DNA from: a virus
DNA length: 55,471 bases
Virus record (IMG/VR): IMGVR_UViG_3300044614_001468
Span: 1 to 55,471 of that record
Reading direction: 5' to 3' (one strand)
Below the pieces are notes generated by a model, which did not search any database, was not told where the DNA came from, and was given only the letters and a program-made list of their open reading frames with translations. Within the stretch, counting starts at the first letter, position 1, and the number at the start of each line of letters is the position of its first letter. A program made the translations under genes and the position numbers. Shown in pieces: positions 1-55,471 of this stretch.

Positions 1-127
1 TCGGCTGGTGCTTTGCTTCTGGAGTCAATCAAACTGCCATCGAAGCGAACGTGACGCAGCAGATCAACGACCAGATCAACCCGCCGATCATCGCTCCGCC
101 GCTGCCGTGGTTGCCTCCGGTTCCTCC
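1..127. repeat. 127-bp exact repeat, identical to 51225-51351
   Basis: Bases 1-127 equal bases 51225-51351 without a mismatch. The next base differs (t at 128, g at 51352), after which the sequences diverge strongly. The repeat lies in the 3' half of a cysteine-containing, proline-rich tail-module gene. Because it starts at the very first base and is exactly 127 long, a common assembler k-mer size, I infer it is a graph overlap: base 51224 would run into base 1 in one genotype and into 51352 in another. A genuine duplicated segment remains possible. Confidence 0.9.
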
Positions 128-245
128 TCTGGTGGAACAAAAGATCCCGGTTTTGCAACCTCATCAAATCGTCGATCCCCTCAACCTTCCTACCAGCGAC
201 GTTCCGCCGAGCGTCGATGGCATGTCTACTAACATCCTCGGCTAA
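3..245 (+). CDS. Proline-rich tail-module protein, 5' truncated by the window edge
   Basis: The reading frame is open from base 3 and encodes the C-terminal 80 residues of the protein whose complete version is at 51026-51445. The first 42 residues are identical to that protein, then the tail diverges after the proline-rich stretch PPIIAPPLPWLPPVPP. Function is not known. The position just before a lysis/fibre cassette and the short proline-rich tail suggest a virion or assembly accessory protein. If the genome closes at 51224/1, the full gene is 51026-51224 joined to 1-245. Confidence 0.7.
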   Translation, partial: GWCFASGVNQTAIEANVTQQINDQINPPIIAPPLPWLPPVPPLVEQKIPVLQPHQIVDPLNLPTSDVPPSVDGMSTNILG

Positions 246-265
246 ACAACAAAACACATCCCCAC

Positions 266-436
266 ATGATCAAACTCGAACTGACTCCTGAAGAAGCTAA
301 CGGTGTGCTGCAACTGATCGACATCGCCATTAAAGCTGGCGGTATCGCTAACGCTAAAGTCGGACTGCCTATCTTTGAAAAGATCTTGGCCGTCGCTCAA
401 GCGAGCCAGCCCACCGAAGCTCCACAGGGAGAATAA
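266..436 (+). CDS. Small conserved cassette protein (56 aa), copy A
   Basis: An ATG at 266 opens a 56-codon frame beginning MIKLELTPEEAN. The homologue at 51447-51599 begins MIKIELTPQQFN and shares the KVGLP motif in its second half. Two diverged copies with conserved protein sequence but changed DNA show that the frame is under selection. It is predicted to be a soluble helical protein. Function is unknown; it sits just upstream of a holin-like gene and may be a small accessory factor of the lysis/tail cassette. Confidence 0.7.
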   Translation: MIKLELTPEEANGVLQLIDIAIKAGGIANAKVGLPIFEKILAVAQASQPTEAPQGE

Positions 437-443
437 CGAAACT

Positions 444-478
444 AAAAGGGCTAGGTGTCTCTGGCATCTAGCCCTTTT
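444..478 (+). terminator. Rho-independent terminator after the 56-aa gene
   Basis: Perfect 11-bp arms AAAAGGGCTAG (444-454) and CTAGCCCTTTT (468-478) enclose a 13-base loop and are followed by TCTCTTTTG. This separates the tail accessory genes from the lysis genes. Copy B of the cassette lacks it, with only one base between the corresponding genes. Confidence 0.8.
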
Positions 479-486
479 CTCTTTTG

Positions 487-663
487 ATGAATAACGATAA
501 TACCACAGAAGCGTCGGTAGGCGCGACAATAGGAATACTTGGCGCCATCATTCATCACCTGAAGCTTCTCGGCGAGATAGCTTCACCGCTCGCTGCAATC
601 TTTGCAGCTCTTACATCTGGAATAATTCTATGGCGCGTAATCAGAAATGAAAAACGTCATTGA
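487..663 (+). CDS. Holin-like small membrane protein (58 aa), copy A
   Basis: The frame starts at ATG 487 and ends at 663. A polar N-terminus is followed by two hydrophobic stretches, roughly residues 12-28 and 31-50, and a basic tail WRVIRNEKRH. This is the general shape of a class II holin. The positional equivalent at 51601-51777 has the same architecture with a KAIKK tail. It is followed by two more small membrane proteins and a spanin-like pair, so a lysis role is inferred from context. It overlaps the next gene by 17 bases. Confidence 0.6.
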   Translation: MNNDNTTEASVGATIGILGAIIHHLKLLGEIASPLAAIFAALTSGIILWRVIRNEKRH

Positions 664-895
664 TTTTCTTGGACGTTTCTTCCAAAACAATGGGCATCTT
701 CGAGGTGCCCTTTATTTCTCGATCGCTGCATTGACTCCAATGGCGGCGTCTTTTACTGAATGGTCATCGGAGGATGGACCTAAAAATGTTTACGAAATTA
801 TAGCTGTAATGCTTGGAGCTTCTATAAGCGGGCTTACAGCTGTAAGAGCGTATCTTGATACGCATCTTAGTTCTGGAAAGGATAAAAATGAATAA
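647..895 (+). CDS. Small membrane protein in lysis cassette (82 aa)
   Basis: The protein starts MKNVIDFLGRFFQNNG and has two hydrophobic segments, about residues 20-36 and 49-66, separated by an acidic loop. It is present only in cassette A, with no equivalent in copy B. It overlaps the downstream gene by 8 bases, indicating translational coupling. It could be a second holin or an antiholin. Family not recognised. Confidence 0.6.
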   Translation: MKNVIDFLGRFFQNNGHLRGALYFSIAALTPMAASFTEWSSEDGPKNVYEIIAVMLGASISGLTAVRAYLDTHLSSGKDKNE

Positions 896-1064
896 CCGTA
901 AAACTACACTCGCTGGAATTGGAGCTATACTTGTCGCCGTCGGAGGCGCTTTGAAAGCTTTGTTTGACAACGATCCTTCTACCAATCTCGACATCACTTC
1001 GACCGTCACTGCGATTAGCGCGGGCATTGGATTGATCCTCGCGAAGGATGCAAAAAGTGAATGA
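888..1064 (+). CDS. Small conserved membrane protein (58 aa), copy A
   Basis: The start at ATG 888 is chosen because the homologous protein in copy B (51774-51956) aligns from exactly this methionine. Both begin with a short polar stretch followed by the shared TTLAGIGAILVAVGGAL, a glycine-rich hydrophobic helix. A central FDxDPSxN motif and a second hydrophobic stretch (about 37-50) follow, with a charged tail. It is probably a two-helix inner-membrane protein, holin-like or a partner of one. Its stop codon overlaps the ATG of the next gene (ATGA). Confidence 0.7.
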   Translation: MNNRKTTLAGIGAILVAVGGALKALFDNDPSTNLDITSTVTAISAGIGLILAKDAKSE

Positions 1065-1228
1065 TTGAACAAATCCTAACAGCTTTACTCAAATTTCTAT
1101 ATAGTTTGACTAAAGAAGATGACACAATTAAAAATGTACAAACGCCTCCAGATGTTCGTAAGCGTTGGAATGCTTGGGTTTCTGACAAGCTGCGCGACAA
1201 GGACGTTGGTGCTGGACCCCAGAATTGA
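1061..1228 (+). CDS. Possible i-spanin-like short protein (55 aa), copy A
   Basis: It starts at ATG 1061 inside an ATGA overlap with the previous stop and encodes 55 residues: a short hydrophobic N-terminal helix (IEQILTALLKFLYSL) and then a polar, charged C-terminus. The gene at 1119-1352, in another frame, starts inside it. This out-of-frame nesting of a lipoprotein gene in an N-anchored membrane protein is the classic Rz/Rz1 arrangement. The same nesting occurs in copy B (51953-52096 with 52032-52259). The protein is short for an i-spanin, so the role is inferred. Confidence 0.55.
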   Translation: MIEQILTALLKFLYSLTKEDDTIKNVQTPPDVRKRWNAWVSDKLRDKDVGAGPQN

Positions 1229-1352
1229 TGTCGTTAGAATTGGTCCAAATGTCGTCGGAAGGGTCTACATGTATTCCGACGGCAAATGGATTTTAACCGA
1301 TAAGATCAAACTTCCTGAAGGCTGGTACGCTGGCCCTGGACCTACTCCATGA
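1119..1352 (+). CDS. Lipoprotein, o-spanin-like (77 aa), copy A
   Basis: The N-terminus has basic residues, a hydrophobic core (VSVGMLGFLTSC) and a lipobox ending LTSC, so the mature protein would start at a lipidated cysteine near residue 25. It begins inside the preceding gene in a different frame, as Rz1 does. The mature part ends with a conserved LPEGWY motif shared with the copy B lipoprotein. Met6 (1134) or Met12 (1152) are alternative starts. Likely job: outer-membrane partner in the last step of lysis, which would imply a diderm host. That inference rests on the lipobox and the gene order. Confidence 0.65.
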   Translation: MTQLKMYKRLQMFVSVGMLGFLTSCATRTLVLDPRIDVVRIGPNVVGRVYMYSDGKWILTDKIKLPEGWYAGPGPTP

Positions 1353-1705
1353 TTACACCCATTACTCGACAGTATCAATCTCGACGCGGCGATGCTTGGG
1401 AAGGTGAGACCTTTCGTTTGATCTCTGATCAAGGCGCTGCTTATTGGACAAATCCAGTTGTTCGCTCTCAGATGCGTATCAATCCAAATTCACCTCAAGT
1501 CATTCATCAGTTTGTTATTACGCCAGTAATTACGACAGAAGGAACGAATGGTGTTCTGACTTTTCAAATAAATCTTTCGGAAGCTGAAAGTCTTGGAATT
1601 AACCCATCTTTTTATGTCGGCGACATTGATGTAAGGTCTGACAACTTTCCGCGCTCGACAATCTGCACGTATACTTTTGAGCAACTCATTGATATTACCC
1701 GTTAA
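1349..1705 (+). CDS. Tail/baseplate accessory protein (118 aa), copy A
   Basis: A predicted all-beta protein of 118 residues with N-terminal MITPITRQYQSRRGDAW. The copy B equivalent (52256-52606) begins with a comparable arginine/aspartate pattern (QEIPRGDRW) and is of similar length (116 aa). This resembles small baseplate/fibre-adaptor proteins that precede receptor-binding proteins, but the family is not recognised with certainty. It overlaps the lipoprotein stop by four bases (ATGA). Confidence 0.6.
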   Translation: MITPITRQYQSRRGDAWEGETFRLISDQGAAYWTNPVVRSQMRINPNSPQVIHQFVITPVITTEGTNGVLTFQINLSEAESLGINPSFYVGDIDVRSDNFPRSTICTYTFEQLIDITR

Positions 1706-1708
1706 GTT

Positions 1709-1933
1709 ATGGCAGAAATAATTATTGAGGTTGTCCCAGCGCCTATCATTAATGTAACGCTGGAAACTTTTGCAGGAACACAAGGTCCAGTTGGACCTGC
1801 TGGCCCTGCTGGTCAGGGCGTACCTGTAGGTGGCACAACTGGTCAAGTTCTTGCAAAAATTGATAGCACAAACTACAACACTCAGTGGGTTACTCCGCCA
1901 TCATCTATTGTGGCGGCTTTAATTTTTGGCTAA
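1709..1933 (+). CDS. Collagen-like fibre connector (74 aa), copy A
   Basis: The protein has a beta-rich N-terminus, then a short collagen-like run GPVGPAGPAGQG at about residues 27-38, then a GGTTGQVLAKIDSTNYNTQW segment typical of phage tail fibres, ending VAALIFG. Copy B (52603-53364) is 253 aa but finishes with the near-identical VNALIFG, so the C-terminus may be an interface with the following fibre protein. Copy A is much shorter and could be a reduced version. Confidence 0.6.
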   Translation: MAEIIIEVVPAPIINVTLETFAGTQGPVGPAGPAGQGVPVGGTTGQVLAKIDSTNYNTQWVTPPSSIVAALIFG

Positions 1934-1935
1934 AT

Positions 1936-4900
1936 ATGAAACTATTCATTACACCATCTTATACTTTTACGCCCGGCGCTTCTGGTGTCGGTACTGTAAA
2001 TCTGTCAGGCATTTCTGGTTTTGACATTAAATATCTTGTCGCGATCATCAATCAGACTCGCGGCATTGTAATTTACGCGACGGGTGACACTGCAACTCGT
2101 TATACGAATGTCGCTGGAACCACAGTCACGCTAAATTATGATACGTCTGCGCAAAGCGGTGCAGATGTTTTGCAGGTTATTTACGAAGTCACGTCGGTTA
2201 ATCCTCTTACGGATGCTCAGCTTAGGGCGACGGCTGTTCCTGTCTCTGGTACTTTTTTCCAAGCTACACAGCCGGTTTCTGCTGCAAGCCTTCCGCTTCC
2301 TTCTGGCGCTGCTACTGCCACAAATCAAACGACTGGAAATACTTCGCTAAGCAACATCGACGGCAAACTTCCGGCGCTTGTTTCTAGCCGCGTGCCTGTT
2401 GATGGAAGTGGTGTAACTCAGCCAGTTTCTGGCACGTTTTGGCAAGCGACTCAACCTGTCAGCATCGCATCGTCTGTTCCTGTTACAGGTCCGTTGACCG
2501 ACGCTCAGCTTCGCGCGTCAACTGTTCCGATTTCTGGAACGGTAACAGCTAACACCGGGTTGAGCCAACCACTGACAGACGCTCAGCTTCGTGCTTCTGC
2601 TGTTCCGGTTAGTGGAACCGTTACCGCCAACACCGGGCTTACTCAGCCTCTTACCGACACGCAACTCCGTGCAGCGGCTGTTCCGGTCAGTGGCACGTTC
2701 TTTCAAGCAACGCAGCCGGTAAGCGGAACTGTGACGGCAAACACTGGGTTGAGTCAGCCTCTCACTGATGCTGAACTTCGCGCAAGCGCTGTCCCTGTTT
2801 CAGTCGGTTCCATTGCGCTTCCGACAGGTGCTTCTACGTCAGCACTTCAAACGACTGGAAATTCCTCGCTTTCAAGTATTGACGGCAAAATAAATTCGCT
2901 TGGCCAAAAGACAATGGCCAACTCAATGCCTGTCACTATTGCATCTGATCAATCAGCTATTCCAATTACGGGCTCAATCACGGCGAGTAATCCTTCGGTT
3001 TATACTAATGGTGCAAATGTACTTTCGCCTACTGGCAATGTTACGTTTGTCGGCGGTTGGGATGGCACAAATCTTCGAGGTTTATCTACTAATGGTAGCG
3101 GAGCCTTGAATGTTCTTGGGCCGATGTCTCTTGCGGATTTTCAGTCGACGTTTGTTTCTAGTCGTCTACCTGTCGATGGCTCTGGCGTTACTCAGCCGGT
3201 CAGTGGAACATTTTGGCAGGCCACCCAACCAGTCAGCATTGCATCATCAGTACCCGTTACCGGCACGTTCTTCCAAGCCACTCAACCCGTTTCTGCCGCC
3301 GCTCTACCGCTGCCTTCCGGCGCATCCACGGAAACCACTTTGGCAGCCGTCGAGGTGGATACGTCGGCCATTGCGTCATCTACCTCTGCCATTGACGGAA
3401 AGACTCCTGCGCTATCGACCCGCGTTCTGGACAATGAAGCATCTGGTTCACCAGTCCGCGCAATTGGTCAGGAAATTTGGAACGTTTCATTCTCTCAAGT
3501 CGGGGCATCGGTAATCTCTGACCAGTTTGTCACCCCGCAAACAGGAACAGGCGTCTCATACAGCCAAGCATCCGGTGCGCTGGCCATCGTTGCTGGAACT
3601 ACTGCCAACGCTGAGTTCTTCACACGTTCGACGACTACTTGGCGCGGAGCCATGCGGCTCAAGTTCTCGATTGTCTCATCGCAACGTATCGCCAACACCA
3701 ACTTGGCGGTCATGCTGGCCGACCTTGTTGGCGAAGGTCTGACTGTCACGATCAACAGCGCGACAAGCATCACCGTTGCTCAAGCGGGCCATGCTTTCAC
3801 TTCAACGAGCGTCGGTCAGTTCGTTCAAGTGGGCCGCATCGTTGGAGCCGCTGGTGTTCCGGGCCGTTACGCCATTGCGTCTGTTGTCGCTGGTACTTCC
3901 TACAACCTGACCGTTGCTGGATGGCCTGCATCTGGTAGCTGCACCGCTACAATCTTCGGGCATTCGTATGTCCGAAATCTCGTCACCGGAACGACAGCCA
4001 CAGCCATCAACGTCGATGCCCAACGTCGTGGATGGGCGCAAGGCGACACTGCGGCAACGATTAACACAACGGCTTCTCCCGGTACGATCATCACTTGCGA
4101 GCTGACTGGCCGTGAGGTGTTCTGGGCCGATCAAGTGCGAGCATCAACCACGACGCCGACCGTTGCGGTTAGGGCAAACCGTGTTGAAAACATCCCAGAC
4201 GATAATCTCAACCTTTACTTGTTTGTCTGGAGCTTCAACGGCACGACCGCGCCAGCCTCCTCGACGACGTGGACGATGTCGTTCTGTTCGATTGAGAAGT
4301 TTGCCAATATGCCCGTCTACATTCAGGGCAACCGGGCGCAGGGAGCGATGAACCCGCTGCCGGTGACACAATCAGGAACGGTAACTGTCAGCGGTACAGT
4401 CACCAGCAACATCGGCACTGGAACGCTTACTGCCGCAAACCTTAACTTCCCCGGCATCATTGCGGACGTGGCATCGGCTGCATTGACCACGACGACAACG
4501 ACGTCAGCATTCACTCCGACGTTCGGCATTTGCTACAGCGTCAACATAGTTGTCACGGCAGTCAGTGGAAGCTTTGCAACAATGGACGTTGCCATTGAAG
4601 AGTCCGACGATTCCGGCACCAACTGGTTTAAGGTCTACGACTTCCCGCGCATCACGTTAAACGGACAGTATCGTTCGCCAATCATGCGACTGACTGGAAA
4701 CCGTGTGCGATACGTCCAAACAGTTGGTGGCGGCTCACCTTCGTTCACCCGCTCAATCAACCGACTCCAGTCCAGCACTAACAACGAGGCGGTCCGCCAA
4801 TTGATTAATCGGACCATCAGTCTCACTACGCTTAACAGCACGACGCCAAGTCTTGACACCCGTGATTGTGGCAACCGCGCTCAGTTGGTTATCAACGTCG

Positions 4901-5115
4901 GCGCAATCACGACAACTGCACCGGCCATTCAATTGGAAGGCAGCGACGACAACGGTGCTTCATGGTACAGCATCGGTGCGCCCCTGACTGCTGTGGATAG
5001 CTCTACTGTTCAACAGACTGTTGTAGACATCAACGCTGCTTTGATGCGCGCTAGGGTCAGCACAGCCGGTGTGGGTGTCACGGCTGGCTATGTGATGATT
5101 AAGGCGCACGATTAA
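1936..5115 (+). CDS. Large repetitive tail fibre protein (1059 aa), copy A
   Basis: The start at ATG 1936 is supported by copy B (53368-55374), which aligns from the same point (shared SYTFTPGASGVGTVNLSGIS). Residues ~90-300 hold degenerate repeats built from PLTDAQLRA, VPVSGT, FFQATQPVS and TANTGLSQ. The C-terminal half is a beta-rich region nearly identical to copy B up to ~4.35 kb, followed by a unique ~250-residue end. It is likely a trimeric receptor-binding fibre. Codon choice changes near 3.24 kb from A/T-ending to G/C-ending, marking a recombination junction, and bases 3565-3845 equal 54139-54419 exactly. Confidence 0.8.
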   Translation: MKLFITPSYTFTPGASGVGTVNLSGISGFDIKYLVAIINQTRGIVIYATGDTATRYTNVAGTTVTLNYDTSAQSGADVLQVIYEVTSVNPLTDAQLRATAVPVSGTFFQATQPVSAASLPLPSGAATATNQTTGNTSLSNIDGKLPALVSSRVPVDGSGVTQPVSGTFWQATQPVSIASSVPVTGPLTDAQLRASTVPISGTVTANTGLSQPLTDAQLRASAVPVSGTVTANTGLTQPLTDTQLRAAAVPVSGTFFQATQPVSGTVTANTGLSQPLTDAELRASAVPVSVGSIALPTGASTSALQTTGNSSLSSIDGKINSLGQKTMANSMPVTIASDQSAIPITGSITASNPSVYTNGANVLSPTGNVTFVGGWDGTNLRGLSTNGSGALNVLGPMSLADFQSTFVSSRLPVDGSGVTQPVSGTFWQATQPVSIASSVPVTGTFFQATQPVSAAALPLPSGASTETTLAAVEVDTSAIASSTSAIDGKTPALSTRVLDNEASGSPVRAIGQEIWNVSFSQVGASVISDQFVTPQTGTGVSYSQASGALAIVAGTTANAEFFTRSTTTWRGAMRLKFSIVSSQRIANTNLAVMLADLVGEGLTVTINSATSITVAQAGHAFTSTSVGQFVQVGRIVGAAGVPGRYAIASVVAGTSYNLTVAGWPASGSCTATIFGHSYVRNLVTGTTATAINVDAQRRGWAQGDTAATINTTASPGTIITCELTGREVFWADQVRASTTTPTVAVRANRVENIPDDNLNLYLFVWSFNGTTAPASSTTWTMSFCSIEKFANMPVYIQGNRAQGAMNPLPVTQSGTVTVSGTVTSNIGTGTLTAANLNFPGIIADVASAALTTTTTTSAFTPTFGICYSVNIVVTAVSGSFATMDVAIEESDDSGTNWFKVYDFPRITLNGQYRSPIMRLTGNRVRYVQTVGGGSPSFTRSINRLQSSTNNEAVRQLINRTISLTTLNSTTPSLDTRDCGNRAQLVINVGAITTTAPAIQLEGSDDNGASWYSIGAPLTAVDSSTVQQTVVDINAALMRARVSTAGVGVTAGYVMIKAHD
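3565..3845. repeat. 281-bp exact repeat shared with 54139-54419
   Basis: This stretch within the fibre gene is base-for-base identical to 54139-54419 in the other fibre gene, while flanking sequence differs by scattered silent changes. The identity points to recent recombination or gene conversion between the two fibre alleles, or to two strains sharing this segment. Confidence 0.9.
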
Positions 5116-5136
5116 GTTTAATTATACTGAATAATT

Positions 5137-5379
5137 ATGGAATATCGAGGTGAAAAATTCTCTGGCTATAATAGCCCAAAAAGCACGCCCGGCGGACCAA
5201 AGAAGTCTGCTGTGCTTGCAAAAGAAGGCAAGGTCGTAAAACTCGTTCGCTTCGGCGATCCTAACATGGCGATCAAGAAACATATCCCAGCTAATCGCAA
5301 AAGTTTCCGCGCGCGACATGGCTGTGATAATCCCGGATCAAAACTTAGTGCAAAATATTGGAGCTGTAAGGCTTGGTAA
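5137..5379 (+). CDS. Small basic conserved phage protein (80 aa)
   Basis: An 80-residue basic protein starting MEYRGEKFSGYNSPK, with a central AVLAKEGKVVKLVRFGDP segment and C-terminal SFRARHGCDNPG and KYWSCKAW motifs. I recognise this pattern as a small family widespread in aquatic phages, often near structural genes, whose function is not established. The two cysteines and conserved tryptophans near the end look structural. It lies 21 bases after the fibre gene and 3 bases before the tail spike. Confidence 0.7.
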   Translation: MEYRGEKFSGYNSPKSTPGGPKKSAVLAKEGKVVKLVRFGDPNMAIKKHIPANRKSFRARHGCDNPGSKLSAKYWSCKAW

Positions 5380-5382
5380 TTT

Positions 5383-7233
5383 ATGGCAAAAGCAAAAGAC
5401 TATGGAGCTATCGCTGATGGCTCTACAAACTGTGCCCGAGCGATCAACCTCTGTCTCCATGAGACCGGGGTTGTAGAGTTCGACGAAGGCACATACATCA
5501 TCGGCGGCACGGGCGTGACCACGCCAATCGAATCCATGATCTTCTGGGGTTTCAGCGCAAAGTATATGCGCGGAATGAAGATGATTGGAAAAGGTAAAGG
5601 TAAGACGATCATCAAGTTCGCAAACAATACGCGAACTGGTCTTGTTATACCTTATGGCTTTAATATCTATCTTGTCAACACTTACTCTAACATCGGCACC
5701 GATCAATCATTTGATGCTGGAGATTGTGTAATCTCAGGAATTACATTTGACGGAAACTATAATAATAACTATAGCCCGAGCGATCCGGCTTATCTGACCG
5801 TGTGTGGTGTTCGCTTGATTGGAACGAATAACCTGATCGAAGATTGTGAGTTCAAAGGCTTTGGCGTAGGACCTCTTAACGCTGAAGCTTTTGCTTTACA
5901 ATGTTATCTGCCTACGACTGCGGCCGACAATGCTAAAGGCGCGATCGTGCGTAATTGCTCCTTTAACACGCCAGGCGCAAATAGCCGTACGGTTGCGCCC
6001 GGTGGCTATATCGAAGCAAACACTTCCGTGGTTGTGGCCGGAAATGGTATTGCTGGAAAATACGCTACGGGTTGCATTGTCGAGGGTTGTGATTTTACCA
6101 ATAGCTTGTTTAATACTAATCAACGCTCTCCGTTGCATGGTATTACACCAGCGGCCACGCGTGGATGTATTATCCGCAATAACACATTCACGAACTATCA
6201 AGGCCAACATATCTATATCGACTCCTACAAGAGTTTTAATCTGAGGATTGAGAACAACACTGCGACACTTTGTCCGCAGTTCATTACGTTCACGGTGCAG
6301 AATTGGGTGCGTCTGACAGGGCTTCCGTCTTATGCACCGCTGATCGCGTCGATGGTAGATGTGACGATCGAAAATAACACAGTCGGTCTCGCGGGGCCAG
6401 CTAGTTGGTACTACAACTTCAACAATCCACCCTACGACGCATCGTTTTTTCTTTATCAATACGATCGCGACGTGACGGATCTTTACAACCCCACGCTGAT
6501 CCCGGGCTTTAAGAATATCAATCTGCAAAATAACACAATCACTAATAGCAACGGCAGTGATATTGTGTTTAACAACGGCGGATATTGGCCACCTGCTGGA
6601 GCTTTCCAAACAGGTCAACCTTCTGGCCCTGTGCCTCCGATTACAGACATTCGAGTCATCGAACTTCCTACACCTCCAGCCGCACCTCGCAGCTGGGACT
6701 TTAAACCCGTCACACTTGAACCCGCAAAGAGTGCAAAGCCTGTCATTTTGAACAGGCTCGTTTACAAAAGTCTTACAGTGGCTGGGTTTACGCAAGCGCT
6801 AGAAGATTGGGGCGGAGCATCACGCATCTTTGCGACGCAGAATATTCTGATTCCAAATCAAAACTTCTGTATTCGTCTCGGTCAAGATATTCAAGTCCCA
6901 ACTTACGTCATGACCGTGAAGTGGGTTGCTCAAGGCGTTGTAAAGAGGTATAAACTTTGGACAAATGGCTACGAAGTCTTGAGTTATCCGCTATACAATG
7001 GCGAAATCATCCCCGGCGAAGGCGCACAGTTTGAATACTGGACGACTTCTTTCTCGCCGAGGGCTTTCTCTGAGGCATTTGAGTTAGAAACTGATATTCT
7101 AGAAAAACCAAGTGACTGTTGTGACGAGGTTGGTACCGCGCTTGCGAACGGTATTTGTCAAATCGGAGAATTGCCGAGTCCTTATCCGACAGTTTATCCG
7201 ATAGAAAACTTTTACGTTTGCCCGGTGGATTAA
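5383..7233 (+). CDS. Tail spike, pectate-lyase-like beta-helix (616 aa)
   Basis: The N-terminus MAKAKDYGAIADG is the typical opening of right-handed parallel beta-helix tail spikes. Residues ~15-370 contain repeated coils of the form IxNNTxTN (for example IENNTATL, IENNTVGL, LQNNTITN). The last ~200 residues form a separate beta-rich part with a cysteine cluster near the C-terminus (DCCDE, NGICQ). It is likely an enzyme or adhesin acting on host surface polysaccharide. No catalytic residues can be assigned from sequence alone. It is followed by a strong terminator. Confidence 0.8.
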   Translation: MAKAKDYGAIADGSTNCARAINLCLHETGVVEFDEGTYIIGGTGVTTPIESMIFWGFSAKYMRGMKMIGKGKGKTIIKFANNTRTGLVIPYGFNIYLVNTYSNIGTDQSFDAGDCVISGITFDGNYNNNYSPSDPAYLTVCGVRLIGTNNLIEDCEFKGFGVGPLNAEAFALQCYLPTTAADNAKGAIVRNCSFNTPGANSRTVAPGGYIEANTSVVVAGNGIAGKYATGCIVEGCDFTNSLFNTNQRSPLHGITPAATRGCIIRNNTFTNYQGQHIYIDSYKSFNLRIENNTATLCPQFITFTVQNWVRLTGLPSYAPLIASMVDVTIENNTVGLAGPASWYYNFNNPPYDASFFLYQYDRDVTDLYNPTLIPGFKNINLQNNTITNSNGSDIVFNNGGYWPPAGAFQTGQPSGPVPPITDIRVIELPTPPAAPRSWDFKPVTLEPAKSAKPVILNRLVYKSLTVAGFTQALEDWGGASRIFATQNILIPNQNFCIRLGQDIQVPTYVMTVKWVAQGVVKRYKLWTNGYEVLSYPLYNGEIIPGEGAQFEYWTTSFSPRAFSEAFELETDILEKPSDCCDEVGTALANGICQIGELPSPYPTVYPIENFYVCPVD

Positions 7234-7253
7234 GAAAATCCCCAATCAACCCT

Positions 7254-7289
7254 AAGGGTTATCTCTTTTCGAAGGGATAACCCTTTTTT
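7254..7289 (+). terminator. Rho-independent terminator after tail spike
   Basis: Arms AAGGGTTATC (7254-7263) and GATAACCCTT (7276-7285) form a 10-bp perfect stem with a 12-base loop, followed by a run of six T. It lies between the tail spike and the next tail gene. No sigma-54-like site is visible in the short gap after it. Confidence 0.85.
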
Positions 7290-7294
7290 ACTTT

Positions 7295-8473
7295 ATGGCT
7301 CTAAACACTAATCCTTTTGTCGAAGGCATCGACCCATCGGCTACGTTTGGCGGATATGCCAGCGTGCTTCTGCAACTCATTCGTCAAGCCCAGCCGTCGT
7401 CGACGTATGGGATGATTTTGTTTGACACCACGGCGCCCGACGTGACCGGGGCAAATGCGTGGCGCAAGCGTTGTATTTGGATTGATCTAACTGTTCCCGG
7501 CACGCCGACCGTGAACGTGTATAAGGAAGGTGGCTCGCCGGGTTGGGATAACGTGCAGTCTGTTATTCCTAACGACACGATCACGACCACGATGATCAAG
7601 AGTTATAACCCTTCGATACCCAATACAGGCGTTACACTTCCTAAACTATCTCCGAGCGGCGGCACAGCTAATCAACTTATCCGCGTCAACGGCACTGGGA
7701 CCGCATTTGAGTTTGTTTCTCTTGCCTCTCTTGTCACGGCTGGATCTATTCCAGTTGGATCTCTTATCACGACAGGTATTCCAGCCGCACAACTTCGGTT
7801 TGCAGGCGTGGTTGGACCGGGCGTCGCAACGTGGTATGATGCACAACAGATCATTAATAATCTTGCAAATGCCTCTATCCCGACAGATTTGATAGGACCT
7901 GCTCCCGCAGCAACCTCGCGCAGTCAGTTTCTCACGACGCGCTTAGGCGATCCTTTTGCCGCATGGCGTTATTTTGATCCCACGAATGATCTACAGGCAA
8001 ATGCGTTGAATGGTAATCGTTTGACGAATAACACTGTCGCGCTGAGTAAGATTATTCCGGCGACAACAGATGCGATGTTAGTTACGCAGGGCGGTGTGGT
8101 TGATTGGATTCCTCTTCCGACTGCGAATTATGTCAATAAATATGAATCAACTGCGACAGCGTTGCCTGCTACAGGTGCTACAATTACGCCGCTTACGCAT
8201 GGTTTAGGTGGACAACCGATTAGTGTTTATGGTGTGTTAGTTTGCGTTACAGCTGAATATGGTTATGTTGCAAATGATGAGATTCCTTTGTGTCAGGTCG
8301 CTACATCAAGCACAAATAACGAATTTCCAGTATTCTATTATCATGCTACCACAACGCAAATTCATTGCGTACGTTCAAGTTCTGCAGGACTTCTTACGGC
8401 TAGAGCAAATAACGGTAATGGTATTGCACTAACAGACGGTAACTGGCGCATCAAGTTCTACGCTATCAAATAA
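7295..8473 (+). CDS. Tail fibre/appendage protein (392 aa)
   Basis: A 392-residue protein rich in T, V, G and A. It has a conserved opening (MALNTNPFVEGIDPSATF) and a middle segment SGGTANQLIRVNGTGTAFEF of the kind seen in fibres after collagen-like or connector regions. It is flanked by the tail spike and a tail tubular protein, so an appendage or adaptor role is likely. Its stop (TAA) overlaps the next ATG by one base. Confidence 0.65.
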   Translation: MALNTNPFVEGIDPSATFGGYASVLLQLIRQAQPSSTYGMILFDTTAPDVTGANAWRKRCIWIDLTVPGTPTVNVYKEGGSPGWDNVQSVIPNDTITTTMIKSYNPSIPNTGVTLPKLSPSGGTANQLIRVNGTGTAFEFVSLASLVTAGSIPVGSLITTGIPAAQLRFAGVVGPGVATWYDAQQIINNLANASIPTDLIGPAPAATSRSQFLTTRLGDPFAAWRYFDPTNDLQANALNGNRLTNNTVALSKIIPATTDAMLVTQGGVVDWIPLPTANYVNKYESTATALPATGATITPLTHGLGGQPISVYGVLVCVTAEYGYVANDEIPLCQVATSSTNNEFPVFYYHATTTQIHCVRSSSAGLLTARANNGNGIALTDGNWRIKFYAIK

Positions 8474-9462
8474 TGAACTCCCTCATCCAACAAGTTTCCG
8501 AGACAGTCGGAGTTCTTCCTGACTCACAGGATAAAGAAGCTCAAGTGCTCGCGTGGCTGAACCGCGCGGCCGTGATGATCTATGACCAGTATGATCTGCC
8601 CGGCTCTGTCTTTGAACAGTTTTTCTGCGTAGACAACAACAAACACGTTATCACATTTCCGTGGTACGTGGGCGCGATTAGAGGCGTTCGCTGGCACGAT
8701 TCATCGCGCCTCGTGACCATGCGAGACATGCGGCCACGCTATCACGGTGTGCCTTGGACGCAGCCTTATCTACAATGGCGCCAGATTGCGGCCACTCCGC
8801 TACATACCCCGCTGACTAACGCGGGGCCTTTGACTTTTCAGATCAATGCGATAGAGACAGAGCCATTTGACATCATCGTCAACGGCCAGACTTCTCTTGC
8901 AGCGAATACAACAGAGATCATAAGCTTTACGCCCGGCGATCTCGTTAAGACCTCTGTCAATCTGTTCGAGCCAGAAAGTCCTTTTGGCGTGACCTCGATC
9001 AAGAAATCGCGTGCGACTAACAGCGACGTGATCGTGCGCGTGACTGCGACTCAAGCCGAAGTCGGACGCATTGCAAATAATCAACTCTATGCGTCTAATC
9101 TGCGCGTTCAGATCTTGGATTGGAACGCAAGCACTCCGTTTATTCTCGGAGAAGATTGCGTAGAGGTTCTCTATAAACAACGCTTCTCGCCCTTCGTCAA
9201 CCTTAACTCGATCTGGACTGACGAGCGTCTCGTACAGGCTCTTGTTTATGGCGTCAAGTATATCTGCGCTTTTGAGAAAGAAAAGATGGATATCGCTGAC
9301 GCAAGCAAACAAGTGATGGCTGAGATCTGTAAGGGCGTGTGTGAGAATCTCGAAAGCGGCACTGAGCTTATGGTGCAGACTGAGCGTCATGCCGCGCAAG
9401 ATGCTGCGATTATGTTCCCAGTTTGGCCGCTTGTTCAAGGAGGAGTTCGAAACCTATGGTAG
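8473..9462 (+). CDS. Tail tubular protein A-like / head-tail adaptor (329 aa)
   Basis: The N-terminal ~45 residues (LIQQVSETVGVLP, VLAWLNRAAVMIYDQYDLPG) form the helical pattern typical of podovirus tail tubular protein A / gp11-like adaptors. A beta-rich middle and a helical end (LVQALVYGVKYICAFEKEK) follow. It directly precedes the large tail tubular protein B-like gene, the usual order in T7-like phages. It would form the ring joining portal and tail nozzle. Assignment rests on fold pattern and order, not a diagnostic motif. Confidence 0.6.
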   Translation: MNSLIQQVSETVGVLPDSQDKEAQVLAWLNRAAVMIYDQYDLPGSVFEQFFCVDNNKHVITFPWYVGAIRGVRWHDSSRLVTMRDMRPRYHGVPWTQPYLQWRQIAATPLHTPLTNAGPLTFQINAIETEPFDIIVNGQTSLAANTTEIISFTPGDLVKTSVNLFEPESPFGVTSIKKSRATNSDVIVRVTATQAEVGRIANNQLYASNLRVQILDWNASTPFILGEDCVEVLYKQRFSPFVNLNSIWTDERLVQALVYGVKYICAFEKEKMDIADASKQVMAEICKGVCENLESGTELMVQTERHAAQDAAIMFPVWPLVQGGVRNLW

Positions 9463-11987
9463 TCACAAAAACTAATTGGCTTGGCGGAATCAATCAGCTC
9501 TCGGATATTACGAAGCTGAGTGATAACGAGTATTGGATTCTGATCAATGCGCGCGTTCGAAAGAATGTCGTTGAGGCAGTACAGCTGCCCTTGAACGTCA
9601 CGAACAATCTGTCAGAGGTTGGAAACATCCAAGATATCTCGGCCGCAGGAAGTCTTCTTGTAGCGTTTGCTGGTGGCCAAGCGTTCTATAAAACAACAGA
9701 CGGAACGTGGCTTTTGATCGAAAGCTTCACGATGGGTTCTACTCAAAGCAGGGTTTATACTGCGCTTATTCCCGCTTCGACTGTAAACTTTACGCGTGCA
9801 GTTACTTCATCGACTGGAACTCTTACGCTCGGCGGGGCTGTCGGTGCTTCTCCCAGCGCGCTGATTGTGATGGATGGCGTGTTGCAACCGTGGGTTATCT
9901 TTCCCGATGGCACTTCGCGCGTGACAGATACTTATGGCGCTTGGACTCTTGCGCATCCTGAATATGTTCCCATCGCCAATTATCCGATGTTCTATAACGG
10001 CGTTCTTTACGCGGTTATGGCAGAGGGCGCAAATCCGGCAAGCAGGAAGAATCAGATCGTGCGCTCAGTTACTGGATCGCCTTTGAACTTTCTTATCGCT
10101 GTCACGCCGACCGGAGATAAAACCTCTACAAGCGAATTAGAAGGCGGCGCGTTGGCGTTGGCCACGAATGTCGATTACAACGACGTGACTTGCCTTGCGC
10201 CTCTAAATGCCAATGACGGAGGTTTCTTCGTCGGCACTCAGCACTCATCTTTCATAGTCTATCCTGACTATAACAATCTGATCTATGCGGAACCTACTTT
10301 CCGCAATCAGAGCATTACTTCGATTGGGCCGCTAAATCCTGATTCCGTTGTGGACGTGCTCGGGGATGTGGCATTTGTTCATGACACCGGAATTAGGAGT
10401 TTCAACGGGATCACGCAATTCCGATTTGAGGGTCGGAATGCGCCCTTTAGCGGTCCAATCAATTCTCTCATAGACGGCATAACGCAGACATCTGCGGCGA
10501 CGGGCACTCACGACAACTATGCGTTGTTCGCCGTCACGACCATCTATGGCAACGGTATTCTGTGGTTTGACACACTGCTACAGAAATTCGTCTCGCTTGA
10601 TATTTATCCCGGCGTCGGAACCATACAGAAGTTCGCGTCTACGTTAGACAACGGTACGCGATATACTTACTTCATGACGACGACCGGGGTTTATCGCTTA
10701 TTCGGATCGTCTGAGCGGGCCACAGTCTCACTTTATGGCGCCGAGGTTGTTCCGGCTGATGATTATAAGAGCGTAAAAATGCAGACTTTACGTCTTAGCT
10801 TTAACAACGTGATCGAGGGTGGAACTCTAGAGGCTTCATTGTATGTTAATGGACAGTTCTGTAATCGTAAAGTCGTAGGAATTAACTCATTGCCGGTTAA
10901 TTCTAGTGCTGTCGAAAGCATTCCTTATAATGGCGGCTTAACTGATGGCGTGTTTGCGACCGCTGAGATTAATTTTATGGACGTGGCGCCGGAGGGTGAT
11001 CGCGTTGGCGTGTTGATTAGGTTTGACACAGATGGCGGATTGATTTCTGCGACCGCTGAAGTACAGCAAAATAGTGTGTGGCCGAAGGTTAATGCTCTCG
11101 GTGTCATTGGATCTCTACCTTATGAGACCTTTGCCGTGATTGGGAATGATGGCATTCCTGATATTGTAGGTGGCGGCGTTGCGCCCACATTTACATATGA
11201 TGAAGTATCAAGGCGCAAGGCAATTAATGCGCGCATAAAGAACATTACGGGACTAACAAAGATTATCGGCACGGGCAATCACAACTATGGTTTGCCTTTT
11301 GGTGGATATGGTCCCGGAACGGCTTTGGCAATTCCTCAAACCATCGTACCTTTCTGGGACGCAATTAAGGATAAACTTCTTTTTGTGCCCGGTCAGGTTG
11401 ATAATGACTCTGCGGCCGCAAGTCCGTTGTTTAACTATCAACAGCATCTGCGTTACTTCCAATACACCAGCGAATATGTTGATATTTTCCTGATCAATAC
11501 AGGATATGACTCGACAATGTTCCAGACTGAAGTAGACAATATTGTCCCGCTAGGAGCTAACATATCCGTCAGCGTTCAGTTTCAATGGCTGCGTAATGCG
11601 TTGGCAAACAGCACGAAGAAACATAAATGGGTTGTCGTCCATCAACCTCCTTTTACAAGCGGCAATGATTTCTATAGCGCTACGAATTCTAATCTTAATC
11701 TGCAGTTTATTCAAGCTGTGCCCTTTAAGAACTGGGGTGCGACTGTATTGTTGGCTGGATGTTCTGCTCTGGTTGAGAGGCTTGACTGGAATGGGTTACC
11801 CGTTATTATCAGCGGCGCTGGCGGCAAGGCTCTTACTACCGTACATAATCCGCCAATTGCTCAATCAAGCTTTGCCTCGGCCACACAAGGAGCCTATTGG
11901 GAAGCAGTTGTTAGTAAGCTGTCTGTAGAGTTTCTCTGTAAAACCGCAACTGGCTCAATTCTGGATAGGTATTTTCAACCAGTATGA
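9456..11987 (+). CDS. Tail tubular protein B-like with degenerate phosphatase domain (843 aa)
   Basis: The start at ATG 9456 is preceded by AAGGAGGAG, one of the few Shine-Dalgarno-like sequences in the window. Residues ~1-550 read like a podovirus tail nozzle protein (opening TNWLGGINQLSD; internal FVHDTGIRSFNGI). Residues ~555-843 resemble a purple acid phosphatase: FAVIGNDG, GTGNHNYG, VPGQVDND, VVVHQPPFTSG, LAGCSALVERL and ISGAGG fall in the family's motif order. The expected ligands in GDxG, GDN, GNHD and GHxH are mostly replaced, so the domain is probably not catalytic. It may bind sugar or phosphate, or serve as a structural module. Confidence 0.7.
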   Translation: MVVTKTNWLGGINQLSDITKLSDNEYWILINARVRKNVVEAVQLPLNVTNNLSEVGNIQDISAAGSLLVAFAGGQAFYKTTDGTWLLIESFTMGSTQSRVYTALIPASTVNFTRAVTSSTGTLTLGGAVGASPSALIVMDGVLQPWVIFPDGTSRVTDTYGAWTLAHPEYVPIANYPMFYNGVLYAVMAEGANPASRKNQIVRSVTGSPLNFLIAVTPTGDKTSTSELEGGALALATNVDYNDVTCLAPLNANDGGFFVGTQHSSFIVYPDYNNLIYAEPTFRNQSITSIGPLNPDSVVDVLGDVAFVHDTGIRSFNGITQFRFEGRNAPFSGPINSLIDGITQTSAATGTHDNYALFAVTTIYGNGILWFDTLLQKFVSLDIYPGVGTIQKFASTLDNGTRYTYFMTTTGVYRLFGSSERATVSLYGAEVVPADDYKSVKMQTLRLSFNNVIEGGTLEASLYVNGQFCNRKVVGINSLPVNSSAVESIPYNGGLTDGVFATAEINFMDVAPEGDRVGVLIRFDTDGGLISATAEVQQNSVWPKVNALGVIGSLPYETFAVIGNDGIPDIVGGGVAPTFTYDEVSRRKAINARIKNITGLTKIIGTGNHNYGLPFGGYGPGTALAIPQTIVPFWDAIKDKLLFVPGQVDNDSAAASPLFNYQQHLRYFQYTSEYVDIFLINTGYDSTMFQTEVDNIVPLGANISVSVQFQWLRNALANSTKKHKWVVVHQPPFTSGNDFYSATNSNLNLQFIQAVPFKNWGATVLLAGCSALVERLDWNGLPVIISGAGGKALTTVHNPPIAQSSFASATQGAYWEAVVSKLSVEFLCKTATGSILDRYFQPV

Positions 11988-12349
11988 GTTTCTGCATCAA
12001 TGCAGTTAAGCTATTCGAATGGGTCTTGCGGCATCCCGGCCGCGAAGCCTGTTTTGGAGTGGCATCTGATATTGATATCGTTATGCATTGTGATCGTATT
12101 CTCAAAGGAGAGAATACAGAGCTATTCGTTCTTGAAAAAGATAACGAGACTCCTTTGATTGCACTATGGTGCGAGCTAGATCATGAGCGCAAGAACATAC
12201 ACATCTTAAATATTCTAGGCGACCGAGGCTCCTTAAAGGGTGCGATTGGCGCTTGGGATTCACTTTATCCTGAATGGTCTGTGAGTGGAGCGCGGCGCAA
12301 GAGTAAGCAAAACGTACAGTACAAACTTTCCGAATTTACCAAACAATGA
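11984..12349 (+). CDS. Unknown virion-region protein, possibly GNAT-like (121 aa)
   Basis: A compact alpha/beta protein overlapping both neighbours by four bases (ATGA), so translationally coupled. The pattern ELFVLEKDNETPLIALWCELDHERKNIHILNILG suggests antiparallel strands followed by GDRGSLKGAIGAWDSLYPEW, loosely like an acetyltransferase core. A clear acetyl-CoA loop is not seen. It occupies the slot of T7 gp13/gp14-type small internal proteins. Confidence 0.5.
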   Translation: MSFCINAVKLFEWVLRHPGREACFGVASDIDIVMHCDRILKGENTELFVLEKDNETPLIALWCELDHERKNIHILNILGDRGSLKGAIGAWDSLYPEWSVSGARRKSKQNVQYKLSEFTKQ

Positions 12350-13668
12350 ACACATTTGAGATTAATCTCTCTAAAGTTCTCAGCCATTCAATGGTCTGGG
12401 AATCTTCTCGTCTTGAAGTCGACAATGGTATTCCTCTGGGATATTATCGCAATGGCGGCTCGCCAGCTCCCGGTACGCAGGAGTCGATGGCTGAGGTCAT
12501 GAAGGCTTATCGGGAAAACATTATCCCGATGATTCAACAGCAAGTCACTGCTGCTCGACAATATGAGCCTGAGATGCAGAAGCTGCGCGAAGAAATTTCG
12601 CCAAAAGAACAAGCTCTAAACAAGAGGCTCTATGAAGAGTTTGGGCCTGAGTTTGCGCGCATTGGATCGCAGATTGCCCGACAGAATGCACAGGCTCAGG
12701 CTGAGACTGATCTTGGTATCGTGAGCGGGACTGGTCGAGAGCTTGTGCGTGAGGCAATGCGCACGCAGAAGGAAGCTGATCCTGAAGCTTATCGTGCGCG
12801 TGAGTTGGCTTTGGCGAATCTTGAACAGCTTCAAGGATCTTTGACTGATCCCAATGCCGGTCTTAGCGGCGCCGAGCGCGCTGAGATTGATAGGTCAATG
12901 GCGCGTGAGAACTTTGCGCGTGGCACTGGAGCGACTCCCACGGCGACTTCGACTGTTTCTAATGCGATGGCCTTTGGTCAAGCGGGTGAGGCTCGTAAGG
13001 CTCAACGACAGAGTGCGATTGCTAATGCTGCTCAGTTGGCTGCTGGCTCAGTGCAGCCTTTGTCGTCGCGCATTGACACCTTCCAGCTCACAACTGGTCG
13101 TCCCTCAGTCAATCAGGGCGAGGCTCGCACGGGCGCTGCGCGTGAGGTTGGACAGGAATCAAATGCGATGGGCATGAACTTGTTTGGCAACGCGAGTCAG
13201 ATGCGCCAACAGGAGAATCAAATCAATGCGTCCCGTAAGGATGCACTCGATGCGCTTACGCAGGGCGTTAGTGCAGCTGGCGGCATCTCTAAGATGGCTT
13301 GCTGCTGGACCTTTGCTGAGGCTTATTACGGCTGGGAGAATATTCCTAACGAGGTTCGCGTGCTGCGTGATCTTGAATACTCGCTACAGAAGCGCGAAGG
13401 CTATCGCCGCATGAGCCGTTTCCTTGTGCCGCTGATGAAGAAATCTTCGATCGTGCGCGGTTTGGTTAACGCCTTCCTTATCAAGCCCGTCACTAGCTAC
13501 GCAAATTATTATGTGCATGGTCAAGGAATGGGCTGGGTGTTTGCGCCCGTGACCAATCTTTACTTTGCAGTCTGGGAAGACATGGGCGCTCGCGCCGGTG
13601 TTCCTAACGACGTAATGAATCTGCGGCTCGCTGCAGGTGTCTGGAACTCTGGACTCTATCCTCTCTGA
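12346..13668 (+). CDS. Internal virion protein with C-terminal CFI-type domain (440 aa)
   Basis: Residues ~45-300 are alanine/glutamine-rich helices (AYRENIIPMIQQQVTAARQY and onward), as in internal core proteins ejected ahead of DNA. The last ~120 residues begin CCWTFAEAYYGWENIPNEVR and continue VLRDLEYS, LVPLMKKSSIVRG and YANYY. This matches the pattern of the bacterial CFIATAAYGS-type domain (Cys, then VRxLRDxR), a small domain often found at the ends of envelope proteins. The product probably belongs to the internal core or channel. Confidence 0.6.
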   Translation: MNTFEINLSKVLSHSMVWESSRLEVDNGIPLGYYRNGGSPAPGTQESMAEVMKAYRENIIPMIQQQVTAARQYEPEMQKLREEISPKEQALNKRLYEEFGPEFARIGSQIARQNAQAQAETDLGIVSGTGRELVREAMRTQKEADPEAYRARELALANLEQLQGSLTDPNAGLSGAERAEIDRSMARENFARGTGATPTATSTVSNAMAFGQAGEARKAQRQSAIANAAQLAAGSVQPLSSRIDTFQLTTGRPSVNQGEARTGAAREVGQESNAMGMNLFGNASQMRQQENQINASRKDALDALTQGVSAAGGISKMACCWTFAEAYYGWENIPNEVRVLRDLEYSLQKREGYRRMSRFLVPLMKKSSIVRGLVNAFLIKPVTSYANYYVHGQGMGWVFAPVTNLYFAVWEDMGARAGVPNDVMNLRLAAGVWNSGLYPL

Positions 13669-13671
13669 TTT

Positions 13672-15021
13672 ATGGCTATTAAAGAATATCGTGTAGCGCA
13701 GGCTGATACTCGACCAATTCGTCGTCGACCTTTGTCTTATTATCGTGATCTCGTACCTTCTCAGAAGGACTCGAAGGACGGTGACAATGCTCCGTTGCGC
13801 ACGAAGGATCAGCCTGCTATCACGGCGCAGGGACGTTCGCCTCGTTATGATGCAGGTTCGATCATGGGCATGATTAGTTCTATGCGCTCGCCGGGTGAGG
13901 CTAATACGGCTTATGATCCCTCGAAACCAGTTGGTGGCGAGAACGTGCCTTATAAGCCCACGACGGGAATTGGCGGTGCGCTCAGTCGTTTCTTTGGCAA
14001 TCAGGCCAATGAGATGAATGTTGCTGCACAGGAACAACAGGCGGCTGAGAAGATGGCTGCGGATAAAGCTGAGAAGGAAAGGCAAGCGAAGAAAGAAGAC
14101 CTCGCTGAAGAGATTCGTTTGCGCGAGGAAGGACCTGCTGCACGCTTTAAGATTAGTCAAACGGCCGCTGACACAGCCGAGGCTAATCGTTTGGCTGCTG
14201 AGAATAAGCGACTTGAGCTTGAAGGTAAACGCATTGGCTTGACAGAGCGTCAAATCGAAGAGGCTAGGCTGGATCGCGTTGCGCGTTTGCAAGCTGAAAA
14301 AGAAGATCGTGATATTCGGATTGAGAATATGCGTACTCAGAATGCGATTAATGATGCAGAGTTTGGACTGCGGAGTCGCGTAGCTAATCAGCCGCGTTTT
14401 GGCGTTCACACCACTGACAAAGGTGGTATGACTATTTACAATCAAACTACCGGCGAACCTGTTCGTACTTATACGCCGGGAGGTATGGGGATGATTAAGG
14501 ATGCTAAAGGTAATATGGTTCCCGGTATGACTCAGGGCGGCTGGGAAGATTATGTTACGCCCGTGACTGTTCCTAAAGATCTTCCTGATTCGCCGCAGGT
14601 TGATCGCACAACTGGTGCTGCGCCAGGTGGTCCGCGTAAAGATACAATGGGCGGCAAGGTGCCTCCGCCTGAAGTGACTCCTATGCGTGCTGCCGCGCCT
14701 TCGCCTGAGGCTGACGCTAGTTTGCTCGGGCGCTTTAAGACTGCTATGCCTAGCTTGAGCTTTGCGCAACCTTCCGGTCGCGGTTATCAAGTTGCGCCAC
14801 TTACTGAAGGAGATGTTGCTCAACAAGCTATGGGACAAATTGCTTATCCGCTTCGTGCGGCTGTTGGTCAGCAAGTTAAAGGTCAGTATACAAATCCAGA
14901 AGAAGTTGCTATGTCTATGGAATACCCAATGCCAGCTAGTAGATTCAGGAGACCTTCAGCAAAAGAACAGGCTGAAGCTCTTGCTGCAGGTGATTTGATT
15001 CGTAAAATGTACGCTGAATAA
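13672..15021 (+). CDS. Internal virion protein, coiled-coil (449 aa)
   Basis: It begins MAIKEYRVAQADTRP. Residues ~105-230 are almost continuous charged coiled coil (AAEKMAADKAEKERQAKK, ARLQAEKEDRDIRIENMRTQ). A glycine/proline-rich linker and a short helical end (SAKEQAEALAAGDLIRKMYAE) follow. There is no catalytic signature. It sits one base from the giant internal protein gene and is probably a core protein or ejection partner. No family assigned. Confidence 0.6.
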   Translation: MAIKEYRVAQADTRPIRRRPLSYYRDLVPSQKDSKDGDNAPLRTKDQPAITAQGRSPRYDAGSIMGMISSMRSPGEANTAYDPSKPVGGENVPYKPTTGIGGALSRFFGNQANEMNVAAQEQQAAEKMAADKAEKERQAKKEDLAEEIRLREEGPAARFKISQTAADTAEANRLAAENKRLELEGKRIGLTERQIEEARLDRVARLQAEKEDRDIRIENMRTQNAINDAEFGLRSRVANQPRFGVHTTDKGGMTIYNQTTGEPVRTYTPGGMGMIKDAKGNMVPGMTQGGWEDYVTPVTVPKDLPDSPQVDRTTGAAPGGPRKDTMGGKVPPPEVTPMRAAAPSPEADASLLGRFKTAMPSLSFAQPSGRGYQVAPLTEGDVAQQAMGQIAYPLRAAVGQQVKGQYTNPEEVAMSMEYPMPASRFRRPSAKEQAEALAAGDLIRKMYAE

Positions 15022-15022
15022 T

Positions 15023-18000
15023 ATGACACAAGCACAATATCAATGGCTTCAAGATAACGGCTACGATCCTACGGTCTATGACGTAGATCCTCGTGGTCGT
15101 GTTGTTAAGAGTCCTGTAGCGCCTGAGCCTGTTCAACAAAAGATGTCTCCTCTGCGTGCAGCGGGGACTTCTTTCTTGGGTAATTTGTTGCCGAGTGCGG
15201 CTGGTCTTGGCGGAGCTAAGCTGGGTATGATGGCTGGCGCACCATTCGGTCCTATTGGCGTTGGAATTGGTGCAATCGGCGGCGGCCTTGGCGCAGGTTA
15301 TCTCGCAGGCAGAGGTCAAGAGGCTGCTCTTGAGCAGATTGCTCCTTCTGCGCTTGAGGAGATGCGCCGTGCAGAACAAGATCAGCCTATCTATTCGTAT
15401 CTAGGCGGCTTTGCTCCGAATGCTTTGGCGTTCAGGCCGTCTGTGCAAGGCATGAAGGGCTTGCTGCGGCCCACTGTGCGAGGCACTGAGACTCTCACCG
15501 AGGCTTTGGCTAAGCCTGAGTTTATTGCACCGGCGGCTAACATTGCTGCGAATGTGGCTGGCTCGACGGCGGGTCAGCTTGTGAATATGTCACAAGGCGG
15601 TGAGTTCTCTGGGCCACGTTTTGCTGCTGATGTCACACTGGGGACACTATTTAATCGGCCCACTGCTCTTGGAAGACGGATGGGTTTTCAGGATATTCCT
15701 GAGCCTCGTCGTGAAGCTCCGGGTGATCTTGCGGCTGCGCGTGAACAAGCTGCATTCATGGAATATCCGCCGCAGGATTTTATCACGCCCCGAGAAGAGC
15801 GCGGTGCGCAGGACATCAAGACTCCTGGTGTTAACATTACGCCTGAAGGACCTGAACAGTTCTTTACTGCTGAAGGCAAACGCATGACCGAAAAGGCTAT
15901 GGCTAAAGACTACACCAACTGGTGGAAGTCTGAGACTGAGCCGACTACGGATCTGATCAAAGGCGCGGCTGAGGAGATTAAGATGAAGGTTCCTAAAGAA
16001 CGCCTCGCTGAGCTGGCCCAAGATCCTGAGGTTGGTGCGGCTTTGCGCGATCCGTCGCGTATGCCAGCGTTCATCGCTAAACAGGCTGAGCAGTCTCTTG
16101 AAGACGTGTATCAGATGATGGCGCGTCGTGAAGTTGAGCAGCGCTTTGCGTCGCCTGAAGAAGCTGCGAATCAGCGTGCTTTGCAAGAGCTGCGTGCTGA
16201 ACGCGGACTTCCGTCTGAGACTGCACTTAGCGATGTTGAGGAGGCTTATGCTGCTCGTCAACGCACTCCTACTAAACAAGCTCAGGAACTTTATGGGACT
16301 GAATTAGCCGGAGGTTCTGGCCGACCTCCATCGCTTAGCCAAGTTGCAGGCGCTGATAAGAGCGCTTATGAAGCTTACAGTGGAGGAGCACCTAAACAAC
16401 GTGTGTCAACGGGAGCTAGATTTCTTACAGCAGCAGATGCTGAAAATCAAAGAGCTCTACAAAAACTACGTGCTGAACGCGGATTACCTAATGAGTCTCC
16501 ATTAAGCGATATCAATGCGGCCTATGAAGCCGCTGCTAGATCCAAGGCTGCAAGTCAACGCACTGCTGATGTTCGGGCTAGGGAACTTTATAGTCCTGAA
16601 CTCACAGGAATCTCTGGCCGTCCGCCTTCTGTCAGTAAGGCTTCAGAGGGCTATCAGCTTATTCCTCCGACTGAATCGCCTAGGAGTGCTATTGAAGCTG
16701 GCCGAGAAGTTTATAGTCAAGAACTTGAAGGCCCTTCTGGAAGACCGCCTTCTGTCGGTCAAGTTGCCAAGGCAGACAAGACCGCTTACGAAGCTTATAG
16801 CGGAGTTCGACCTGCACCTGAAGTTAAGAATGCGACCGAAGCTGCGCGTGAGATCTATACTCGCTTGCAGCGTCCTGCTGAAGAATACACCGGCAAGATC
16901 ACCCAAGAAGACATCAACCTTGCGACCGAGATTGCTAATCGCCGCGGCCTGAAGATCGAGCTTGATCGAGCCTATGCTGGCGACCAGCAAGTGCGTGGTC
17001 TGTATATGGTTGACGCTGATGGTAATCGCATCATTCGTGTTAATCCTCTTATGGCCACGGCTGACACAGCCATTCACGAGATCGGTCACGATATCTTTAA
17101 GGGCGTGACTAACAAAGGAATGCGCCGGTCGCTGATGGACACCGCGATGGATAGCCCAGCGTACAAGGCTGAACTTGCGGCGCGTGCGGAGGAAGTTAAA
17201 CAAGGAAAGATCACGCAAGAACAAGCTAATGACATCGCGCTCGAAGAAGGCTTGATTCAGGCCTTTGGCGAACAGATGCCTCAGGTTAAGCGGGGAGAAT
17301 TGCGTGCGTGGTATCAAGCGTTCAAGGCTTCGATGAAGCAGCTTGTCACAGGCAAGATGTCACCTGAAGACGCACTCGCTTGGATGCACTATGCTACGAC
17401 TGAGGCTGTGCCTTGGAAGGGTGTTGCTGTGGCGAAGGTTGATGTTGGAGGTGAGAGGATGCAGCGTGGCTCTGAATTATTTAGTTTAACAAACGAGGAC
17501 TTTGCACCTTCCAGTGATCCCAAGTTTCTACATGCAACACACTTAGAACAAAACAATCCAACAGGGCTAAGAGTAGCTGCGCGGGAACCATCTGGCAAAG
17601 TAACAATCGGTAAGCTTGGAGATCTACATATGGATCTTCCAGCTGTTGCTGAAAACAGCGAGTTTGGTTTTGTAGATAAAACTGGAAATTTCTTAACTCG
17701 TGAGCAAGCATCTGCACAAAGAGCTAATCCAGACATCCGTTATCAACGCTCTATCCTCTCCGAAGCCAAGACCCCAGCAGAACTCGATTATCTCGCGTCC
17801 AAGGGCGGACCGTTCGCTGACGTAGCTACGAACGTAAAGGCTGCTTACAACACCCGCGACTTCAAACAAGGTCAATGGTCAAGTAAGTTCTCTCTCACGA
17901 GCGCGCTTCCTGAAGAAGCTCGCGTGCGTTTGTTTAATCATCTCGCCGGAGAGTTTGATTCAGGCGTGCGTTCTACTCCTGCGAGTGACATCCGCGCAGC

Positions 18001-20119
18001 TTATGATCAACTCCGTAATGAGTATCTTCCGGCAATCGTAAACGACTATAACGCACAAGGCTTTACTGTGCGCGATACCGCCGGTCAACGAGCGCGTGGC
18101 TCTAATCCGACATATTTTCCGCTGCATTCCGTAGCGGATGATGTTGAGCGGATCTTAACTACGATGCAGGGATCGCCTGAATGGGATAAGCTCAAGGCTG
18201 ATTTCATTAACTGGAACACTCAGCTGCGGCAGGCCGACGGGGCTTCTCTACAAGAGGCGCAAAGATATGCAGATGAGAAGTTCCAAGAGCGCGTTGGGAT
18301 TACTTCGAAGCCGCCGGGCATCGAGAGCGGCATTCCGTTCTCCGGTGCGCGTAAGCCTGAAGGTTATCCGCTGCCGCCTAGCTGGCGCAGTAATGATATC
18401 ATCGACATTCTGAATAACTATACGCGGCGTTCGGCCACGGACTTTGCGTATCAGCAGCATGTTGAGAGTTCGCCTGTAGCGATGGCTGCTTTGGGTGCAA
18501 AGACGATGTTGAACAATCAGCCTATTCCTGCAAATGTTCTTCAAAGCACGCCGCTGATTATCAACGAGCCGAGCGTGCAGTCTGTTCTGCGCGAGTATCG
18601 TGGAACACCGGCACAGCGCACAGACGGCGCATTGCAGAGCTTCGGGCGTTTTGTTAGTGCGTCTACGATTGGACCTGTCTCGAAGGTCGGCGACATCGGC
18701 ACGTCGATGTTTAAGGGTTTGGCTTATCTGCAAGGCAGTGAATACGCGAGCGGACTTGCTGATTTTACTAAGCGCATTGGAGATTGGGCCGCGTTGAAAG
18801 AGCGTTCTTATGCGTCGGGCTTGAATAAGCGTGATGCTGCCGAGAACATGCGTCAGGTGTTGGGCATCGCTGAAGACTCTACGGCTTTCATGGATAAAGC
18901 TGCAAGAGTGTTATCAAAAGCAACATTCGTCAACGATCTTGAATCTGCTGCGCGTGTGATTGCGCAGGGCTGGGGCGAGACTATCGTTGGGATTAATAAA
19001 AAGCTTGCGCTGAGTGGCGATAAGAATGCCACGCAGATGTTGGATACGCTTACGAAAGACTGGCGCACGCGGTCGGATGCTGATCTCGCGGCGCAGGTTG
19101 GACGTTTGCTGCAGGGTTCTTATGACATGCGACAACTTCCTGCCTCTGTGCTCGAAGGGGCCGCTGCGCCTTATCTGACGTGGAGCAAGTGGAGCATTGG
19201 ACAGTATGATTCGTTCGTTAAGTATGCTCTACAGCCTGCGATGCAAGGTAACATGAAGCCTCTGATCGGACAGATGTTGATTGGTGTGCTGGGCGGTGGT
19301 TCTATTGCAGCCGTGCAGGAATGGTTGAATAACCGCGAGGGCAAAGACATATCATGGAAAGAACTCGAAAGCTGGATGCAGCAGAATCAAGGTGAGCTTG
19401 GCGCTGATGGCGGACAGCTTCTTGGGCAGAAACTTCTGTCGATGGCTCAGAAGATGGGCACGTTTGGATTCGCTGGAGATTTGGTTAAGATGACTCTTGA
19501 TGCGTATGCTGGTGGCGCATCACAAGGCATTGCGACCATGCCTGCGATTGATGCGATCTATGATGTGAGTAAGCGTGCTGCGGCTGCGGGCAAAGCGCTT
19601 GATGATGGCGAAGACTTCGGCTTGGTGCTGAAGGCTTTGCTACAGGATTCACTGACAGGTCATGTGCAGGCTTTGCGCGTGGCAAGGAATTGGTTGGATG
19701 AGGATGAGAACCTGCGATATGATGATCGGCGTAAGCGTCGGTTGTTTGATGAGTTGTCGGGCTTGCCTAATAAGGGCGGCACGTTTGCTGTGAATTATAG
19801 CAATCTAAGTGAGAGGGAATTCGAGCGGGGCGAGATTACCCCACAGACCGGCGAAGAGGCATTCTCTTTGGTGTCGAGGGCGCGCGAAGAAGCAACGACG
19901 CCAGAAGATTATGCGAGCCGGATTAGGAAGTATAAGACAAGTCAGAATCAAATCATGCCTTCGTTGGAAAGGCAGCCGATGAAAGCGGCGAGATATCTAA
20001 GCTTTGTCGAAGGCGCAGAGGAAGGCGCTGGGGCTGAGACACTGAAGCGATATCTAACGAGAGAACAAGAGAACAAATATCGGAAGAGTTTGATAGAAGG
20101 AATGAGTGGTCTGAGATAA
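15023..20119 (+). CDS. Giant internal virion protein with HExxH zincin domain (1698 aa)
   Basis: At 1698 residues this is the largest gene in the window. Residues ~45-100 are glycine-rich and hydrophobic (GGAKLGMMAGAPFGPIGVG), a possible membrane-penetrating segment. Residues ~370-610 hold three or four tandem copies of a motif ending ARELY..EL.G.SGRPPS. Residues 685-689 are HEIGH, a zinc-metallopeptidase HExxH site inside ATADTAIHEIGHDIF. The remainder is long helices ending NKYRKSLIEGMSGLR. It is likely ejected into the host to form a channel and cleave a barrier or host protein. No lytic transglycosylase domain is apparent. Confidence 0.75.
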   Translation: MTQAQYQWLQDNGYDPTVYDVDPRGRVVKSPVAPEPVQQKMSPLRAAGTSFLGNLLPSAAGLGGAKLGMMAGAPFGPIGVGIGAIGGGLGAGYLAGRGQEAALEQIAPSALEEMRRAEQDQPIYSYLGGFAPNALAFRPSVQGMKGLLRPTVRGTETLTEALAKPEFIAPAANIAANVAGSTAGQLVNMSQGGEFSGPRFAADVTLGTLFNRPTALGRRMGFQDIPEPRREAPGDLAAAREQAAFMEYPPQDFITPREERGAQDIKTPGVNITPEGPEQFFTAEGKRMTEKAMAKDYTNWWKSETEPTTDLIKGAAEEIKMKVPKERLAELAQDPEVGAALRDPSRMPAFIAKQAEQSLEDVYQMMARREVEQRFASPEEAANQRALQELRAERGLPSETALSDVEEAYAARQRTPTKQAQELYGTELAGGSGRPPSLSQVAGADKSAYEAYSGGAPKQRVSTGARFLTAADAENQRALQKLRAERGLPNESPLSDINAAYEAAARSKAASQRTADVRARELYSPELTGISGRPPSVSKASEGYQLIPPTESPRSAIEAGREVYSQELEGPSGRPPSVGQVAKADKTAYEAYSGVRPAPEVKNATEAAREIYTRLQRPAEEYTGKITQEDINLATEIANRRGLKIELDRAYAGDQQVRGLYMVDADGNRIIRVNPLMATADTAIHEIGHDIFKGVTNKGMRRSLMDTAMDSPAYKAELAARAEEVKQGKITQEQANDIALEEGLIQAFGEQMPQVKRGELRAWYQAFKASMKQLVTGKMSPEDALAWMHYATTEAVPWKGVAVAKVDVGGERMQRGSELFSLTNEDFAPSSDPKFLHATHLEQNNPTGLRVAAREPSGKVTIGKLGDLHMDLPAVAENSEFGFVDKTGNFLTREQASAQRANPDIRYQRSILSEAKTPAELDYLASKGGPFADVATNVKAAYNTRDFKQGQWSSKFSLTSALPEEARVRLFNHLAGEFDSGVRSTPASDIRAAYDQLRNEYLPAIVNDYNAQGFTVRDTAGQRARGSNPTYFPLHSVADDVERILTTMQGSPEWDKLKADFINWNTQLRQADGASLQEAQRYADEKFQERVGITSKPPGIESGIPFSGARKPEGYPLPPSWRSNDIIDILNNYTRRSATDFAYQQHVESSPVAMAALGAKTMLNNQPIPANVLQSTPLIINEPSVQSVLREYRGTPAQRTDGALQSFGRFVSASTIGPVSKVGDIGTSMFKGLAYLQGSEYASGLADFTKRIGDWAALKERSYASGLNKRDAAENMRQVLGIAEDSTAFMDKAARVLSKATFVNDLESAARVIAQGWGETIVGINKKLALSGDKNATQMLDTLTKDWRTRSDADLAAQVGRLLQGSYDMRQLPASVLEGAAAPYLTWSKWSIGQYDSFVKYALQPAMQGNMKPLIGQMLIGVLGGGSIAAVQEWLNNREGKDISWKELESWMQQNQGELGADGGQLLGQKLLSMAQKMGTFGFAGDLVKMTLDAYAGGASQGIATMPAIDAIYDVSKRAAAAGKALDDGEDFGLVLKALLQDSLTGHVQALRVARNWLDEDENLRYDDRRKRRLFDELSGLPNKGGTFAVNYSNLSEREFERGEITPQTGEEAFSLVSRAREEATTPEDYASRIRKYKTSQNQIMPSLERQPMKAARYLSFVEGAEEGAGAETLKRYLTREQENKYRKSLIEGMSGLR

Positions 20120-20133
20120 AATTAGATAAATAA

Positions 20134-20170
20134 AAAACCCGCCCTGTGATAAGCAGAGCGGGTTTTCTTT
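20134..20170. terminator. Bidirectional terminator between converging transcription units
   Basis: Arms AAAACCCGC (20134-20142) and GCGGGTTTT (20158-20166), extended inside by CTG/CAG, are flanked by A-rich sequence on the left and CTTTTTG on the right. It can therefore stop transcription from both strands. It separates the plus-strand late operon from the minus-strand replication operon. Confidence 0.9.
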
Positions 20171-20180
20171 TTGTTAAAAT

Positions 20181-20477
20181 TTATTGCTCAAAAGGCTCGC
20201 CGGGTTTTGCTTGAGCGTGCTCGGCAAAGCGTGCATAGGCGGCAAGATCGACGTAGTTATCAGGATGATAGACTCGCGTGGATCGTTGAACTTTGAACGC
20301 AACCATCATTAGCTCGACGATGTGCGGCGGGATTGCTGTTGGAAGTGTGATACCGTAGTGCTGTTGGAGAATGCCAGTCCAACTTAGGCCGATGTTGCGA
20401 TGGCTGTGGTGTGGCTCGCCATAGATCTGGCCGCGCTGTTGGATGGTTTCTGAGACTGTATCTTTATTTTGCTGCAT
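20181..20477 (-). CDS. Small phage protein, DUF6378-like (98 aa)
   Basis: The start at 20477 (MQQNKDTVSETIQQRGQIYG) is chosen over upstream methionines because those lie inside the preceding gene. The pattern ..RGxxYGxxxxxHxxIGxxWxGILQ..., then PHIVELMMVAFKVQRS and HPDNYVDLAAYA, is that of a small family common in phage metabolic regions (DUF6378-type), related in layout to nucleotide-metabolism accessory proteins. No catalytic function is known. It is the last gene of the minus-strand operon and overlaps the previous gene by 14 bases. Confidence 0.7.
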   Translation of the reverse strand: MQQNKDTVSETIQQRGQIYGEPHHSHRNIGLSWTGILQQHYGITLPTAIPPHIVELMMVAFKVQRSTRVYHPDNYVDLAAYARFAEHAQAKPGEPFEQ

Positions 20478-21723
20478 AGTATTCAATGTTGTTTTCTTTG
20501 ACACGGCAGATTCTATCCATTGTGGTGAGGTCATCGAGGACTCTAGTGAGTTCATCGGGTGTTTTGAGTGATTGATAGAAACGAACGAAGATAGATTTCT
20601 TTGTAGATCTATGTGAGGTTTTTATAAAGCGCCAGATGTCTTCTGTGATCTTTGCGCTTTCGTTGCGGCCCATGCCGACGAATGGGATGTGCATATCCTT
20701 TTCAAGATTAGCGAGATGCGCTGTGGCTTTCTCTGCATCCTCTCTTGTCACGGTCATATCCAATGTCCGCGCGAAGTGTACGGCGAAGAGGATCTTCTGA
20801 TGATGAAGATTCTTGCGGCCGTAGTATTCGTCCAGCATTGGATGTTTGTTCGTGTGGACGAGATTAGGATGAAGTTCGAAGTGATGGTGGATGTATTCTT
20901 TGGCTTCGTCGTTCAGAATGACAGGTCCATAGAGCTTGTTAAGTTCACGAATGTAAGACTGCAGGCGAGCTTTCGCAGCCTTCTGTTCCTCCGAAAGCGG
21001 AGGAATGGAATATAAATGAAAACGCTTTTCGATCCCATATACGATGATCGTTCGAGCCATAAAACCGTCCGAGAGAATATCTTGATTCTGAAGACTTTGA
21101 AACTTTCCAAGCGTTGTGTTGCCCAAGAGACTGATGCACATATTTGTACAGAAGTCCGTGTCGCTGTGCTTAAGTTTTCGTACGTACTTTCTTCCACCGT
21201 TATAAGCTTCGAGAAGAAAGTCTGAAAGTTGTTCGGCATTTTTCTTAAAGATTGAGGTTAGTTCGTCGAGGATGAATACGAGAGAGCTGTGATGATAGGC
21301 TTTGCGGCGATTCTCGGAATCGACGTAGCGGTGCAAATACGCAACGCGCGAAGTCTCTTGCGTGAATTGCTCGAACGTCGTGCTGTTTGGGGCGATATAG
21401 ATAAGAGGCTGTCGGGCGCCTTTGCGGTTGTCTGAGGCATCTTCGCCGAGGAGTTCAGCGGCGAGATCATTCTCTGGAGTTTTGATCTCGGCGGGGATTT
21501 CTAGGAGTTCTTTCATCGGACTCGTAATGAGAGATTTACCCGCCGAAGCGGGTCCGATGAAAGCGATGTATTGATTCGGAAATACTGCGTGGAAGTCAAG
21601 GTCACCGAACCAGACGCGCCTTTGAAGGGCGGCGCCGATCATGAAATAGAAAGCAGCATCGACAAACGGCTGCGGGCTTTGTACGTCTTTTGTGTACAAA
21701 CACCAGTCTTCATATAGGCTCAT
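20464..21723 (-). CDS. DUF3987-like P-loop ATPase, probable replication helicase (419 aa)
   Basis: Walker A GPASAGKS is at residues 57-64 and Walker B FILDE at 150-154, followed by ELTSIFKKN. C-terminal helices include a winged-helix-like end (KSIFVRFYQSLKTPDELTRVLDDL). The arrangement matches DUF3987-type ATPases found in place of, or next to, primase-helicases in phages and mobile elements. It is likely to work at the replication fork with the split PolA encoded just upstream. It lies behind the predicted sigma-54 promoter at 21956-21971. Confidence 0.65.
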   Translation of the reverse strand: MSLYEDWCLYTKDVQSPQPFVDAAFYFMIGAALQRRVWFGDLDFHAVFPNQYIAFIGPASAGKSLITSPMKELLEIPAEIKTPENDLAAELLGEDASDNRKGARQPLIYIAPNSTTFEQFTQETSRVAYLHRYVDSENRRKAYHHSSLVFILDELTSIFKKNAEQLSDFLLEAYNGGRKYVRKLKHSDTDFCTNMCISLLGNTTLGKFQSLQNQDILSDGFMARTIIVYGIEKRFHLYSIPPLSEEQKAAKARLQSYIRELNKLYGPVILNDEAKEYIHHHFELHPNLVHTNKHPMLDEYYGRKNLHHQKILFAVHFARTLDMTVTREDAEKATAHLANLEKDMHIPFVGMGRNESAKITEDIWRFIKTSHRSTKKSIFVRFYQSLKTPDELTRVLDDLTTMDRICRVKENNIEYYAAK

Positions 21724-21937
21724 GCAAGTATGCGAGTCTTACAGAGTTCTTGCGGATTTGTAGTGTGGTTATTACGTCGAAACCTTCTAGCTTCTCAAAG
21801 CTCGGATCGAACTCGCTGGGAAGATGGGTCTCATGTACAATAACGACCGAGGGCGGCGGCAGGTTGGGCGGCCACTCTTTTACTTTTTCCCTGATCGCGT
21901 TTGTGATCTGGGTTATTCGGTCGTTCGTCTGTCTCAT
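21710..21937 (-). CDS. Small hypothetical protein, first gene after a sigma-54 site (75 aa)
   Basis: MRQTNDRITQITNAIREKVKEWPP opens a 75-residue protein with a central SVVIVHETHLPSEFDPSFE segment. It overlaps the DUF3987-like gene by 14 bases, so the two are probably translated together. Its ATG (21937) is only about 8 bases from the expected transcription start of the sigma-54-like promoter, implying a very short or absent leader. Family not recognised. Confidence 0.55.
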   Translation of the reverse strand: MRQTNDRITQITNAIREKVKEWPPNLPPPSVVIVHETHLPSEFDPSFEKLEGFDVITTLQIRKNSVRLAYLHEPI

Positions 21938-21955
21938 ACTGGGTAAAGCGGAGGG

Positions 21956-21971
21956 AGCTTTTCTTGGGCCA
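21956..21971 (-). promoter_or_regulatory. Predicted sigma-54 promoter for the DUF3987 operon
   Basis: The minus strand reads TGGCCC-AAGAA-AAGCT, with the invariant GG and GC twelve bases apart as in -24/-12 promoters. The downstream bases CCCTCC are shared with the site at 26531-26546. It sits in the 37-base gap between the polymerase C-half and the 75-aa gene. Predicted start of transcription is near 21945. Confidence 0.65.
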
Positions 21972-21974
21972 CTG

Positions 21975-22967
21975 TTAGGCTAAGTCTCTCATGCCGTTAG
22001 GATTATCTTTTGAATACTTGCCCCAGTTCTTTCCGACTTGGGCCTCCGATTTCATCGTGAAGTTTATTCCGTCTCGGCCTGTGAGAGAAATGGCGAGGCA
22101 TTCTTGCATGAGCTTCGCCGTGTCAGTGACAATCCCATCTGGAACCAGCGCCAGAAAAGAGTCATGTTTATTGTTAATAGCTGGGAGTGTATTCTTAGGC
22201 CGCTCAGTGTTATAGCGGTTGACCGCGATATGTGTGATGCATCCCACGGTGGACTGAGGAACCCATGAGATGCCTTCCCTGATATAAGAGTCAGTAATAG
22301 TTCTCTCGAACCTGCGTGGATATCCAAACAGATTCCGGAGCTGACGGTTAGTTCTAATTTGAAATTCAATTTCATCTTGCCATTCTATGATTTCGGGGAA
22401 TAGGGACGCGAAGAAGCCGAGGAATGTTTTACATTCTTGAAGAGATAAAGTCAAAGTACCGTGACTTTGCTTGAGAGTCTGAAGCTGGAAGGTCCGCTCA
22501 CGCATTCTATAGGAGGAAGCGTGGCAGACCATCTTGCCGATCTTGTATTCTTTATCTGAGGATTTGATTGCTTTGTCGAGAGGTTTCCAATCTTTGTCTT
22601 GCTTGAGTTCTGTTGGGCTGAGAGATTTCCAATAGCTTGGACTTTTACCGGCGAGAGGCCATTCGTTCTGCATCTGCTCGCAGAAGATGTGAAGCGCGAT
22701 GAAGGTATGAGGTTTGATGCCGACGTTGAAGAGTTCTCTATAACGGCCCGGTCGTGTAAGGTTGGCGACGATAAGAGCTTCGGCGCCGCTTTGGTCGCAT
22801 TGGACGAATGTGTGGTTTGGAGGAGCTATGTAAATATCGAGAGCTTCCTTGTCGGGATTCTGGAGATTCGCTCCGTAGTCGCCTAGGAATTGACCGCTTG
22901 CTAGGCGAAAGCTTCCTGTGCCAGCGACCTTAAGTGAGGTCAGGCAATGGATGTGTGGAGTGGGCAT
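21975..22967 (-). CDS. polA: DNA polymerase family A, C-terminal (palm/fingers) half of a split enzyme (330 aa)
   Basis: This protein starts exactly where the palm begins: HIHCLTSLKVAGTGSFRLAS then ANLQNP corresponds to the H.S...TGRLSS..NLQNIP region of PolA. Motif A is QCDQSGAE (Asp58). Motif B is KMVCHASSYR (Lys145, His149, Tyr153). Motif C is NNKHDSF (Asp269). The end GINFTMKSEAQVGKNWG resembles the T7 polymerase C-terminus. The 3'-5' exonuclease and thumb are in a separate gene, 24375-25805. His149 stands where PolA has Phe762 (Tyr526 in T7), and motif C is HDS rather than HDE. It presumably assembles with the N-half. Confidence 0.88.
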   Translation of the reverse strand: MPTPHIHCLTSLKVAGTGSFRLASGQFLGDYGANLQNPDKEALDIYIAPPNHTFVQCDQSGAEALIVANLTRPGRYRELFNVGIKPHTFIALHIFCEQMQNEWPLAGKSPSYWKSLSPTELKQDKDWKPLDKAIKSSDKEYKIGKMVCHASSYRMRERTFQLQTLKQSHGTLTLSLQECKTFLGFFASLFPEIIEWQDEIEFQIRTNRQLRNLFGYPRRFERTITDSYIREGISWVPQSTVGCITHIAVNRYNTERPKNTLPAINNKHDSFLALVPDGIVTDTAKLMQECLAISLTGRDGINFTMKSEAQVGKNWGKYSKDNPNGMRDLA

Positions 22968-22969
22968 AG

Positions 22970-23512
22970 TTATTCGCAGGAATAAATCTCTTTAGATACT
23001 TTCAAACCCGTCGGCCAGTCAGTATTCTTATGAAAGCTATCGTCGAGGATCATGACTTTGTTCGTGGGCTGGGCCGTGATGCGACCGTTGTCGAGCTTGA
23101 TAAAGAGGAACTCTTTGTTCTGCTCGGGATCGTTGCTGAAGCCATCGTCAAAGGGCGCGGCTGTGAAGAGATAGTCGCCGTAGTGTATAAAGCCGTCGCA
23201 ATCTGCCATACAACGCTGACCTCGCAGATAAGTGTACTGGATGGTTTCGAAATTCCAACCGTAGCAATCCCAGCGTTGAGATTGTTCAAGAGGCCATTCG
23301 CTGGGGAGTATATCAGAGCCGAAGTATAGCGCATGAAGCGGAAGATTACGATAGATCGCTCCGTTCTCCAGCAAGACATGACAGCCCCATGCGCGGCCGG
23401 GCGTTGACGTTATGGCGAACCATATCGCGGGCATGTAGCCTTGCGGATGTTTGTGCGTGAAAGCTGTGTCTACGTTTGTGTAGAGATGCTTGGGTAGGTT
23501 TTTTGTGAACAT
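22970..23512 (-). CDS. Unknown protein inserted between polymerase halves (180 aa)
   Basis: The protein is rich in aromatics and has four to five histidines and several cysteines (WGCHVLLENGAIYRNLP, CYGWNFETIQYTYLRGQRC). It ends TGLKVSKEIYSCE. I do not recognise the family. It sits between ligase and the PolA C-half, two bases from the latter, so it is co-expressed with replication proteins. It has no homing-endonuclease motif (no LAGLIDADG, GIY-YIG or HNH), so nothing visible marks it as the agent that split polA. Confidence 0.6.
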   Translation of the reverse strand: MFTKNLPKHLYTNVDTAFTHKHPQGYMPAIWFAITSTPGRAWGCHVLLENGAIYRNLPLHALYFGSDILPSEWPLEQSQRWDCYGWNFETIQYTYLRGQRCMADCDGFIHYGDYLFTAAPFDDGFSNDPEQNKEFLFIKLDNGRITAQPTNKVMILDDSFHKNTDWPTGLKVSKEIYSCE

Positions 23513-23523
23513 ATTTTTAAAGA

Positions 23524-24372
23524 TTAAACGTCATCCCTCCACCCAACAAACGACGCATTGAACGGGCGACCGTCGTCGGTGAGGTTGAGATACTTGATCG
23601 TTGCTTTCTTTTGGAAGTGATAATTTGGGGTAATGAATTCCTCACGCTCTTCGTCGGTGAAGCCTGTGCCGACCTCAAAGCTTACGCCTCTGTTGGTGAT
23701 GAACTTAAGCGCACCTAGTTTGCCTTTGCATTTGCCTTCATCAGAGACGACGCGCCCAATGCACTGGAACTCGTCGTCGAGAAATGCTTTGCGCTTTTGG
23801 AGATTCATCGTCGAGCGTTCCTTTGTGCCCTGTGGCATATACGATCCGAAGACGCTCTTGATCATTTGGCCTTCGAATTGTTGCTTGAGATATTCTTCGT
23901 AACAAGCGTCAAGTTCAATACGAGTCTTGCAAATAGACCACGGGATCATTTCTACGCCAACGCCAGTAGATTCCTTAATGATCTTTTCAAGCAAGAGCAT
24001 CCGAGTGAGTGCGTTGTATTTAGGTTCTACAAGATCGAACGCATAGAAACTGATATGCTTGGCGTCTTCACCGGGCAGAATGCGATTCACGCCCACGGCG
24101 GCGTTGATCTTCTGGAGACTCATGCCGTGGCAGTATAGCTCGCCGTCGATAATGTAATCGTTAAGCGGCGGCGGAAATATACTTTGCAAAACGGCATCAT
24201 TCCACCGCTTGCCATCTCGCGAGAAGAAACCCCGACCGGGAATGTACATGCACCTTAGCCCATTCAGCTTGGGCATCGAGACGACGTGACCGAATTTTGA
24301 GGGGTCATAAATCCCAGCGCGCATAAAGGATGCGGCGATTTGTGGGTCTTTTTCTTTTGTATCTTTTTTCAT
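23524..24372 (-). CDS. ATP-dependent DNA ligase (282 aa)
   Basis: The start at 24372 (MKKDTKEKD) avoids overlap with polA-N. The nucleotidyltransferase motif I is MPKLNGLR with the adenylated Lys35 (KxNGxR; DNA ligases usually have KxDG). Motif III is DYIIDGELY (~72-80), motif IV EGQMIKS, and an OB-like C-terminal part follows (CIGRVVSDEGKCKGKLGAL). It is short, as phage ligases are. It would seal nicks in replication and recombination. It is encoded between the two halves of PolA. Confidence 0.85.
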   Translation of the reverse strand: MKKDTKEKDPQIAASFMRAGIYDPSKFGHVVSMPKLNGLRCMYIPGRGFFSRDGKRWNDAVLQSIFPPPLNDYIIDGELYCHGMSLQKINAAVGVNRILPGEDAKHISFYAFDLVEPKYNALTRMLLLEKIIKESTGVGVEMIPWSICKTRIELDACYEEYLKQQFEGQMIKSVFGSYMPQGTKERSTMNLQKRKAFLDDEFQCIGRVVSDEGKCKGKLGALKFITNRGVSFEVGTGFTDEEREEFITPNYHFQKKATIKYLNLTDDGRPFNASFVGWRDDV

Positions 24373-24374
24373 AT

Positions 24375-25805
24375 TTAATATTCCCAAATCCATTGTTGAA
24401 ATCCTAGCATACCTTTCAGCTTAACCATACGACGCATCTCGAAGATCACATCAATAGCGACGTTCTTAGGATGCTTGAGTTTGATCTTATAGAGAGCATC
24501 CCCAGCGACACTCGGAGCGCCTTTGTCTGTTGTCTTTTCTGGTTTGTATTTTAGTTGTTCGTGTAGATAACGAACGACTTGATCCGGGCTGCCGGGATTA
24601 AGGTCGAAGCCGACGAGGATTTTTAGGATTCTATTTAACTGCTTATATCTTTCTTCACAGCGTCGGACGATGTATTGCCGCTTGACGGGATCAAAGTGCA
24701 TTCCGTGCAGTGACATGAAGGCGTAGTCTGCGAGAGATCGGCTGGCTTGATCGACAGAGTCTTGAAGTCCAGCGTCGTTTCGGCAGACTTCAATCTGACC
24801 ATAGTAAATTTCTCTGAGGACAATAACGTCTTTAACATTGTAAGCGCGGAGCTGCTCAAATTGTGCTCGATTGCGAGGATCAAAGTTCCCTGCTTCATCT
24901 TTATGGAAGGGTCTGTTGCTGTAAAGAGTGGCTTGATGTGCCAGAGATTTCTCGGCCTCAGGGAATATGCGATGCCCAGCGACCATGGTGTCATAGATGT
25001 CATGGCCGAATGGGATCTTATAGAAGGCGGCGAGGAAGCATAGGTCAAAGAGGGCGTTATGTATGACGACTCTTCTTTTCTTTAGCTCTCTTATGAAGCG
25101 CGCAAAGAAAACCACACCCACATTAAGATTGCCGCCCCAATCGTACACAGGGATAGAGTAAACAGGACTCTCTCCACAGGCGATGGCGAGACACGTAAGG
25201 GTGTTCGTCTTGGGGTGAGTCTCAATGTCGAAGAATATAGGACCGTCGTAGTCGAAGACACTTGTGCATTCGGCTGCTCTTTGACAGATGACGGTTTGTG
25301 GTTCAGGTTGAACTTTTTGGGGGTCATATGTTAGGAGTTTCTTGATGTCTTGTGCGAACCAAAAGCTGTAGTTACTGCGCTTCGTTGGGGATGTACTCTT
25401 GCCGTCGTCTTTATCTAGAATGTCTTCGCCGTCATTGTCTCCCTCCAAAGCGTCTTCCATGCCCCATGCGTCGACACAATCTTGAGGCCAGTAAGTAACG
25501 ATGTATTGGGTTTTATTTGGCGAGAGATAGACGACGCCGCGAAAGGCGTCTAGGGTTTTTCCTTTAGCTGCTGGTAGATAATCTAGGGCTTTGGCTCCGG
25601 CAAAGATGATCTTTGTGATGCCGCTTGGTTTGTTTGCGCCTTTGAAGAAGTCGTCGGCGAAAGTAATGAAAACGTTAGATGCGTCATCAAGATCAATACC
25701 ATGACGTACCAAAGTATCACGCACGAAGTCACCAGCGGGTCCGAGTAAGATCCCATTATTTTCTTTATCAAAGCGCGAAGGTCCATGGAGAACGAGGGCT
25801 ATCAT
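24375..25805 (-). CDS. polA: UDG-fold + 3'-5' exonuclease + thumb: N-terminal half of split family A DNA polymerase (476 aa)
   Basis: Residues 1-~115 resemble a family-4-type uracil-DNA glycosylase fold (ILLGPAGDFVRDTL, KIIFAGAKAL, YIVTYWPQ) without an obvious full active site. A similar N-terminal domain is known on SPO1-type polymerases. Residues ~188-340 are a DEDDy exonuclease: FFDIET, HNALFD, YNVKDV. The last ~110 residues are the PolA thumb, ending EMRRMVKLKGMLGFQQWIWEY at the point where PolA continues into the palm. The palm/fingers are in 21975-22967. No intein or intron boundary is visible at the stop. Confidence 0.85.
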   Translation of the reverse strand: MIALVLHGPSRFDKENNGILLGPAGDFVRDTLVRHGIDLDDASNVFITFADDFFKGANKPSGITKIIFAGAKALDYLPAAKGKTLDAFRGVVYLSPNKTQYIVTYWPQDCVDAWGMEDALEGDNDGEDILDKDDGKSTSPTKRSNYSFWFAQDIKKLLTYDPQKVQPEPQTVICQRAAECTSVFDYDGPIFFDIETHPKTNTLTCLAIACGESPVYSIPVYDWGGNLNVGVVFFARFIRELKKRRVVIHNALFDLCFLAAFYKIPFGHDIYDTMVAGHRIFPEAEKSLAHQATLYSNRPFHKDEAGNFDPRNRAQFEQLRAYNVKDVIVLREIYYGQIEVCRNDAGLQDSVDQASRSLADYAFMSLHGMHFDPVKRQYIVRRCEERYKQLNRILKILVGFDLNPGSPDQVVRYLHEQLKYKPEKTTDKGAPSVAGDALYKIKLKHPKNVAIDVIFEMRRMVKLKGMLGFQQWIWEY

Positions 25806-25830
25806 TAGGTGGTTAATTTAAGAGAAAAGA

Positions 25831-25855
25831 AAAGGCAGACTATTTCCGGTCTGCC
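25831..25855 (-). terminator. Terminator after the ssDNA-binding-like gene (second of a pair)
   Basis: Read on the minus strand, arms GGCAGAC and GTCTGCC (plus 834-840 and 849-855 of the 25-kb block) are followed by TTTTCTTTTCTC. Together with the hairpin at 25893-25924 it would strongly limit read-through into polA-N. Confidence 0.75.
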
Positions 25856-25892
25856 AGCGGGCGAGTTGGGATGTATGTCTTGAGGAAAGAAA

Positions 25893-25924
25893 CCTCTTAG
25901 AAAGTCTCGCTTCTCTCTAAGAGG
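25893..25924 (-). terminator. Terminator after the ssDNA-binding-like gene (first of a pair)
   Basis: A 9-bp stem CCTCTTAGA / TCTAAGAGG, with TTTCTTTCC following on the minus strand. It lies 40 bases past the stop of the gene at 25964-26482. The remainder of the 158-base gap contains a weaker repeat, TCTCTGTGA..TCTCTGAGA. Confidence 0.7.
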
Positions 25925-25963
25925 CGCGTGTCTCTGTGATAGCAACCACTCTATCTCTGAGAC

Positions 25964-26482
25964 TTAGAAGTTATCGGCAAGCGGCGAGGCAGCGCCTTTG
26001 ACTTGAGAGAAGTCAAACTGGGTGTTGTAGCGTTTGATGATGGCCTCGCCATTCTCGTCGCGCTTGGCGAACTTGAGATCGCGGGAGTTGGAAGGATCGT
26101 CGCTGACATACTCAGGCTGCGACTGAACGAGCATGTTGAAGGCTTGGCCTTCGAGACTTTTCAGTGCATCAGAAACGTCAATGTCGTTGTAGTCTTCGGG
26201 CAGACCATCATACAGACCAGTCACTTGCAGCGGCGTGGCGAGAAGTTCCAGCGCAGAGTCAACGCCGTTCTTGTTCTCAAGCATGATGTACATGTTGCCC
26301 TTTGCGCCGAGGGTCTTATAGGTCGTACCGGCGGCGGTGGCGGTCTCGGGCGCAACGATCTCGCACTCACAGACAACCATCTTGAAACCCTTCGCGCTCT
26401 GGCGAGTCTCGGTCTTGTGGACGAGAACCTTATAGACGTTGGCGGGGATGAATCCGAGCTTGACTTCAGTACCTTTTTTCAT
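25964..26482 (-). CDS. Probable ssDNA-binding / DUF669-like protein (172 aa)
   Basis: Beta-rich N-terminal half (KLGFIPANVYKVLVHKTETR, MVVCECEIVAPET) and an acidic, flexible C-terminus ending in Asn-Phe (PLADNF), like the acidic-aromatic tail of ssDNA-binding proteins. It follows a Sak4-like ATPase and a Cas4-like nuclease, a neighbourhood where DUF669/SSB-type proteins are usual. It has its own predicted sigma-54 promoter and tandem terminators, consistent with high monocistronic expression as expected of an SSB. No motif proves the function. Confidence 0.6.
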   Translation of the reverse strand: MKKGTEVKLGFIPANVYKVLVHKTETRQSAKGFKMVVCECEIVAPETATAAGTTYKTLGAKGNMYIMLENKNGVDSALELLATPLQVTGLYDGLPEDYNDIDVSDALKSLEGQAFNMLVQSQPEYVSDDPSNSRDLKFAKRDENGEAIIKRYNTQFDFSQVKGAASPLADNF

Positions 26483-26530
26483 TTTATGTTTTATGTTTTA
26501 TTGTTTAACTAACACCGACAAATGGGAGGG

Positions 26531-26546
26531 AGCTTTCTGTGGGCCA
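26531..26546 (-). promoter_or_regulatory. Predicted sigma-54 promoter for the SSB-like gene
   Basis: The minus strand reads TGGCCC-ACAGA-AAGCT with correct GG-N10-GC spacing, followed by the same CCCTCC as the site at 21956-21971. The predicted start is near 26520, giving a 38-base leader to the ATG at 26482. Confidence 0.68.
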
Positions 26547-26550
26547 TTTT

Positions 26551-27264
26551 TTAAGGCTTAGCAAGTTCAACTGCAATTTTGTTTAATGCCTTCACAACAC
26601 AATTCTCCATGGGATTAGGCAAGCCCCAGAAGATAGGAGTCTTCGCGGTCGTGACGCCGTCGGTCTGCGTGGCGAAGAAGTATTGGATCGTGTCGCTGCC
26701 CTTTTCTTTCTTTGCATAGACAGACCACACAGCGAGACACTCAGACTCGATGCCTTTGTTTGCCCACTCTTTACCTTGGACATAGAGGCGGCGGCGAGTG
26801 GTCATACTGCCGTCGAGACCTTGAATGGGGACGATCTCTTCGAGGCCGGTGATGATAACGGTTTTATCCAGCGACTTGAGGTTAGTGCACAAAGTCTGGA
26901 TGCCATCGTTGTAGTTCTTCCAGATGTCGAAGCCTTTGTAGATTTGCTCGCATTTAACTTGCAACTGGTCAATCGCCGCGGTGATTGAGTCGATGACGAC
27001 TAAGTCTTTCGTGGTGTCTTTCTTGATCTTGTTGAGTTCAAGAGTGAGTTTGTCGTAGCTGTCGATTGGCACAACGAGCTTCTCATCACGCACACGGAAA
27101 GGCATACCCTTTCGTTCGGCGTCGAGGATGATTGTTCGGGCAGGATCTACGTTGCGGAATGATGTAGACTTACCTGCGCCGCTCGGACCGACGAGAGCGA
27201 TCAGGGTTTTGGGCCATTGAGGTTTTGCTTGAGGCATTTGAGGCTGTAGTATTTCTATTGCCAT
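26551..27264 (-). CDS. Sak4-like RecA-fold ATPase, recombination (237 aa)
   Basis: Walker A GPSGAGKS is at residues 26-33, then ILDAERKG, and Walker B LVVIDSITAA near 88-96. The length and layout match Sak4-like phage single-strand annealing/recombination ATPases (AAA_24 type). It lies between a Cas4-like nuclease and an SSB-like protein, forming a plausible three-part recombination module for replication-linked repair. It starts 24 bases after the nuclease gene. Confidence 0.8.
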   Translation of the reverse strand: MAIEILQPQMPQAKPQWPKTLIALVGPSGAGKSTSFRNVDPARTIILDAERKGMPFRVRDEKLVVPIDSYDKLTLELNKIKKDTTKDLVVIDSITAAIDQLQVKCEQIYKGFDIWKNYNDGIQTLCTNLKSLDKTVIITGLEEIVPIQGLDGSMTTRRRLYVQGKEWANKGIESECLAVWSVYAKKEKGSDTIQYFFATQTDGVTTAKTPIFWGLPNPMENCVVKALNKIAVELAKP

Positions 27265-27288
27265 ATGTTTTATTTAAGCTTGGTTACA

Positions 27289-28215
27289 TTACCAAGAAAG
27301 TGGTTCATACTTTACGATGTCGCACTCAGAGAGGAAGAGTTCGACCTGCGTGGAGTTGTCTGCAAAGCAGAGACGTTTGAATGGGCAAGAAGGGCAAGAG
27401 TTAGTGAGCTTGCCTGTGGGTGGCGGAAGCTTATCATATGTGAGGGCATTGTGAATGAGGCGCGAAAAGAGTTCGATTCTTTGTTTTAACTCGACACCGA
27501 ACTCTTCAAGTTGCTCGGCGGAGAAACTCCAATCGGGGCCGGTGCGCCATGCTGGGGCTGGCAGAGAGATCTGGACGACGAGCGTGCGTATCACCATGCG
27601 GCGATACCATGCAGCGTTGGCGTAGTTGATGTCGTCTTTAAATATCTCATACGCAAAACGCTGGAAGATATAGTAGTAGAAAGAGAACTGTGTGTCGCCT
27701 TCGTAGCCCGCGACCGCGTCTTTGAATGCGTACTTGCGCGTCGTCTTATAGTCTGTGATCTGAAGGATTCCCGCTGGGGTTATGCTAAGTAGGTCAACCG
27801 TTCCGACATAGGCAAACGCGGGATGCTCTACGATAGGAAAGTTGAAGTGGAACTCAGCCCCGCGATTGTCACCAAACTTTAAGGGAATAGGAAGCGACGT
27901 AAGAGGCGCGGCCGTCAGAGCTTTCTTGATCTGATCTTGATCTTTGTTCGGCAGGTTCTTTTCCTTCGCCGCTTTGAACGCTTCGAGACAGGCATCTTGC
28001 CACTTCTCTCCGCTCCGGTCAAAGGCAATGTTCTCTGCGAACTTGTGAATGATCTTGCCGACGGTCAAGGCGGTGATGTCTTCTTTAGGCTTAAGGCCAA
28101 GGAAGACTGTGAGAAACCAGCGACGCGGACAAGCTGAGATCTTTAAGCCAGATGCGTTGATTGGGATTGTTGCGGGAATGCCTTCGTGAGGAAGATCTTT
28201 ATAGGTTAAGTTCAT
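27289..28215 (-). CDS. Cas4/RecB-like PD-(D/E)XK nuclease with Fe-S cysteines (308 aa)
   Basis: The start at 28215 (MNLTYKDLPHEGIP) is used because the upstream extension runs into a strong hairpin. The first cysteine is at residue 29 (SACPRRW). GKIIHKFAE (53-61) is the alpha-helical His motif, VGTVDLL gives the catalytic Asp141, and LQITDYKTTR the D...xK motif (~152-160). The C-terminal CPSCPFKRLC completes a four-Cys iron-sulphur site as in Cas4/AddB. It probably resects DNA ends for the Sak4-like annealing system. Confidence 0.82.
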   Translation of the reverse strand: MNLTYKDLPHEGIPATIPINASGLKISACPRRWFLTVFLGLKPKEDITALTVGKIIHKFAENIAFDRSGEKWQDACLEAFKAAKEKNLPNKDQDQIKKALTAAPLTSLPIPLKFGDNRGAEFHFNFPIVEHPAFAYVGTVDLLSITPAGILQITDYKTTRKYAFKDAVAGYEGDTQFSFYYYIFQRFAYEIFKDDINYANAAWYRRMVIRTLVVQISLPAPAWRTGPDWSFSAEQLEEFGVELKQRIELFSRLIHNALTYDKLPPPTGKLTNSCPSCPFKRLCFADNSTQVELFLSECDIVKYEPLSW

Positions 28216-28236
28216 ATTTTTTGAGGGAAATGAAAA

Positions 28237-28314
28237 GCTACTCGGCGCGCCGTCCACAGGAAAAAAACCTAAACCTGCTGCAAGAACAGCTTGCATAACG
28301 CACCGAGTAGCTTA
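28237..28314 (-). other. Long stem-loop between NUMOD and nuclease genes
   Basis: Fifteen-base arms (AAGCTACTCGG.GCG and its complement CGC.CCGAGTAGCTT, one mismatch) enclose about 48 bases that contain a further small repeat, GCAAG..CTTGC. On the minus strand it is followed by TTTTCATTTCCC. It could be a terminator/attenuator or a small structured RNA in the leader of the nuclease gene. Confidence 0.6.
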
Positions 28315-28317
28315 AAG

Positions 28318-28506
28318 TTATTTCTTATATTGAAAAGTAAAGCCACGGCATTTCTGGCCGCGATACATTTGATGACAGACGGCGGCTGGATTTACCTTGA
28401 GAGCTTTGGCCGCGGCTTTTGCAGAAGGATATTCTTCTCCGGTCTCAAGACATATGACTGGCTTACATGCATTATTACCGGGGCGTTTTTTCTTTAGAAC
28501 TTTCAC
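28318..28506 (-). CDS. NUMOD1-like DNA-binding domain protein (62 aa)
   Basis: A stand-alone NUMOD1-type module: KPVICLETGEEYPSAKAAAK (residues ~15-34), then AVCHQMYRGQKCRGFTFQY. NUMOD domains usually sit next to HNH or GIY-YIG nucleases in homing endonucleases, but no nuclease domain is attached here. The basic N-terminus fits DNA binding. It overlaps the previous gene by four bases. Confidence 0.7.
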   Translation of the reverse strand: MKVLKKKRPGNNACKPVICLETGEEYPSAKAAAKALKVNPAAVCHQMYRGQKCRGFTFQYKK

Positions 28507-28724
28507 TTCTTGAATTTGAAGTTCTGAGTTTGATTGATGATAGCTTGAACGTCTATGCCTTTGAGGAGAGGATCGTTTAGGAGGGAAGCGAGATCGGTGC
28601 CGGTTGGGCGCGTGTGAGGAAAGTGTTTGAGCAGAAACTTCTCAAGCTCTTTGTCTGTCATCTCTTCGACGGGTTTAGGAAGGCCCAATAAGAGATCGAG
28701 TTCGTTGAGATTTGAATTACTCAT
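28503..28724 (-). CDS. Hypothetical protein (73 aa)
   Basis: Starting at 28724 (MSNSNLNELDLLLGLPK), the protein is a small helical, acidic product with a LEKFLLKHFPHTRPTG segment and basic end NFKFKK. It overlaps the NUMOD gene by four bases (ATGA) and lies one base from the previous stop. Function unknown. Confidence 0.6.
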   Translation of the reverse strand: MSNSNLNELDLLLGLPKPVEEMTDKELEKFLLKHFPHTRPTGTDLASLLNDPLLKGIDVQAIINQTQNFKFKK

Positions 28725-28725
28725 A

Positions 28726-28938
28726 TCATAGAACAATACAGCAGAGTTTCTTGCGGGCAGGATTCTTGTCAATCAAAGAGGCCTCGGCTTCTTGAGGCGT
28801 GGGATATAGTATGGTCGTAAACCATAGGCCGTTGAGCTTATGCTTATAGGCGTAGAAGTAATGCTCTTTTGGCGGCGGCATTTCGGAGTCCGTTGCGGTG
28901 GCGTATGTGATTCCTTCGTTGTTTGATGTGGCACTCAT
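28726..28938 (-). CDS. Hypothetical protein (70 aa)
   Basis: The start at 28938 (MSATSNNEGITYATATDSEM) follows the upstream stop by one base. Longer starts would lie wholly within the transglycosylase gene. The C-terminal half has YFYAYKHKLNGLWFTTILY and ends KKLCCIVL, which could be membrane-associating. Function unknown. Confidence 0.55.
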   Translation of the reverse strand: MSATSNNEGITYATATDSEMPPPKEHYFYAYKHKLNGLWFTTILYPTPQEAEASLIDKNPARKKLCCIVL

Positions 28939-28939
28939 A

Positions 28940-29386
28940 TCATTGGTTGTTTCTATACTCTTCATATAAGTTATTAAATCTTTCCGATCTTTTTCTGATG
29001 TTAGCGGGGAGTCTATCAAAGTCATAATCTCGCCGGGAGAAAGCTTCAAGTCCGATATTCCATGCGGCGTAAACATCCCTTGGTTGTGGATTTTTGACGC
29101 GCTGGGCAAGACAGAGCCTGAGTTCAAGCCAGCATAGATGCGCTTTAGCACAGCGCCTTGCTTCGGTTGGAATATGTCTCTGATCTTTTTCAGAAGGGAA
29201 GTGTTGCTTCCAGACGCTGCGTTTGATTTGATATCGGGAGAGTTCACCGTGTTTGCCTTTTGCTTTGTCGTTGTCATTGGACTCTATTTGACTAATGGCC
29301 CTAAGCTTCGCGTCGAAGTCTTGTTGCAGGGCTATGATTGTTGTTTCTGTCGCGAGTAGTGTTAGACCTAGCATAAAAGGTTTCAT
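28940..29386 (-). CDS. Lysozyme-like transglycosylase, probable endolysin (148 aa)
   Basis: The N-terminal MKPFMLGLTLLATETTIIAL is a signal-anchor or secretion segment. AISQIESNDNDKAKGKHGE gives the SLT-type catalytic Glu35 in the usual ES...A.G..GE context, followed by RYQIKRSVW. RDVYAAWNIGLEAFSRR matches the A.N.G...A pattern of the fold. It is the only cell-wall hydrolase candidate I found, so it is probably the endolysin, exported by its own N-terminus. It is encoded far from the holin-like genes and on the opposite strand. Confidence 0.7.
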   Translation of the reverse strand: MKPFMLGLTLLATETTIIALQQDFDAKLRAISQIESNDNDKAKGKHGELSRYQIKRSVWKQHFPSEKDQRHIPTEARRCAKAHLCWLELRLCLAQRVKNPQPRDVYAAWNIGLEAFSRRDYDFDRLPANIRKRSERFNNLYEEYRNNQ

Positions 29387-29796
29387 AGCGGTGGCCAGAA
29401 GTATGGTAGGTTATCGGGAATGTTTGGAAACTTTGGACCATAGAACTCAGGTTTCTTCCGTATGAGATTACTCTGATGTGTCTTATGTAGATAAGAGCCG
29501 AGCCAATGTGGCTGTATGATGTAAGGGTAAGTGAGAATCTCTTTCTCAAAGTGAGGAAGAAGGTTGTCAACGTAGCCCCGGCGGCGTGCTTCTTGGCAGA
29601 TCTTGATGCTGTACAAACAAAGCCACGCAGGATAGTCTTTGATCATGCGCACGGCGGGATGACTGCGCCAGCCGGTTGACTTACCTTGGATTGTGTTGAG
29701 GATTTGAAGAGATTCAACGCGCTGTTTCATGAGGCGCTGGGTATCGAGGACGCGGGCAGACTGTTCGATGTCTGCGTAGGGTAGGAAGATTTGCAT
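29383..29796 (-). CDS. DenV-like pyrimidine-dimer DNA glycosylase family protein (137 aa)
   Basis: The pattern MQIFLPYADIEQSARVLDTQ, RLMKQRVESLQIL, then GWRSHPAVRMIKDYP and LCLYSIKICQEARRRGY, matches the T4 endonuclease V-related family of small repair proteins found in bacteria and phages. The reaction would be cleavage of the glycosyl bond at UV dimers. Activity of this branch is inferred. It overlaps the transglycosylase gene by four bases. Confidence 0.7.
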   Translation of the reverse strand: MQIFLPYADIEQSARVLDTQRLMKQRVESLQILNTIQGKSTGWRSHPAVRMIKDYPAWLCLYSIKICQEARRRGYVDNLLPHFEKEILTYPYIIQPHWLGSYLHKTHQSNLIRKKPEFYGPKFPNIPDNLPYFWPPL

Positions 29797-29817
29797 TTTG
29801 TGGTTGTGTTTTATTTA

Positions 29818-30471
29818 TCACTCTAACCCTTTCAACATCTCTTCACTCATCTTCATCGCGATGAGTTCGTTGGGAGTTGTCTCGATGATGATTGTGTTGT
29901 CTTGCATTGCGAGCTGCCGGGCGAACTTCTCCGCACTTGAAGTATAGTTCTGCCAGCTTGCTTGACTTCCCACCTCGCCGCTGTTGACGAATGAGATGAT
30001 CTCTTCGCGGAAGATCTCTTCGTTGAATGTGAAAGGATCTTCGTCGCTGCCGCCGAGGAGAGGTGTCATGGCGTCTAGGATATTATCAATGGGCTCGACG
30101 AGTTCGATGATGAGGTTGACTTTGCGCACGGAGATCTGCACCTTTTCTTTCAGCTCGTCGACGATGGGGATATCATCAGGGTCGATAGCGCCTTGAAGAA
30201 CACCGACGCCCTTGTCGTTGATGAATGCTTTGCCTTGTGATAGGCGAGCGCGTATGGTTTGAGGTTGCTGCCTGAGGGTTAGGGAATTGATGGTGGCTTT
30301 CTTAGAGGGGATCTTAGAGAGCTTAATCACTAACTGTGCAAACTGCACAGCATGCTTGATGTCGTAGTAAGGCCAGCCTTGCTTGCGCTCTGTCTTGTTA
30401 AGAATGCTGTCTGCTTGTTTGAGCAAGGCGGCTGGGTCGTGTTGTTGTTTTGTTGGGTTGAATATGTTCAT
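29818..30471 (-). CDS. Hypothetical protein (217 aa)
   Basis: A predominantly helical protein with an acidic middle (LLGGSDEDPFTFNEEIFREE) and opening NIFNPTKQQHDPAALLKQAD. The opening MNIF resembles that of the helicase at 32439-34613. A conserved-looking segment RARLSQGKAFINDKGVGVL might be a nucleotide- or DNA-binding surface, but no known motif is present. Function unknown. It lies in the middle of the regulatory/repair operon. Confidence 0.6.
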   Translation of the reverse strand: MNIFNPTKQQHDPAALLKQADSILNKTERKQGWPYYDIKHAVQFAQLVIKLSKIPSKKATINSLTLRQQPQTIRARLSQGKAFINDKGVGVLQGAIDPDDIPIVDELKEKVQISVRKVNLIIELVEPIDNILDAMTPLLGGSDEDPFTFNEEIFREEIISFVNSGEVGSQASWQNYTSSAEKFARQLAMQDNTIIIETTPNELIAMKMSEEMLKGLE

Positions 30472-30490
30472 TTTGTTTTGTTGTTATGGT

Positions 30491-30715
30491 TCACGGCTTG
30501 GCCTCCTTGGCTTTGTTTCTATTTTGATTGATGAAGCTAATTGGATTTGCTGAAAGCGTCTGCTTACCGCAATGGATGCATTTCCATTTTCTTTTAACAT
30601 TGAATGCAACGTCCCAGTGAGAATGTGAGCCATGGAAACTGTCGTTTAGCGGTTGCCAATAATGAGAACACGCAATTCCAAGAAACCGTTTGAGTATCTT
30701 TCCAATACAATTCAT
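30491..30715 (-). CDS. Small zinc-ribbon-like protein (74 aa)
   Basis: Starting at 30715 (MNCIGKILKRFLGIACSHYW), it carries CIHCGKQT plus upstream Cys/His residues (CSHYWQ), a likely zinc site. It ends NKAKEAKP. The C-terminus and the underlying DNA (AAGCCAAGGAGGCCAAGC) are almost the same as the end of the next upstream gene, which ends AKEAKL. This suggests a short duplication across the gene boundary. Confidence 0.55.
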   Translation of the reverse strand: MNCIGKILKRFLGIACSHYWQPLNDSFHGSHSHWDVAFNVKRKWKCIHCGKQTLSANPISFINQNRNKAKEAKP

Positions 30716-30720
30716 TGCGC

Positions 30721-31089
30721 TCACAGCTTGGCCTCCTTGGCTTCGAGTGCTTCTGACGCTGTGTCGATTGCGTACCAGCAAGCGTCTATCAATGCTCGCT
30801 CGTTGTTGTCTCCGTTCCAGTATTCTCGAATGGACTCAAGAGACTCCTCCAGCCGCTTGATGCGGTCCTCTTGCTCGCGGATCTTGGTAGCCTGTGCATC
30901 GGCCATCCATTGCTCGCGCATGATCTTCAACACTTCGGCCGCTGTCTCTGTGGGTTTGAGATCTTCGGACACAGTGATACGACCGTCGGCGTGAATCGTT
31001 AGGAGTGCTTTGCCTAGCTTTTTCAATTGGATCATATTAGGTTCAATGCCGTCGAGGCTGAACTTATCTGGGATTAGTATGTCGTTCAT
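30721..31089 (-). CDS. Coiled-coil protein next to the sigma-54 activator (122 aa)
   Basis: The start at 31089 (MNDILIPDKFSLDGIEP) follows the activator stop by four bases; upstream methionines lie within the activator gene. Residues ~17-45 have a beta pattern (GKALLTIHADGRITVSED). Residues ~50-90 are a coiled coil (AQATKIREQEDRIKRLEE). It could be a partner or modulator of the activator, but there is no direct evidence. Confidence 0.55.
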   Translation of the reverse strand: MNDILIPDKFSLDGIEPNMIQLKKLGKALLTIHADGRITVSEDLKPTETAAEVLKIMREQWMADAQATKIREQEDRIKRLEESLESIREYWNGDNNERALIDACWYAIDTASEALEAKEAKL

Positions 31090-31093
31090 ATCT

Positions 31094-31933
31094 TTATTCT
31101 CCTTTATCATACTCCGGCAATTCAATCTCTCCAAGTTCTCTCTTAAGTAATAGATTACGCAACGCACGGACATTCCCAAAGGAGAATGTCTCGTCGCCGA
31201 AGTGTTCGCGCTCGCCAATAGGTGTCCAGTTTTCTTCTTCGATTATCGCCGAGGCCACACATCGGATTTCCTGCACGCCTCGTTGTTGTAATGAGAGAGT
31301 CTTCAGACCGAGTTCGTTAATGCGGAAGTATAGATCCTCACGGAAGCTTCCCTCTTTAACCATCTTGAGGAGATCTCTATTTGTAGCGAACACAAACCTA
31401 CATTGAATTGGCACAGGATCAACAGCTCCGACGGGCAAGACTGTCTTATCCTGCAAGACTCTCAATAACTTAGCTTGATGCGACAGGGGCAATTCGCCTA
31501 TCTCATCGAGGAAAGCAGTACCCTTGCCGACTGCTCTTAGGAAACCAACGTCGCCTCTTGATTTAGCACCAGTAAAAGCGCCGGGCATGTAGCCAAATAG
31601 TTCTGATTGGAATAGTGTGTCTGTCAAACCAGCCATGTTCATAGCCTTGAGAGGCTTTCGTTTGTGGGCAAGGATCCTTGCGATCAACTCCTTGCCTGTG
31701 CCCGATGGGCCTTCGATCAGGACGTTGTATCTCTGCAAGCTTTCTTCCGCATATGTCATCGCGGAGTTGAGCATCTTCTTCGTGGCAGGATCTTGCGTGG
31801 CATAGGACGAAGCGACATTGTGGATACTGTTCTCCTTCAATGCGTCGCCTGTGATCTTGAGGACATCCTTGCGGATGTTATCAAGGAAGCTGTCGGCGGC
31901 TGTGGTATTGAGGACGTTTGCGTGGATGTTCAT
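31094..31933 (-). CDS. Sigma-54 activator AAA+ ATPase without DNA-binding domain (279 aa)
   Basis: A complete bacterial enhancer-binding protein core: Walker A GPSGTGKE (75-82), the sigma-54 contact loop GAFTGA (118-123), Walker B GTAFLDEIGE (138-147), sensor I FATNRDL (182-188), arginine finger FREDLYFRI (197-205) and sensor II GNVRALRN (253-260). The family remodels the closed sigma-54 RNA polymerase complex using ATP. Only ~60 residues precede Walker A, with no receiver, GAF or PAS domain, and the protein ends at 279 with no Fis-type helix-turn-helix. It must act from solution or through a partner such as the HTH protein at 32109-32396. It is in the same operon as rpoN. Confidence 0.93.
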   Translation of the reverse strand: MNIHANVLNTTAADSFLDNIRKDVLKITGDALKENSIHNVASSYATQDPATKKMLNSAMTYAEESLQRYNVLIEGPSGTGKELIARILAHKRKPLKAMNMAGLTDTLFQSELFGYMPGAFTGAKSRGDVGFLRAVGKGTAFLDEIGELPLSHQAKLLRVLQDKTVLPVGAVDPVPIQCRFVFATNRDLLKMVKEGSFREDLYFRINELGLKTLSLQQRGVQEIRCVASAIIEEENWTPIGEREHFGDETFSFGNVRALRNLLLKRELGEIELPEYDKGE

Positions 31934-32112
31934 TTTTTCTTGGGTTTATTTTTTCTCTTACTATATAAAGACGGACCGGGATCTCTTAGCTTATAAGACA
32001 TGATCGCCTTGTGCGCGGCGGCGAGTTCATCTCTATCAAGATACTCCTCGTCGACTGATCCTGCCTTATGTTTAGGCTTAAACTGTTCACCTTGTTGATG
32101 AAAGCGACTCAT
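31930..32112 (-). CDS. Small basic protein (60 aa)
   Basis: A 60-residue charged protein (opening MSRFHQQGEQFKPKHKAGS, ending KRKNKPKKK) coupled by four-base ATGA overlaps to both the HTH gene before it and the activator after it. The lysine-rich tail suggests nucleic acid binding. Function unknown, but the tight coupling to the activator makes an accessory role plausible. Confidence 0.6.
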   Translation of the reverse strand: MSRFHQQGEQFKPKHKAGSVDEEYLDRDELAAAHKAIMSYKLRDPGPSLYSKRKNKPKKK

Positions 32113-32396
32113 TTTTTTAGCGTTAGTTTTCTTAGCTCACACTCTAGCTGGAAGATTCTATTGTGTTGTTTGTTGACGAGGTTAGTTAGCTCACTGATCT
32201 TGCGCTCATAGTATTCATACTTTGACGGCGTGCGCTGGATGTTTGAGATCAGGCCGCGCGAGACTCCAAAGTGCTCTGCGATTTTAGATTGTGATAGCTC
32301 TGGATGCTTTTGTATAAAGCTTTTGATCTTCTTCTTCTCTTCGATCGAGAGATAATAATTTTTTCTCTTTAGGTCTTGTATTTTTCTTTCGTACAT
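32109..32396 (-). CDS. Helix-turn-helix coiled-coil regulator (95 aa)
   Basis: Residues ~32-54 (PELSQSKIAEHFGVSRGLIS) form a clear helix-turn-helix of the resolvase/transposase-like type. A C-terminal coiled coil (SELTNLVNKQHNRIFQLECE) probably dimerises it. It is encoded two genes before the activator with ATGA overlaps. Since the activator lacks a DNA-binding domain, this protein is a candidate to tether it to upstream sites. That link is inference. Confidence 0.7.
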   Translation of the reverse strand: MYERKIQDLKRKNYYLSIEEKKKIKSFIQKHPELSQSKIAEHFGVSRGLISNIQRTPSKYEYYERKISELTNLVNKQHNRIFQLECELRKLTLKK

Positions 32397-32438
32397 GATA
32401 GTATAGGGTTAATGAATAAAGAATCAAGTAGTGAAGAA

Positions 32439-34613
32439 TCATGCCGCCTGTGCCTGAGGTTCGTCGTCCTCATCGTCATCATCCTCGTCCGTCTCGATCA
32501 CGCCCGTGGACTCAGCGGCGGCGAGATCTTCTTCTGTTAGTTTGACGGCGGTCGCTCGATCACGAAGAGCTTTCTCTAGTTCGCCAGCGAGATCGACGTT
32601 TGAGGAGCCAATGGCGTCGACAGACTTAAGCTTTCGTGCAAGCTTCGGCGCCATGTGATCGCTGAGGATTGTGCCTTCTGGGACATAGATGTCTTGCGTC
32701 GTGTCGGTTAGAGTAGTGATACGCACGCAGCGACCAAGAGCCTGTGCAAATTCCTCTGCCCAATAGGTCATCGTGCTCATGACACTACGCGGCCGAGTGT
32801 GGTTATAGCGATGGTCGAGACTGATACCTGTACCTCCTGAGGAGAGAGTATAGATACAGAACTCAGTCTCTCCGTTGAGGAAAGCTTGCACGTTCTCGTG
32901 TCGTTCCTTCTGGTTCTGATTGTGAAGCTTCATCTCTCGAAGCTTCTCATTCCTCTGGGCGAATGCATCCTTTGTCATCTCTCGGAAGATACGTTCGGAG
33001 GTGTACTTGATGCCCTTGTGGAAGGCGCGGAATTCTTCCTTCGTGATCCCGATGTCATCCGCTTTAGGCTTGCGGGCTTCGTCTGGATTATCGAGAATCC
33101 ACATGCCCATCTTGGCTGCGATCTCTGCCGCGCGTGTTTCTGGTAAGAGATCCTCGGGCTTGATCTCTCGATTGCCGCCCCAGATTAGAGAGATCTTTTG
33201 TTTAGTAAGACCTTTGCTCTTGAAATAGTCAGACTCACAGAGCTTCATCACTAGTTCCTTGAGAGTCTCTGTGAAGCGAATAGCAATGACAGGCGCATAG
33301 CCGTTTTGATGGGCATGAATTGCGTCGGCGACCCATGTGTCTACGGTTGCAAGCTCGGCCGCTCGGGCCATGACCATGAAGGCAACCATGACTTGACCTT
33401 GTGGATCTATTGAGCGACCTGTGCGTTCGAGAGCTTCAAGATAATTCTTCATCGCGTTCTTGAGCATCGCTTTGTTCGCGGGGTCAGTGATCTCGAAGAG
33501 CTTGACTTTGTTAAGAGCCTTGACTTTCTGAGGATCGCCGGGCGGCTTGACGAAGCGGTCGCCGATCGCAGCGCCCCAGCGTTCGAGAGCGGCGGCGTTA
33601 GCTTGTCGAGGATCTGCGCCGAGTGTGAGAGTGCGTGCGAATTCAGGAAAGGTTTCTCTCGTCAAGGGTCGAGCGCCATATTGTAAACGCATCGCGATAG
33701 ACATGAACATCGTGTCCCATACTGTCACGGCGGGCGTCGCGGAAGTAAAGACCCAAGTGATTTCTGGGAACTGAAGGAAGGCTTCGAGATATTTTGTACG
33801 CTTAGACTTCTCCTTCTTGATCTCCTGACACTCGTCTAGGATGATTAGCTTGGGCGCAGCAGACGCTGGCAGGTTAAAGCGTATGACGCTTGTAGCTTGG
33901 CCGAAGACTTCTACTGTTTCGGTCTTGAAGAAGTTTCTGTTTTTCGCAGAGAAGACTTCGTTATAAGACCACACGTCCACAGCGAGTCCGACAGATTCGA
34001 GACCTAGTTTCTTTAGGGTATCGCGGAAGTCAAGCACGACGGACTTTTTGGTGATGATTAAGATAGGCGGAAAGAGTCCGAGAAAGTTACAGAACTTCTG
34101 AGGGTCATGCTTTTGTAGCCACAGCGCGAGACCCGCTGCGATCCAGCTCTTACCTTTGCCTGTGCCGAGTGGAACAAGAGAGCCATTGAGGTTCTTGTTA
34201 TACAATACATCAAGCAGGGCGGCGATAGCTTTCTTCTGCTGAGGCTTGAACTCTAGCCCGTTGGGAAGCTTGATGTCGATTGTGCTGTATGTGCGCTTCT
34301 CTCTCAAGGCAAGTTCTTCCGCGAGACGAAGAGCTTCCTTTTGCTGGCGCGCTGGGGCTTGATTAACCCAGCCCTGAAGGAAGCCGAGCAATGTAGCATA
34401 GTCGAGCTTGACTGTTGGGATTACGGCGAGAGATAGTTCCTTCTGCAGAAAGTCCCAATCAAATGGCTCTCTGCGATACAGATCAGTAAGCTTTTTAGCT
34501 TGCGCCCGGGCGGTCGTGAGGGCGGTCTGTTGAAGCCTGTCTTCTTTGCTTGTGTATTGAGGTTCCGTTTGGACAGGTTTCTTTATCCCCGAAGGAGTAG
34601 CGAATATGTTCAT
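32439..34613 (-). CDS. Superfamily 2 (SNF2/DEAD-like) helicase (724 aa)
   Basis: Walker A is PLGTGKGKS at ~148-156, the DExx box is IILDECQEI, motif III FTSATP, and motifs V/VI SSGGTGISL and QALGRCVRI. The N-terminal ~115 residues are a phage-specific helical extension and the C-terminus is a long acidic run (ETDEDDDDEDDE). It probably unwinds or remodels DNA in replication or recombination. It lies between the rpoN-proximal genes and the HTH gene. Confidence 0.82.
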   Translation of the reverse strand: MNIFATPSGIKKPVQTEPQYTSKEDRLQQTALTTARAQAKKLTDLYRREPFDWDFLQKELSLAVIPTVKLDYATLLGFLQGWVNQAPARQQKEALRLAEELALREKRTYSTIDIKLPNGLEFKPQQKKAIAALLDVLYNKNLNGSLVPLGTGKGKSWIAAGLALWLQKHDPQKFCNFLGLFPPILIITKKSVVLDFRDTLKKLGLESVGLAVDVWSYNEVFSAKNRNFFKTETVEVFGQATSVIRFNLPASAAPKLIILDECQEIKKEKSKRTKYLEAFLQFPEITWVFTSATPAVTVWDTMFMSIAMRLQYGARPLTRETFPEFARTLTLGADPRQANAAALERWGAAIGDRFVKPPGDPQKVKALNKVKLFEITDPANKAMLKNAMKNYLEALERTGRSIDPQGQVMVAFMVMARAAELATVDTWVADAIHAHQNGYAPVIAIRFTETLKELVMKLCESDYFKSKGLTKQKISLIWGGNREIKPEDLLPETRAAEIAAKMGMWILDNPDEARKPKADDIGITKEEFRAFHKGIKYTSERIFREMTKDAFAQRNEKLREMKLHNQNQKERHENVQAFLNGETEFCIYTLSSGGTGISLDHRYNHTRPRSVMSTMTYWAEEFAQALGRCVRITTLTDTTQDIYVPEGTILSDHMAPKLARKLKSVDAIGSSNVDLAGELEKALRDRATAVKLTEEDLAAAESTGVIETDEDDDDEDDEPQAQAA

Positions 34614-34614
34614 G

Positions 34615-34803
34615 TTATAGTAGTTTTGAGATCACTTCTTCAGCGTTCTTGAATCCGTATGCGGTTGGCGTTTTGCTTATAAGACTTACGTATTCGCCGA
34701 ATACGATACTCTCGGCCGTGGGTTTGTCAAGTTGCACATAGGCTTTGTTGATGTTGTCGCGTTGATTAAGCAAGGGCGTTAGCTTTTTCTGCAGAGCAAG
34801 CAT
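34615..34803 (-). CDS. Small helical protein (62 aa)
   Basis: The start at 34803 (MLALQKKLTPLLNQRDNINK) lies one base past the upstream stop. A longer form from 34914 is open, adding a basic coiled-coil N-terminus, but it would overlap the previous gene by 110 bases. The end GFKNAEEVISKLL and the helical character suggest a small adaptor. One base separates it from the helicase start, so it is likely a co-translated helicase partner. Confidence 0.5.
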   Translation of the reverse strand: MLALQKKLTPLLNQRDNINKAYVQLDKPTAESIVFGEYVSLISKTPTAYGFKNAEEVISKLL

Positions 34804-34804
34804 C

Positions 34805-35485
34805 TTATCCTCCAGCTGTTGGCGTATCAAGACGTTCTTCTTGGTGGCTTTGTCCATTGCTTTCTTCAGGCGCAGGGATTCTTTGATTGTCTTCTGTTGC
34901 AGGGCTTTGTTCATAGTTTAGGATGTTTCTTGTGTCTACGATTTTTAGTACTTCTTCGAGAGGGAAATAGCAGTTGATGTTGTTGAATGCGCCTTTGAGG
35001 GCGTCGTTGAGCTGTCGAGATTTGTTAAGATAGATCTCTTCGCCTTGTGAAGTGATCGCGATGGCGACCTCTGTTGCCTTCTGTCTGTTGAAGAGCTTAG
35101 CTTTAGCGAGTGCATCACTGATCATCTCTACACGGAGATCTTCTGCTTTCTTCCGGATGTAGGATATGTCAGAGGCAAGGTGGTTTGCACGAAGGATTCT
35201 TCTGCGCTCGTCGCTGAGGTTCCAATCGGTGGCATCCCAGATGACAGAGTAAGAGAATCCGTCTTCGTTGATTCTCTGAATATGGAGATGCTCACTTGCG
35301 CAGTGAGCCTTAACCCAGTCGGCTGTTTCATTTGTAGCAACAATCGCATGGGCAAGATTATTCCCGCCAGTTCGGCGGATGAAATGCCCTCGCTCTGCAT
35401 CGACATGACAAGAGCACGATGGGAAGAGCAATCCCCAGAGTTCTTGTGGAGTGATTTCTTGGACGTCTTCATTTTGAGGAGGCAT
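34805..35485 (-). CDS. Hypothetical protein downstream of rpoN (226 aa)
   Basis: Residues ~10-90 contain a two-Cys motif (FPSCSCHVDAERGHFI) and aromatic-rich strands (YSVIWDATDWNLSDERRR), followed by helices and a polar, disordered tail (ATEDNQRIPAPEESNGQ). It overlaps rpoN by 17 bases and is thus translationally coupled to the sigma factor. Family not recognised. Confidence 0.6.
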   Translation of the reverse strand: MPPQNEDVQEITPQELWGLLFPSCSCHVDAERGHFIRRTGGNNLAHAIVATNETADWVKAHCASEHLHIQRINEDGFSYSVIWDATDWNLSDERRRILRANHLASDISYIRKKAEDLRVEMISDALAKAKLFNRQKATEVAIAITSQGEEIYLNKSRQLNDALKGAFNNINCYFPLEEVLKIVDTRNILNYEQSPATEDNQRIPAPEESNGQSHQEERLDTPTAGG

Positions 35486-36764
35486 AGACTTTACGGAGAT
35501 GTGATGGTTGAATACCTAGTTCTGCTCTGTATTTAGCGATTGTGCGCCGGGCGATTGTGTTCTTGAGGAGTGTTACAATGTCCTCATCGCTTAGTGGGCG
35601 AGACTTGTCTTCGCATGAGATGATCTCTGCGATTTGATTTTTTATTGAGAGGTTACTTTGCATGGTGTTTTGTTCATGGTTTACGATAGCACTGGTGAAG
35701 AAAAATCTTAGTTCATATGTACCGCGCGGAGTAGAGATGTATTTGTTACACACGGCTCTGCTCACGGTGGTCTCGTGGATCTCACAGACCGTCGCGATCT
35801 GAGCCATCGTGAGCGGCTTGAGATCTTTGATCTGGCCGCTGCGGAAGAAGTCTTGTTGATAGTCTACGATCGCATTAGACACGCGGCCGAGAGTAGACTG
35901 GCGCTGCATGATAGATCGAATGAGAAACTTTCCCATCTTTACTTTCTCACGCACGAACTCCCGCTCGGCGGGCTTGAGCTTGTGGAGATAGCTTAGAACG
36001 TGATCGTTGATCTTGTAGACAGGAAGTTTCTCGTTCGGGATATCTATTGTGCCGTCGTCGCGCAGAAAGATCTCTGCGTCTTTCGGCGTGTGCGTTGAAG
36101 ATGCGAACTCTGAAGCGGGATTATAGTTTAGTTTAGAGAGTTGCTTGTACAATAATTCGATCGTGGTAAAGGTCTCGTTGTATTTCTTCGCGAGAATGGG
36201 GATTTGGCGTCGAGTGAAGAGATCTTCGTCTTGTTGAAGGATTTGATAAGCTAATGAAGAAGAATTTAATTGAAGACATAAGCAATCTGCAAGACTCAAA
36301 GCGCCGAGGCCGCGTGGTTCGAGCGTGCGGATAAATCGCAGAGCTTTTCTCTGTTCTGTCGTGAGAATGTCTGGATCATGTAGGAAATATCCTCGCTCGT
36401 TAAGAAGAGATATGACAGAGAGATCATGACCGGCGAGAGATAATTCTTTCTCTAAGTATTCTTCTAGTGTCTCATCTCGGCCGGGATTATTCTCTAGCGG
36501 ATATTGCTCTTTGTATGATGGAACACTATCCGAGAGAGAAGTCCACTGCATATCCGCCGGGAGTTCAGCTTTGTCGTTCTCGTAGGATATGTCTTCTTCT
36601 GCTTGATTATTGTCAAGCATCTCGACGCATGGATTGTCGTTGATGAACGACTCCATGATAGATCGCAGGTCACAAAGTGGAGCTTGAAGAAGCGCGAGAG
36701 ACTGTTGCAGTTGTGGACTCAGTATCAAAGATTGAGTCTGCTGCGTGGAGATAGAAATTTTCAT
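35469..36764 (-). CDS. rpoN: Phage-encoded sigma-54 factor RpoN (431 aa)
   Basis: All hallmark regions are present. The glutamine-rich region I activator contact (QTQSLILSPQLQQSLALLQ, ~9-27) runs into DNPCVEM. An acidic region II (~52-100) follows, then the core-binding region (SLADCLCLQL, LTTEQRKALRFIRTLEPRG). The -12-interacting helix-turn-helix is LTMAQIATVCEIHETTVSRA then NKYISTPRGTYELRFFFTSA. The RpoN box ARRTIAKYR is at 405-413, for -24 recognition. At 431 residues it is slightly shorter than bacterial RpoN but not truncated. It would redirect host core RNA polymerase to -24/-12 promoters and needs an AAA+ activator, which the phage also carries. A -24/-12 site lies in its own leader. 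Confidence 0.95.
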   Translation of the reverse strand: MKISISTQQTQSLILSPQLQQSLALLQAPLCDLRSIMESFINDNPCVEMLDNNQAEEDISYENDKAELPADMQWTSLSDSVPSYKEQYPLENNPGRDETLEEYLEKELSLAGHDLSVISLLNERGYFLHDPDILTTEQRKALRFIRTLEPRGLGALSLADCLCLQLNSSSLAYQILQQDEDLFTRRQIPILAKKYNETFTTIELLYKQLSKLNYNPASEFASSTHTPKDAEIFLRDDGTIDIPNEKLPVYKINDHVLSYLHKLKPAEREFVREKVKMGKFLIRSIMQRQSTLGRVSNAIVDYQQDFFRSGQIKDLKPLTMAQIATVCEIHETTVSRAVCNKYISTPRGTYELRFFFTSAIVNHEQNTMQSNLSIKNQIAEIISCEDKSRPLSDEDIVTLLKNTIARRTIAKYRAELGIQPSHLRKVYASSK

Positions 36765-36797
36765 TTGTCTGGTGGTTGATGCAGACTATTGCAATAG

Positions 36798-36813
36798 AGC
36801 CTAAAGTGTGCCA
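36798..36813 (-). promoter_or_regulatory. Predicted sigma-54 promoter of rpoN (autoregulatory)
   Basis: The minus strand reads TGGCAC-ACTTT-AGGC with a preceding T, a full -24 TTGGCAC element and GC at -12, spacing exact. The predicted start is near 36787, 23 bases before the rpoN ATG. It lies directly downstream of the terminator at 36857-36894, so rpoN would depend on it, implying positive feedback. Confidence 0.72.
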
Positions 36814-36850
36814 AGTTTTGGCATATGTTGGATGCCAATACTTGGAACAC
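36808..36850. promoter_or_regulatory. Nested inverted repeat overlapping the rpoN -24 element
   Basis: The core TTGGCAT-atgttgg-ATGCCAA (36819-36839) is flanked by GTGCCAAGT on one side and ACTTGGAACAC on the other, giving a near-continuous dyad that includes the -24 box. It could be an operator for a repressor or activator, or a composite of three TTGGCA half-sites. Confidence 0.6.
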
Positions 36851-36856
36851 CTCAAA

Positions 36857-36894
36857 GAAAAAGCCTCTGTCGGATGTTACTCCAACAGAGGCTT
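36857..36894 (-). terminator. Rho-independent terminator upstream of rpoN
   Basis: A perfect 10-bp stem AAGCCTCTGT / ACAGAGGCTT, with TTTTTCTTTG following on the minus strand. It ends the transcript of the 214-aa gene and insulates the rpoN promoter. Confidence 0.85.
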
Positions 36895-36955
36895 CGTGAT
36901 TTAGACTTGATTACTTCTTCTCGATCACGGGATCGAGTAGATTGTTGTCTTAGAC

Positions 36956-37600
36956 TTAGACAGTTTTCTTCTTGGCTTCGCGCTTGGCCTTCGCGCTGGC
37001 GAGTTCGTTGGCCTTCGCGAGGAGCTGCGCCAGAGAGGCGATAAGGTTAGCCTGCTTGGCCACGGCGGCATCCTTGTCGGACACGCCCAAAGAGCGAGCA
37101 GTGTCGTCGTTCCACTCGCCAGCGAGAGCGAACACAATCGAGCCGATCTCAGAGCGAATGCCTTCGATCTTCTTGAGGACAGACTTTTCGGTCTCACGGT
37201 CGGCGCTGACGCCGTAGATGAAGGCGGCGAAGTAGTCGGGAGTGTTGCCCTTGCTGAGATAGGCTTCAGAAGCGTCTTCGGCGATGTCGAGGAGTTCAGC
37301 CTGTACGAGATCACTCAGAGCATTAGAGATGCGCTTCGTTTCAGTGACAGAGCCGTCTTCGTTCTTGACCTTGGTCACGTGCTCGGTCAGGATCTCAGCG
37401 AGAGCTTCGCCGCGCTTGATGTAGTACTGGAGATCGCTAACGGCCAGAATCGGAGACTGAAAAGAGACAACACGCTCCGGAGACTTAGCAGTCTTGCGGA
37501 CATGACGCTCGTTGGTGGCGAACTGAGGGTTGCCGTTGCTGTCGCTCTGGAAGACAGATCCAGCGAAGGAGGCAACGAGTTCGAGGTTCTTAGTGCTCAT
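36956..37600 (-). CDS. Unknown early/middle protein on its own sigma-54 transcript (214 aa)
   Basis: It opens MSTKNLELVASFAGSVFQSD, has a helical middle (RISNALSDLVQAELLDIAED), and ends in a lysine/alanine-rich helix (ELASAKAKREAKKKTV). No known motif. It stands alone between a terminator plus promoter upstream and a terminator downstream, an arrangement otherwise seen for the SSB-like gene. High and separately timed expression is therefore likely. It could be a DNA-binding or host-takeover protein. Confidence 0.7.
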   Translation of the reverse strand: MSTKNLELVASFAGSVFQSDSNGNPQFATNERHVRKTAKSPERVVSFQSPILAVSDLQYYIKRGEALAEILTEHVTKVKNEDGSVTETKRISNALSDLVQAELLDIAEDASEAYLSKGNTPDYFAAFIYGVSADRETEKSVLKKIEGIRSEIGSIVFALAGEWNDDTARSLGVSDKDAAVAKQANLIASLAQLLAKANELASAKAKREAKKKTV

Positions 37601-37708
37601 TTTACTTGTGTTTCTTTTTGTTGGTTTGTTTTATTGGGATGTTTTCGGTTTTACGTTGAACCGCTAACATTATCGCACAGTCACCAACAGGACCGGCAAA
37701 TCGGATAA

Positions 37709-37724
37709 AGCTTTTGAAATGCCA
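37709..37724 (-). promoter_or_regulatory. Predicted sigma-54 promoter for the 214-aa gene
   Basis: The minus strand reads TGGCAT-TTCAA-AAGCT, preceded by T and followed by TT, with exact GG-N10-GC spacing. It is nearly the same as the terminase promoter at 41858-41873 (TGGCAT-TCTAA-AAGCT). Predicted start near 37698, leaving a ~98-base leader. Confidence 0.72.
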
Positions 37725-37740
37725 AGTTATTTTTGACAAT

Positions 37741-37791
37741 AAAAAAGCTCCATAAAGAGAAGCCCTCCTTGAAGGGCTTTGCTTTGTGGAG
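37741..37791 (-). terminator. Terminator after the early small-gene cluster
   Basis: A nested stem, CTCCA..TGGAG outside AAGCCCT..AGGGCTT, with six T on the minus strand (37741-37746). It ends the early cluster immediately before the sigma-54 promoter at 37709-37724. Confidence 0.8.
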
Positions 37792-37793
37792 AG

Positions 37794-37964
37794 TTAATTA
37801 CCGCCGAGAATCTGGCCTATCTCATAAGGCTCAAGGTGAAAGTCAAGACACATAATGTGAGTATGTTTGACGTGGTTTATGTAGTCGTGTATGTTGTTTG
37901 ATTTACATACAGGAACGAGACAATAGTGGAATGTATTGTCAAGAGAACGAATTATTACTATCAT
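37794..37964 (-). CDS. Small early protein (56 aa)
   Basis: The frame opens at ATG 37964 within an ATGA overlap with the preceding stop, the coupling used throughout this cluster. It runs 56 codons (opening MIVIIRSLDNTFHYCLVPVC). It is histidine- and cysteine-rich (HVKHTHIMCLDFHLE), possibly metal binding. It ends at the operon terminator. Function unknown. Confidence 0.65.
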   Translation of the reverse strand: MIVIIRSLDNTFHYCLVPVCKSNNIHDYINHVKHTHIMCLDFHLEPYEIGQILGGN

Positions 37965-38230
37965 CTTGGAGGTAGGTTTTTAATCTTGTTTAAAACTTCT
38001 GCAACTTCAAAGAAATCGAGAAAACCCATCACATCGTCTGTGATAGGAGTATCATACACAATGCGATCGTCATGCATTACAGCAATCTCAAACAGTCCAT
38101 CGTGTCCGCCTTTTGTCCAACGGCAATCACCATTTACTACCAACGTGCCTGCACCATTACCGCAAATGATTGAGGCTGTGTATCCGTTTTCGAACTTAAT
38201 CTTTTTTCCGTAGTTTATTACTTCTTTCAT
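37961..38230 (-). CDS. Small early protein (89 aa)
   Basis: Starting at 38230 (MKEVINYGKKIKFENGYTAS), one base past the upstream stop; a three-residue longer start at 38239 is possible. The pattern SIICGNGAGTLVVNGDCRW then DGLFEIAVMHDDRIVYDTP is an all-beta small domain often seen in phage early regions. It ends in a helix (FFEVAEVLNKIKNLPPR). Function unknown. Confidence 0.65.
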   Translation of the reverse strand: MKEVINYGKKIKFENGYTASIICGNGAGTLVVNGDCRWTKGGHDGLFEIAVMHDDRIVYDTPITDDVMGFLDFFEVAEVLNKIKNLPPR

Positions 38231-38231
38231 A

Positions 38232-38492
38232 TTATGCATCTTTGATTGTTATGTTTGTTGTACCGGTTTGAAAAGCTTTTCCGTTCGTACCCTTTGCAGA
38301 GCGATGCGTCACACGCTTATGCACCTTAAACACGTCAGGATGCATAGGCTGAATCGCGCCGCCTGTCTTGTGGCCAAAGTTGAGAGCGCCTTTGTATTGC
38401 CATTGTGGCTGACAAGAGATGCAACGCGAGAAGCCGAGAGCTTTTCTATCGGCGTCAATAACTTGAAGACAACGTAAGCAACGATTTGTCAT
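38232..38492 (-). CDS. Zinc-ribbon protein (86 aa)
   Basis: CLRCLQ near residue 5 and CISCQPQW near residue 24 form a CxxC...CxxC zinc ribbon. The rest is basic with several His (HKRVTHRSAKGTNGK). It probably binds nucleic acid or the transcription machinery. The start overlaps the upstream stop (ATGA). Confidence 0.65.
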   Translation of the reverse strand: MTNRCLRCLQVIDADRKALGFSRCISCQPQWQYKGALNFGHKTGGAIQPMHPDVFKVHKRVTHRSAKGTNGKAFQTGTTNITIKDA

Positions 38493-38620
38493 AAGCTTTC
38501 ATCTCGTCCAATATCCCATCCCGGACCATCATCAAGAGGCTCATCGTCATAGATGCTCAATTCGCGACGCAAGTCTTCGAGTGTGGGATTTTCTTCTATT
38601 TCTTCAACTGGTTCTTTCAT
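38489..38620 (-). CDS. Very acidic small protein (43 aa)
   Basis: The frame from ATG 38620 encodes 43 residues, about a third of them Asp or Glu (EEIEENPTLEDLRRELSIYD, DDEPLDDGPGWD). Its stop overlaps the next ATG (ATGA) and it begins three bases after the previous stop, so it belongs to the coupled early cluster. Such acidic peptides can be DNA mimics or inhibitors of host proteins; that is speculation. Confidence 0.6.
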   Translation of the reverse strand: MKEPVEEIEENPTLEDLRRELSIYDDEPLDDGPGWDIGRDESL

Positions 38621-38623
38621 AGA

Positions 38624-38938
38624 TTAAAAAGTTTTGTGACTCTCAATAAAGTTCTTAGCATTTAGAAGATTGCAAGGATAACCTGTTAGCTTGAGATGCA
38701 AGCCCATAAAGAATTTCATCATGCGAATCTTAACGGGTCCGAGTCTTTCATCTTTGTCAGATGGTTGCATAAGGTCAGACCATAGCTCTTGCACCATAAG
38801 GCTCGTGTAGGTCACGGCGTGAACCTCACGAATAGGCTCCATGTCGGAGATTGCAACTTCGACATCTTCATCAAGCCTTTGATAAAAGTAATGAGCTAAT
38901 AGTCTTTCGGCCTCTTGTTTGTTTACTGTTATTTTCAT
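38624..38938 (-). CDS. Hypothetical early protein (104 aa)
   Basis: Opens MKITVNKQEAERLLAHYFYQ and contains LDEDVEVAISDMEPIREVHA, a small alpha/beta protein with no recognised motif. It forms part of the tight small-gene cluster. Function unknown. Confidence 0.65.
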   Translation of the reverse strand: MKITVNKQEAERLLAHYFYQRLDEDVEVAISDMEPIREVHAVTYTSLMVQELWSDLMQPSDKDERLGPVKIRMMKFFMGLHLKLTGYPCNLLNAKNFIESHKTF

Positions 38939-38947
38939 TTTATTTAG

Positions 38948-39046
38948 TTAGTACATTATTCCTTTGACAAAGTAATACAAAGTGACCAGTAAGATCACAG
39001 AACCTACAATCAAAACAATGAGTTCGTCTTTCTTGTGTTGTTTCAT
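38948..39046 (-). CDS. Single-pass membrane microprotein (32 aa)
   Basis: ATG 39046 opens a 32-residue protein with a charged N-terminus (MKQHKKDE) and one ~19-residue transmembrane helix (LIVLIVGSVILLVTLYYFV). It fits the gap between two neighbours with 5 to 9 bases either side. It is possibly an early membrane-targeted inhibitor such as a superinfection factor. Function unknown. Confidence 0.6.
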   Translation of the reverse strand: MKQHKKDELIVLIVGSVILLVTLYYFVKGIMY

Positions 39047-39051
39047 AAATA

Positions 39052-39276
39052 TCAAATCCAATCAATTTTACTTTTCTCAGTCGCTCTCACAATACGAGAG
39101 ACACTTGGTTTATGACAGAGCCAAGCCTTTGCCTTATGGACAGATTGCTTGTCTTTCTTAGCATTGCGCTTTGAAAGAGGCACAAGTTGCTTGTGCATTT
39201 TGGATTGCTTCGAGGCAAAGTATTTGCCTAGATTGACAGAGTTAAATCTGTCAAATTGTTTTTGCTTTCTGGTCAT
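39052..39276 (-). CDS. Small basic early protein (74 aa)
   Basis: Strongly basic (MTRKQKQFDRFNSVNLGKYF, KRNAKKDKQSVHKAKAW), suggesting nucleic acid binding. Its ATG lies in the T-run of the terminator hairpin at 39283-39309, so the hairpin may act on its translation. Function unknown. Confidence 0.6.
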   Translation of the reverse strand: MTRKQKQFDRFNSVNLGKYFASKQSKMHKQLVPLSKRNAKKDKQSVHKAKAWLCHKPSVSRIVRATEKSKIDWI

Positions 39277-39309
39277 AAAAAAGAGCTTTTAGTTATTCAC
39301 TAAAAGCTC
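39274..39309 (-). terminator. Terminator-like hairpin touching the start of the 74-aa gene
   Basis: A perfect 11-bp stem GAGCTTTTAGT / ACTAAAAGCTC with loop GAATA on the minus strand, followed by TTTTTT that runs into ATGACC of the next gene. It could attenuate the early transcript. Confidence 0.75.
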
Positions 39310-39342
39310 GATCAAGGCACAACGCTTCGCGTTGTGTGTTGT

Positions 39343-39432
39343 TTATTCCTGCTCTGCTTCGAGTTCGAAGCGGCAGTCGATGCACAAGCAATCATTGGCT
39401 TGTGCTTTCTGGTCACAATATTTGCATTCCAT
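39343..39432 (-). CDS. Zinc-finger microprotein (29 aa)
   Basis: ATG 39432 opens a 29-residue protein with five cysteines arranged CKYC..DCLCIDC and an acidic tail. This looks like a minimal four-Cys zinc knuckle. It precedes the terminator hairpin at 39274-39309. Its Cys spacing argues that it is real despite its size. Confidence 0.55.
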   Translation of the reverse strand: MECKYCDQKAQANDCLCIDCRFELEAEQE

Positions 39433-39471
39433 AATAACCTAGACTTTGCATCTAGTCTTTACCTTGTAGTG

Positions 39472-39541
39472 TGTGGATAGTTTGAAGAAAGAGAAGGTTT
39501 GAATAAAACCATTTAGTGCGTGGATATTGCGTTGTGGATAA
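39472..39541. other. Three DnaA-box-like sites, candidate origin element
   Basis: TGTGGATAA at 39533-39541 is a perfect DnaA box (complement TTATCCACA). TGTGGATAG (39472-39480) and CGTGGATAT (39519-39527) are close variants in the same orientation. They sit in noncoding DNA next to a long hairpin. Together they are consistent with a replication origin or a titration site for host DnaA. Confidence 0.5.
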
Positions 39542-39563
39542 TGCGCAACACTACAAAGCAAAG

Positions 39564-39643
39564 ACTAAATGCAAAAGCCTTGCGAGTCACCTATTGTTTC
39601 CCTTGCAAAAGGCAAGGCAATAGCGCAAGGCTTTTGATTTAGT
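39564..39643. repeat. Very long stem-loop (20 + 6 + 6 bp)
   Basis: ACTAAAT (39564-39570) pairs with ATTTAGT (39637-39643). A 13-bp stem follows, CAAAAGCCTTGCG with CGCAAGGCTTTTG (39624-39636). Inside these are CTATTG/CAATAG and CCTTGC/GCAAGG, capped by a five-base loop. The plus strand is followed by TTTTTG. It may be a terminator for plus-strand RNA, a cruciform at the origin, or the first domain of the structured RNA described next. Confidence 0.8.
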
Positions 39644-39755
39644 TTTTGAGGTTATTTAATTGGGCAAGCTACCAAAGATAACCTACAAAGAGTCTTTTGT
39701 TTAAGTGTTTCTGTCTTCTGACATCCGATGGACAGTTTCTTAAGCAATCGGAAAG

Positions 39756-40013
39756 CTAACACTTAGGGCCGTCGTTAGGCGTTGCACCTAACACGTTTTT
39801 CTTTTGGTTCCGGTCAAAGCCTAGCCAACCAAAAGAGTCCCAAAGACTTTGGGCTTTTGTTTTCGTTTCTTTGTCTACTTGTCCCGCATTTAATCGGTTC
39901 ACTCTTTCGAAGAGTCTAGACAAGCTTTCAAAGTCTACTAGCAAGAGCCTTTCCCATTCATCGCAGGGAACACACAAGGGTAAATCCCCTATGTTGTACG
40001 TTTCACGTCTCAC
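39756..40013 (-). CDS. Doubtful ORF inside the structured region (85 aa)
   Basis: A frame opening MRRETYNIGDLPLCVPCDEW and containing SLSRLFERVNRLNAG has protein-like composition with three tryptophans. However, at least five inverted repeats fall within its 258 bases, so it may be a chance frame across a structured RNA. If real, it is a small helical protein of unknown function. Confidence 0.3.
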   Translation of the reverse strand: MRRETYNIGDLPLCVPCDEWERLLLVDFESLSRLFERVNRLNAGQVDKETKTKAQSLWDSFGWLGFDRNQKKNVLGATPNDGPKC

Positions 40014-40399
40014 GTTTCTTTGTTAAATGCGTTTGAGTTTTAAATCTTAACATTAAACAAAGAAAACCGGTTTTTTATTCCTACTTTAACAAAAGGGGAT
40101 TTAATGTCTGCATAGCTACTTTGTCCGATTCTTTAGTGTTTCTCTTAACACTTTAGCTTTTCCCGCTACTAGGTTAAATGCGTTTCTTCCGATTTACCTA
40201 GACTCTTAAGGCAATTTACACTTTGCCTTAATAGCTTCACGCTACTTCTAAAGAATTATTTCCGCTCCTTTTGATAGTATCAAAAAGGCACGCTATGCGT
40301 TTATTAAATCCGGTTTTTTGTATTATTCAAACCGGGCTTTGTGTGTGCTAGGTTCACTCTCCCGCTTTAACACGGGAGAGTGTGAAGTGTTACCGTCAA

Positions 40400-40780
40400 T
40401 TAGGCTTTTGTTGGCGTCTGGGAAGCTCCCTGAGAGGCTTTGAGAGCCGGGAGGGTGCTATCCCCGGTCTCAACTTCACAAGCTCTCAGGAGAGCATTTA
40501 AACGCATTCCAAGAGCATTGGAGATCCCGCTCAAGGCTTCCCATCGAGCAGTCTCGTTTTCAAGAATGCTCTTGTGCGTTCCCTTGGCAAAAGAACCTTT
40601 GACGATAGGACCGATTGCAGAGCCTTTGCTCATACCAACAGCCTTGGCGGTATCTTTGAGGCTCTCAGCCTTTCCGATCTCTCTAACGAAATCGGCGGGA
40701 TGGATTGCACACAAAGAAACGAGATCCTTGACAAAAGGAATGACAGTTTGATTGACGGTATTGTTGTTTTTGTTTTGCAT
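40400..40780 (-). CDS. First leftward gene, unknown early protein (126 aa)
   Basis: It opens MQNKNNNTVNQTVIPFVKDL. The middle contains KAESLKDTAKAVGMSKGSAI, which could be a weak helix-turn-helix, then GSFAKGTHKSILENETARWE. Residues ~80-126 are helical with a polar tail. As the first leftward gene beside the divergent AT-rich region, it is likely the earliest expressed and may be a regulator. A strong hairpin (40355-40382) follows its stop. No family recognised. Confidence 0.6.
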   Translation of the reverse strand: MQNKNNNTVNQTVIPFVKDLVSLCAIHPADFVREIGKAESLKDTAKAVGMSKGSAIGPIVKGSFAKGTHKSILENETARWEALSGISNALGMRLNALLRACEVETGDSTLPALKASQGASQTPTKA

Positions 40781-41087
40781 TTTAGTATTAGGTTTTAGTT
40801 TTAGTTTTTAACTTCACACTTTGTTTTATTCAAAGAGTGAACCTAACACACACAAATAAATATGTTTTGTCCCTTTGGCTCAAAGGAGAGCCAACAAAAG
40901 GGATTCTATAAAACCGCCACAAAGCAAAGCCTTGCGCGAGAAAACCCACGCAAAGCCTTTAATGCGATTCCGGAAAAGAACAAAAACTGACAATCTGCAA
41001 AGTCTTCTATACGCCAAAAACCGTCAAGCCTTTTCAAAAAACGTAACGCAAACGTAACTTAACAGTAGCCTAACCTTAACTTGACAA

Positions 41088-41142
41088 GCTATTTTAGGTA
41101 ACAAAAAACGCTATTTTAAGTAAAAAACGGGTATTCTAGGGA
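41088..41142 (+). repeat. Three imperfect iteron-like repeats
   Basis: GCTATTTTAGGTA (41088), GCTATTTTAAGTA (41110) and GGTATTCTAGGGA (41130), spaced 22 and 20 bases, about two helical turns. A related ACGCTATTTA occurs near 41603. The spacing on one helical face suggests protein binding. Confidence 0.55.
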
Positions 41143-41240
41143 AAACCACAAAAGACGCAACAAAAAACGAAAACTATTAGAAAAACTAATCTAACCTCAA
41201 AAACACTAAAGGCTTTCTAATGCCCTACAAGCCAACAAAA

Positions 41241-41280
41241 CACTTGTAAATCTCAAAAAACACTTGTAAATCTCAAATAA
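41241..41280 (+). repeat. Two-copy 20-bp tandem repeat
   Basis: CACTTGTAAATCTCAAAAAA followed directly by CACTTGTAAATCTCAAATAA, 19 of 20 bases the same. It lies within the divergent noncoding region and is possibly an iteron pair. Confidence 0.8.
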
Positions 41281-41370
41281 AACAAGCTTTTTCTTTAGGT
41301 AATTGGATTAGTTAAAAGTTAGGAAAGGTAGGAAATACGCTTATTGGGGTCTGGTCAATTTGGGCTTATA

Positions 41371-41490
41371 GTTAAATTAGGTCTAATACAATATTATGTT
41401 TTATTATAATACTTTAATATGCTATTTATAATATTTTATTACCTTAGTTCTAATTTATTATTATAAATACAATATTAGACTCTTAAGACT
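41371..41490. other. Extremely AT-rich core flanked by an inverted repeat
   Basis: Roughly 120 bases composed mainly of TTATAATA-type sequence, bounded by GTCTAATA on the left and TATTAGAC on the right. It has the composition expected of a DNA-unwinding element or of a cluster of early promoters. Confidence 0.55.
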
Positions 41491-41624
41491 CCCATTTATA
41501 CGATATTCAAGTTAAAACAAACACAAGCGCAATTTCGGTATTTATCAATAAGCGTATTTTCTTGTTTATAAATAGCCTTTAACACTCTCAAAACACAACA
41601 AAACGCTATTTACAAAGAGCTTCA

Positions 41625-41759
41625 ATGCATAGAACTGCTATGCATCACAGCGCAATCCCTTGCACTTCTATCCCTAAGACTTCTATCCCTAAGACTCCAA
41701 TGCATCACTCTACTATGCATCTCTCTGCTATGCATCACAGTCCAATGCATCCCCGACAA
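41625..41759 (+). repeat. Nine tandem 15-bp repeats upstream of the terminase promoter
   Basis: Nine units of exactly 15 bases. Six begin ATGCAT and three (units 3-5) begin ATCCCT; most continue with CNCNNNNCT-like bases. The array ends ~100 bases before the -24 element at 41858, about -260 to -126 from the predicted start. That is the distance range of enhancer (UAS) sites used by sigma-54 activators. It is in frame with an open frame that would encode MHxSx pentapeptides, but binding-site or iteron function seems more likely. Confidence 0.75.
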
Positions 41760-41857
41760 GCCGGTGTACGGAAAGACCCGAAAAATTGTGCCTTTGTTCG
41801 AACACGTCTCCTCACAGATTTTATAGATTTTTTAGCCCTTTTTTGCATATTCTTTTA

Positions 41858-41873
41858 TGGCATTCTAAAAGCT
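41858..41873 (+). promoter_or_regulatory. Predicted sigma-54 promoter of the packaging/head operon
   Basis: TGGCAT-TCTAA-AAGCTTT with exact GG-N10-GC spacing. The predicted start is near 41884, only about 3 bases before the ATG at 41887, so the first message may be leaderless. The site closely resembles the one at 37709-37724 on the other strand. Confidence 0.72.
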
Positions 41874-41886
41874 TTGATCGTTTTAT

Positions 41887-42429
41887 ATGAGTGACTTAAT
41901 GATGAGAAATCAGATATTAGGACTAAGGCGCGCAGGGATGAGTTGTGAAGAGATATCTGCCGCGCTTGAGGTTGACCCTGTAGTGGTAAAGTTGGCCTTA
42001 GAAGCGACAGGTGGGTCTGTAGCCTTAAGAAAAGAAGCCCTCAAAGAGGAAGACATAACCGACGATGTCTCTGAACAAGAGGCCAAAGAGATGATGGGCA
42101 TCATCAAGAACATAGCCCGTGACGAAGACTCTGGCGTCTATGCCCGACTAAACGCGGCTAAGTATGCCCATGGCGCCAAGCGCGGTTATCACAAACGCCA
42201 TCTCGATCTTAACGTGGGCTCGGGCGAATTGCTTCTCAAGATCAACGAAGCCTACGCCTCAGCATCTATGCGCGCCCGCGCGGCTCTTAGCGGCCAATCT
42301 CTCACCGCTAAAGAAATCACCATCGAGGCCCCAATAACCGTAGAGGCGCCCTTAGCCGCAGAACTCCCTTCTGATCACACTACTCAATCAGAGCCTGCGG
42401 CGCCGAAACCCCGGCCCTTTAAGATATGA
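41887..42429 (+). CDS. terS: Small terminase subunit, probable (180 aa)
   Basis: The N-terminal ~40 residues form a helix-turn-helix (QILGLRRAGMSCEEISAALE, then VVVKLALEATGG) suited to DNA recognition. A helical oligomerisation region and a proline/alanine-rich disordered tail follow. Its stop overlaps the ATG of the large terminase by four bases, the usual order and coupling. It would select phage DNA for packaging. A second possible start is Met5 at 41899. Confidence 0.75.
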   Translation: MSDLMMRNQILGLRRAGMSCEEISAALEVDPVVVKLALEATGGSVALRKEALKEEDITDDVSEQEAKEMMGIIKNIARDEDSGVYARLNAAKYAHGAKRGYHKRHLDLNVGSGELLLKINEAYASASMRARAALSGQSLTAKEITIEAPITVEAPLAAELPSDHTTQSEPAAPKPRPFKI

Positions 42430-44195
42430 CAAAGACTCCAATCTCCGCTGATACACTCAAACTTGTTCAAGCCCGTCGCGCACTTGAGGCAGAGAAAGCT
42501 GCAGAAAAAGAACGTGCAAAAGCAGCCAAAAAGAAAGCTGTAGAAGTTCCGCCTAAAGCGCCTGACGCTGTCGTAGTAGAGCCGCCTGCAAAAAACAAAC
42601 GCTACATTGCGCATCAGATCGACACCCCGGCGGATTTACTCCTCGCCCATCGACCTGATCTGAAGCTCTATAAATGGCAAGCAGAAACTCTATTTCAACT
42701 TGCAGGATATACCGACATCAATGATCTCGATCTGCCTAAAACTCGACCAACCGACAAGACGCCGTTATACTACAATCTTGTCGCGGCCAACGGAAGCGGA
42801 AAAGATCAGGTCGTTATTAGCTCCTTCGCTGTCTGGTTTTGCCTTTCCAAAGTCCGTTCTCGATGCGTCATTACGTCATCTTCGTACGAGCAGCTTAAGG
42901 ATCAGACGTATAAGTACATAAAGAACATCTGTGAAGAGATCAATGTCTCGTATGGCCGTAAGGTATTTGAGATCGTTGAGTTCTTGATTACCTGTAATGA
43001 CACCGGCAGCGAGATCAAATGCTTCGTGACAGATGACCCCGGCAAAGCCGAAGGGCGTCACCCGTTCGACGAACCCGGCGCCGAGATGGCCGTGATCATT
43101 AATGAAGCTAAATCTATCACCGATGAAATGTTCCAAGCCTTCTCACGCTTTACAGGTTATAACTACTGGCTTGAAATCTCTTCGCCCGGCAAGAATAGCG
43201 GCCATTTTTTCAAGCGTTGTACGCGTGCAAAGCGCACATTCCCAGATCCTCTCGAAATAGGCGAATTCTACTGGCGTCGTGTCACGGCATTCGACTGCCC
43301 TCATCTTCTTGGCAAACACATCGAGCATCTTAAGGACGAACACGGTGAACAATCCCTCATCTATCGAAGTCAAGTATTGGCTGAGTTTACCTCACTCGAC
43401 GAAGCCGCATTTATACCTTCAACACTATTCGAAAACTACCCAGCAAATCCACCGCGTACATTTGGATTGCCCAATCGAGCGGGCATCGACTTATCACTCG
43501 GCGGCGATGAAACTGTGGCGTACTTCTTTATCCATGGAAAACTCCACCTACGAACAACAAAGATTCGTAACGAGGCAATTCTCCACAATCAGATCATCAG
43601 TTGGATTAAAGAATTTAACGTCACGCCCTCTGAGGTACGCATTGACGATGGCGGTCTGGGACGACCTATCGTGCAGCGAGTGCAAAATGCAGGTTATGAC
43701 GTCGTGCCGATACGAAACGAAGCCCGATCAACCAACCCAAATTTCTACAAAAACAGAGGCGTTGAAAACTGGAATCGTATTAAGCGTGCTCTTGAAGACC
43801 GTGCGTTTCCTGCACTTAATGACGACCTTACTCGCCAACAGTTATGTACGCGTGGCTTCTCTGTTAAAGGGATCGTCACGCTCTTAGAGCCTAAAGCAGA
43901 AATGCGCTCGCGTGGTTTGTCGTCGCCTGATCGCGCAGACGCTCTTGCGCTTTGTTTTGACAGTGTTCCTCTTGGAGCTTTCAAAGAAGAAACATTACAC
44001 ACAACTGAACCAGAAAGTCGTTTCTTAGAACTCATAGATCTTAACAAAAAAGGCCTCTTAACGCAGAACGAAGCTCAAGAACTCACACTTCTTTGGGGTC
44101 AGATGACACACAGACCGGCACAGGAAACGCTAAATTCGCCTGAGCCGCGTGAAGAATTACGTGGTCAATATCATCAATTCGTAACCGCTAAATAA
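42426..44195 (+). CDS. terL: Large terminase subunit (589 aa)
   Basis: The ATPase part has Walker A AANGSGKD (120-127), CVITSSSYEQLKDQT, Walker B AVIINEA with coupling motif EISSPG. The RNase H-like nuclease part has RAGIDLSLGGDE, VRIDDGGLG and SSPDRADALAL supplying acidic metal ligands. Residues 10-60 are an unusual lysine/alanine-rich extension. The enzyme translocates and cuts DNA at the portal during head filling. Confidence 0.92.
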   Translation: MTKTPISADTLKLVQARRALEAEKAAEKERAKAAKKKAVEVPPKAPDAVVVEPPAKNKRYIAHQIDTPADLLLAHRPDLKLYKWQAETLFQLAGYTDINDLDLPKTRPTDKTPLYYNLVAANGSGKDQVVISSFAVWFCLSKVRSRCVITSSSYEQLKDQTYKYIKNICEEINVSYGRKVFEIVEFLITCNDTGSEIKCFVTDDPGKAEGRHPFDEPGAEMAVIINEAKSITDEMFQAFSRFTGYNYWLEISSPGKNSGHFFKRCTRAKRTFPDPLEIGEFYWRRVTAFDCPHLLGKHIEHLKDEHGEQSLIYRSQVLAEFTSLDEAAFIPSTLFENYPANPPRTFGLPNRAGIDLSLGGDETVAYFFIHGKLHLRTTKIRNEAILHNQIISWIKEFNVTPSEVRIDDGGLGRPIVQRVQNAGYDVVPIRNEARSTNPNFYKNRGVENWNRIKRALEDRAFPALNDDLTRQQLCTRGFSVKGIVTLLEPKAEMRSRGLSSPDRADALALCFDSVPLGAFKEETLHTTEPESRFLELIDLNKKGLLTQNEAQELTLLWGQMTHRPAQETLNSPEPREELRGQYHQFVTAK

Positions 44196-44197
44196 CT

Positions 44198-44500
44198 ATG
44201 GATGGATCAATGGATTACATCGACGAGTTTTTCTCGTCCCTTAGCCCTGAAGAGGTTAAGTATGCACAATCGTGCATGCAACGTATGGGTTCAGAGAAGT
44301 CCGGCACGCCGATGTCAGAAGGCCAAGAAGAGCCTAACGATTCTGACTCCGACGAATACACCAACGGCAAAGGCCCAAACAACGAAGCCAAAGGCGGCGA
44401 CAGTAATGCGACCGTGCCTAAGGCCCTTGCCGACAGCGTGAAGAAAAAGAAAGACAGCATCCCGCTCAAAGAAGCTGAGATGTTTGACGAAGAGGAATAA
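44198..44500 (+). CDS. Acidic hypothetical protein between terminase and portal (100 aa)
   Basis: A short helical N-terminus (DEFFSSLSPEEVKYAQSCMQ) and a long low-complexity acidic stretch (SDSDEYTNGKGPNNEAKGG). It ends AEMFDEEE, three bases before the portal ATG. It could be a portal or terminase accessory factor. Family not recognised. Confidence 0.6.
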   Translation: MDGSMDYIDEFFSSLSPEEVKYAQSCMQRMGSEKSGTPMSEGQEEPNDSDSDEYTNGKGPNNEAKGGDSNATVPKALADSVKKKKDSIPLKEAEMFDEEE

Positions 44501-44503
44501 CAT

Positions 44504-46300
44504 ATGAACGAACCCGCAACGAATCCAGAGACTTCCGCTATTCTAGCCAAAGCTGGCCAGAAAAACCTGTTGGACCTCAATACCGCCAATGGGCTTTTCA
44601 GTCAGTATATTTCATCGCACGGCGCTGTAGAGGCGACTATCGTCACCAATCGGCGCTTGCGGTCAAATAAAGCTGATGTCGAACAGATGCGTTCGGCGGG
44701 GCTTCTTCAAGAGAATCAGACCTTTATTGGTGTTCGTCTGATTCATCAAAATATCAATCAAGCGTTGCCTCCGTTGCTTTCTTATCTAAAGCAATCCCCA
44801 CGGATGGCGACGTTTGTGCCCGGCGACAACGCTTATCTCGATCAAGAGTTCACACGCGTGTTGCAATATCCCGGCTGGGAAGTTCCTTACATAGAGCTTC
44901 TCGACGGCGCTGAGCTAAACGGTCTCGGTTATATGCGCGTAAAGCATGATGCAACAAAGCTTGGCGCGGTCGCAATGGATACAGTTCCGATGAACGAGAT
45001 CATTTATGATCGTCGTCTTAAATCCTTGCAAGATAGCCCAGCCGTTCTTATCAAACATGTGATCACGTCCGTGACGTTTTATCACTGGGATTCTTTCGAA
45101 AATTTTGACAAAGAAAGCGATGGCTATAAAGCGATCGCAAACAAGCTTCTCTCTAACGAAGTCAACTCAGTGGGCGATGATCTTGTGATCTATGAGACTT
45201 TTGTAAAAGTCAACGGTTTTGTTTATCGCGGCTGGTATTACAAAGACAGCAAGCAATGGCTTAAGCAACCTTTGCCGTTTAGCAATGGCATTGAGGAGAC
45301 CGTGCCTGAGATCAACATTGATCCGATGGCAATGACGTCAGAGCCTACCTATGTCAGCAAGCCCGTTCATCTCACCTATTATCCTATCGCAGTCAAACGC
45401 ATTGCGATTATTGAAAATCGTAAGCACGATGAAGTAGAAGGTCGAGCGGTCGATGATTATCACAAGCAAGAAGCCGCAACGACGCTGATGACCGCGGCGG
45501 TCAATGGATCTACTCAGGCCGCCAATACGATGTGGGCGCCAGACGGTGCAAATCTCGATGGCGTTGCTCCAGCGCAGCTTCAATTCAAGATCAAGAACAA
45601 CGCGATCTGGAAGACTCCGATGAGAGCCTTCACGTCGCCGTGGCCCGACCCGATGATCTTTAAGGGTATCGAGTCTGTGATTCAGCAGAACGCAATGGAG
45701 ACCAATCAGGTTGCGTGGGCCGTCAACAATCGCAAAGATTCTCGTAAGACTGCGACCGAGATCGAAGCTGCTCAGCAGCAGCAAGGCATGCTCACTGGCA
45801 CGTCTGCTTTAGTATTCAGCATTTTCCTACGCGACGTCCTTACGATGACATGGCCGATCGTGCAAAGCGCTGCAAAGAAAGGCACAATCAAGTTCCTGAT
45901 CGAAGTCTCTGATCCGGTCGAAAAGGAAGCAATCCTTAGCAAACAATACGAAGTCAAGCCCGCAGGCGATATTGATTTCGTAGAAAAACAACAGCGCATT
46001 GCTAATATCCAACAAGACTTGCCTCTCTTTCAAGGTCAGCCTATTGGCCAAGAAATGCTCAAAGAATACATTCGTCTTCGTTATCCTGAAAAATATGATG
46101 CGTGGTCTAAAGTTCTCACCCAAGGCAACGACGCGCAACTCATCCAAGGCTTGGCCCAAGCACTACAAGCGACAGTCACCGACGAGGCCACAGGCCAACT
46201 TAAGCCTGAGTTTCAGCCCGAAGCACAATCGCTCCAGCAACTTCAGCAAGCCGTCGAGCAGCGCCTAGCTCAATCACCTAATGCCACCCAGCAAGGCTAA
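44504..46300 (+). CDS. Portal protein (598 aa)
   Basis: Size, position right after terminase and before scaffold/capsid, and the sequence style identify it as the portal: N-terminal helices (ADVEQMRSAGLLQENQTF), central AVNNRKDSRKTATEIEAAQQ, and a glutamine-rich C-terminal helix (QSLQQLQQAVEQRLAQ) like barrel/tunnel helices of podovirus portals. It would form the 12-mer DNA channel. No single diagnostic motif. Confidence 0.75.
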   Translation: MNEPATNPETSAILAKAGQKNLLDLNTANGLFSQYISSHGAVEATIVTNRRLRSNKADVEQMRSAGLLQENQTFIGVRLIHQNINQALPPLLSYLKQSPRMATFVPGDNAYLDQEFTRVLQYPGWEVPYIELLDGAELNGLGYMRVKHDATKLGAVAMDTVPMNEIIYDRRLKSLQDSPAVLIKHVITSVTFYHWDSFENFDKESDGYKAIANKLLSNEVNSVGDDLVIYETFVKVNGFVYRGWYYKDSKQWLKQPLPFSNGIEETVPEINIDPMAMTSEPTYVSKPVHLTYYPIAVKRIAIIENRKHDEVEGRAVDDYHKQEAATTLMTAAVNGSTQAANTMWAPDGANLDGVAPAQLQFKIKNNAIWKTPMRAFTSPWPDPMIFKGIESVIQQNAMETNQVAWAVNNRKDSRKTATEIEAAQQQQGMLTGTSALVFSIFLRDVLTMTWPIVQSAAKKGTIKFLIEVSDPVEKEAILSKQYEVKPAGDIDFVEKQQRIANIQQDLPLFQGQPIGQEMLKEYIRLRYPEKYDAWSKVLTQGNDAQLIQGLAQALQATVTDEATGQLKPEFQPEAQSLQQLQQAVEQRLAQSPNATQQG

Positions 46301-46484
46301 TTGGATTATGTGGGCTAACAGCGCGGAAACTCTACATTTCCTCGCTTGGCTCTCTGAAGAACAAAACAAAAGGCTTAAAGCAGCAATGCATAAAGCCTGT
46401 TCTTCCACATCCACACAAGAAGATCTCCTTCGAGCTAAAGCGTTCGAAGACATTAAACAACACATCACAGACCTGCAGCAATAA
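46281..46484 (+). CDS. Small hypothetical protein (67 aa)
   Basis: Overlaps the portal end by 20 bases. Helical, with AETLHFLAWLSEEQNKRLKA and an acidic end. It is possibly a capsid assembly factor because of its location between portal and scaffold. Function unknown. Confidence 0.55.
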   Translation: MPPSKANWIMWANSAETLHFLAWLSEEQNKRLKAAMHKACSSTSTQEDLLRAKAFEDIKQHITDLQQ

Positions 46485-46489
46485 CTCCT

Positions 46490-47626
46490 ATGGACATCAC
46501 ATCCCCAGTCAGCACTCCGTCAGCAACGCCCGCAGCGACAACGCCCATTAACATCAACAGTGGGCCGTCAAGCGCGCCATTGCCTCCTAAACCCTCTACG
46601 ACGCTTCCCGATCAAAACATCTCTCTTGATTTTGATGGCGAAGACTCAACGTCATTTGACACCAACAAAGCTACTCAACCGACAGAAACTCCCGTAGCCG
46701 AAACGACTAATGAAACTACCACAGAAGAACAAGATCCATTCGATCTTCCTAAGGATGTTTCAGAGGCCATTAAGTCTACCAAGCCTAAAGAGCCTACCCA
46801 ACCAGAGGCGCAGAAATCTGAGACGTCGCCTCAAGCGACAACTCAACAAGGTCGCGACTATAGCAATCTGCCCGATGAAGTCGTCTCGGTTCTAAAGAAA
46901 CTTCCTAATCAGACCTATAACGCCGTACGCGAACAGCTTCCAAAATGGTACGATGCGTTTAAGAAACAAGCAGACATTCCTAAATACTTCACGCAACATC
47001 CTGAAGCTTACAAGCTCGACACTGGCTATAACCAAATCCAGAACGAGCTAGAGACCGATCGCTTTGAAGTAGGTGCGCTTAAAGATGCACTGATCAGCAT
47101 CAAGCAAAACAAGCCTTTTGAGCTTCTTACTGGCTACGACGCAGAAGGCAATCCTGTCTTTAAGACAGTCAATCCTGATCGCAATGGACACAATCCATCG
47201 GTCGAGTTAGAACTTACGGAAGCTTATCGTCGCGCCCAAGCCAATTATGATAAGTCTTTTCAAGGCTTTAAGAACTATCCTGATCGCTTCAAGGCTAAGA
47301 TCGCAGAAGAGCGTGAGTTTATCAACGGCAGCTTTAAGAAAATCTTTAAGGACATTGATCCTGATAAACTGTCGCCCGAAGAAAAGAACTATGCGCCGTT
47401 GCTTGAAAAGATCATTCCCGATAGCGTGACCGCAGAGGATGCTCGAAAGATTGCGCACTATGCAATGATCGGCAACTTGCGTATGGCTAAGGCGTTTCAG
47501 AGTTACATTGCACAGCAGAAGACAAAGCCCGTCGTGATCCCGCCGCCAAGCTCTGGTCCAATGGGCAAATCCGTAGGCGGCGACGACATCCCGCTGTCCG
47601 ATGGCGGAATGTTCGGTGAAGACTAA
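46490..47626 (+). CDS. Scaffold-like head assembly protein (378 aa)
   Basis: The first ~130 residues are proline/threonine/glutamate-rich and disordered (for example ATQPTETPVAETTNETTTEE). The middle is charged helix (YNQIQNELETDRFEVGALKD) and the end is flexible. It lies between portal and major capsid protein. Composition and position are typical of a scaffold; no protease motif seen. Confidence 0.65.
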   Translation: MDITSPVSTPSATPAATTPININSGPSSAPLPPKPSTTLPDQNISLDFDGEDSTSFDTNKATQPTETPVAETTNETTTEEQDPFDLPKDVSEAIKSTKPKEPTQPEAQKSETSPQATTQQGRDYSNLPDEVVSVLKKLPNQTYNAVREQLPKWYDAFKKQADIPKYFTQHPEAYKLDTGYNQIQNELETDRFEVGALKDALISIKQNKPFELLTGYDAEGNPVFKTVNPDRNGHNPSVELELTEAYRRAQANYDKSFQGFKNYPDRFKAKIAEEREFINGSFKKIFKDIDPDKLSPEEKNYAPLLEKIIPDSVTAEDARKIAHYAMIGNLRMAKAFQSYIAQQKTKPVVIPPPSSGPMGKSVGGDDIPLSDGGMFGED

Positions 47627-47647
47627 ATACGACTAAATAAAAACATC

Positions 47648-47663
47648 TGGCATATCGTTAGCA
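47648..47663 (+). promoter_or_regulatory. Predicted sigma-54 promoter of the major capsid gene
   Basis: TGGCAT-ATCGT-TAGCA with exact GG-N10-GC spacing, 22 bases after the scaffold stop. Predicted start near 47674. It would give extra transcript for the most abundant virion protein. Confidence 0.7.
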
Positions 47664-47673
47664 ATGCAACGAT

Positions 47674-47818
47674 TGTCAGACCGAAGCCTTTAACAGGCTT
47701 CCGCTAGAAGCTCTGCTATCTAAGCGGTTACGGCTAGGACAGACCTAACCATTAACCGTTTGTGATGTCAGGGCTTTTTTATTGCCTTGACTAATCAAAC
47801 AAAAACGAAAGTATAACA
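47674..47818 (+). other. Structured 5' leader of the capsid transcript
   Basis: This ~145-base leader contains AAGCCT/AGGCTT (around 47684-47701), CCGCT/AGCGG (around 47702-47730), and GTCAGGGC..GCCTTGAC enclosing a run of six T (47766-47790). It is followed by an A-rich stretch without Shine-Dalgarno before the ATG. It could stabilise the message or control translation. Confidence 0.5.
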
Positions 47819-49117
47819 ATGCCAGCAACATGGGACTTGCCGCGTTCAAGCGGCCTTTGGAATCAACAGGACATCGCTAACTACAACCGCCTTCCGATCT
47901 GGATGGCTATGCAGCAGACCAAGAAGATGCAGATGTGGTCGCGCTGGAAGGACATGTTTCCCAAGATCAAGTGGAAACAGAACATGGGTGACATCCTGCA
48001 GGGTGTGATCGCGGAGAACTCCCCGATCGTCAATCAGGTGCATCGCCCGAAGAACATCACCGAGTTGCCGCTCAAGACCGTGGCGAGCACTTGGGAGCGT
48101 ACGAACCAGAGCCGCGTCAAGCGTCACAACTTCGAATCTCCTCAGTTCAACTTCCTCCCCAGCTTCCGCGATTTCCGCACGAAGCAGCTGAAGTTCGCCG
48201 CTGAAGATCTCTCGAAGCAGATCGCTGTCGGCTATGATTTGTTCACGCGTGACAACGTGTTTCAGAACTCGCCGTTCGTGTACGTTGTGGGTAACACCAC
48301 CTCTGGCGAATTGCCCTTGATCAACGCCCCGGCCGCTTTGCCGACCGATACCAGCGCGATCAAAGACACCGCTTGGGTTGCCGCCACGTCTGCCAAGATT
48401 GGCTCTGACGACAACGGTTTCCTCTCCTATCGACAGATTCAGGCCGTCGCTTCCTACGCGAAGAACTACCTGATGATTCCTCCGATGGAAGGAATGCAGA
48501 GCGGCGCTCCTGCTGACAATGAAATGTCGAAGGGCAAGTATATCCTCGTCGGTGGTTCTGAGATCTATGAAGGTCTCGCCTTTGATGAGCACGTGCTGAA
48601 CACCAAGCCGCTCGCGATGAACCTCCTGAATAGCTCCTTCCAAGGCGCTATCGGGCCGAACATCATCTTCCGCGAAGAGTTCTATCCTCTGCGTTTTGCT
48701 GAGGATGGCACTATGCCCGCGCCCGAGATCGAGCTGTTGCTGCCTGACAGCGGCTACTCGACCCCGAACGCTACTCGTCAGACTGTCGTCAATCCTGCCT
48801 ACGCGAGCGCCGCTATCGGCGTGGCGTTCTTGATTGGCTATAATCCCTACGAGCAGATCGACGTGGGTCCGCCTCCCAGCGAGTTCACTGGCGCTTCCAT
48901 CAATGGCAAGCGTTTTAATCAGCTCACTTGGAACGGTGAAGTTCGCCTGACCGACAACGTGCTGGTCAACTACGGATCGAACAATCTCGATACCAACAAG
49001 TACGGTGAGTTCCTGCAGCTGATCGCCGACACCGTGCTCGGCATCATCGGCAATACTCCTCGTAACGTCATCCCCATCATCTATCGTCGTCAGATCGCTC
49101 CGTCGCTGTTTGTGTAA
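47819..49117 (+). CDS. Major capsid protein (432 aa)
   Basis: Identified by position (portal, scaffold, this gene), size and composition: an N-terminal arm (MPATWDLPRSSGLWNQQDIA), a mixed alpha/beta body of HK97-like length, and more optimised G/C-ending codons than its neighbours, as for a highly expressed gene. It has a dedicated predicted sigma-54 promoter and structured leader. The sequence does not let me name a subfamily. Confidence 0.8.
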   Translation: MPATWDLPRSSGLWNQQDIANYNRLPIWMAMQQTKKMQMWSRWKDMFPKIKWKQNMGDILQGVIAENSPIVNQVHRPKNITELPLKTVASTWERTNQSRVKRHNFESPQFNFLPSFRDFRTKQLKFAAEDLSKQIAVGYDLFTRDNVFQNSPFVYVVGNTTSGELPLINAPAALPTDTSAIKDTAWVAATSAKIGSDDNGFLSYRQIQAVASYAKNYLMIPPMEGMQSGAPADNEMSKGKYILVGGSEIYEGLAFDEHVLNTKPLAMNLLNSSFQGAIGPNIIFREEFYPLRFAEDGTMPAPEIELLLPDSGYSTPNATRQTVVNPAYASAAIGVAFLIGYNPYEQIDVGPPPSEFTGASINGKRFNQLTWNGEVRLTDNVLVNYGSNNLDTNKYGEFLQLIADTVLGIIGNTPRNVIPIIYRRQIAPSLFV

Positions 49118-49149
49118 TCTAAACGGCAACAATTAACTAACATAAGAAC

Positions 49150-49641
49150 ATGAAGAACTTGTTTAAATACTTCGTTACGTTCGCTGCGATGGCTGGTTTG
49201 CTCGTGGCGGAAGTTGTGTCCGGTACGTTTACTTCGGCTATTTCCGTTCTAAACTCCACTGGCGTCTCGATCCGCAACTTCCAGGTTACTGATACCAGCG
49301 GCTCTGCGAACACTGTCATTCTCTATGATAATGACTCTGCCAGCAGCACCAATCGTGTTTATGCCGCGTACACTGGAGTTACTCAGTATACCACCAATGT
49401 CGTGATGTCTTTCACGAACTTCACTGGTGTGGTGCAGAGCTATACTAATACCGTGTTGGCTACTGTCAACACCACCGTTCCGGCCGCCACCAATCAGGCT
49501 CGTCGAGTGTTCACGTTCACGCTGCCTGCTAACGGCACCGTGACCTTTACGCCGAACTCTCCTCAAGGCACGACCTTTGGTCTGCAGCTGAAAGCTGTAG
49601 GCAACGGCGTTTATAACGCCGACATTCAGCCTTTGCCGTAA
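49150..49641 (+). CDS. Secreted-looking beta-rich head protein (163 aa)
   Basis: The N-terminus MKNLFKYFVTFAAMAGLLVA is hydrophobic like a signal or membrane helix, unusual for a virion protein. The remainder is threonine/asparagine-rich beta sequence (SFTNFTGVVQSYTNTVLATV). It follows the capsid gene by 32 bases and ends at a terminator, where head decoration proteins are common. It could be a decoration protein or a cell-surface protein. Confidence 0.6.
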   Translation: MKNLFKYFVTFAAMAGLLVAEVVSGTFTSAISVLNSTGVSIRNFQVTDTSGSANTVILYDNDSASSTNRVYAAYTGVTQYTTNVVMSFTNFTGVVQSYTNTVLATVNTTVPAATNQARRVFTFTLPANGTVTFTPNSPQGTTFGLQLKAVGNGVYNADIQPLP

Positions 49642-49645
49642 GACA

Positions 49646-49677
49646 ACCAGCCCACTCGAAAGAGTGGGTTGCTTTTT
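49646..49677 (+). terminator. Rho-independent terminator after the capsid operon
   Basis: CAGCCCACTC-gaaa-GAGTGGGTTG stem with a GAAA tetraloop, followed by CTTTTT. It ends the capsid transcript just before the next sigma-54-like site. Confidence 0.88.
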
Positions 49678-49718
49678 GGAGTTATAAATTAACCCTAAAA
49701 AGCAGCCCAATCTATGAT

Positions 49719-49734
49719 TGGCAACTAGGCAGCT
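49719..49734 (+). promoter_or_regulatory. Predicted sigma-54 promoter of the fibre/lysis operon
   Basis: TTGGCAA-CTAGG-CAGCT reading with exact GG-N10-GC spacing, 40 bases after the terminator. Predicted start near 49745 is 2 bases before the ATG at 49747, again implying a leaderless message. Confidence 0.68.
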
Positions 49735-49746
49735 AAACTTTAACGT

Positions 49747-51021
49747 ATGTCTTCTTTATCTACACTACCAAAAGGCGACTCTGCGTGGCTTCTAAGGAAG
49801 TCCATTCAGCGCGTCATGCAGCAAGTCTCCGTTCTGGAGACTAACATCGGCTCGTCTACGACGGGCAATAGTGCAAATACTCAAATCATTTTTAATGATA
49901 ACGGTACTTTGCGGGGCGACGCTCAGTTTACCTGGAACAAAACTCTTAATCGGCTGACCGTTGATGGAGATGAAACTATCAGCGGCGATCTGACGGTGGC
50001 GGCGAATACGCTGAAGGTTGATTCGACGAATGATCGGGTGGGTATTGGTACGGCGACACCTTATGCTTTGCTTCACGCAAACGGCACGATTGCAGCCGCC
50101 AATTTTGATTGGACCCCAAGTTTTATTGCACCGACTGTCGGATTACTTGCAGCCAGCAACAGCAGTTCCGCATCTATTCGAATTGCGACATTGGATTCAA
50201 ATCCAACACACGATCCTTTTGTCAATTTCCTAACTTCTGGCGGTCAGAACTGGAGCATTGGAATTGATAACTCCGACAGCGACAAGTTCAAGATTGCGTT
50301 TACGAATGGATTTACTGGCAGCAATGAAGTTTTTGCTGTTGATACTTCTGCTGTGTTCTCTTGGTACGACGGCGCAGGCGGCACTCGAATGACCCTGAAC
50401 TCCACGGGGCTGGGCGTGGGGGGAAGTCCTGCGGGAACGTTCCCGGTCATTTTGGTCGAAGGAGGCGCTGGAACTTACGCTAAATTCAACTCCAAGGTCG
50501 GAGCAAAAACATGGTCCACTGGCTATCGCTCTGGAACGACTCAGTTTGAAATTCAGGAGGATGGAACTGAGCGATTCGTAATTGCCAACGGCGGCAACGT
50601 CGGCGTGGGGGTTACGCCGAGTGCGTGGGGTGGTGGTGGTAGAGCGTTTGAAATTGGATTCATTGGAACCGGAATCCAAAGCAGGAATAACCAGTATTCC
50701 GCATTAACGCAAAACAGTTGGTTCAACTCATCTGCACAATGGATTTACGGAGCTACTGGTCTTGCTTCACGCTACGATCAGGACGCTGGAACTCATAAGT
50801 GGTTTATCGCCCCCAGCGGCACCGCTGGAAACGCCATCACCTTCACCCAAGCAATGACGCTCGATGCGAGCGGGAATCTGATTCTGCAATCTTCCGCAAC
50901 TCCCGCCACGTTGACTGTCAACGGCCAGCTAACCGTCAACGCCACCAGCAACACCAACCTCCGCTTTAGCTATCGCGGATCTGATGGCACAACCCGAGTC
51001 GCCAACATCACTCTCGCCTAA
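49747..51021 (+). CDS. Tail fibre / appendage protein (424 aa)
   Basis: An N-terminal helix (SAWLLRKSIQRVMQQVSVLE) is followed by fibre-type beta sequence (SANTQIIFNDNGTLRGDAQF, ISGDLTVAANTLKVDSTNDR, VGIGTATPYALLHANG), common in trimeric phage tail proteins. No C-terminal chaperone peptidase triad is evident. From about 50.4 kb the codons become strongly G/C-ending, like the downstream copy B cassette, suggesting acquisition from another phage. Confidence 0.7.
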   Translation: MSSLSTLPKGDSAWLLRKSIQRVMQQVSVLETNIGSSTTGNSANTQIIFNDNGTLRGDAQFTWNKTLNRLTVDGDETISGDLTVAANTLKVDSTNDRVGIGTATPYALLHANGTIAAANFDWTPSFIAPTVGLLAASNSSSASIRIATLDSNPTHDPFVNFLTSGGQNWSIGIDNSDSDKFKIAFTNGFTGSNEVFAVDTSAVFSWYDGAGGTRMTLNSTGLGVGGSPAGTFPVILVEGGAGTYAKFNSKVGAKTWSTGYRSGTTQFEIQEDGTERFVIANGGNVGVGVTPSAWGGGGRAFEIGFIGTGIQSRNNQYSALTQNSWFNSSAQWIYGATGLASRYDQDAGTHKWFIAPSGTAGNAITFTQAMTLDASGNLILQSSATPATLTVNGQLTVNATSNTNLRFSYRGSDGTTRVANITLA

Positions 51022-51025
51022 TCCC

Positions 51026-51445
51026 ATGATTACCCTCTCTTGGATCATTGAACGCCTGTTGGTCAAACCGACCGAAGGCACTCTCACGGACGTTGTGATT
51101 ACCGCCGACTGGCGATGCAACGGCTCGCAGGATCAGTACAGCGGCACTTGCTACGGATCGACCTCATTCTTTCCGCCGACTGAGAACTTCACTCCGTACG
51201 ATCAGCTCACGCAGGATCAAGTCCTCGGCTGGTGCTTTGCTTCTGGAGTCAATCAAACTGCCATCGAAGCGAACGTGACGCAGCAGATCAACGACCAGAT
51301 CAACCCGCCGATCATCGCTCCGCCGCTGCCGTGGTTGCCTCCGGTTCCTCCGCCCCAGCCCGAGATGATCGTGCCTCCGATGTTGCCGCAGGTGGAGCCG
51401 GTTTTGGTTGCGGAGCAGCCCGTCGTTTCCGACACTGCCGCCTGA
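51026..51445 (+). CDS. Proline-rich tail-module protein (139 aa), copy B
   Basis: The start at 51026 (MITLSWIIERLLVKPTEGTL) directly follows the fibre stop. The N-terminal half is a compact beta domain with cysteines and aromatics (WRCNGSQDQYSGTCYGST, PYDQLTQDQVLGWCFASG), a pattern seen in small proteins of aquatic phage tail regions. The C-terminal third is proline-rich. The truncated gene at 3-245 is identical for its first 42 residues. Confidence 0.7.
   Translation: MITLSWIIERLLVKPTEGTLTDVVITADWRCNGSQDQYSGTCYGSTSFFPPTENFTPYDQLTQDQVLGWCFASGVNQTAIEANVTQQINDQINPPIIAPPLPWLPPVPPPQPEMIVPPMLPQVEPVLVAEQPVVSDTAA
51225..51351. repeat. Second copy of the 127-bp exact repeat (see 1-127)
   Basis: Identical to bases 1-127. 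Downstream of it the two cassette versions begin. G+C-rich codon style continues across it in this copy, whereas in the copy at the window start the style changes to A/T-ending immediately afterwards. Confidence 0.9.
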
Positions 51446-51446
51446 T

Positions 51447-51599
51447 ATGATCAAGATCGAACTGACTCCCCAGCAATTCAACCAGCTCTATGAACTGCTG
51501 GTCATTGGTATGAAGGCCGGCAACGTCCAAAACATGAAGGTCGGACTGCCGCTCGTTGAAATCCTCGAAACCGCAGCCGCGCAACACAAACCCGAGTAA
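51447..51599 (+). CDS. Small conserved cassette protein (50 aa), copy B
   Basis: Begins MIKIELTPQQFNQLYELLV and contains KVGLPLVEILE. Homologous along its length to the 56-aa protein at 266-436. Function unknown; conservation across the two cassettes supports coding. Confidence 0.7.
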   Translation: MIKIELTPQQFNQLYELLVIGMKAGNVQNMKVGLPLVEILETAAAQHKPE

Positions 51600-51600
51600 C

Positions 51601-51777
51601 ATGGACGCAACCAACCACGGCGGTGGAACGAATGGACTAGCCTTGTCTCTTGGCACGGCAGCAGCAGCAACGTCTGCATCTATGCTGCCCCAGCTCACCG
51701 ACGAGATCCGTTTTGTCTCCGCCGTGGTTGGCCTCCTTGCGGCCTGTGTTGCCCTCTACAAAGCCATCAAGAAATGA
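51601..51777 (+). CDS. Holin-like protein (58 aa), copy B
   Basis: Polar glycine-rich N-terminus, a hydrophobic segment GLALSLGTAAAATSASML, a charged turn, then a second one VSAVVGLLAACVALY and basic tail KAIKK. It is the positional equivalent of 487-663. Overlaps the next gene by four bases (ATGA). Confidence 0.6.
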   Translation: MDATNHGGGTNGLALSLGTAAAATSASMLPQLTDEIRFVSAVVGLLAACVALYKAIKK

Positions 51778-51956
51778 AAAACACCAAGACAACTCTCGCC
51801 GGTATCGGAGCCATCCTCGTCGCAGTCGGTGGGGCCTTGAGGGCTCTGTTCGACGGTGATCCCAGCAGTAACGTCGATCTCGCTGCAACCATTGCCGCGG
51901 TGACCGCCGGTGTGGGCCTCATCGCCGCCAAGGACGCCGAGAAGAAACCGGAATGA
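51774..51956 (+). CDS. Small conserved membrane protein (60 aa), copy B
   Basis: Shares TTLAGIGAILVAVGGAL and the FDGDPSSN motif with the protein at 888-1064. Two hydrophobic helices, charged C-terminus. Its stop overlaps the next start (ATGA). A lysis-cassette membrane protein of undefined role. Confidence 0.68.
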   Translation: MKNTKTTLAGIGAILVAVGGALRALFDGDPSSNVDLAATIAAVTAGVGLIAAKDAEKKPE

Positions 51957-52096
51957 ACGTGATCGAGCAGATCGTGACAGCCATTCTAAAATGGCTGACC
52001 GGCCTGGCTAAAACTCAACCAACAGCCGAAGATGCCAAACCAGACCCCGAGCTTAAACAAAAGCTGCTGGATCGCATTGATCGCTCTGGCATCTAG
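51953..52096 (+). CDS. Possible i-spanin-like short protein (47 aa), copy B
   Basis: Starts in an ATGA overlap, with hydrophobic N-terminus VIEQIVTAILKWLTGLA and a charged C-terminus KQKLLDRIDRSGI. The lipoprotein gene at 52032 starts within it in another frame, repeating the nested arrangement seen at 1061-1352. Confidence 0.5.
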   Translation: MNVIEQIVTAILKWLTGLAKTQPTAEDAKPDPELKQKLLDRIDRSGI

Positions 52097-52259
52097 CTGT
52101 GGCTGTCAGACCCGAGTGGTCTATGTGCCCCACGGCGAGCCTGTGCGCCTTGCTGAGAGCGTTAAAGCTCGTGTCTGGGTCAAAGGTGCGGACGGGGCTC
52201 CTGTGCGCTCCAGCAACCGAATCACACTGCCGGAAGGCTGGTACTCTCTCCCCAAATGA
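52032..52259 (+). CDS. Lipoprotein, o-spanin-like (75 aa), copy B
   Basis: A signal sequence with hydrophobic core CWIALIALASSCGC gives a lipobox (ASSC) around residue 24. The mature part ends with LPEGWYSLPK, sharing LPEGWY with the lipoprotein at 1119-1352. Nested in the preceding gene like Rz1. A lysis role is inferred from this architecture. Confidence 0.62.
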   Translation: MPNQTPSLNKSCWIALIALASSCGCQTRVVYVPHGEPVRLAESVKARVWVKGADGAPVRSSNRITLPEGWYSLPK

Positions 52260-52606
52260 CCAACGTAACCCAAGAGATTCCCCGCGGCGACCGGTGGATC
52301 GTGCCGGTGACTGTGACCATACCGGACGATGCAACCTTCTCCTGGTCGGGGATCCTGGCGAAGTGCGAGGTCCGGAACGCTGACGATCTTTCGCTGTTTG
52401 TCACGCTGACCCCCACCGCGGATCTCTCGGTGGCCGGAGCCGCCACGTTTACCTTGGAGCTGACCGGCGCCCAGACCATCACTAAGAACATCGGCGACAA
52501 GCTGGTGGCCGACCTGGTGATCTACCGGACAAGCCCGACGTTCGGACCGCACACTCTTGTTGTTTTCCAACTGAACATCGTCCGCCGGATCACGACCACC
52601 ACATGA
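52256..52606 (+). CDS. Tail/baseplate accessory protein (116 aa), copy B
   Basis: Predicted beta sandwich (GDRWIVPVTVTIPDDATFSW, AATFTLELTGAQTITKNIGD). It occupies the same position as 1349-1705 but with low sequence identity. It overlaps both neighbours by four bases. Probably a fibre adaptor. Confidence 0.58.
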   Translation: MTNVTQEIPRGDRWIVPVTVTIPDDATFSWSGILAKCEVRNADDLSLFVTLTPTADLSVAGAATFTLELTGAQTITKNIGDKLVADLVIYRTSPTFGPHTLVVFQLNIVRRITTTT

Positions 52607-53364
52607 GCGACCTGGCCATCACGTTTCAGGAACAGAGTTTTCTGGTTCAATTCCCGCGCTATGTCGCCGGAACCACTGGAGCCGGTGGTTCTGTGGCGTG
52701 GAACGATGTCACCGGCAAGCCGGCCACCTTTCCGCCTTCTGCCCATACCCATCCAATTTCTGAGGTGGTCGAGCTCCAGACGCTCCTGGACGACGCCAAC
52801 GGCACAAAGCTCAATCAAGCCACGGTCAAGATAGTGCGCAAGGCTAGCGCCGGCACGATCACCAAGGGGCAGGTTGTCTACATTGTTGGATCCCAGGGCA
52901 CCCATCTCACTGTCGAGCTTGCCGATGCAGATTCCGAGGCCACGGCAGCAACGACCATCGGTGTTGCAATGGGCAACATCACAAACACGGTCGATGGCTA
53001 CATCATTGTCCAGGGCTTCCTCGACGGCCTGAGCAACCTGCCGACCGCCACCTTTACCGACGGCCAGGCGCTCTGGCTCTCGTCCACGGCCGGAGGATGG
53101 ACCAACACCCGCCCGACCCAGCCGGCGCACGGCGTTTTCCTTGGCTGGGTGGTATCGGCCAGCAACGGTTCTGCTGGTCGCGCCTATATCAAAGTCATTA
53201 ACGGCCAAGAGCTGAATGAACTGCACGACGTGCTCATCACCAGCCCGGCCAACGATCAGGTTTTGACTTACGAGACATCCAGCGGGCTCTGGAAGAACAA
53301 GACGGCATCATCTGGCGGAATCACCAACGGCCAATCCATCGTCAACGCTCTCATTTTCGGCTGA
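52603..53364 (+). CDS. Fibre connector protein (253 aa), copy B
   Basis: Contains TTGAGGSVAWNDVTGKPATF and PPSAHTHPISEV, a common fibre motif with a metal-binding HTH(P) turn, then a beta domain (AGTITKGQVVYIVGSQGTHL). Ends SIVNALIFG like the much shorter copy A connector (1709-1933). It likely links the adaptor to the terminal fibre. Confidence 0.65.
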   Translation: MSDLAITFQEQSFLVQFPRYVAGTTGAGGSVAWNDVTGKPATFPPSAHTHPISEVVELQTLLDDANGTKLNQATVKIVRKASAGTITKGQVVYIVGSQGTHLTVELADADSEATAATTIGVAMGNITNTVDGYIIVQGFLDGLSNLPTATFTDGQALWLSSTAGGWTNTRPTQPAHGVFLGWVVSASNGSAGRAYIKVINGQELNELHDVLITSPANDQVLTYETSSGLWKNKTASSGGITNGQSIVNALIFG

Positions 53365-53367
53365 CCC

Positions 53368-55374
53368 ATGAAGCAATTCACCATTCCATCCTACACGTTC
53401 ACGCCTGGAGCCTCGGGCGTCGGCACCGTCAACCTGTCCGGCATTTCAGGCTTCAACGTCAAATATCTGGTCGCCGTTATCAACCAGACCCGCGGCGTTG
53501 TGATTTACAGCACCGGAGACACCGCTACCCGATACACGAATCTGGCCGGAACCACGTTGACGTTGAACGTCGACACCTCGACCCACAACAGCGGTGACGT
53601 GCTGCAGGTCATTTACGAGGTCACGTCAGCCGATCCTCTGACTGATACGCAACTGAGAGCCACGGCGGTCTCGGTGAGCGGCACAGTGACAGCCAACACT
53701 GGATTGAGCCAGCCGCTTACCGACACTCAACTCAGGGCGAGTGCTGTTCCAGTTTCTGGAACTGTGACAGCAAACACTGGTTTGAGTCAGCCGCTTACTG
53801 ACAGCCAATTGCGAGCGACTGCTGTCCCGGTCAGCGGCACGTTCTTCCAAGCCACTCAACCCGTTTCTGCTGCCGCTCTCCCGCTGCCTTCCGGCGCATC
53901 CACCGAAACCACTTTGGCAGCCGTCGAGGTCGATACGTCGGCCATCGCGTCATCGGCCTCTGCCATCAACGGCAAACTTGCTGCGCTATCGACCCGCGTT
54001 CTGGACAATGAATCATCCGGTTCACCTGTCCGCGCAATCGGTCAGGAAATCTGGAACGTGTCGTTTTCTCAAGTCGGGGCATCGGTAATCTCTGACCAGT
54101 TTGTTACCCCGCAAACAGGCACTGGCGTCTCGTATTCTCAAGCATCCGGTGCGCTGGCCATCGTTGCTGGAACTACTGCCAACGCTGAGTTCTTCACACG
54201 TTCGACGACTACTTGGCGCGGAGCCATGCGGCTCAAGTTCTCGATTGTCTCATCGCAACGTATCGCCAACACCAACTTGGCGGTCATGCTGGCCGACCTT
54301 GTTGGCGAAGGTCTGACTGTCACGATCAACAGCGCGACAAGCATCACCGTTGCTCAAGCGGGCCATGCTTTCACTTCAACGAGCGTCGGTCAGTTCGTTC
54401 AAGTGGGCCGCATCGTTGGCGCGAATGGTGTTCCGGGTCGTTACGCCATCGCTTCGGTTGTGGCGGGTGTTTCCTACAACCTCACCGTTGCTGGCTGGCC
54501 TGCGTCTGGTAGCTGCACGGCGACAGTCTTCGGGCATTCGTATGTCCGAAACCTTGTCACCGGAACGACAGCCACAAACATCAACGTCGATGCTCAACGC
54601 CGTGGATGGGCGCAGGGCGACACTACCGCAACGATTAACACAACGGCTTCTCCCGGTACAATCATCACTTGCGAGCTGACTGGTCGTGAGGTGTTTTGGG
54701 CGGATCAACTTCGGGCCACAACGACAACTCCGACCGTTGCGGTTAGGGCAAACCGCGTCGAAAACATCCCAGACGACAATCTCAACCTTTACCTGTTTGT
54801 CTGGTCGTTCAACGGCACAACCGCGCCAGCCTCATCGACGACGTGGACAATCTCTTTTTGCGCTATCGAGAAGTTCGCCAACATGCCCGTCTACATTCAG
54901 GGCAATCGGGCGCAGGGCGCGATGAATCCGATACCTGTCCAGACCCAAGGAACCGTCGCGACCAGTTTTACCCAACCCGCTTTGGTCGCTGGTAGTGCTC
55001 TAATCGGCGACGTGGGCCAGCAATATCGCGCAAACGCCACAGGTGCCGCTTCTGGTGCTCATTTAGTCAGTGCCGCAACCACCAACGCCACCATTGTCAA
55101 AGGATCTGCTGGGCGTGTACTAGGTTGGGCATTAGCAAACACCAACGCAGCGTTTCGATACGTTAAGCTGCACAACCAAACCACAACACCAACCGCTGGC
55201 TCTGGCGTTGTCAGAACCATCGCCATTCCTCCAAACAGTTTGGCCCAAATGAAACTTGAAGGCGGAATTGCTTTTGCCACGGGTATCGGCCTCACGACCG
55301 TCACAGGCTCAACCGACGCCGACACAACGGCGGTCGGGGCGGGCGACATCGTTGGCGAACTCTTCTTTGCGTAA
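53368..55374 (+). CDS. Repetitive tail fibre protein (668 aa), copy B
   Basis: Same N-terminal domain as 1936-5115 (SYTFTPGASGVGTVNLSGIS). It has only three repeats of the PLTDxQLRA..VPVSGT type against many more in copy A, then a ~360-residue beta domain nearly identical to copy A. After the shared NRAQGAMNP the C-terminal ~150 residues differ completely (QYRANATGAASGAHLVSAAT onward). A swapped C-terminal tip on a common shaft indicates altered receptor specificity. Confidence 0.8.
   Translation: MKQFTIPSYTFTPGASGVGTVNLSGISGFNVKYLVAVINQTRGVVIYSTGDTATRYTNLAGTTLTLNVDTSTHNSGDVLQVIYEVTSADPLTDTQLRATAVSVSGTVTANTGLSQPLTDTQLRASAVPVSGTVTANTGLSQPLTDSQLRATAVPVSGTFFQATQPVSAAALPLPSGASTETTLAAVEVDTSAIASSASAINGKLAALSTRVLDNESSGSPVRAIGQEIWNVSFSQVGASVISDQFVTPQTGTGVSYSQASGALAIVAGTTANAEFFTRSTTTWRGAMRLKFSIVSSQRIANTNLAVMLADLVGEGLTVTINSATSITVAQAGHAFTSTSVGQFVQVGRIVGANGVPGRYAIASVVAGVSYNLTVAGWPASGSCTATVFGHSYVRNLVTGTTATNINVDAQRRGWAQGDTTATINTTASPGTIITCELTGREVFWADQLRATTTTPTVAVRANRVENIPDDNLNLYLFVWSFNGTTAPASSTTWTISFCAIEKFANMPVYIQGNRAQGAMNPIPVQTQGTVATSFTQPALVAGSALIGDVGQQYRANATGAASGAHLVSAATTNATIVKGSAGRVLGWALANTNAAFRYVKLHNQTTTPTAGSGVVRTIAIPPNSLAQMKLEGGIAFATGIGLTTVTGSTDADTTAVGAGDIVGELFFA
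54139..54419. repeat. 281-bp exact repeat shared with 3565-3845
   Basis: Second copy of the identical block described at 3565-3845, within the shared beta domain of the fibre proteins. Confidence 0.9.
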
Positions 55375-55375
55375 G

Positions 55376-55471
55376 ATGAAAATCTTAAGGTTCCTTCGAG
55401 ACTGCTGGGTGGGTGGCGTGTTCTACGCAACCAACCAGCCCGTTGCGTTTGGAAACCTTGCGTCGGACATT
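55376..55471 (+). CDS. Hypothetical protein, 3' truncated by the window end
   Basis: ATG 55376 opens a frame (MKILRFLRDCWVGGVFYATN) still open at the last base. It follows the fibre stop by one base, so it is probably the next gene of the cassette. Too short to classify; no equivalent follows the copy A fibre. Confidence 0.5.
   Translation, partial: MKILRFLRDCWVGGVFYATNQPVAFGNLASDI

Follow-up and report, generated by a model that had tools for sequence, protein, structure and literature searches.

The virus analysed here encodes both a sigma-54 factor and a sigma-54 activator ATPase, and conserved sigma-54-type promoters precede its operons, including rpoN itself. Judged from sequence, the phage very probably reads its own genes via sigma-54, using its own sigma factor, activator and promoters, with positive autoregulation of rpoN. 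A preliminary description had proposed a takeover of transcription through such a pair, and the promoters lend support to this proposal. Positions refer to the window, that is, the whole stretch of 55,471 nt that was analysed (IMGVR_UViG_3300044614_001468). The features around the two genes are as follows.

35469-36764, minus strand: rpoN, sigma-54 factor, 431 aa (Pfam, PDB, clade alignment, dN/dS)
34805-35485, minus strand: 226-aa protein of unassigned function, overlapping the 3' end of rpoN, kept in relatives
32439-34613, minus strand: helicase (Pfam, PHROGs)
32109-32396, minus strand: 95-aa helix-turn-helix and coiled-coil-like protein, candidate DNA-binding partner (weak HTH-family matches)
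31094-31933, minus strand: sigma-54 activator ATPase, bare AAA+ domain, 279 aa, with GAFTGA (Pfam, PDB, alignment, dN/dS)
36860-36895, minus strand: hairpin resembling an intrinsic terminator, immediately upstream of the promoter of rpoN (z -4.3)

The sigma-54 factor and the activator ATPase

The 431-aa protein contained the activator-interacting (Sigma54_AID, 2.2e-11), core-binding (Sigma54_CBD, 4.5e-18) and DNA-binding (Sigma54_DBD, 5.3e-50) domains in order, all three matches exceeding the curated Pfam cut-offs, and its residues 2-425 aligned full length with solved bacterial sigma-54 chains in PDB (E 6e-44). The RpoN box ARRTIAKYR and the HETTVSRA segment of the -12 helix-turn-helix were invariant in nine clade sequences. 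The dN/dS values of 0.07-0.15 indicate strong purifying selection on rpoN. It was the only RpoN match within the window, and no PHROGs family matched it. The protein shares the three domains, the RpoN box and the -12 helix-turn-helix with bacterial RpoN, and the SRAV and PSHLRK signatures with RpoN of Verrucomicrobiota, but it is shorter (431 aa versus 466-477 in the bacterial proteins compared), lies on a long branch (2.0 changes per column) and is encoded by a phage.

The 279-aa protein matched Sigma54_activat (7.7e-50) and AAA+ chains of the NtrC/ZraR/NtrC1 type in PDB (E about 1e-35). Its Walker A, GAFTGA, Walker B and arginine-finger motifs were intact, and GPSGTGKE, GAFTGA, DEIGELP and FREDLYFR were identical across 10 aligned relatives, each of which, like the window, contained one Sigma54_activat match. 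The dN/dS values of 0.04-0.07 point to strong purifying selection here as well. The identities that the preliminary description had given to the two proteins were confirmed, and its coordinates and reading frames for both genes were correct. AlphaFold models of both proteins, built on shallow clade alignments, were too poor to use (pLDDT 34 and 49) and were discarded.

No receiver or GAF domain and no Fis-type HTH was matched in the activator, nor did any Pfam HTH family match a C-terminal DNA-binding domain. The protein ends at residue 279, shortly past the GNVRALRN sensor II segment, and its AAA+ lid looks short. Certain accepted sigma-54 activators, such as FlgR and CtcC, also have no DNA-binding domain, and its absence therefore does not exclude function. 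The activator has the AAA+ core with Walker A and B, GAFTGA and arginine fingers in common with NtrC, ZraR and PspF, but differs from them in having neither a receiver/GAF sensor nor a Fis-type DNA-binding domain; presumably it is similar to the PspF core in isolation, PspF(1-275), or to FlgR and CtcC. PHROG 7998 (339 aa, function unassigned) matched its AAA+ region (E 6.7e-29), indicating that activator-like proteins exist in other phages, although PHROGs has no counterpart family for RpoN.

In all the relatives that were checked, the gene for the 95-aa helix-turn-helix protein is found two genes upstream of that for the activator. It is conceivable, if rather doubtful, that sigma-54, the bare ATPase and this protein form a three-part module in which the last would provide DNA binding in trans, as in a split enhancer-binding protein, perhaps at the palindrome at 41795-41804, and would time late expression.

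Gene order

The two genes are encoded on the minus strand, rpoN being the upstream one, and are separated by 34805-35485, whose product had no match in Pfam or PHROGs, the helicase gene, 32109-32396 and 31930-32112. It is plausible from this arrangement that the genes from rpoN to the activator form one operon. The hairpin at 36860-36895 separates rpoN from the preceding gene, and such predicted terminators would insulate the rpoN unit on the upstream side.

Phage identity and origin

The record of the window is filed as a virus in IMG/VR. The strand of rpoN also carries genes for a DUF3987 primase/helicase-like protein, a family A DNA polymerase, an ATP ligase, Sak4, a PD-(D/E)XK exonuclease and a helicase, and the plus strand encodes a terminase related to TerL of an Akkermansia phage; terminase, replication and structural genes thus occur on one contig, as in Caudoviricetes. 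These genes and the record bear out the earlier assignment of the segment to a phage rather than to a host chromosome. The pair recurs in the viral database: 21 IMG/VR contigs carry rpoN and the activator together, with rpoN inside a conserved block of phage genes, and a further six have the activator but stop short of the rpoN position. No clade contig in IMG/VR had rpoN without the activator, and rpoN was kept in every contig covering its position. The RpoN-box pattern was found in 25 IMG/VR contigs, 21 of which belong to this clade.

Contamination by host chromosome or a prophage junction does explain the RpoN matches that were examined in a public phage collection, which were bacterial DNA (Salmonella, Acinetobacter, a faecal contig and a Helicobacter prophage flank; Listeria and Enterococcus records and two faecal contigs there also carry RpoN). 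It also explains IMG/VR contig L164, where rpoN lies beside a Mu-like prophage in an alphaproteobacterial-looking prophage flank. Contigs L201, L210 and L215, read by eye, likewise carried bacterial-looking rpoN genes, two of them near prophage genes. For the present clade, the chance of such contamination is negligible, given the conserved phage block in 21 contigs and the closest RpoN among 289 Verrucomicrobiota genomes being only about 42% identical.

The phage RpoN scored 204-229 bits against RpoN of Verrucomicrobiota and at most 184 bits elsewhere, and a branch with 99% SH-aLRT separated the other phyla in the RpoN tree. This grouping indicates the origin of the gene, not the host. The RpoN phylogeny together with the terminase similarity makes Verrucomicrobiota the probable host, and both genes probably belong to a group of uncultured phages of these bacteria. 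In a search of 388 genomes with positions 27000-46300, nothing matched beyond rpoN, AAA+ and short stretches that look like chance hits, with no CRISPR-like host link, and a search of genome contigs with clade-specific peptides revealed no cellular relative.

Sigma-54-type promoters

The sites that were called, and the elements near them, are listed below.

36798-36813, minus strand: sigma-54-type promoter TGGCACACTTTAGGCT, 49 nt before rpoN (spacing, conservation)
36809-36823, minus strand: palindrome TGCCAAAACTTGGCA that shares bases with the -24 element of the promoter before rpoN (alignment of relatives)
37709-37724, minus strand: sigma-54-type promoter TGGCATTTCAAAAGCT, 124 nt upstream of gene 36956-37600 (spacing, conservation)
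26531-26546, minus strand: sigma-54-type promoter TGGCCCACAGAAAGCT, 64 nt upstream of the weakly SSB-like gene 25964-26482 (E 0.045) (spacing, conservation)
41858-41873, plus strand: sigma-54-type promoter TGGCATTCTAAAAGCT, 29 nt ahead of the terminase/late operon, which starts at 41887 (spacing, conservation)
41795-41804, plus strand: palindrome TGTTCGAACA, some 60 bp ahead of the promoter of the terminase operon (word search)
21956-21971, minus strand: possible sigma-54-type promoter TGGCCCAAGAAAAGCT, ahead of the primase gene 20464-21723 (its score, 13.8, falls among those of the best sites in shuffled genomes; relatives G001-G003 have comparable sites)
49719-49734, plus strand: possible sigma-54-type promoter TGGCAACTAGGCAGCT, 28 nt before 49747 (conserved, but fails the leave-one-family-out test)
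47648-47663, plus strand: GG-N10-GC site TGGCATATCGTTAGCA, 171 nt ahead of 47819 and inside an inverted repeat that is conserved (hairpin by eye; uncertain whether promoter or RNA element)

In the non-coding DNA of 11 clade contigs, the sigma-54 -24/-12 pattern TGGC-N9-GC(T/A) occurred 56 times, a count that includes orthologous copies and corresponds to about 6-9 independent places, versus 3-15 times for each of 12 other spacings of the same pair. When only GCT was allowed, 41 sites had the sigma-54 spacing versus 3-13 at the others. The window alone gave a modest peak (7 versus 0-4). Six unrelated phages used as a control showed no peak (3 versus 2-6). With a leave-one-family-out matrix, the sites at 37724, 36813, 26546 and 41858 took the second to fifth ranks among the 385 GG-N10-GC sites of the genome, and those outranking them in this test were almost all other promoters. 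The rpoN promoter was conserved in 10 of 10 aligned contigs; in the aligned relatives the -24 and -12 blocks were kept while the intervening bases varied. Single sites scored 15.2-17.6. The best sites of 40 shuffled genomes extend over this range, with a median of about 13.5-14 and a maximum of about 17-18, and individual calls therefore rest on conservation. The canonical sigma-54 matrix gave no excess over the whole genome (21 versus 27-33 in shuffles) because coding DNA dominates, and the signal was visible only in non-coding DNA with spacing controls. No convincing common enhancer word was found among the upstream regions of different promoters, and Rfam gave no matches. The palindrome TGTTCGAACA occurs once each in the window and in G001-G003, at the same place every time, and is a candidate enhancer or operator.

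The conserved sites might instead be sigma-70 promoters with a conserved -35 box (TTGGCA, near TTGACA); the rpoN site scores 9/12 as such (TTGGCA-18-AATAGT, with TG before). However, relatives keep the GC placed exactly N10 from GG but do not conserve the hexamer in the -10 position; the spacing peak occurs at N10 only; and sigma-70-like sites are no commoner than in shuffles (10 versus 10.5). We thus consider sigma-70 promoters highly improbable. Scarcely more probable is that sigma-54 and the activator act mainly on host genes or sequester core polymerase. Phages do carry sigma factors that alter host programmes, for example sporulation-like ones (PMC9429907), but conserved sigma-54-type promoters precede rpoN and the terminase operon.

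It is unlikely, to a lesser degree, that the host sigma-54 holoenzyme reads the phage promoters, with the phage activator mattering and the phage RpoN being a supplement or decoy. RpoN is encoded in 283 of the 289 sampled Verrucomicrobiota genomes, and the DNA-reading motifs are kept in the phage protein, so that the specificities probably overlap; rpoN is also less conserved than the activator across relatives, and its own best promoter is of the sigma-54 type and needs a starter. On the other hand, rpoN is present in all contigs that cover its position and is under strong purifying selection, and the -12 box is often AAGCT rather than the canonical TTGCT, which may mark a shifted specificity of the phage sigma-54.

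Proposed mechanism

Sigma-54 constitutes an unrelated sigma class and is silent until an ATPase opens the complex. In the preferred reading, in which the phage reads its own genes with its own pair, the phage would make both sigma-54 and the activator. Its sigma-54 would bind host core RNA polymerase and hold closed complexes at the TGGC-N9-GC(T/A) promoters, and the NtrC-type AAA+ activator, having no DNA-binding part, would hydrolyse ATP and open them through its GAFTGA loop on sigma-54 region I. Sigma-54 would drive rpoN, a positive feedback by which the downstream activator would increase too. It would also drive the terminase/structural operon, which runs rightward, and two or more additional leftward units. 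Since the best promoter of rpoN is itself of the sigma-54 type, the loop would need a starter. This could be host sigma-54, or host sigma-70 transcription reading through from the AT-rich stretch at 38-41.6 kb. We infer host-core binding, the pairing of activator and sigma, the timing and the loop start, and likewise that the system would be, as previously suggested, self-sufficient given host core polymerase.

Comparison with known phage strategies

If true, the sigma-54 takeover would be a new strategy, a tight ATP-driven switch of which both halves are supplied by the phage. The near-universal sigma-54 in Verrucomicrobiota could plausibly explain why phages of this kind would do well there. 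The sigma factor, minimal activator and handful of promoters would make a small natural system for studying the sigma-54 mechanism, with a possible case of shifted -12 specificity.

Phages redirect host RNA polymerase via sigma-70-class factors, such as T4 gp55 and SPO1 gp28 and gp33-34, via anti-sigmas or via their own polymerases. Phage sigma-70-class factors in SP10 and others have been surveyed (PMC9429907). RpoN is not named in that survey, and the literature searched, which was covered in part, contained no description of a phage-encoded RpoN. The appropriation of sigma factors by phages is a known kind of takeover, and within this partial literature the sigma-54 version was found described for no other phage. 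The proposed system is like those of T4, SPO1 and SP10 in that a phage sigma factor would divert host core polymerase to phage promoters, but it differs in that their factors belong to an unrelated sigma class, whereas sigma-54 needs an ATP-driven activator, which is here supplied by the phage.

Identity of the sigma-54 factor and the activator ATPase

The two genes lie where the preliminary description had placed them, as checked on the sequence:
35469-36764 (-), rpoN, 431 aa
31094-31933 (-), sigma-54 activator ATPase, 279 aa

The assignment of the 431-aa protein to RpoN was confirmed: it passes the curated cut-offs of all three Pfam sigma-54 domains (activator-interacting, core-binding, DNA-binding), and residues 2-425 align with sigma-54 chains of known structure. 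Every sequence feature tested for sigma-54 was found. The 279-aa protein, described as a sigma-54 activator, passed Sigma54_activat (Pfam) and matches AAA+ domains of the NtrC type with known structures. Its Walker A (GPSGTGKE), GAFTGA and Walker B (DEIGELP) motifs and the arginine-finger segment (FREDLYFR) are invariant in all aligned relatives. About 45 residues precede the AAA+ core, the C-terminus lies shortly past GNVRALRN, and neither a sensor domain nor a Fis-type DNA-binding domain was matched in the 279 aa; the sequence features tested for a sigma-54 activator were found, with the exception of the DNA-binding domain. The dN/dS values within the clade of relatives carrying both genes were low (rpoN, 0.07-0.15; activator, 0.04-0.07), indicating that both are functional genes under constraint.

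Distribution of the pair

Scanning of IMG/VR with the RpoN alignment, the activator alignment and an RpoN-box DNA pattern gave essentially a single clade. The proposed search of viral databases for the same pair recovered 21 IMG/VR contigs with both genes; 6 further contigs with the activator end before the rpoN position, and none in the clade carried rpoN without the activator. Identity to the window's proteins across the clade was 73-100% for RpoN and 93-100% for the activator. Outside the clade, L210 (IMGVR 2916014648_000004) and L215, two contigs with the RpoN-box pattern, have rpoN close to phage lysozyme/tail genes, as either a prophage-borne copy or host flank.

No RpoN family is present in PHROGs v4, RpoN is not named in a survey of phage sigma factors (PMC9429907), and no description of a phage-encoded sigma-54 was found in the open-licence papers searched. 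Among 50,697 public phage records, the subset of RpoN matches that we examined was host DNA. In Salmonella and Acinetobacter INPHARED records rpoN adjoins host housekeeping genes, which indicates that INPHARED is contaminated with host DNA; entries with bacterial rpoN filed as phages include CAKLQF020000038, AGRM01000002 and OR846593. The claim of a phage carrying both a sigma-54 and a sigma-54 activator is upheld, and is stronger than first stated.

Genome setting and probable host

The record is a virus contig in IMG/VR, arranged as follows:
40.8 down to 20.4 kb (-), replication genes: DUF3987 primase/helicase-like protein, family A polymerase, ATP ligase, Sak4-like protein, PD-(D/E)XK exonuclease, pyrimidine-dimer glycosylase, helicase
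from 41.9 kb rightward to the end, and the leftmost part up to 20.1 kb (+), genes that look structural
42426-44195, large terminase

The polymerase occupies two reading frames, 21975-22967 and 24375-25805 (-), which match successive parts of PHROG 17; between them are encoded a ligase and a protein of PHROG 3704 ('ferredoxin'). Neither an integrase nor a repressor was matched among the window proteins scanned, a set short of some small ORFs. The stretches 3250-4364 and 53824-54938 are 91% identical and 50,574 bases apart, and comparable end repeats occur in the related contigs G001 (49,630) and G002 (49,283). These suggest either a circular or permuted genome of ~49-51 kb, with an assembly that overran one genome length and entered a variant, or paralogous tail genes.

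Within the phage collection, the terminase finds its best relative in an Akkermansia phage (30%, E 4e-37), and 10 of 388 Verrucomicrobiota genomes carry terminase relatives at 27-34% identity. Phage RpoN scored 204-229 bits with RpoN of Verrucomicrobiota and no more than 184 with that of other phyla; in the tree its clade falls, on a long stem, on the Verrucomicrobiota side of a branch with 99% SH-aLRT. RpoN is encoded in 283 of 289 sampled Verrucomicrobiota genomes. From these comparisons Verrucomicrobiota are the probable host, and only probable because neither a spacer nor a near-identical prophage was found in the 388 genomes searched.

Predicted sigma-54-type promoters

A published sigma-54 consensus is TGGCAC-N5-7-TTGCT (PMC12316311). 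At the canonical GG-N10-GC distance, the non-coding parts of the window and 10 relatives contain 56 cases of TGGC followed by GC(T/A), traceable to perhaps 6-9 ancestral sites; each of 12 other distances gave 3-15. Six unrelated control phages gave 3 at N10 versus 2-6 at other distances; the window alone showed a small excess (7 versus 0-4). The predicted promoters lie on the coding strand, 28-124 nt upstream of gene starts. The window sites, each named by one end coordinate, are:
37724, before 36956-37600
36813, before rpoN
26546, before 25964-26482
41858 (+), before the terminase operon
49719 (+), before 49747
21971 (-), upstream of primase 20464-21723
47648 (+), before 47819

When sites were ranked with a matrix leaving out their own family, the first four were second to fifth of 385 genomic GG-N10-GC sites; 49719 did not pass, and we are unsure of 21971 and 47648 as promoters of this type. 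In upstream-region alignments the -24 (TTGGCA/TGGCC) and -12 (GCT) blocks are conserved and the intervening bases vary; the -12 box is frequently AAGCT. A sigma-70 reading of the sites was not supported, since the -10 position varies among relatives and sigma-70-like sites show no excess. A conserved inverted repeat, TCTGGCATATCGTT...AACGATTGTCAGA (47648-47690), which may be an RNA element, precedes gene 47819-49117 and contains a GG-N10-GC match.

The rpoN gene appears to open a unit of its own, since a terminator-like hairpin (36860-36895) directly precedes its promoter. That promoter is predicted to be of the sigma-54 type, and the activator gene, read in the same direction, lies farther downstream. 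Between 35000 and 42500, 23 such hairpins were found versus 7.1 expected, many of them in AT-rich 38-41.6 kb, the presumed early region. Read from such a promoter, rpoN would form a positive loop on itself, which would have to be set going either by read-through or sigma-70 transcription out of AT-rich 38-41.6 kb or by host sigma-54. In bacteria, rpoN autoregulation is reported to be enriched in Verrucomicrobiia and some other classes (PMC12316311). A conserved palindrome, TGCCAAAACTTGGCA (36809-36823), overlaps the rpoN promoter at its -24 box and has another TTGGCA upstream; it may serve as an operator or as a further contact for sigma-54.

A possible enhancer-type switch

We propose that the pair serves phage sigma appropriation, controlled by an enhancer-type switch; its biochemistry, the pairing of sigma with activator, its timing and the host are inferred. 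The start of the terminase operon lies 29 nt past site 41858. About 60 bp upstream of this predicted promoter is the palindrome TGTTCGAACA (41795-41804), a candidate enhancer or operator that is present once per genome, at a constant position, in the window and in three relatives. A 95-aa helix-turn-helix/coiled-coil-like protein (32109-32396, -), whose gene stands two places upstream of that for the activator in each relative checked, could supply the activator's missing DNA-binding part; its gene is duplicated in the related contig G009. Alternatively, this part may not be required: PspF(1-275) and other isolated activator cores function without a DNA-binding domain.
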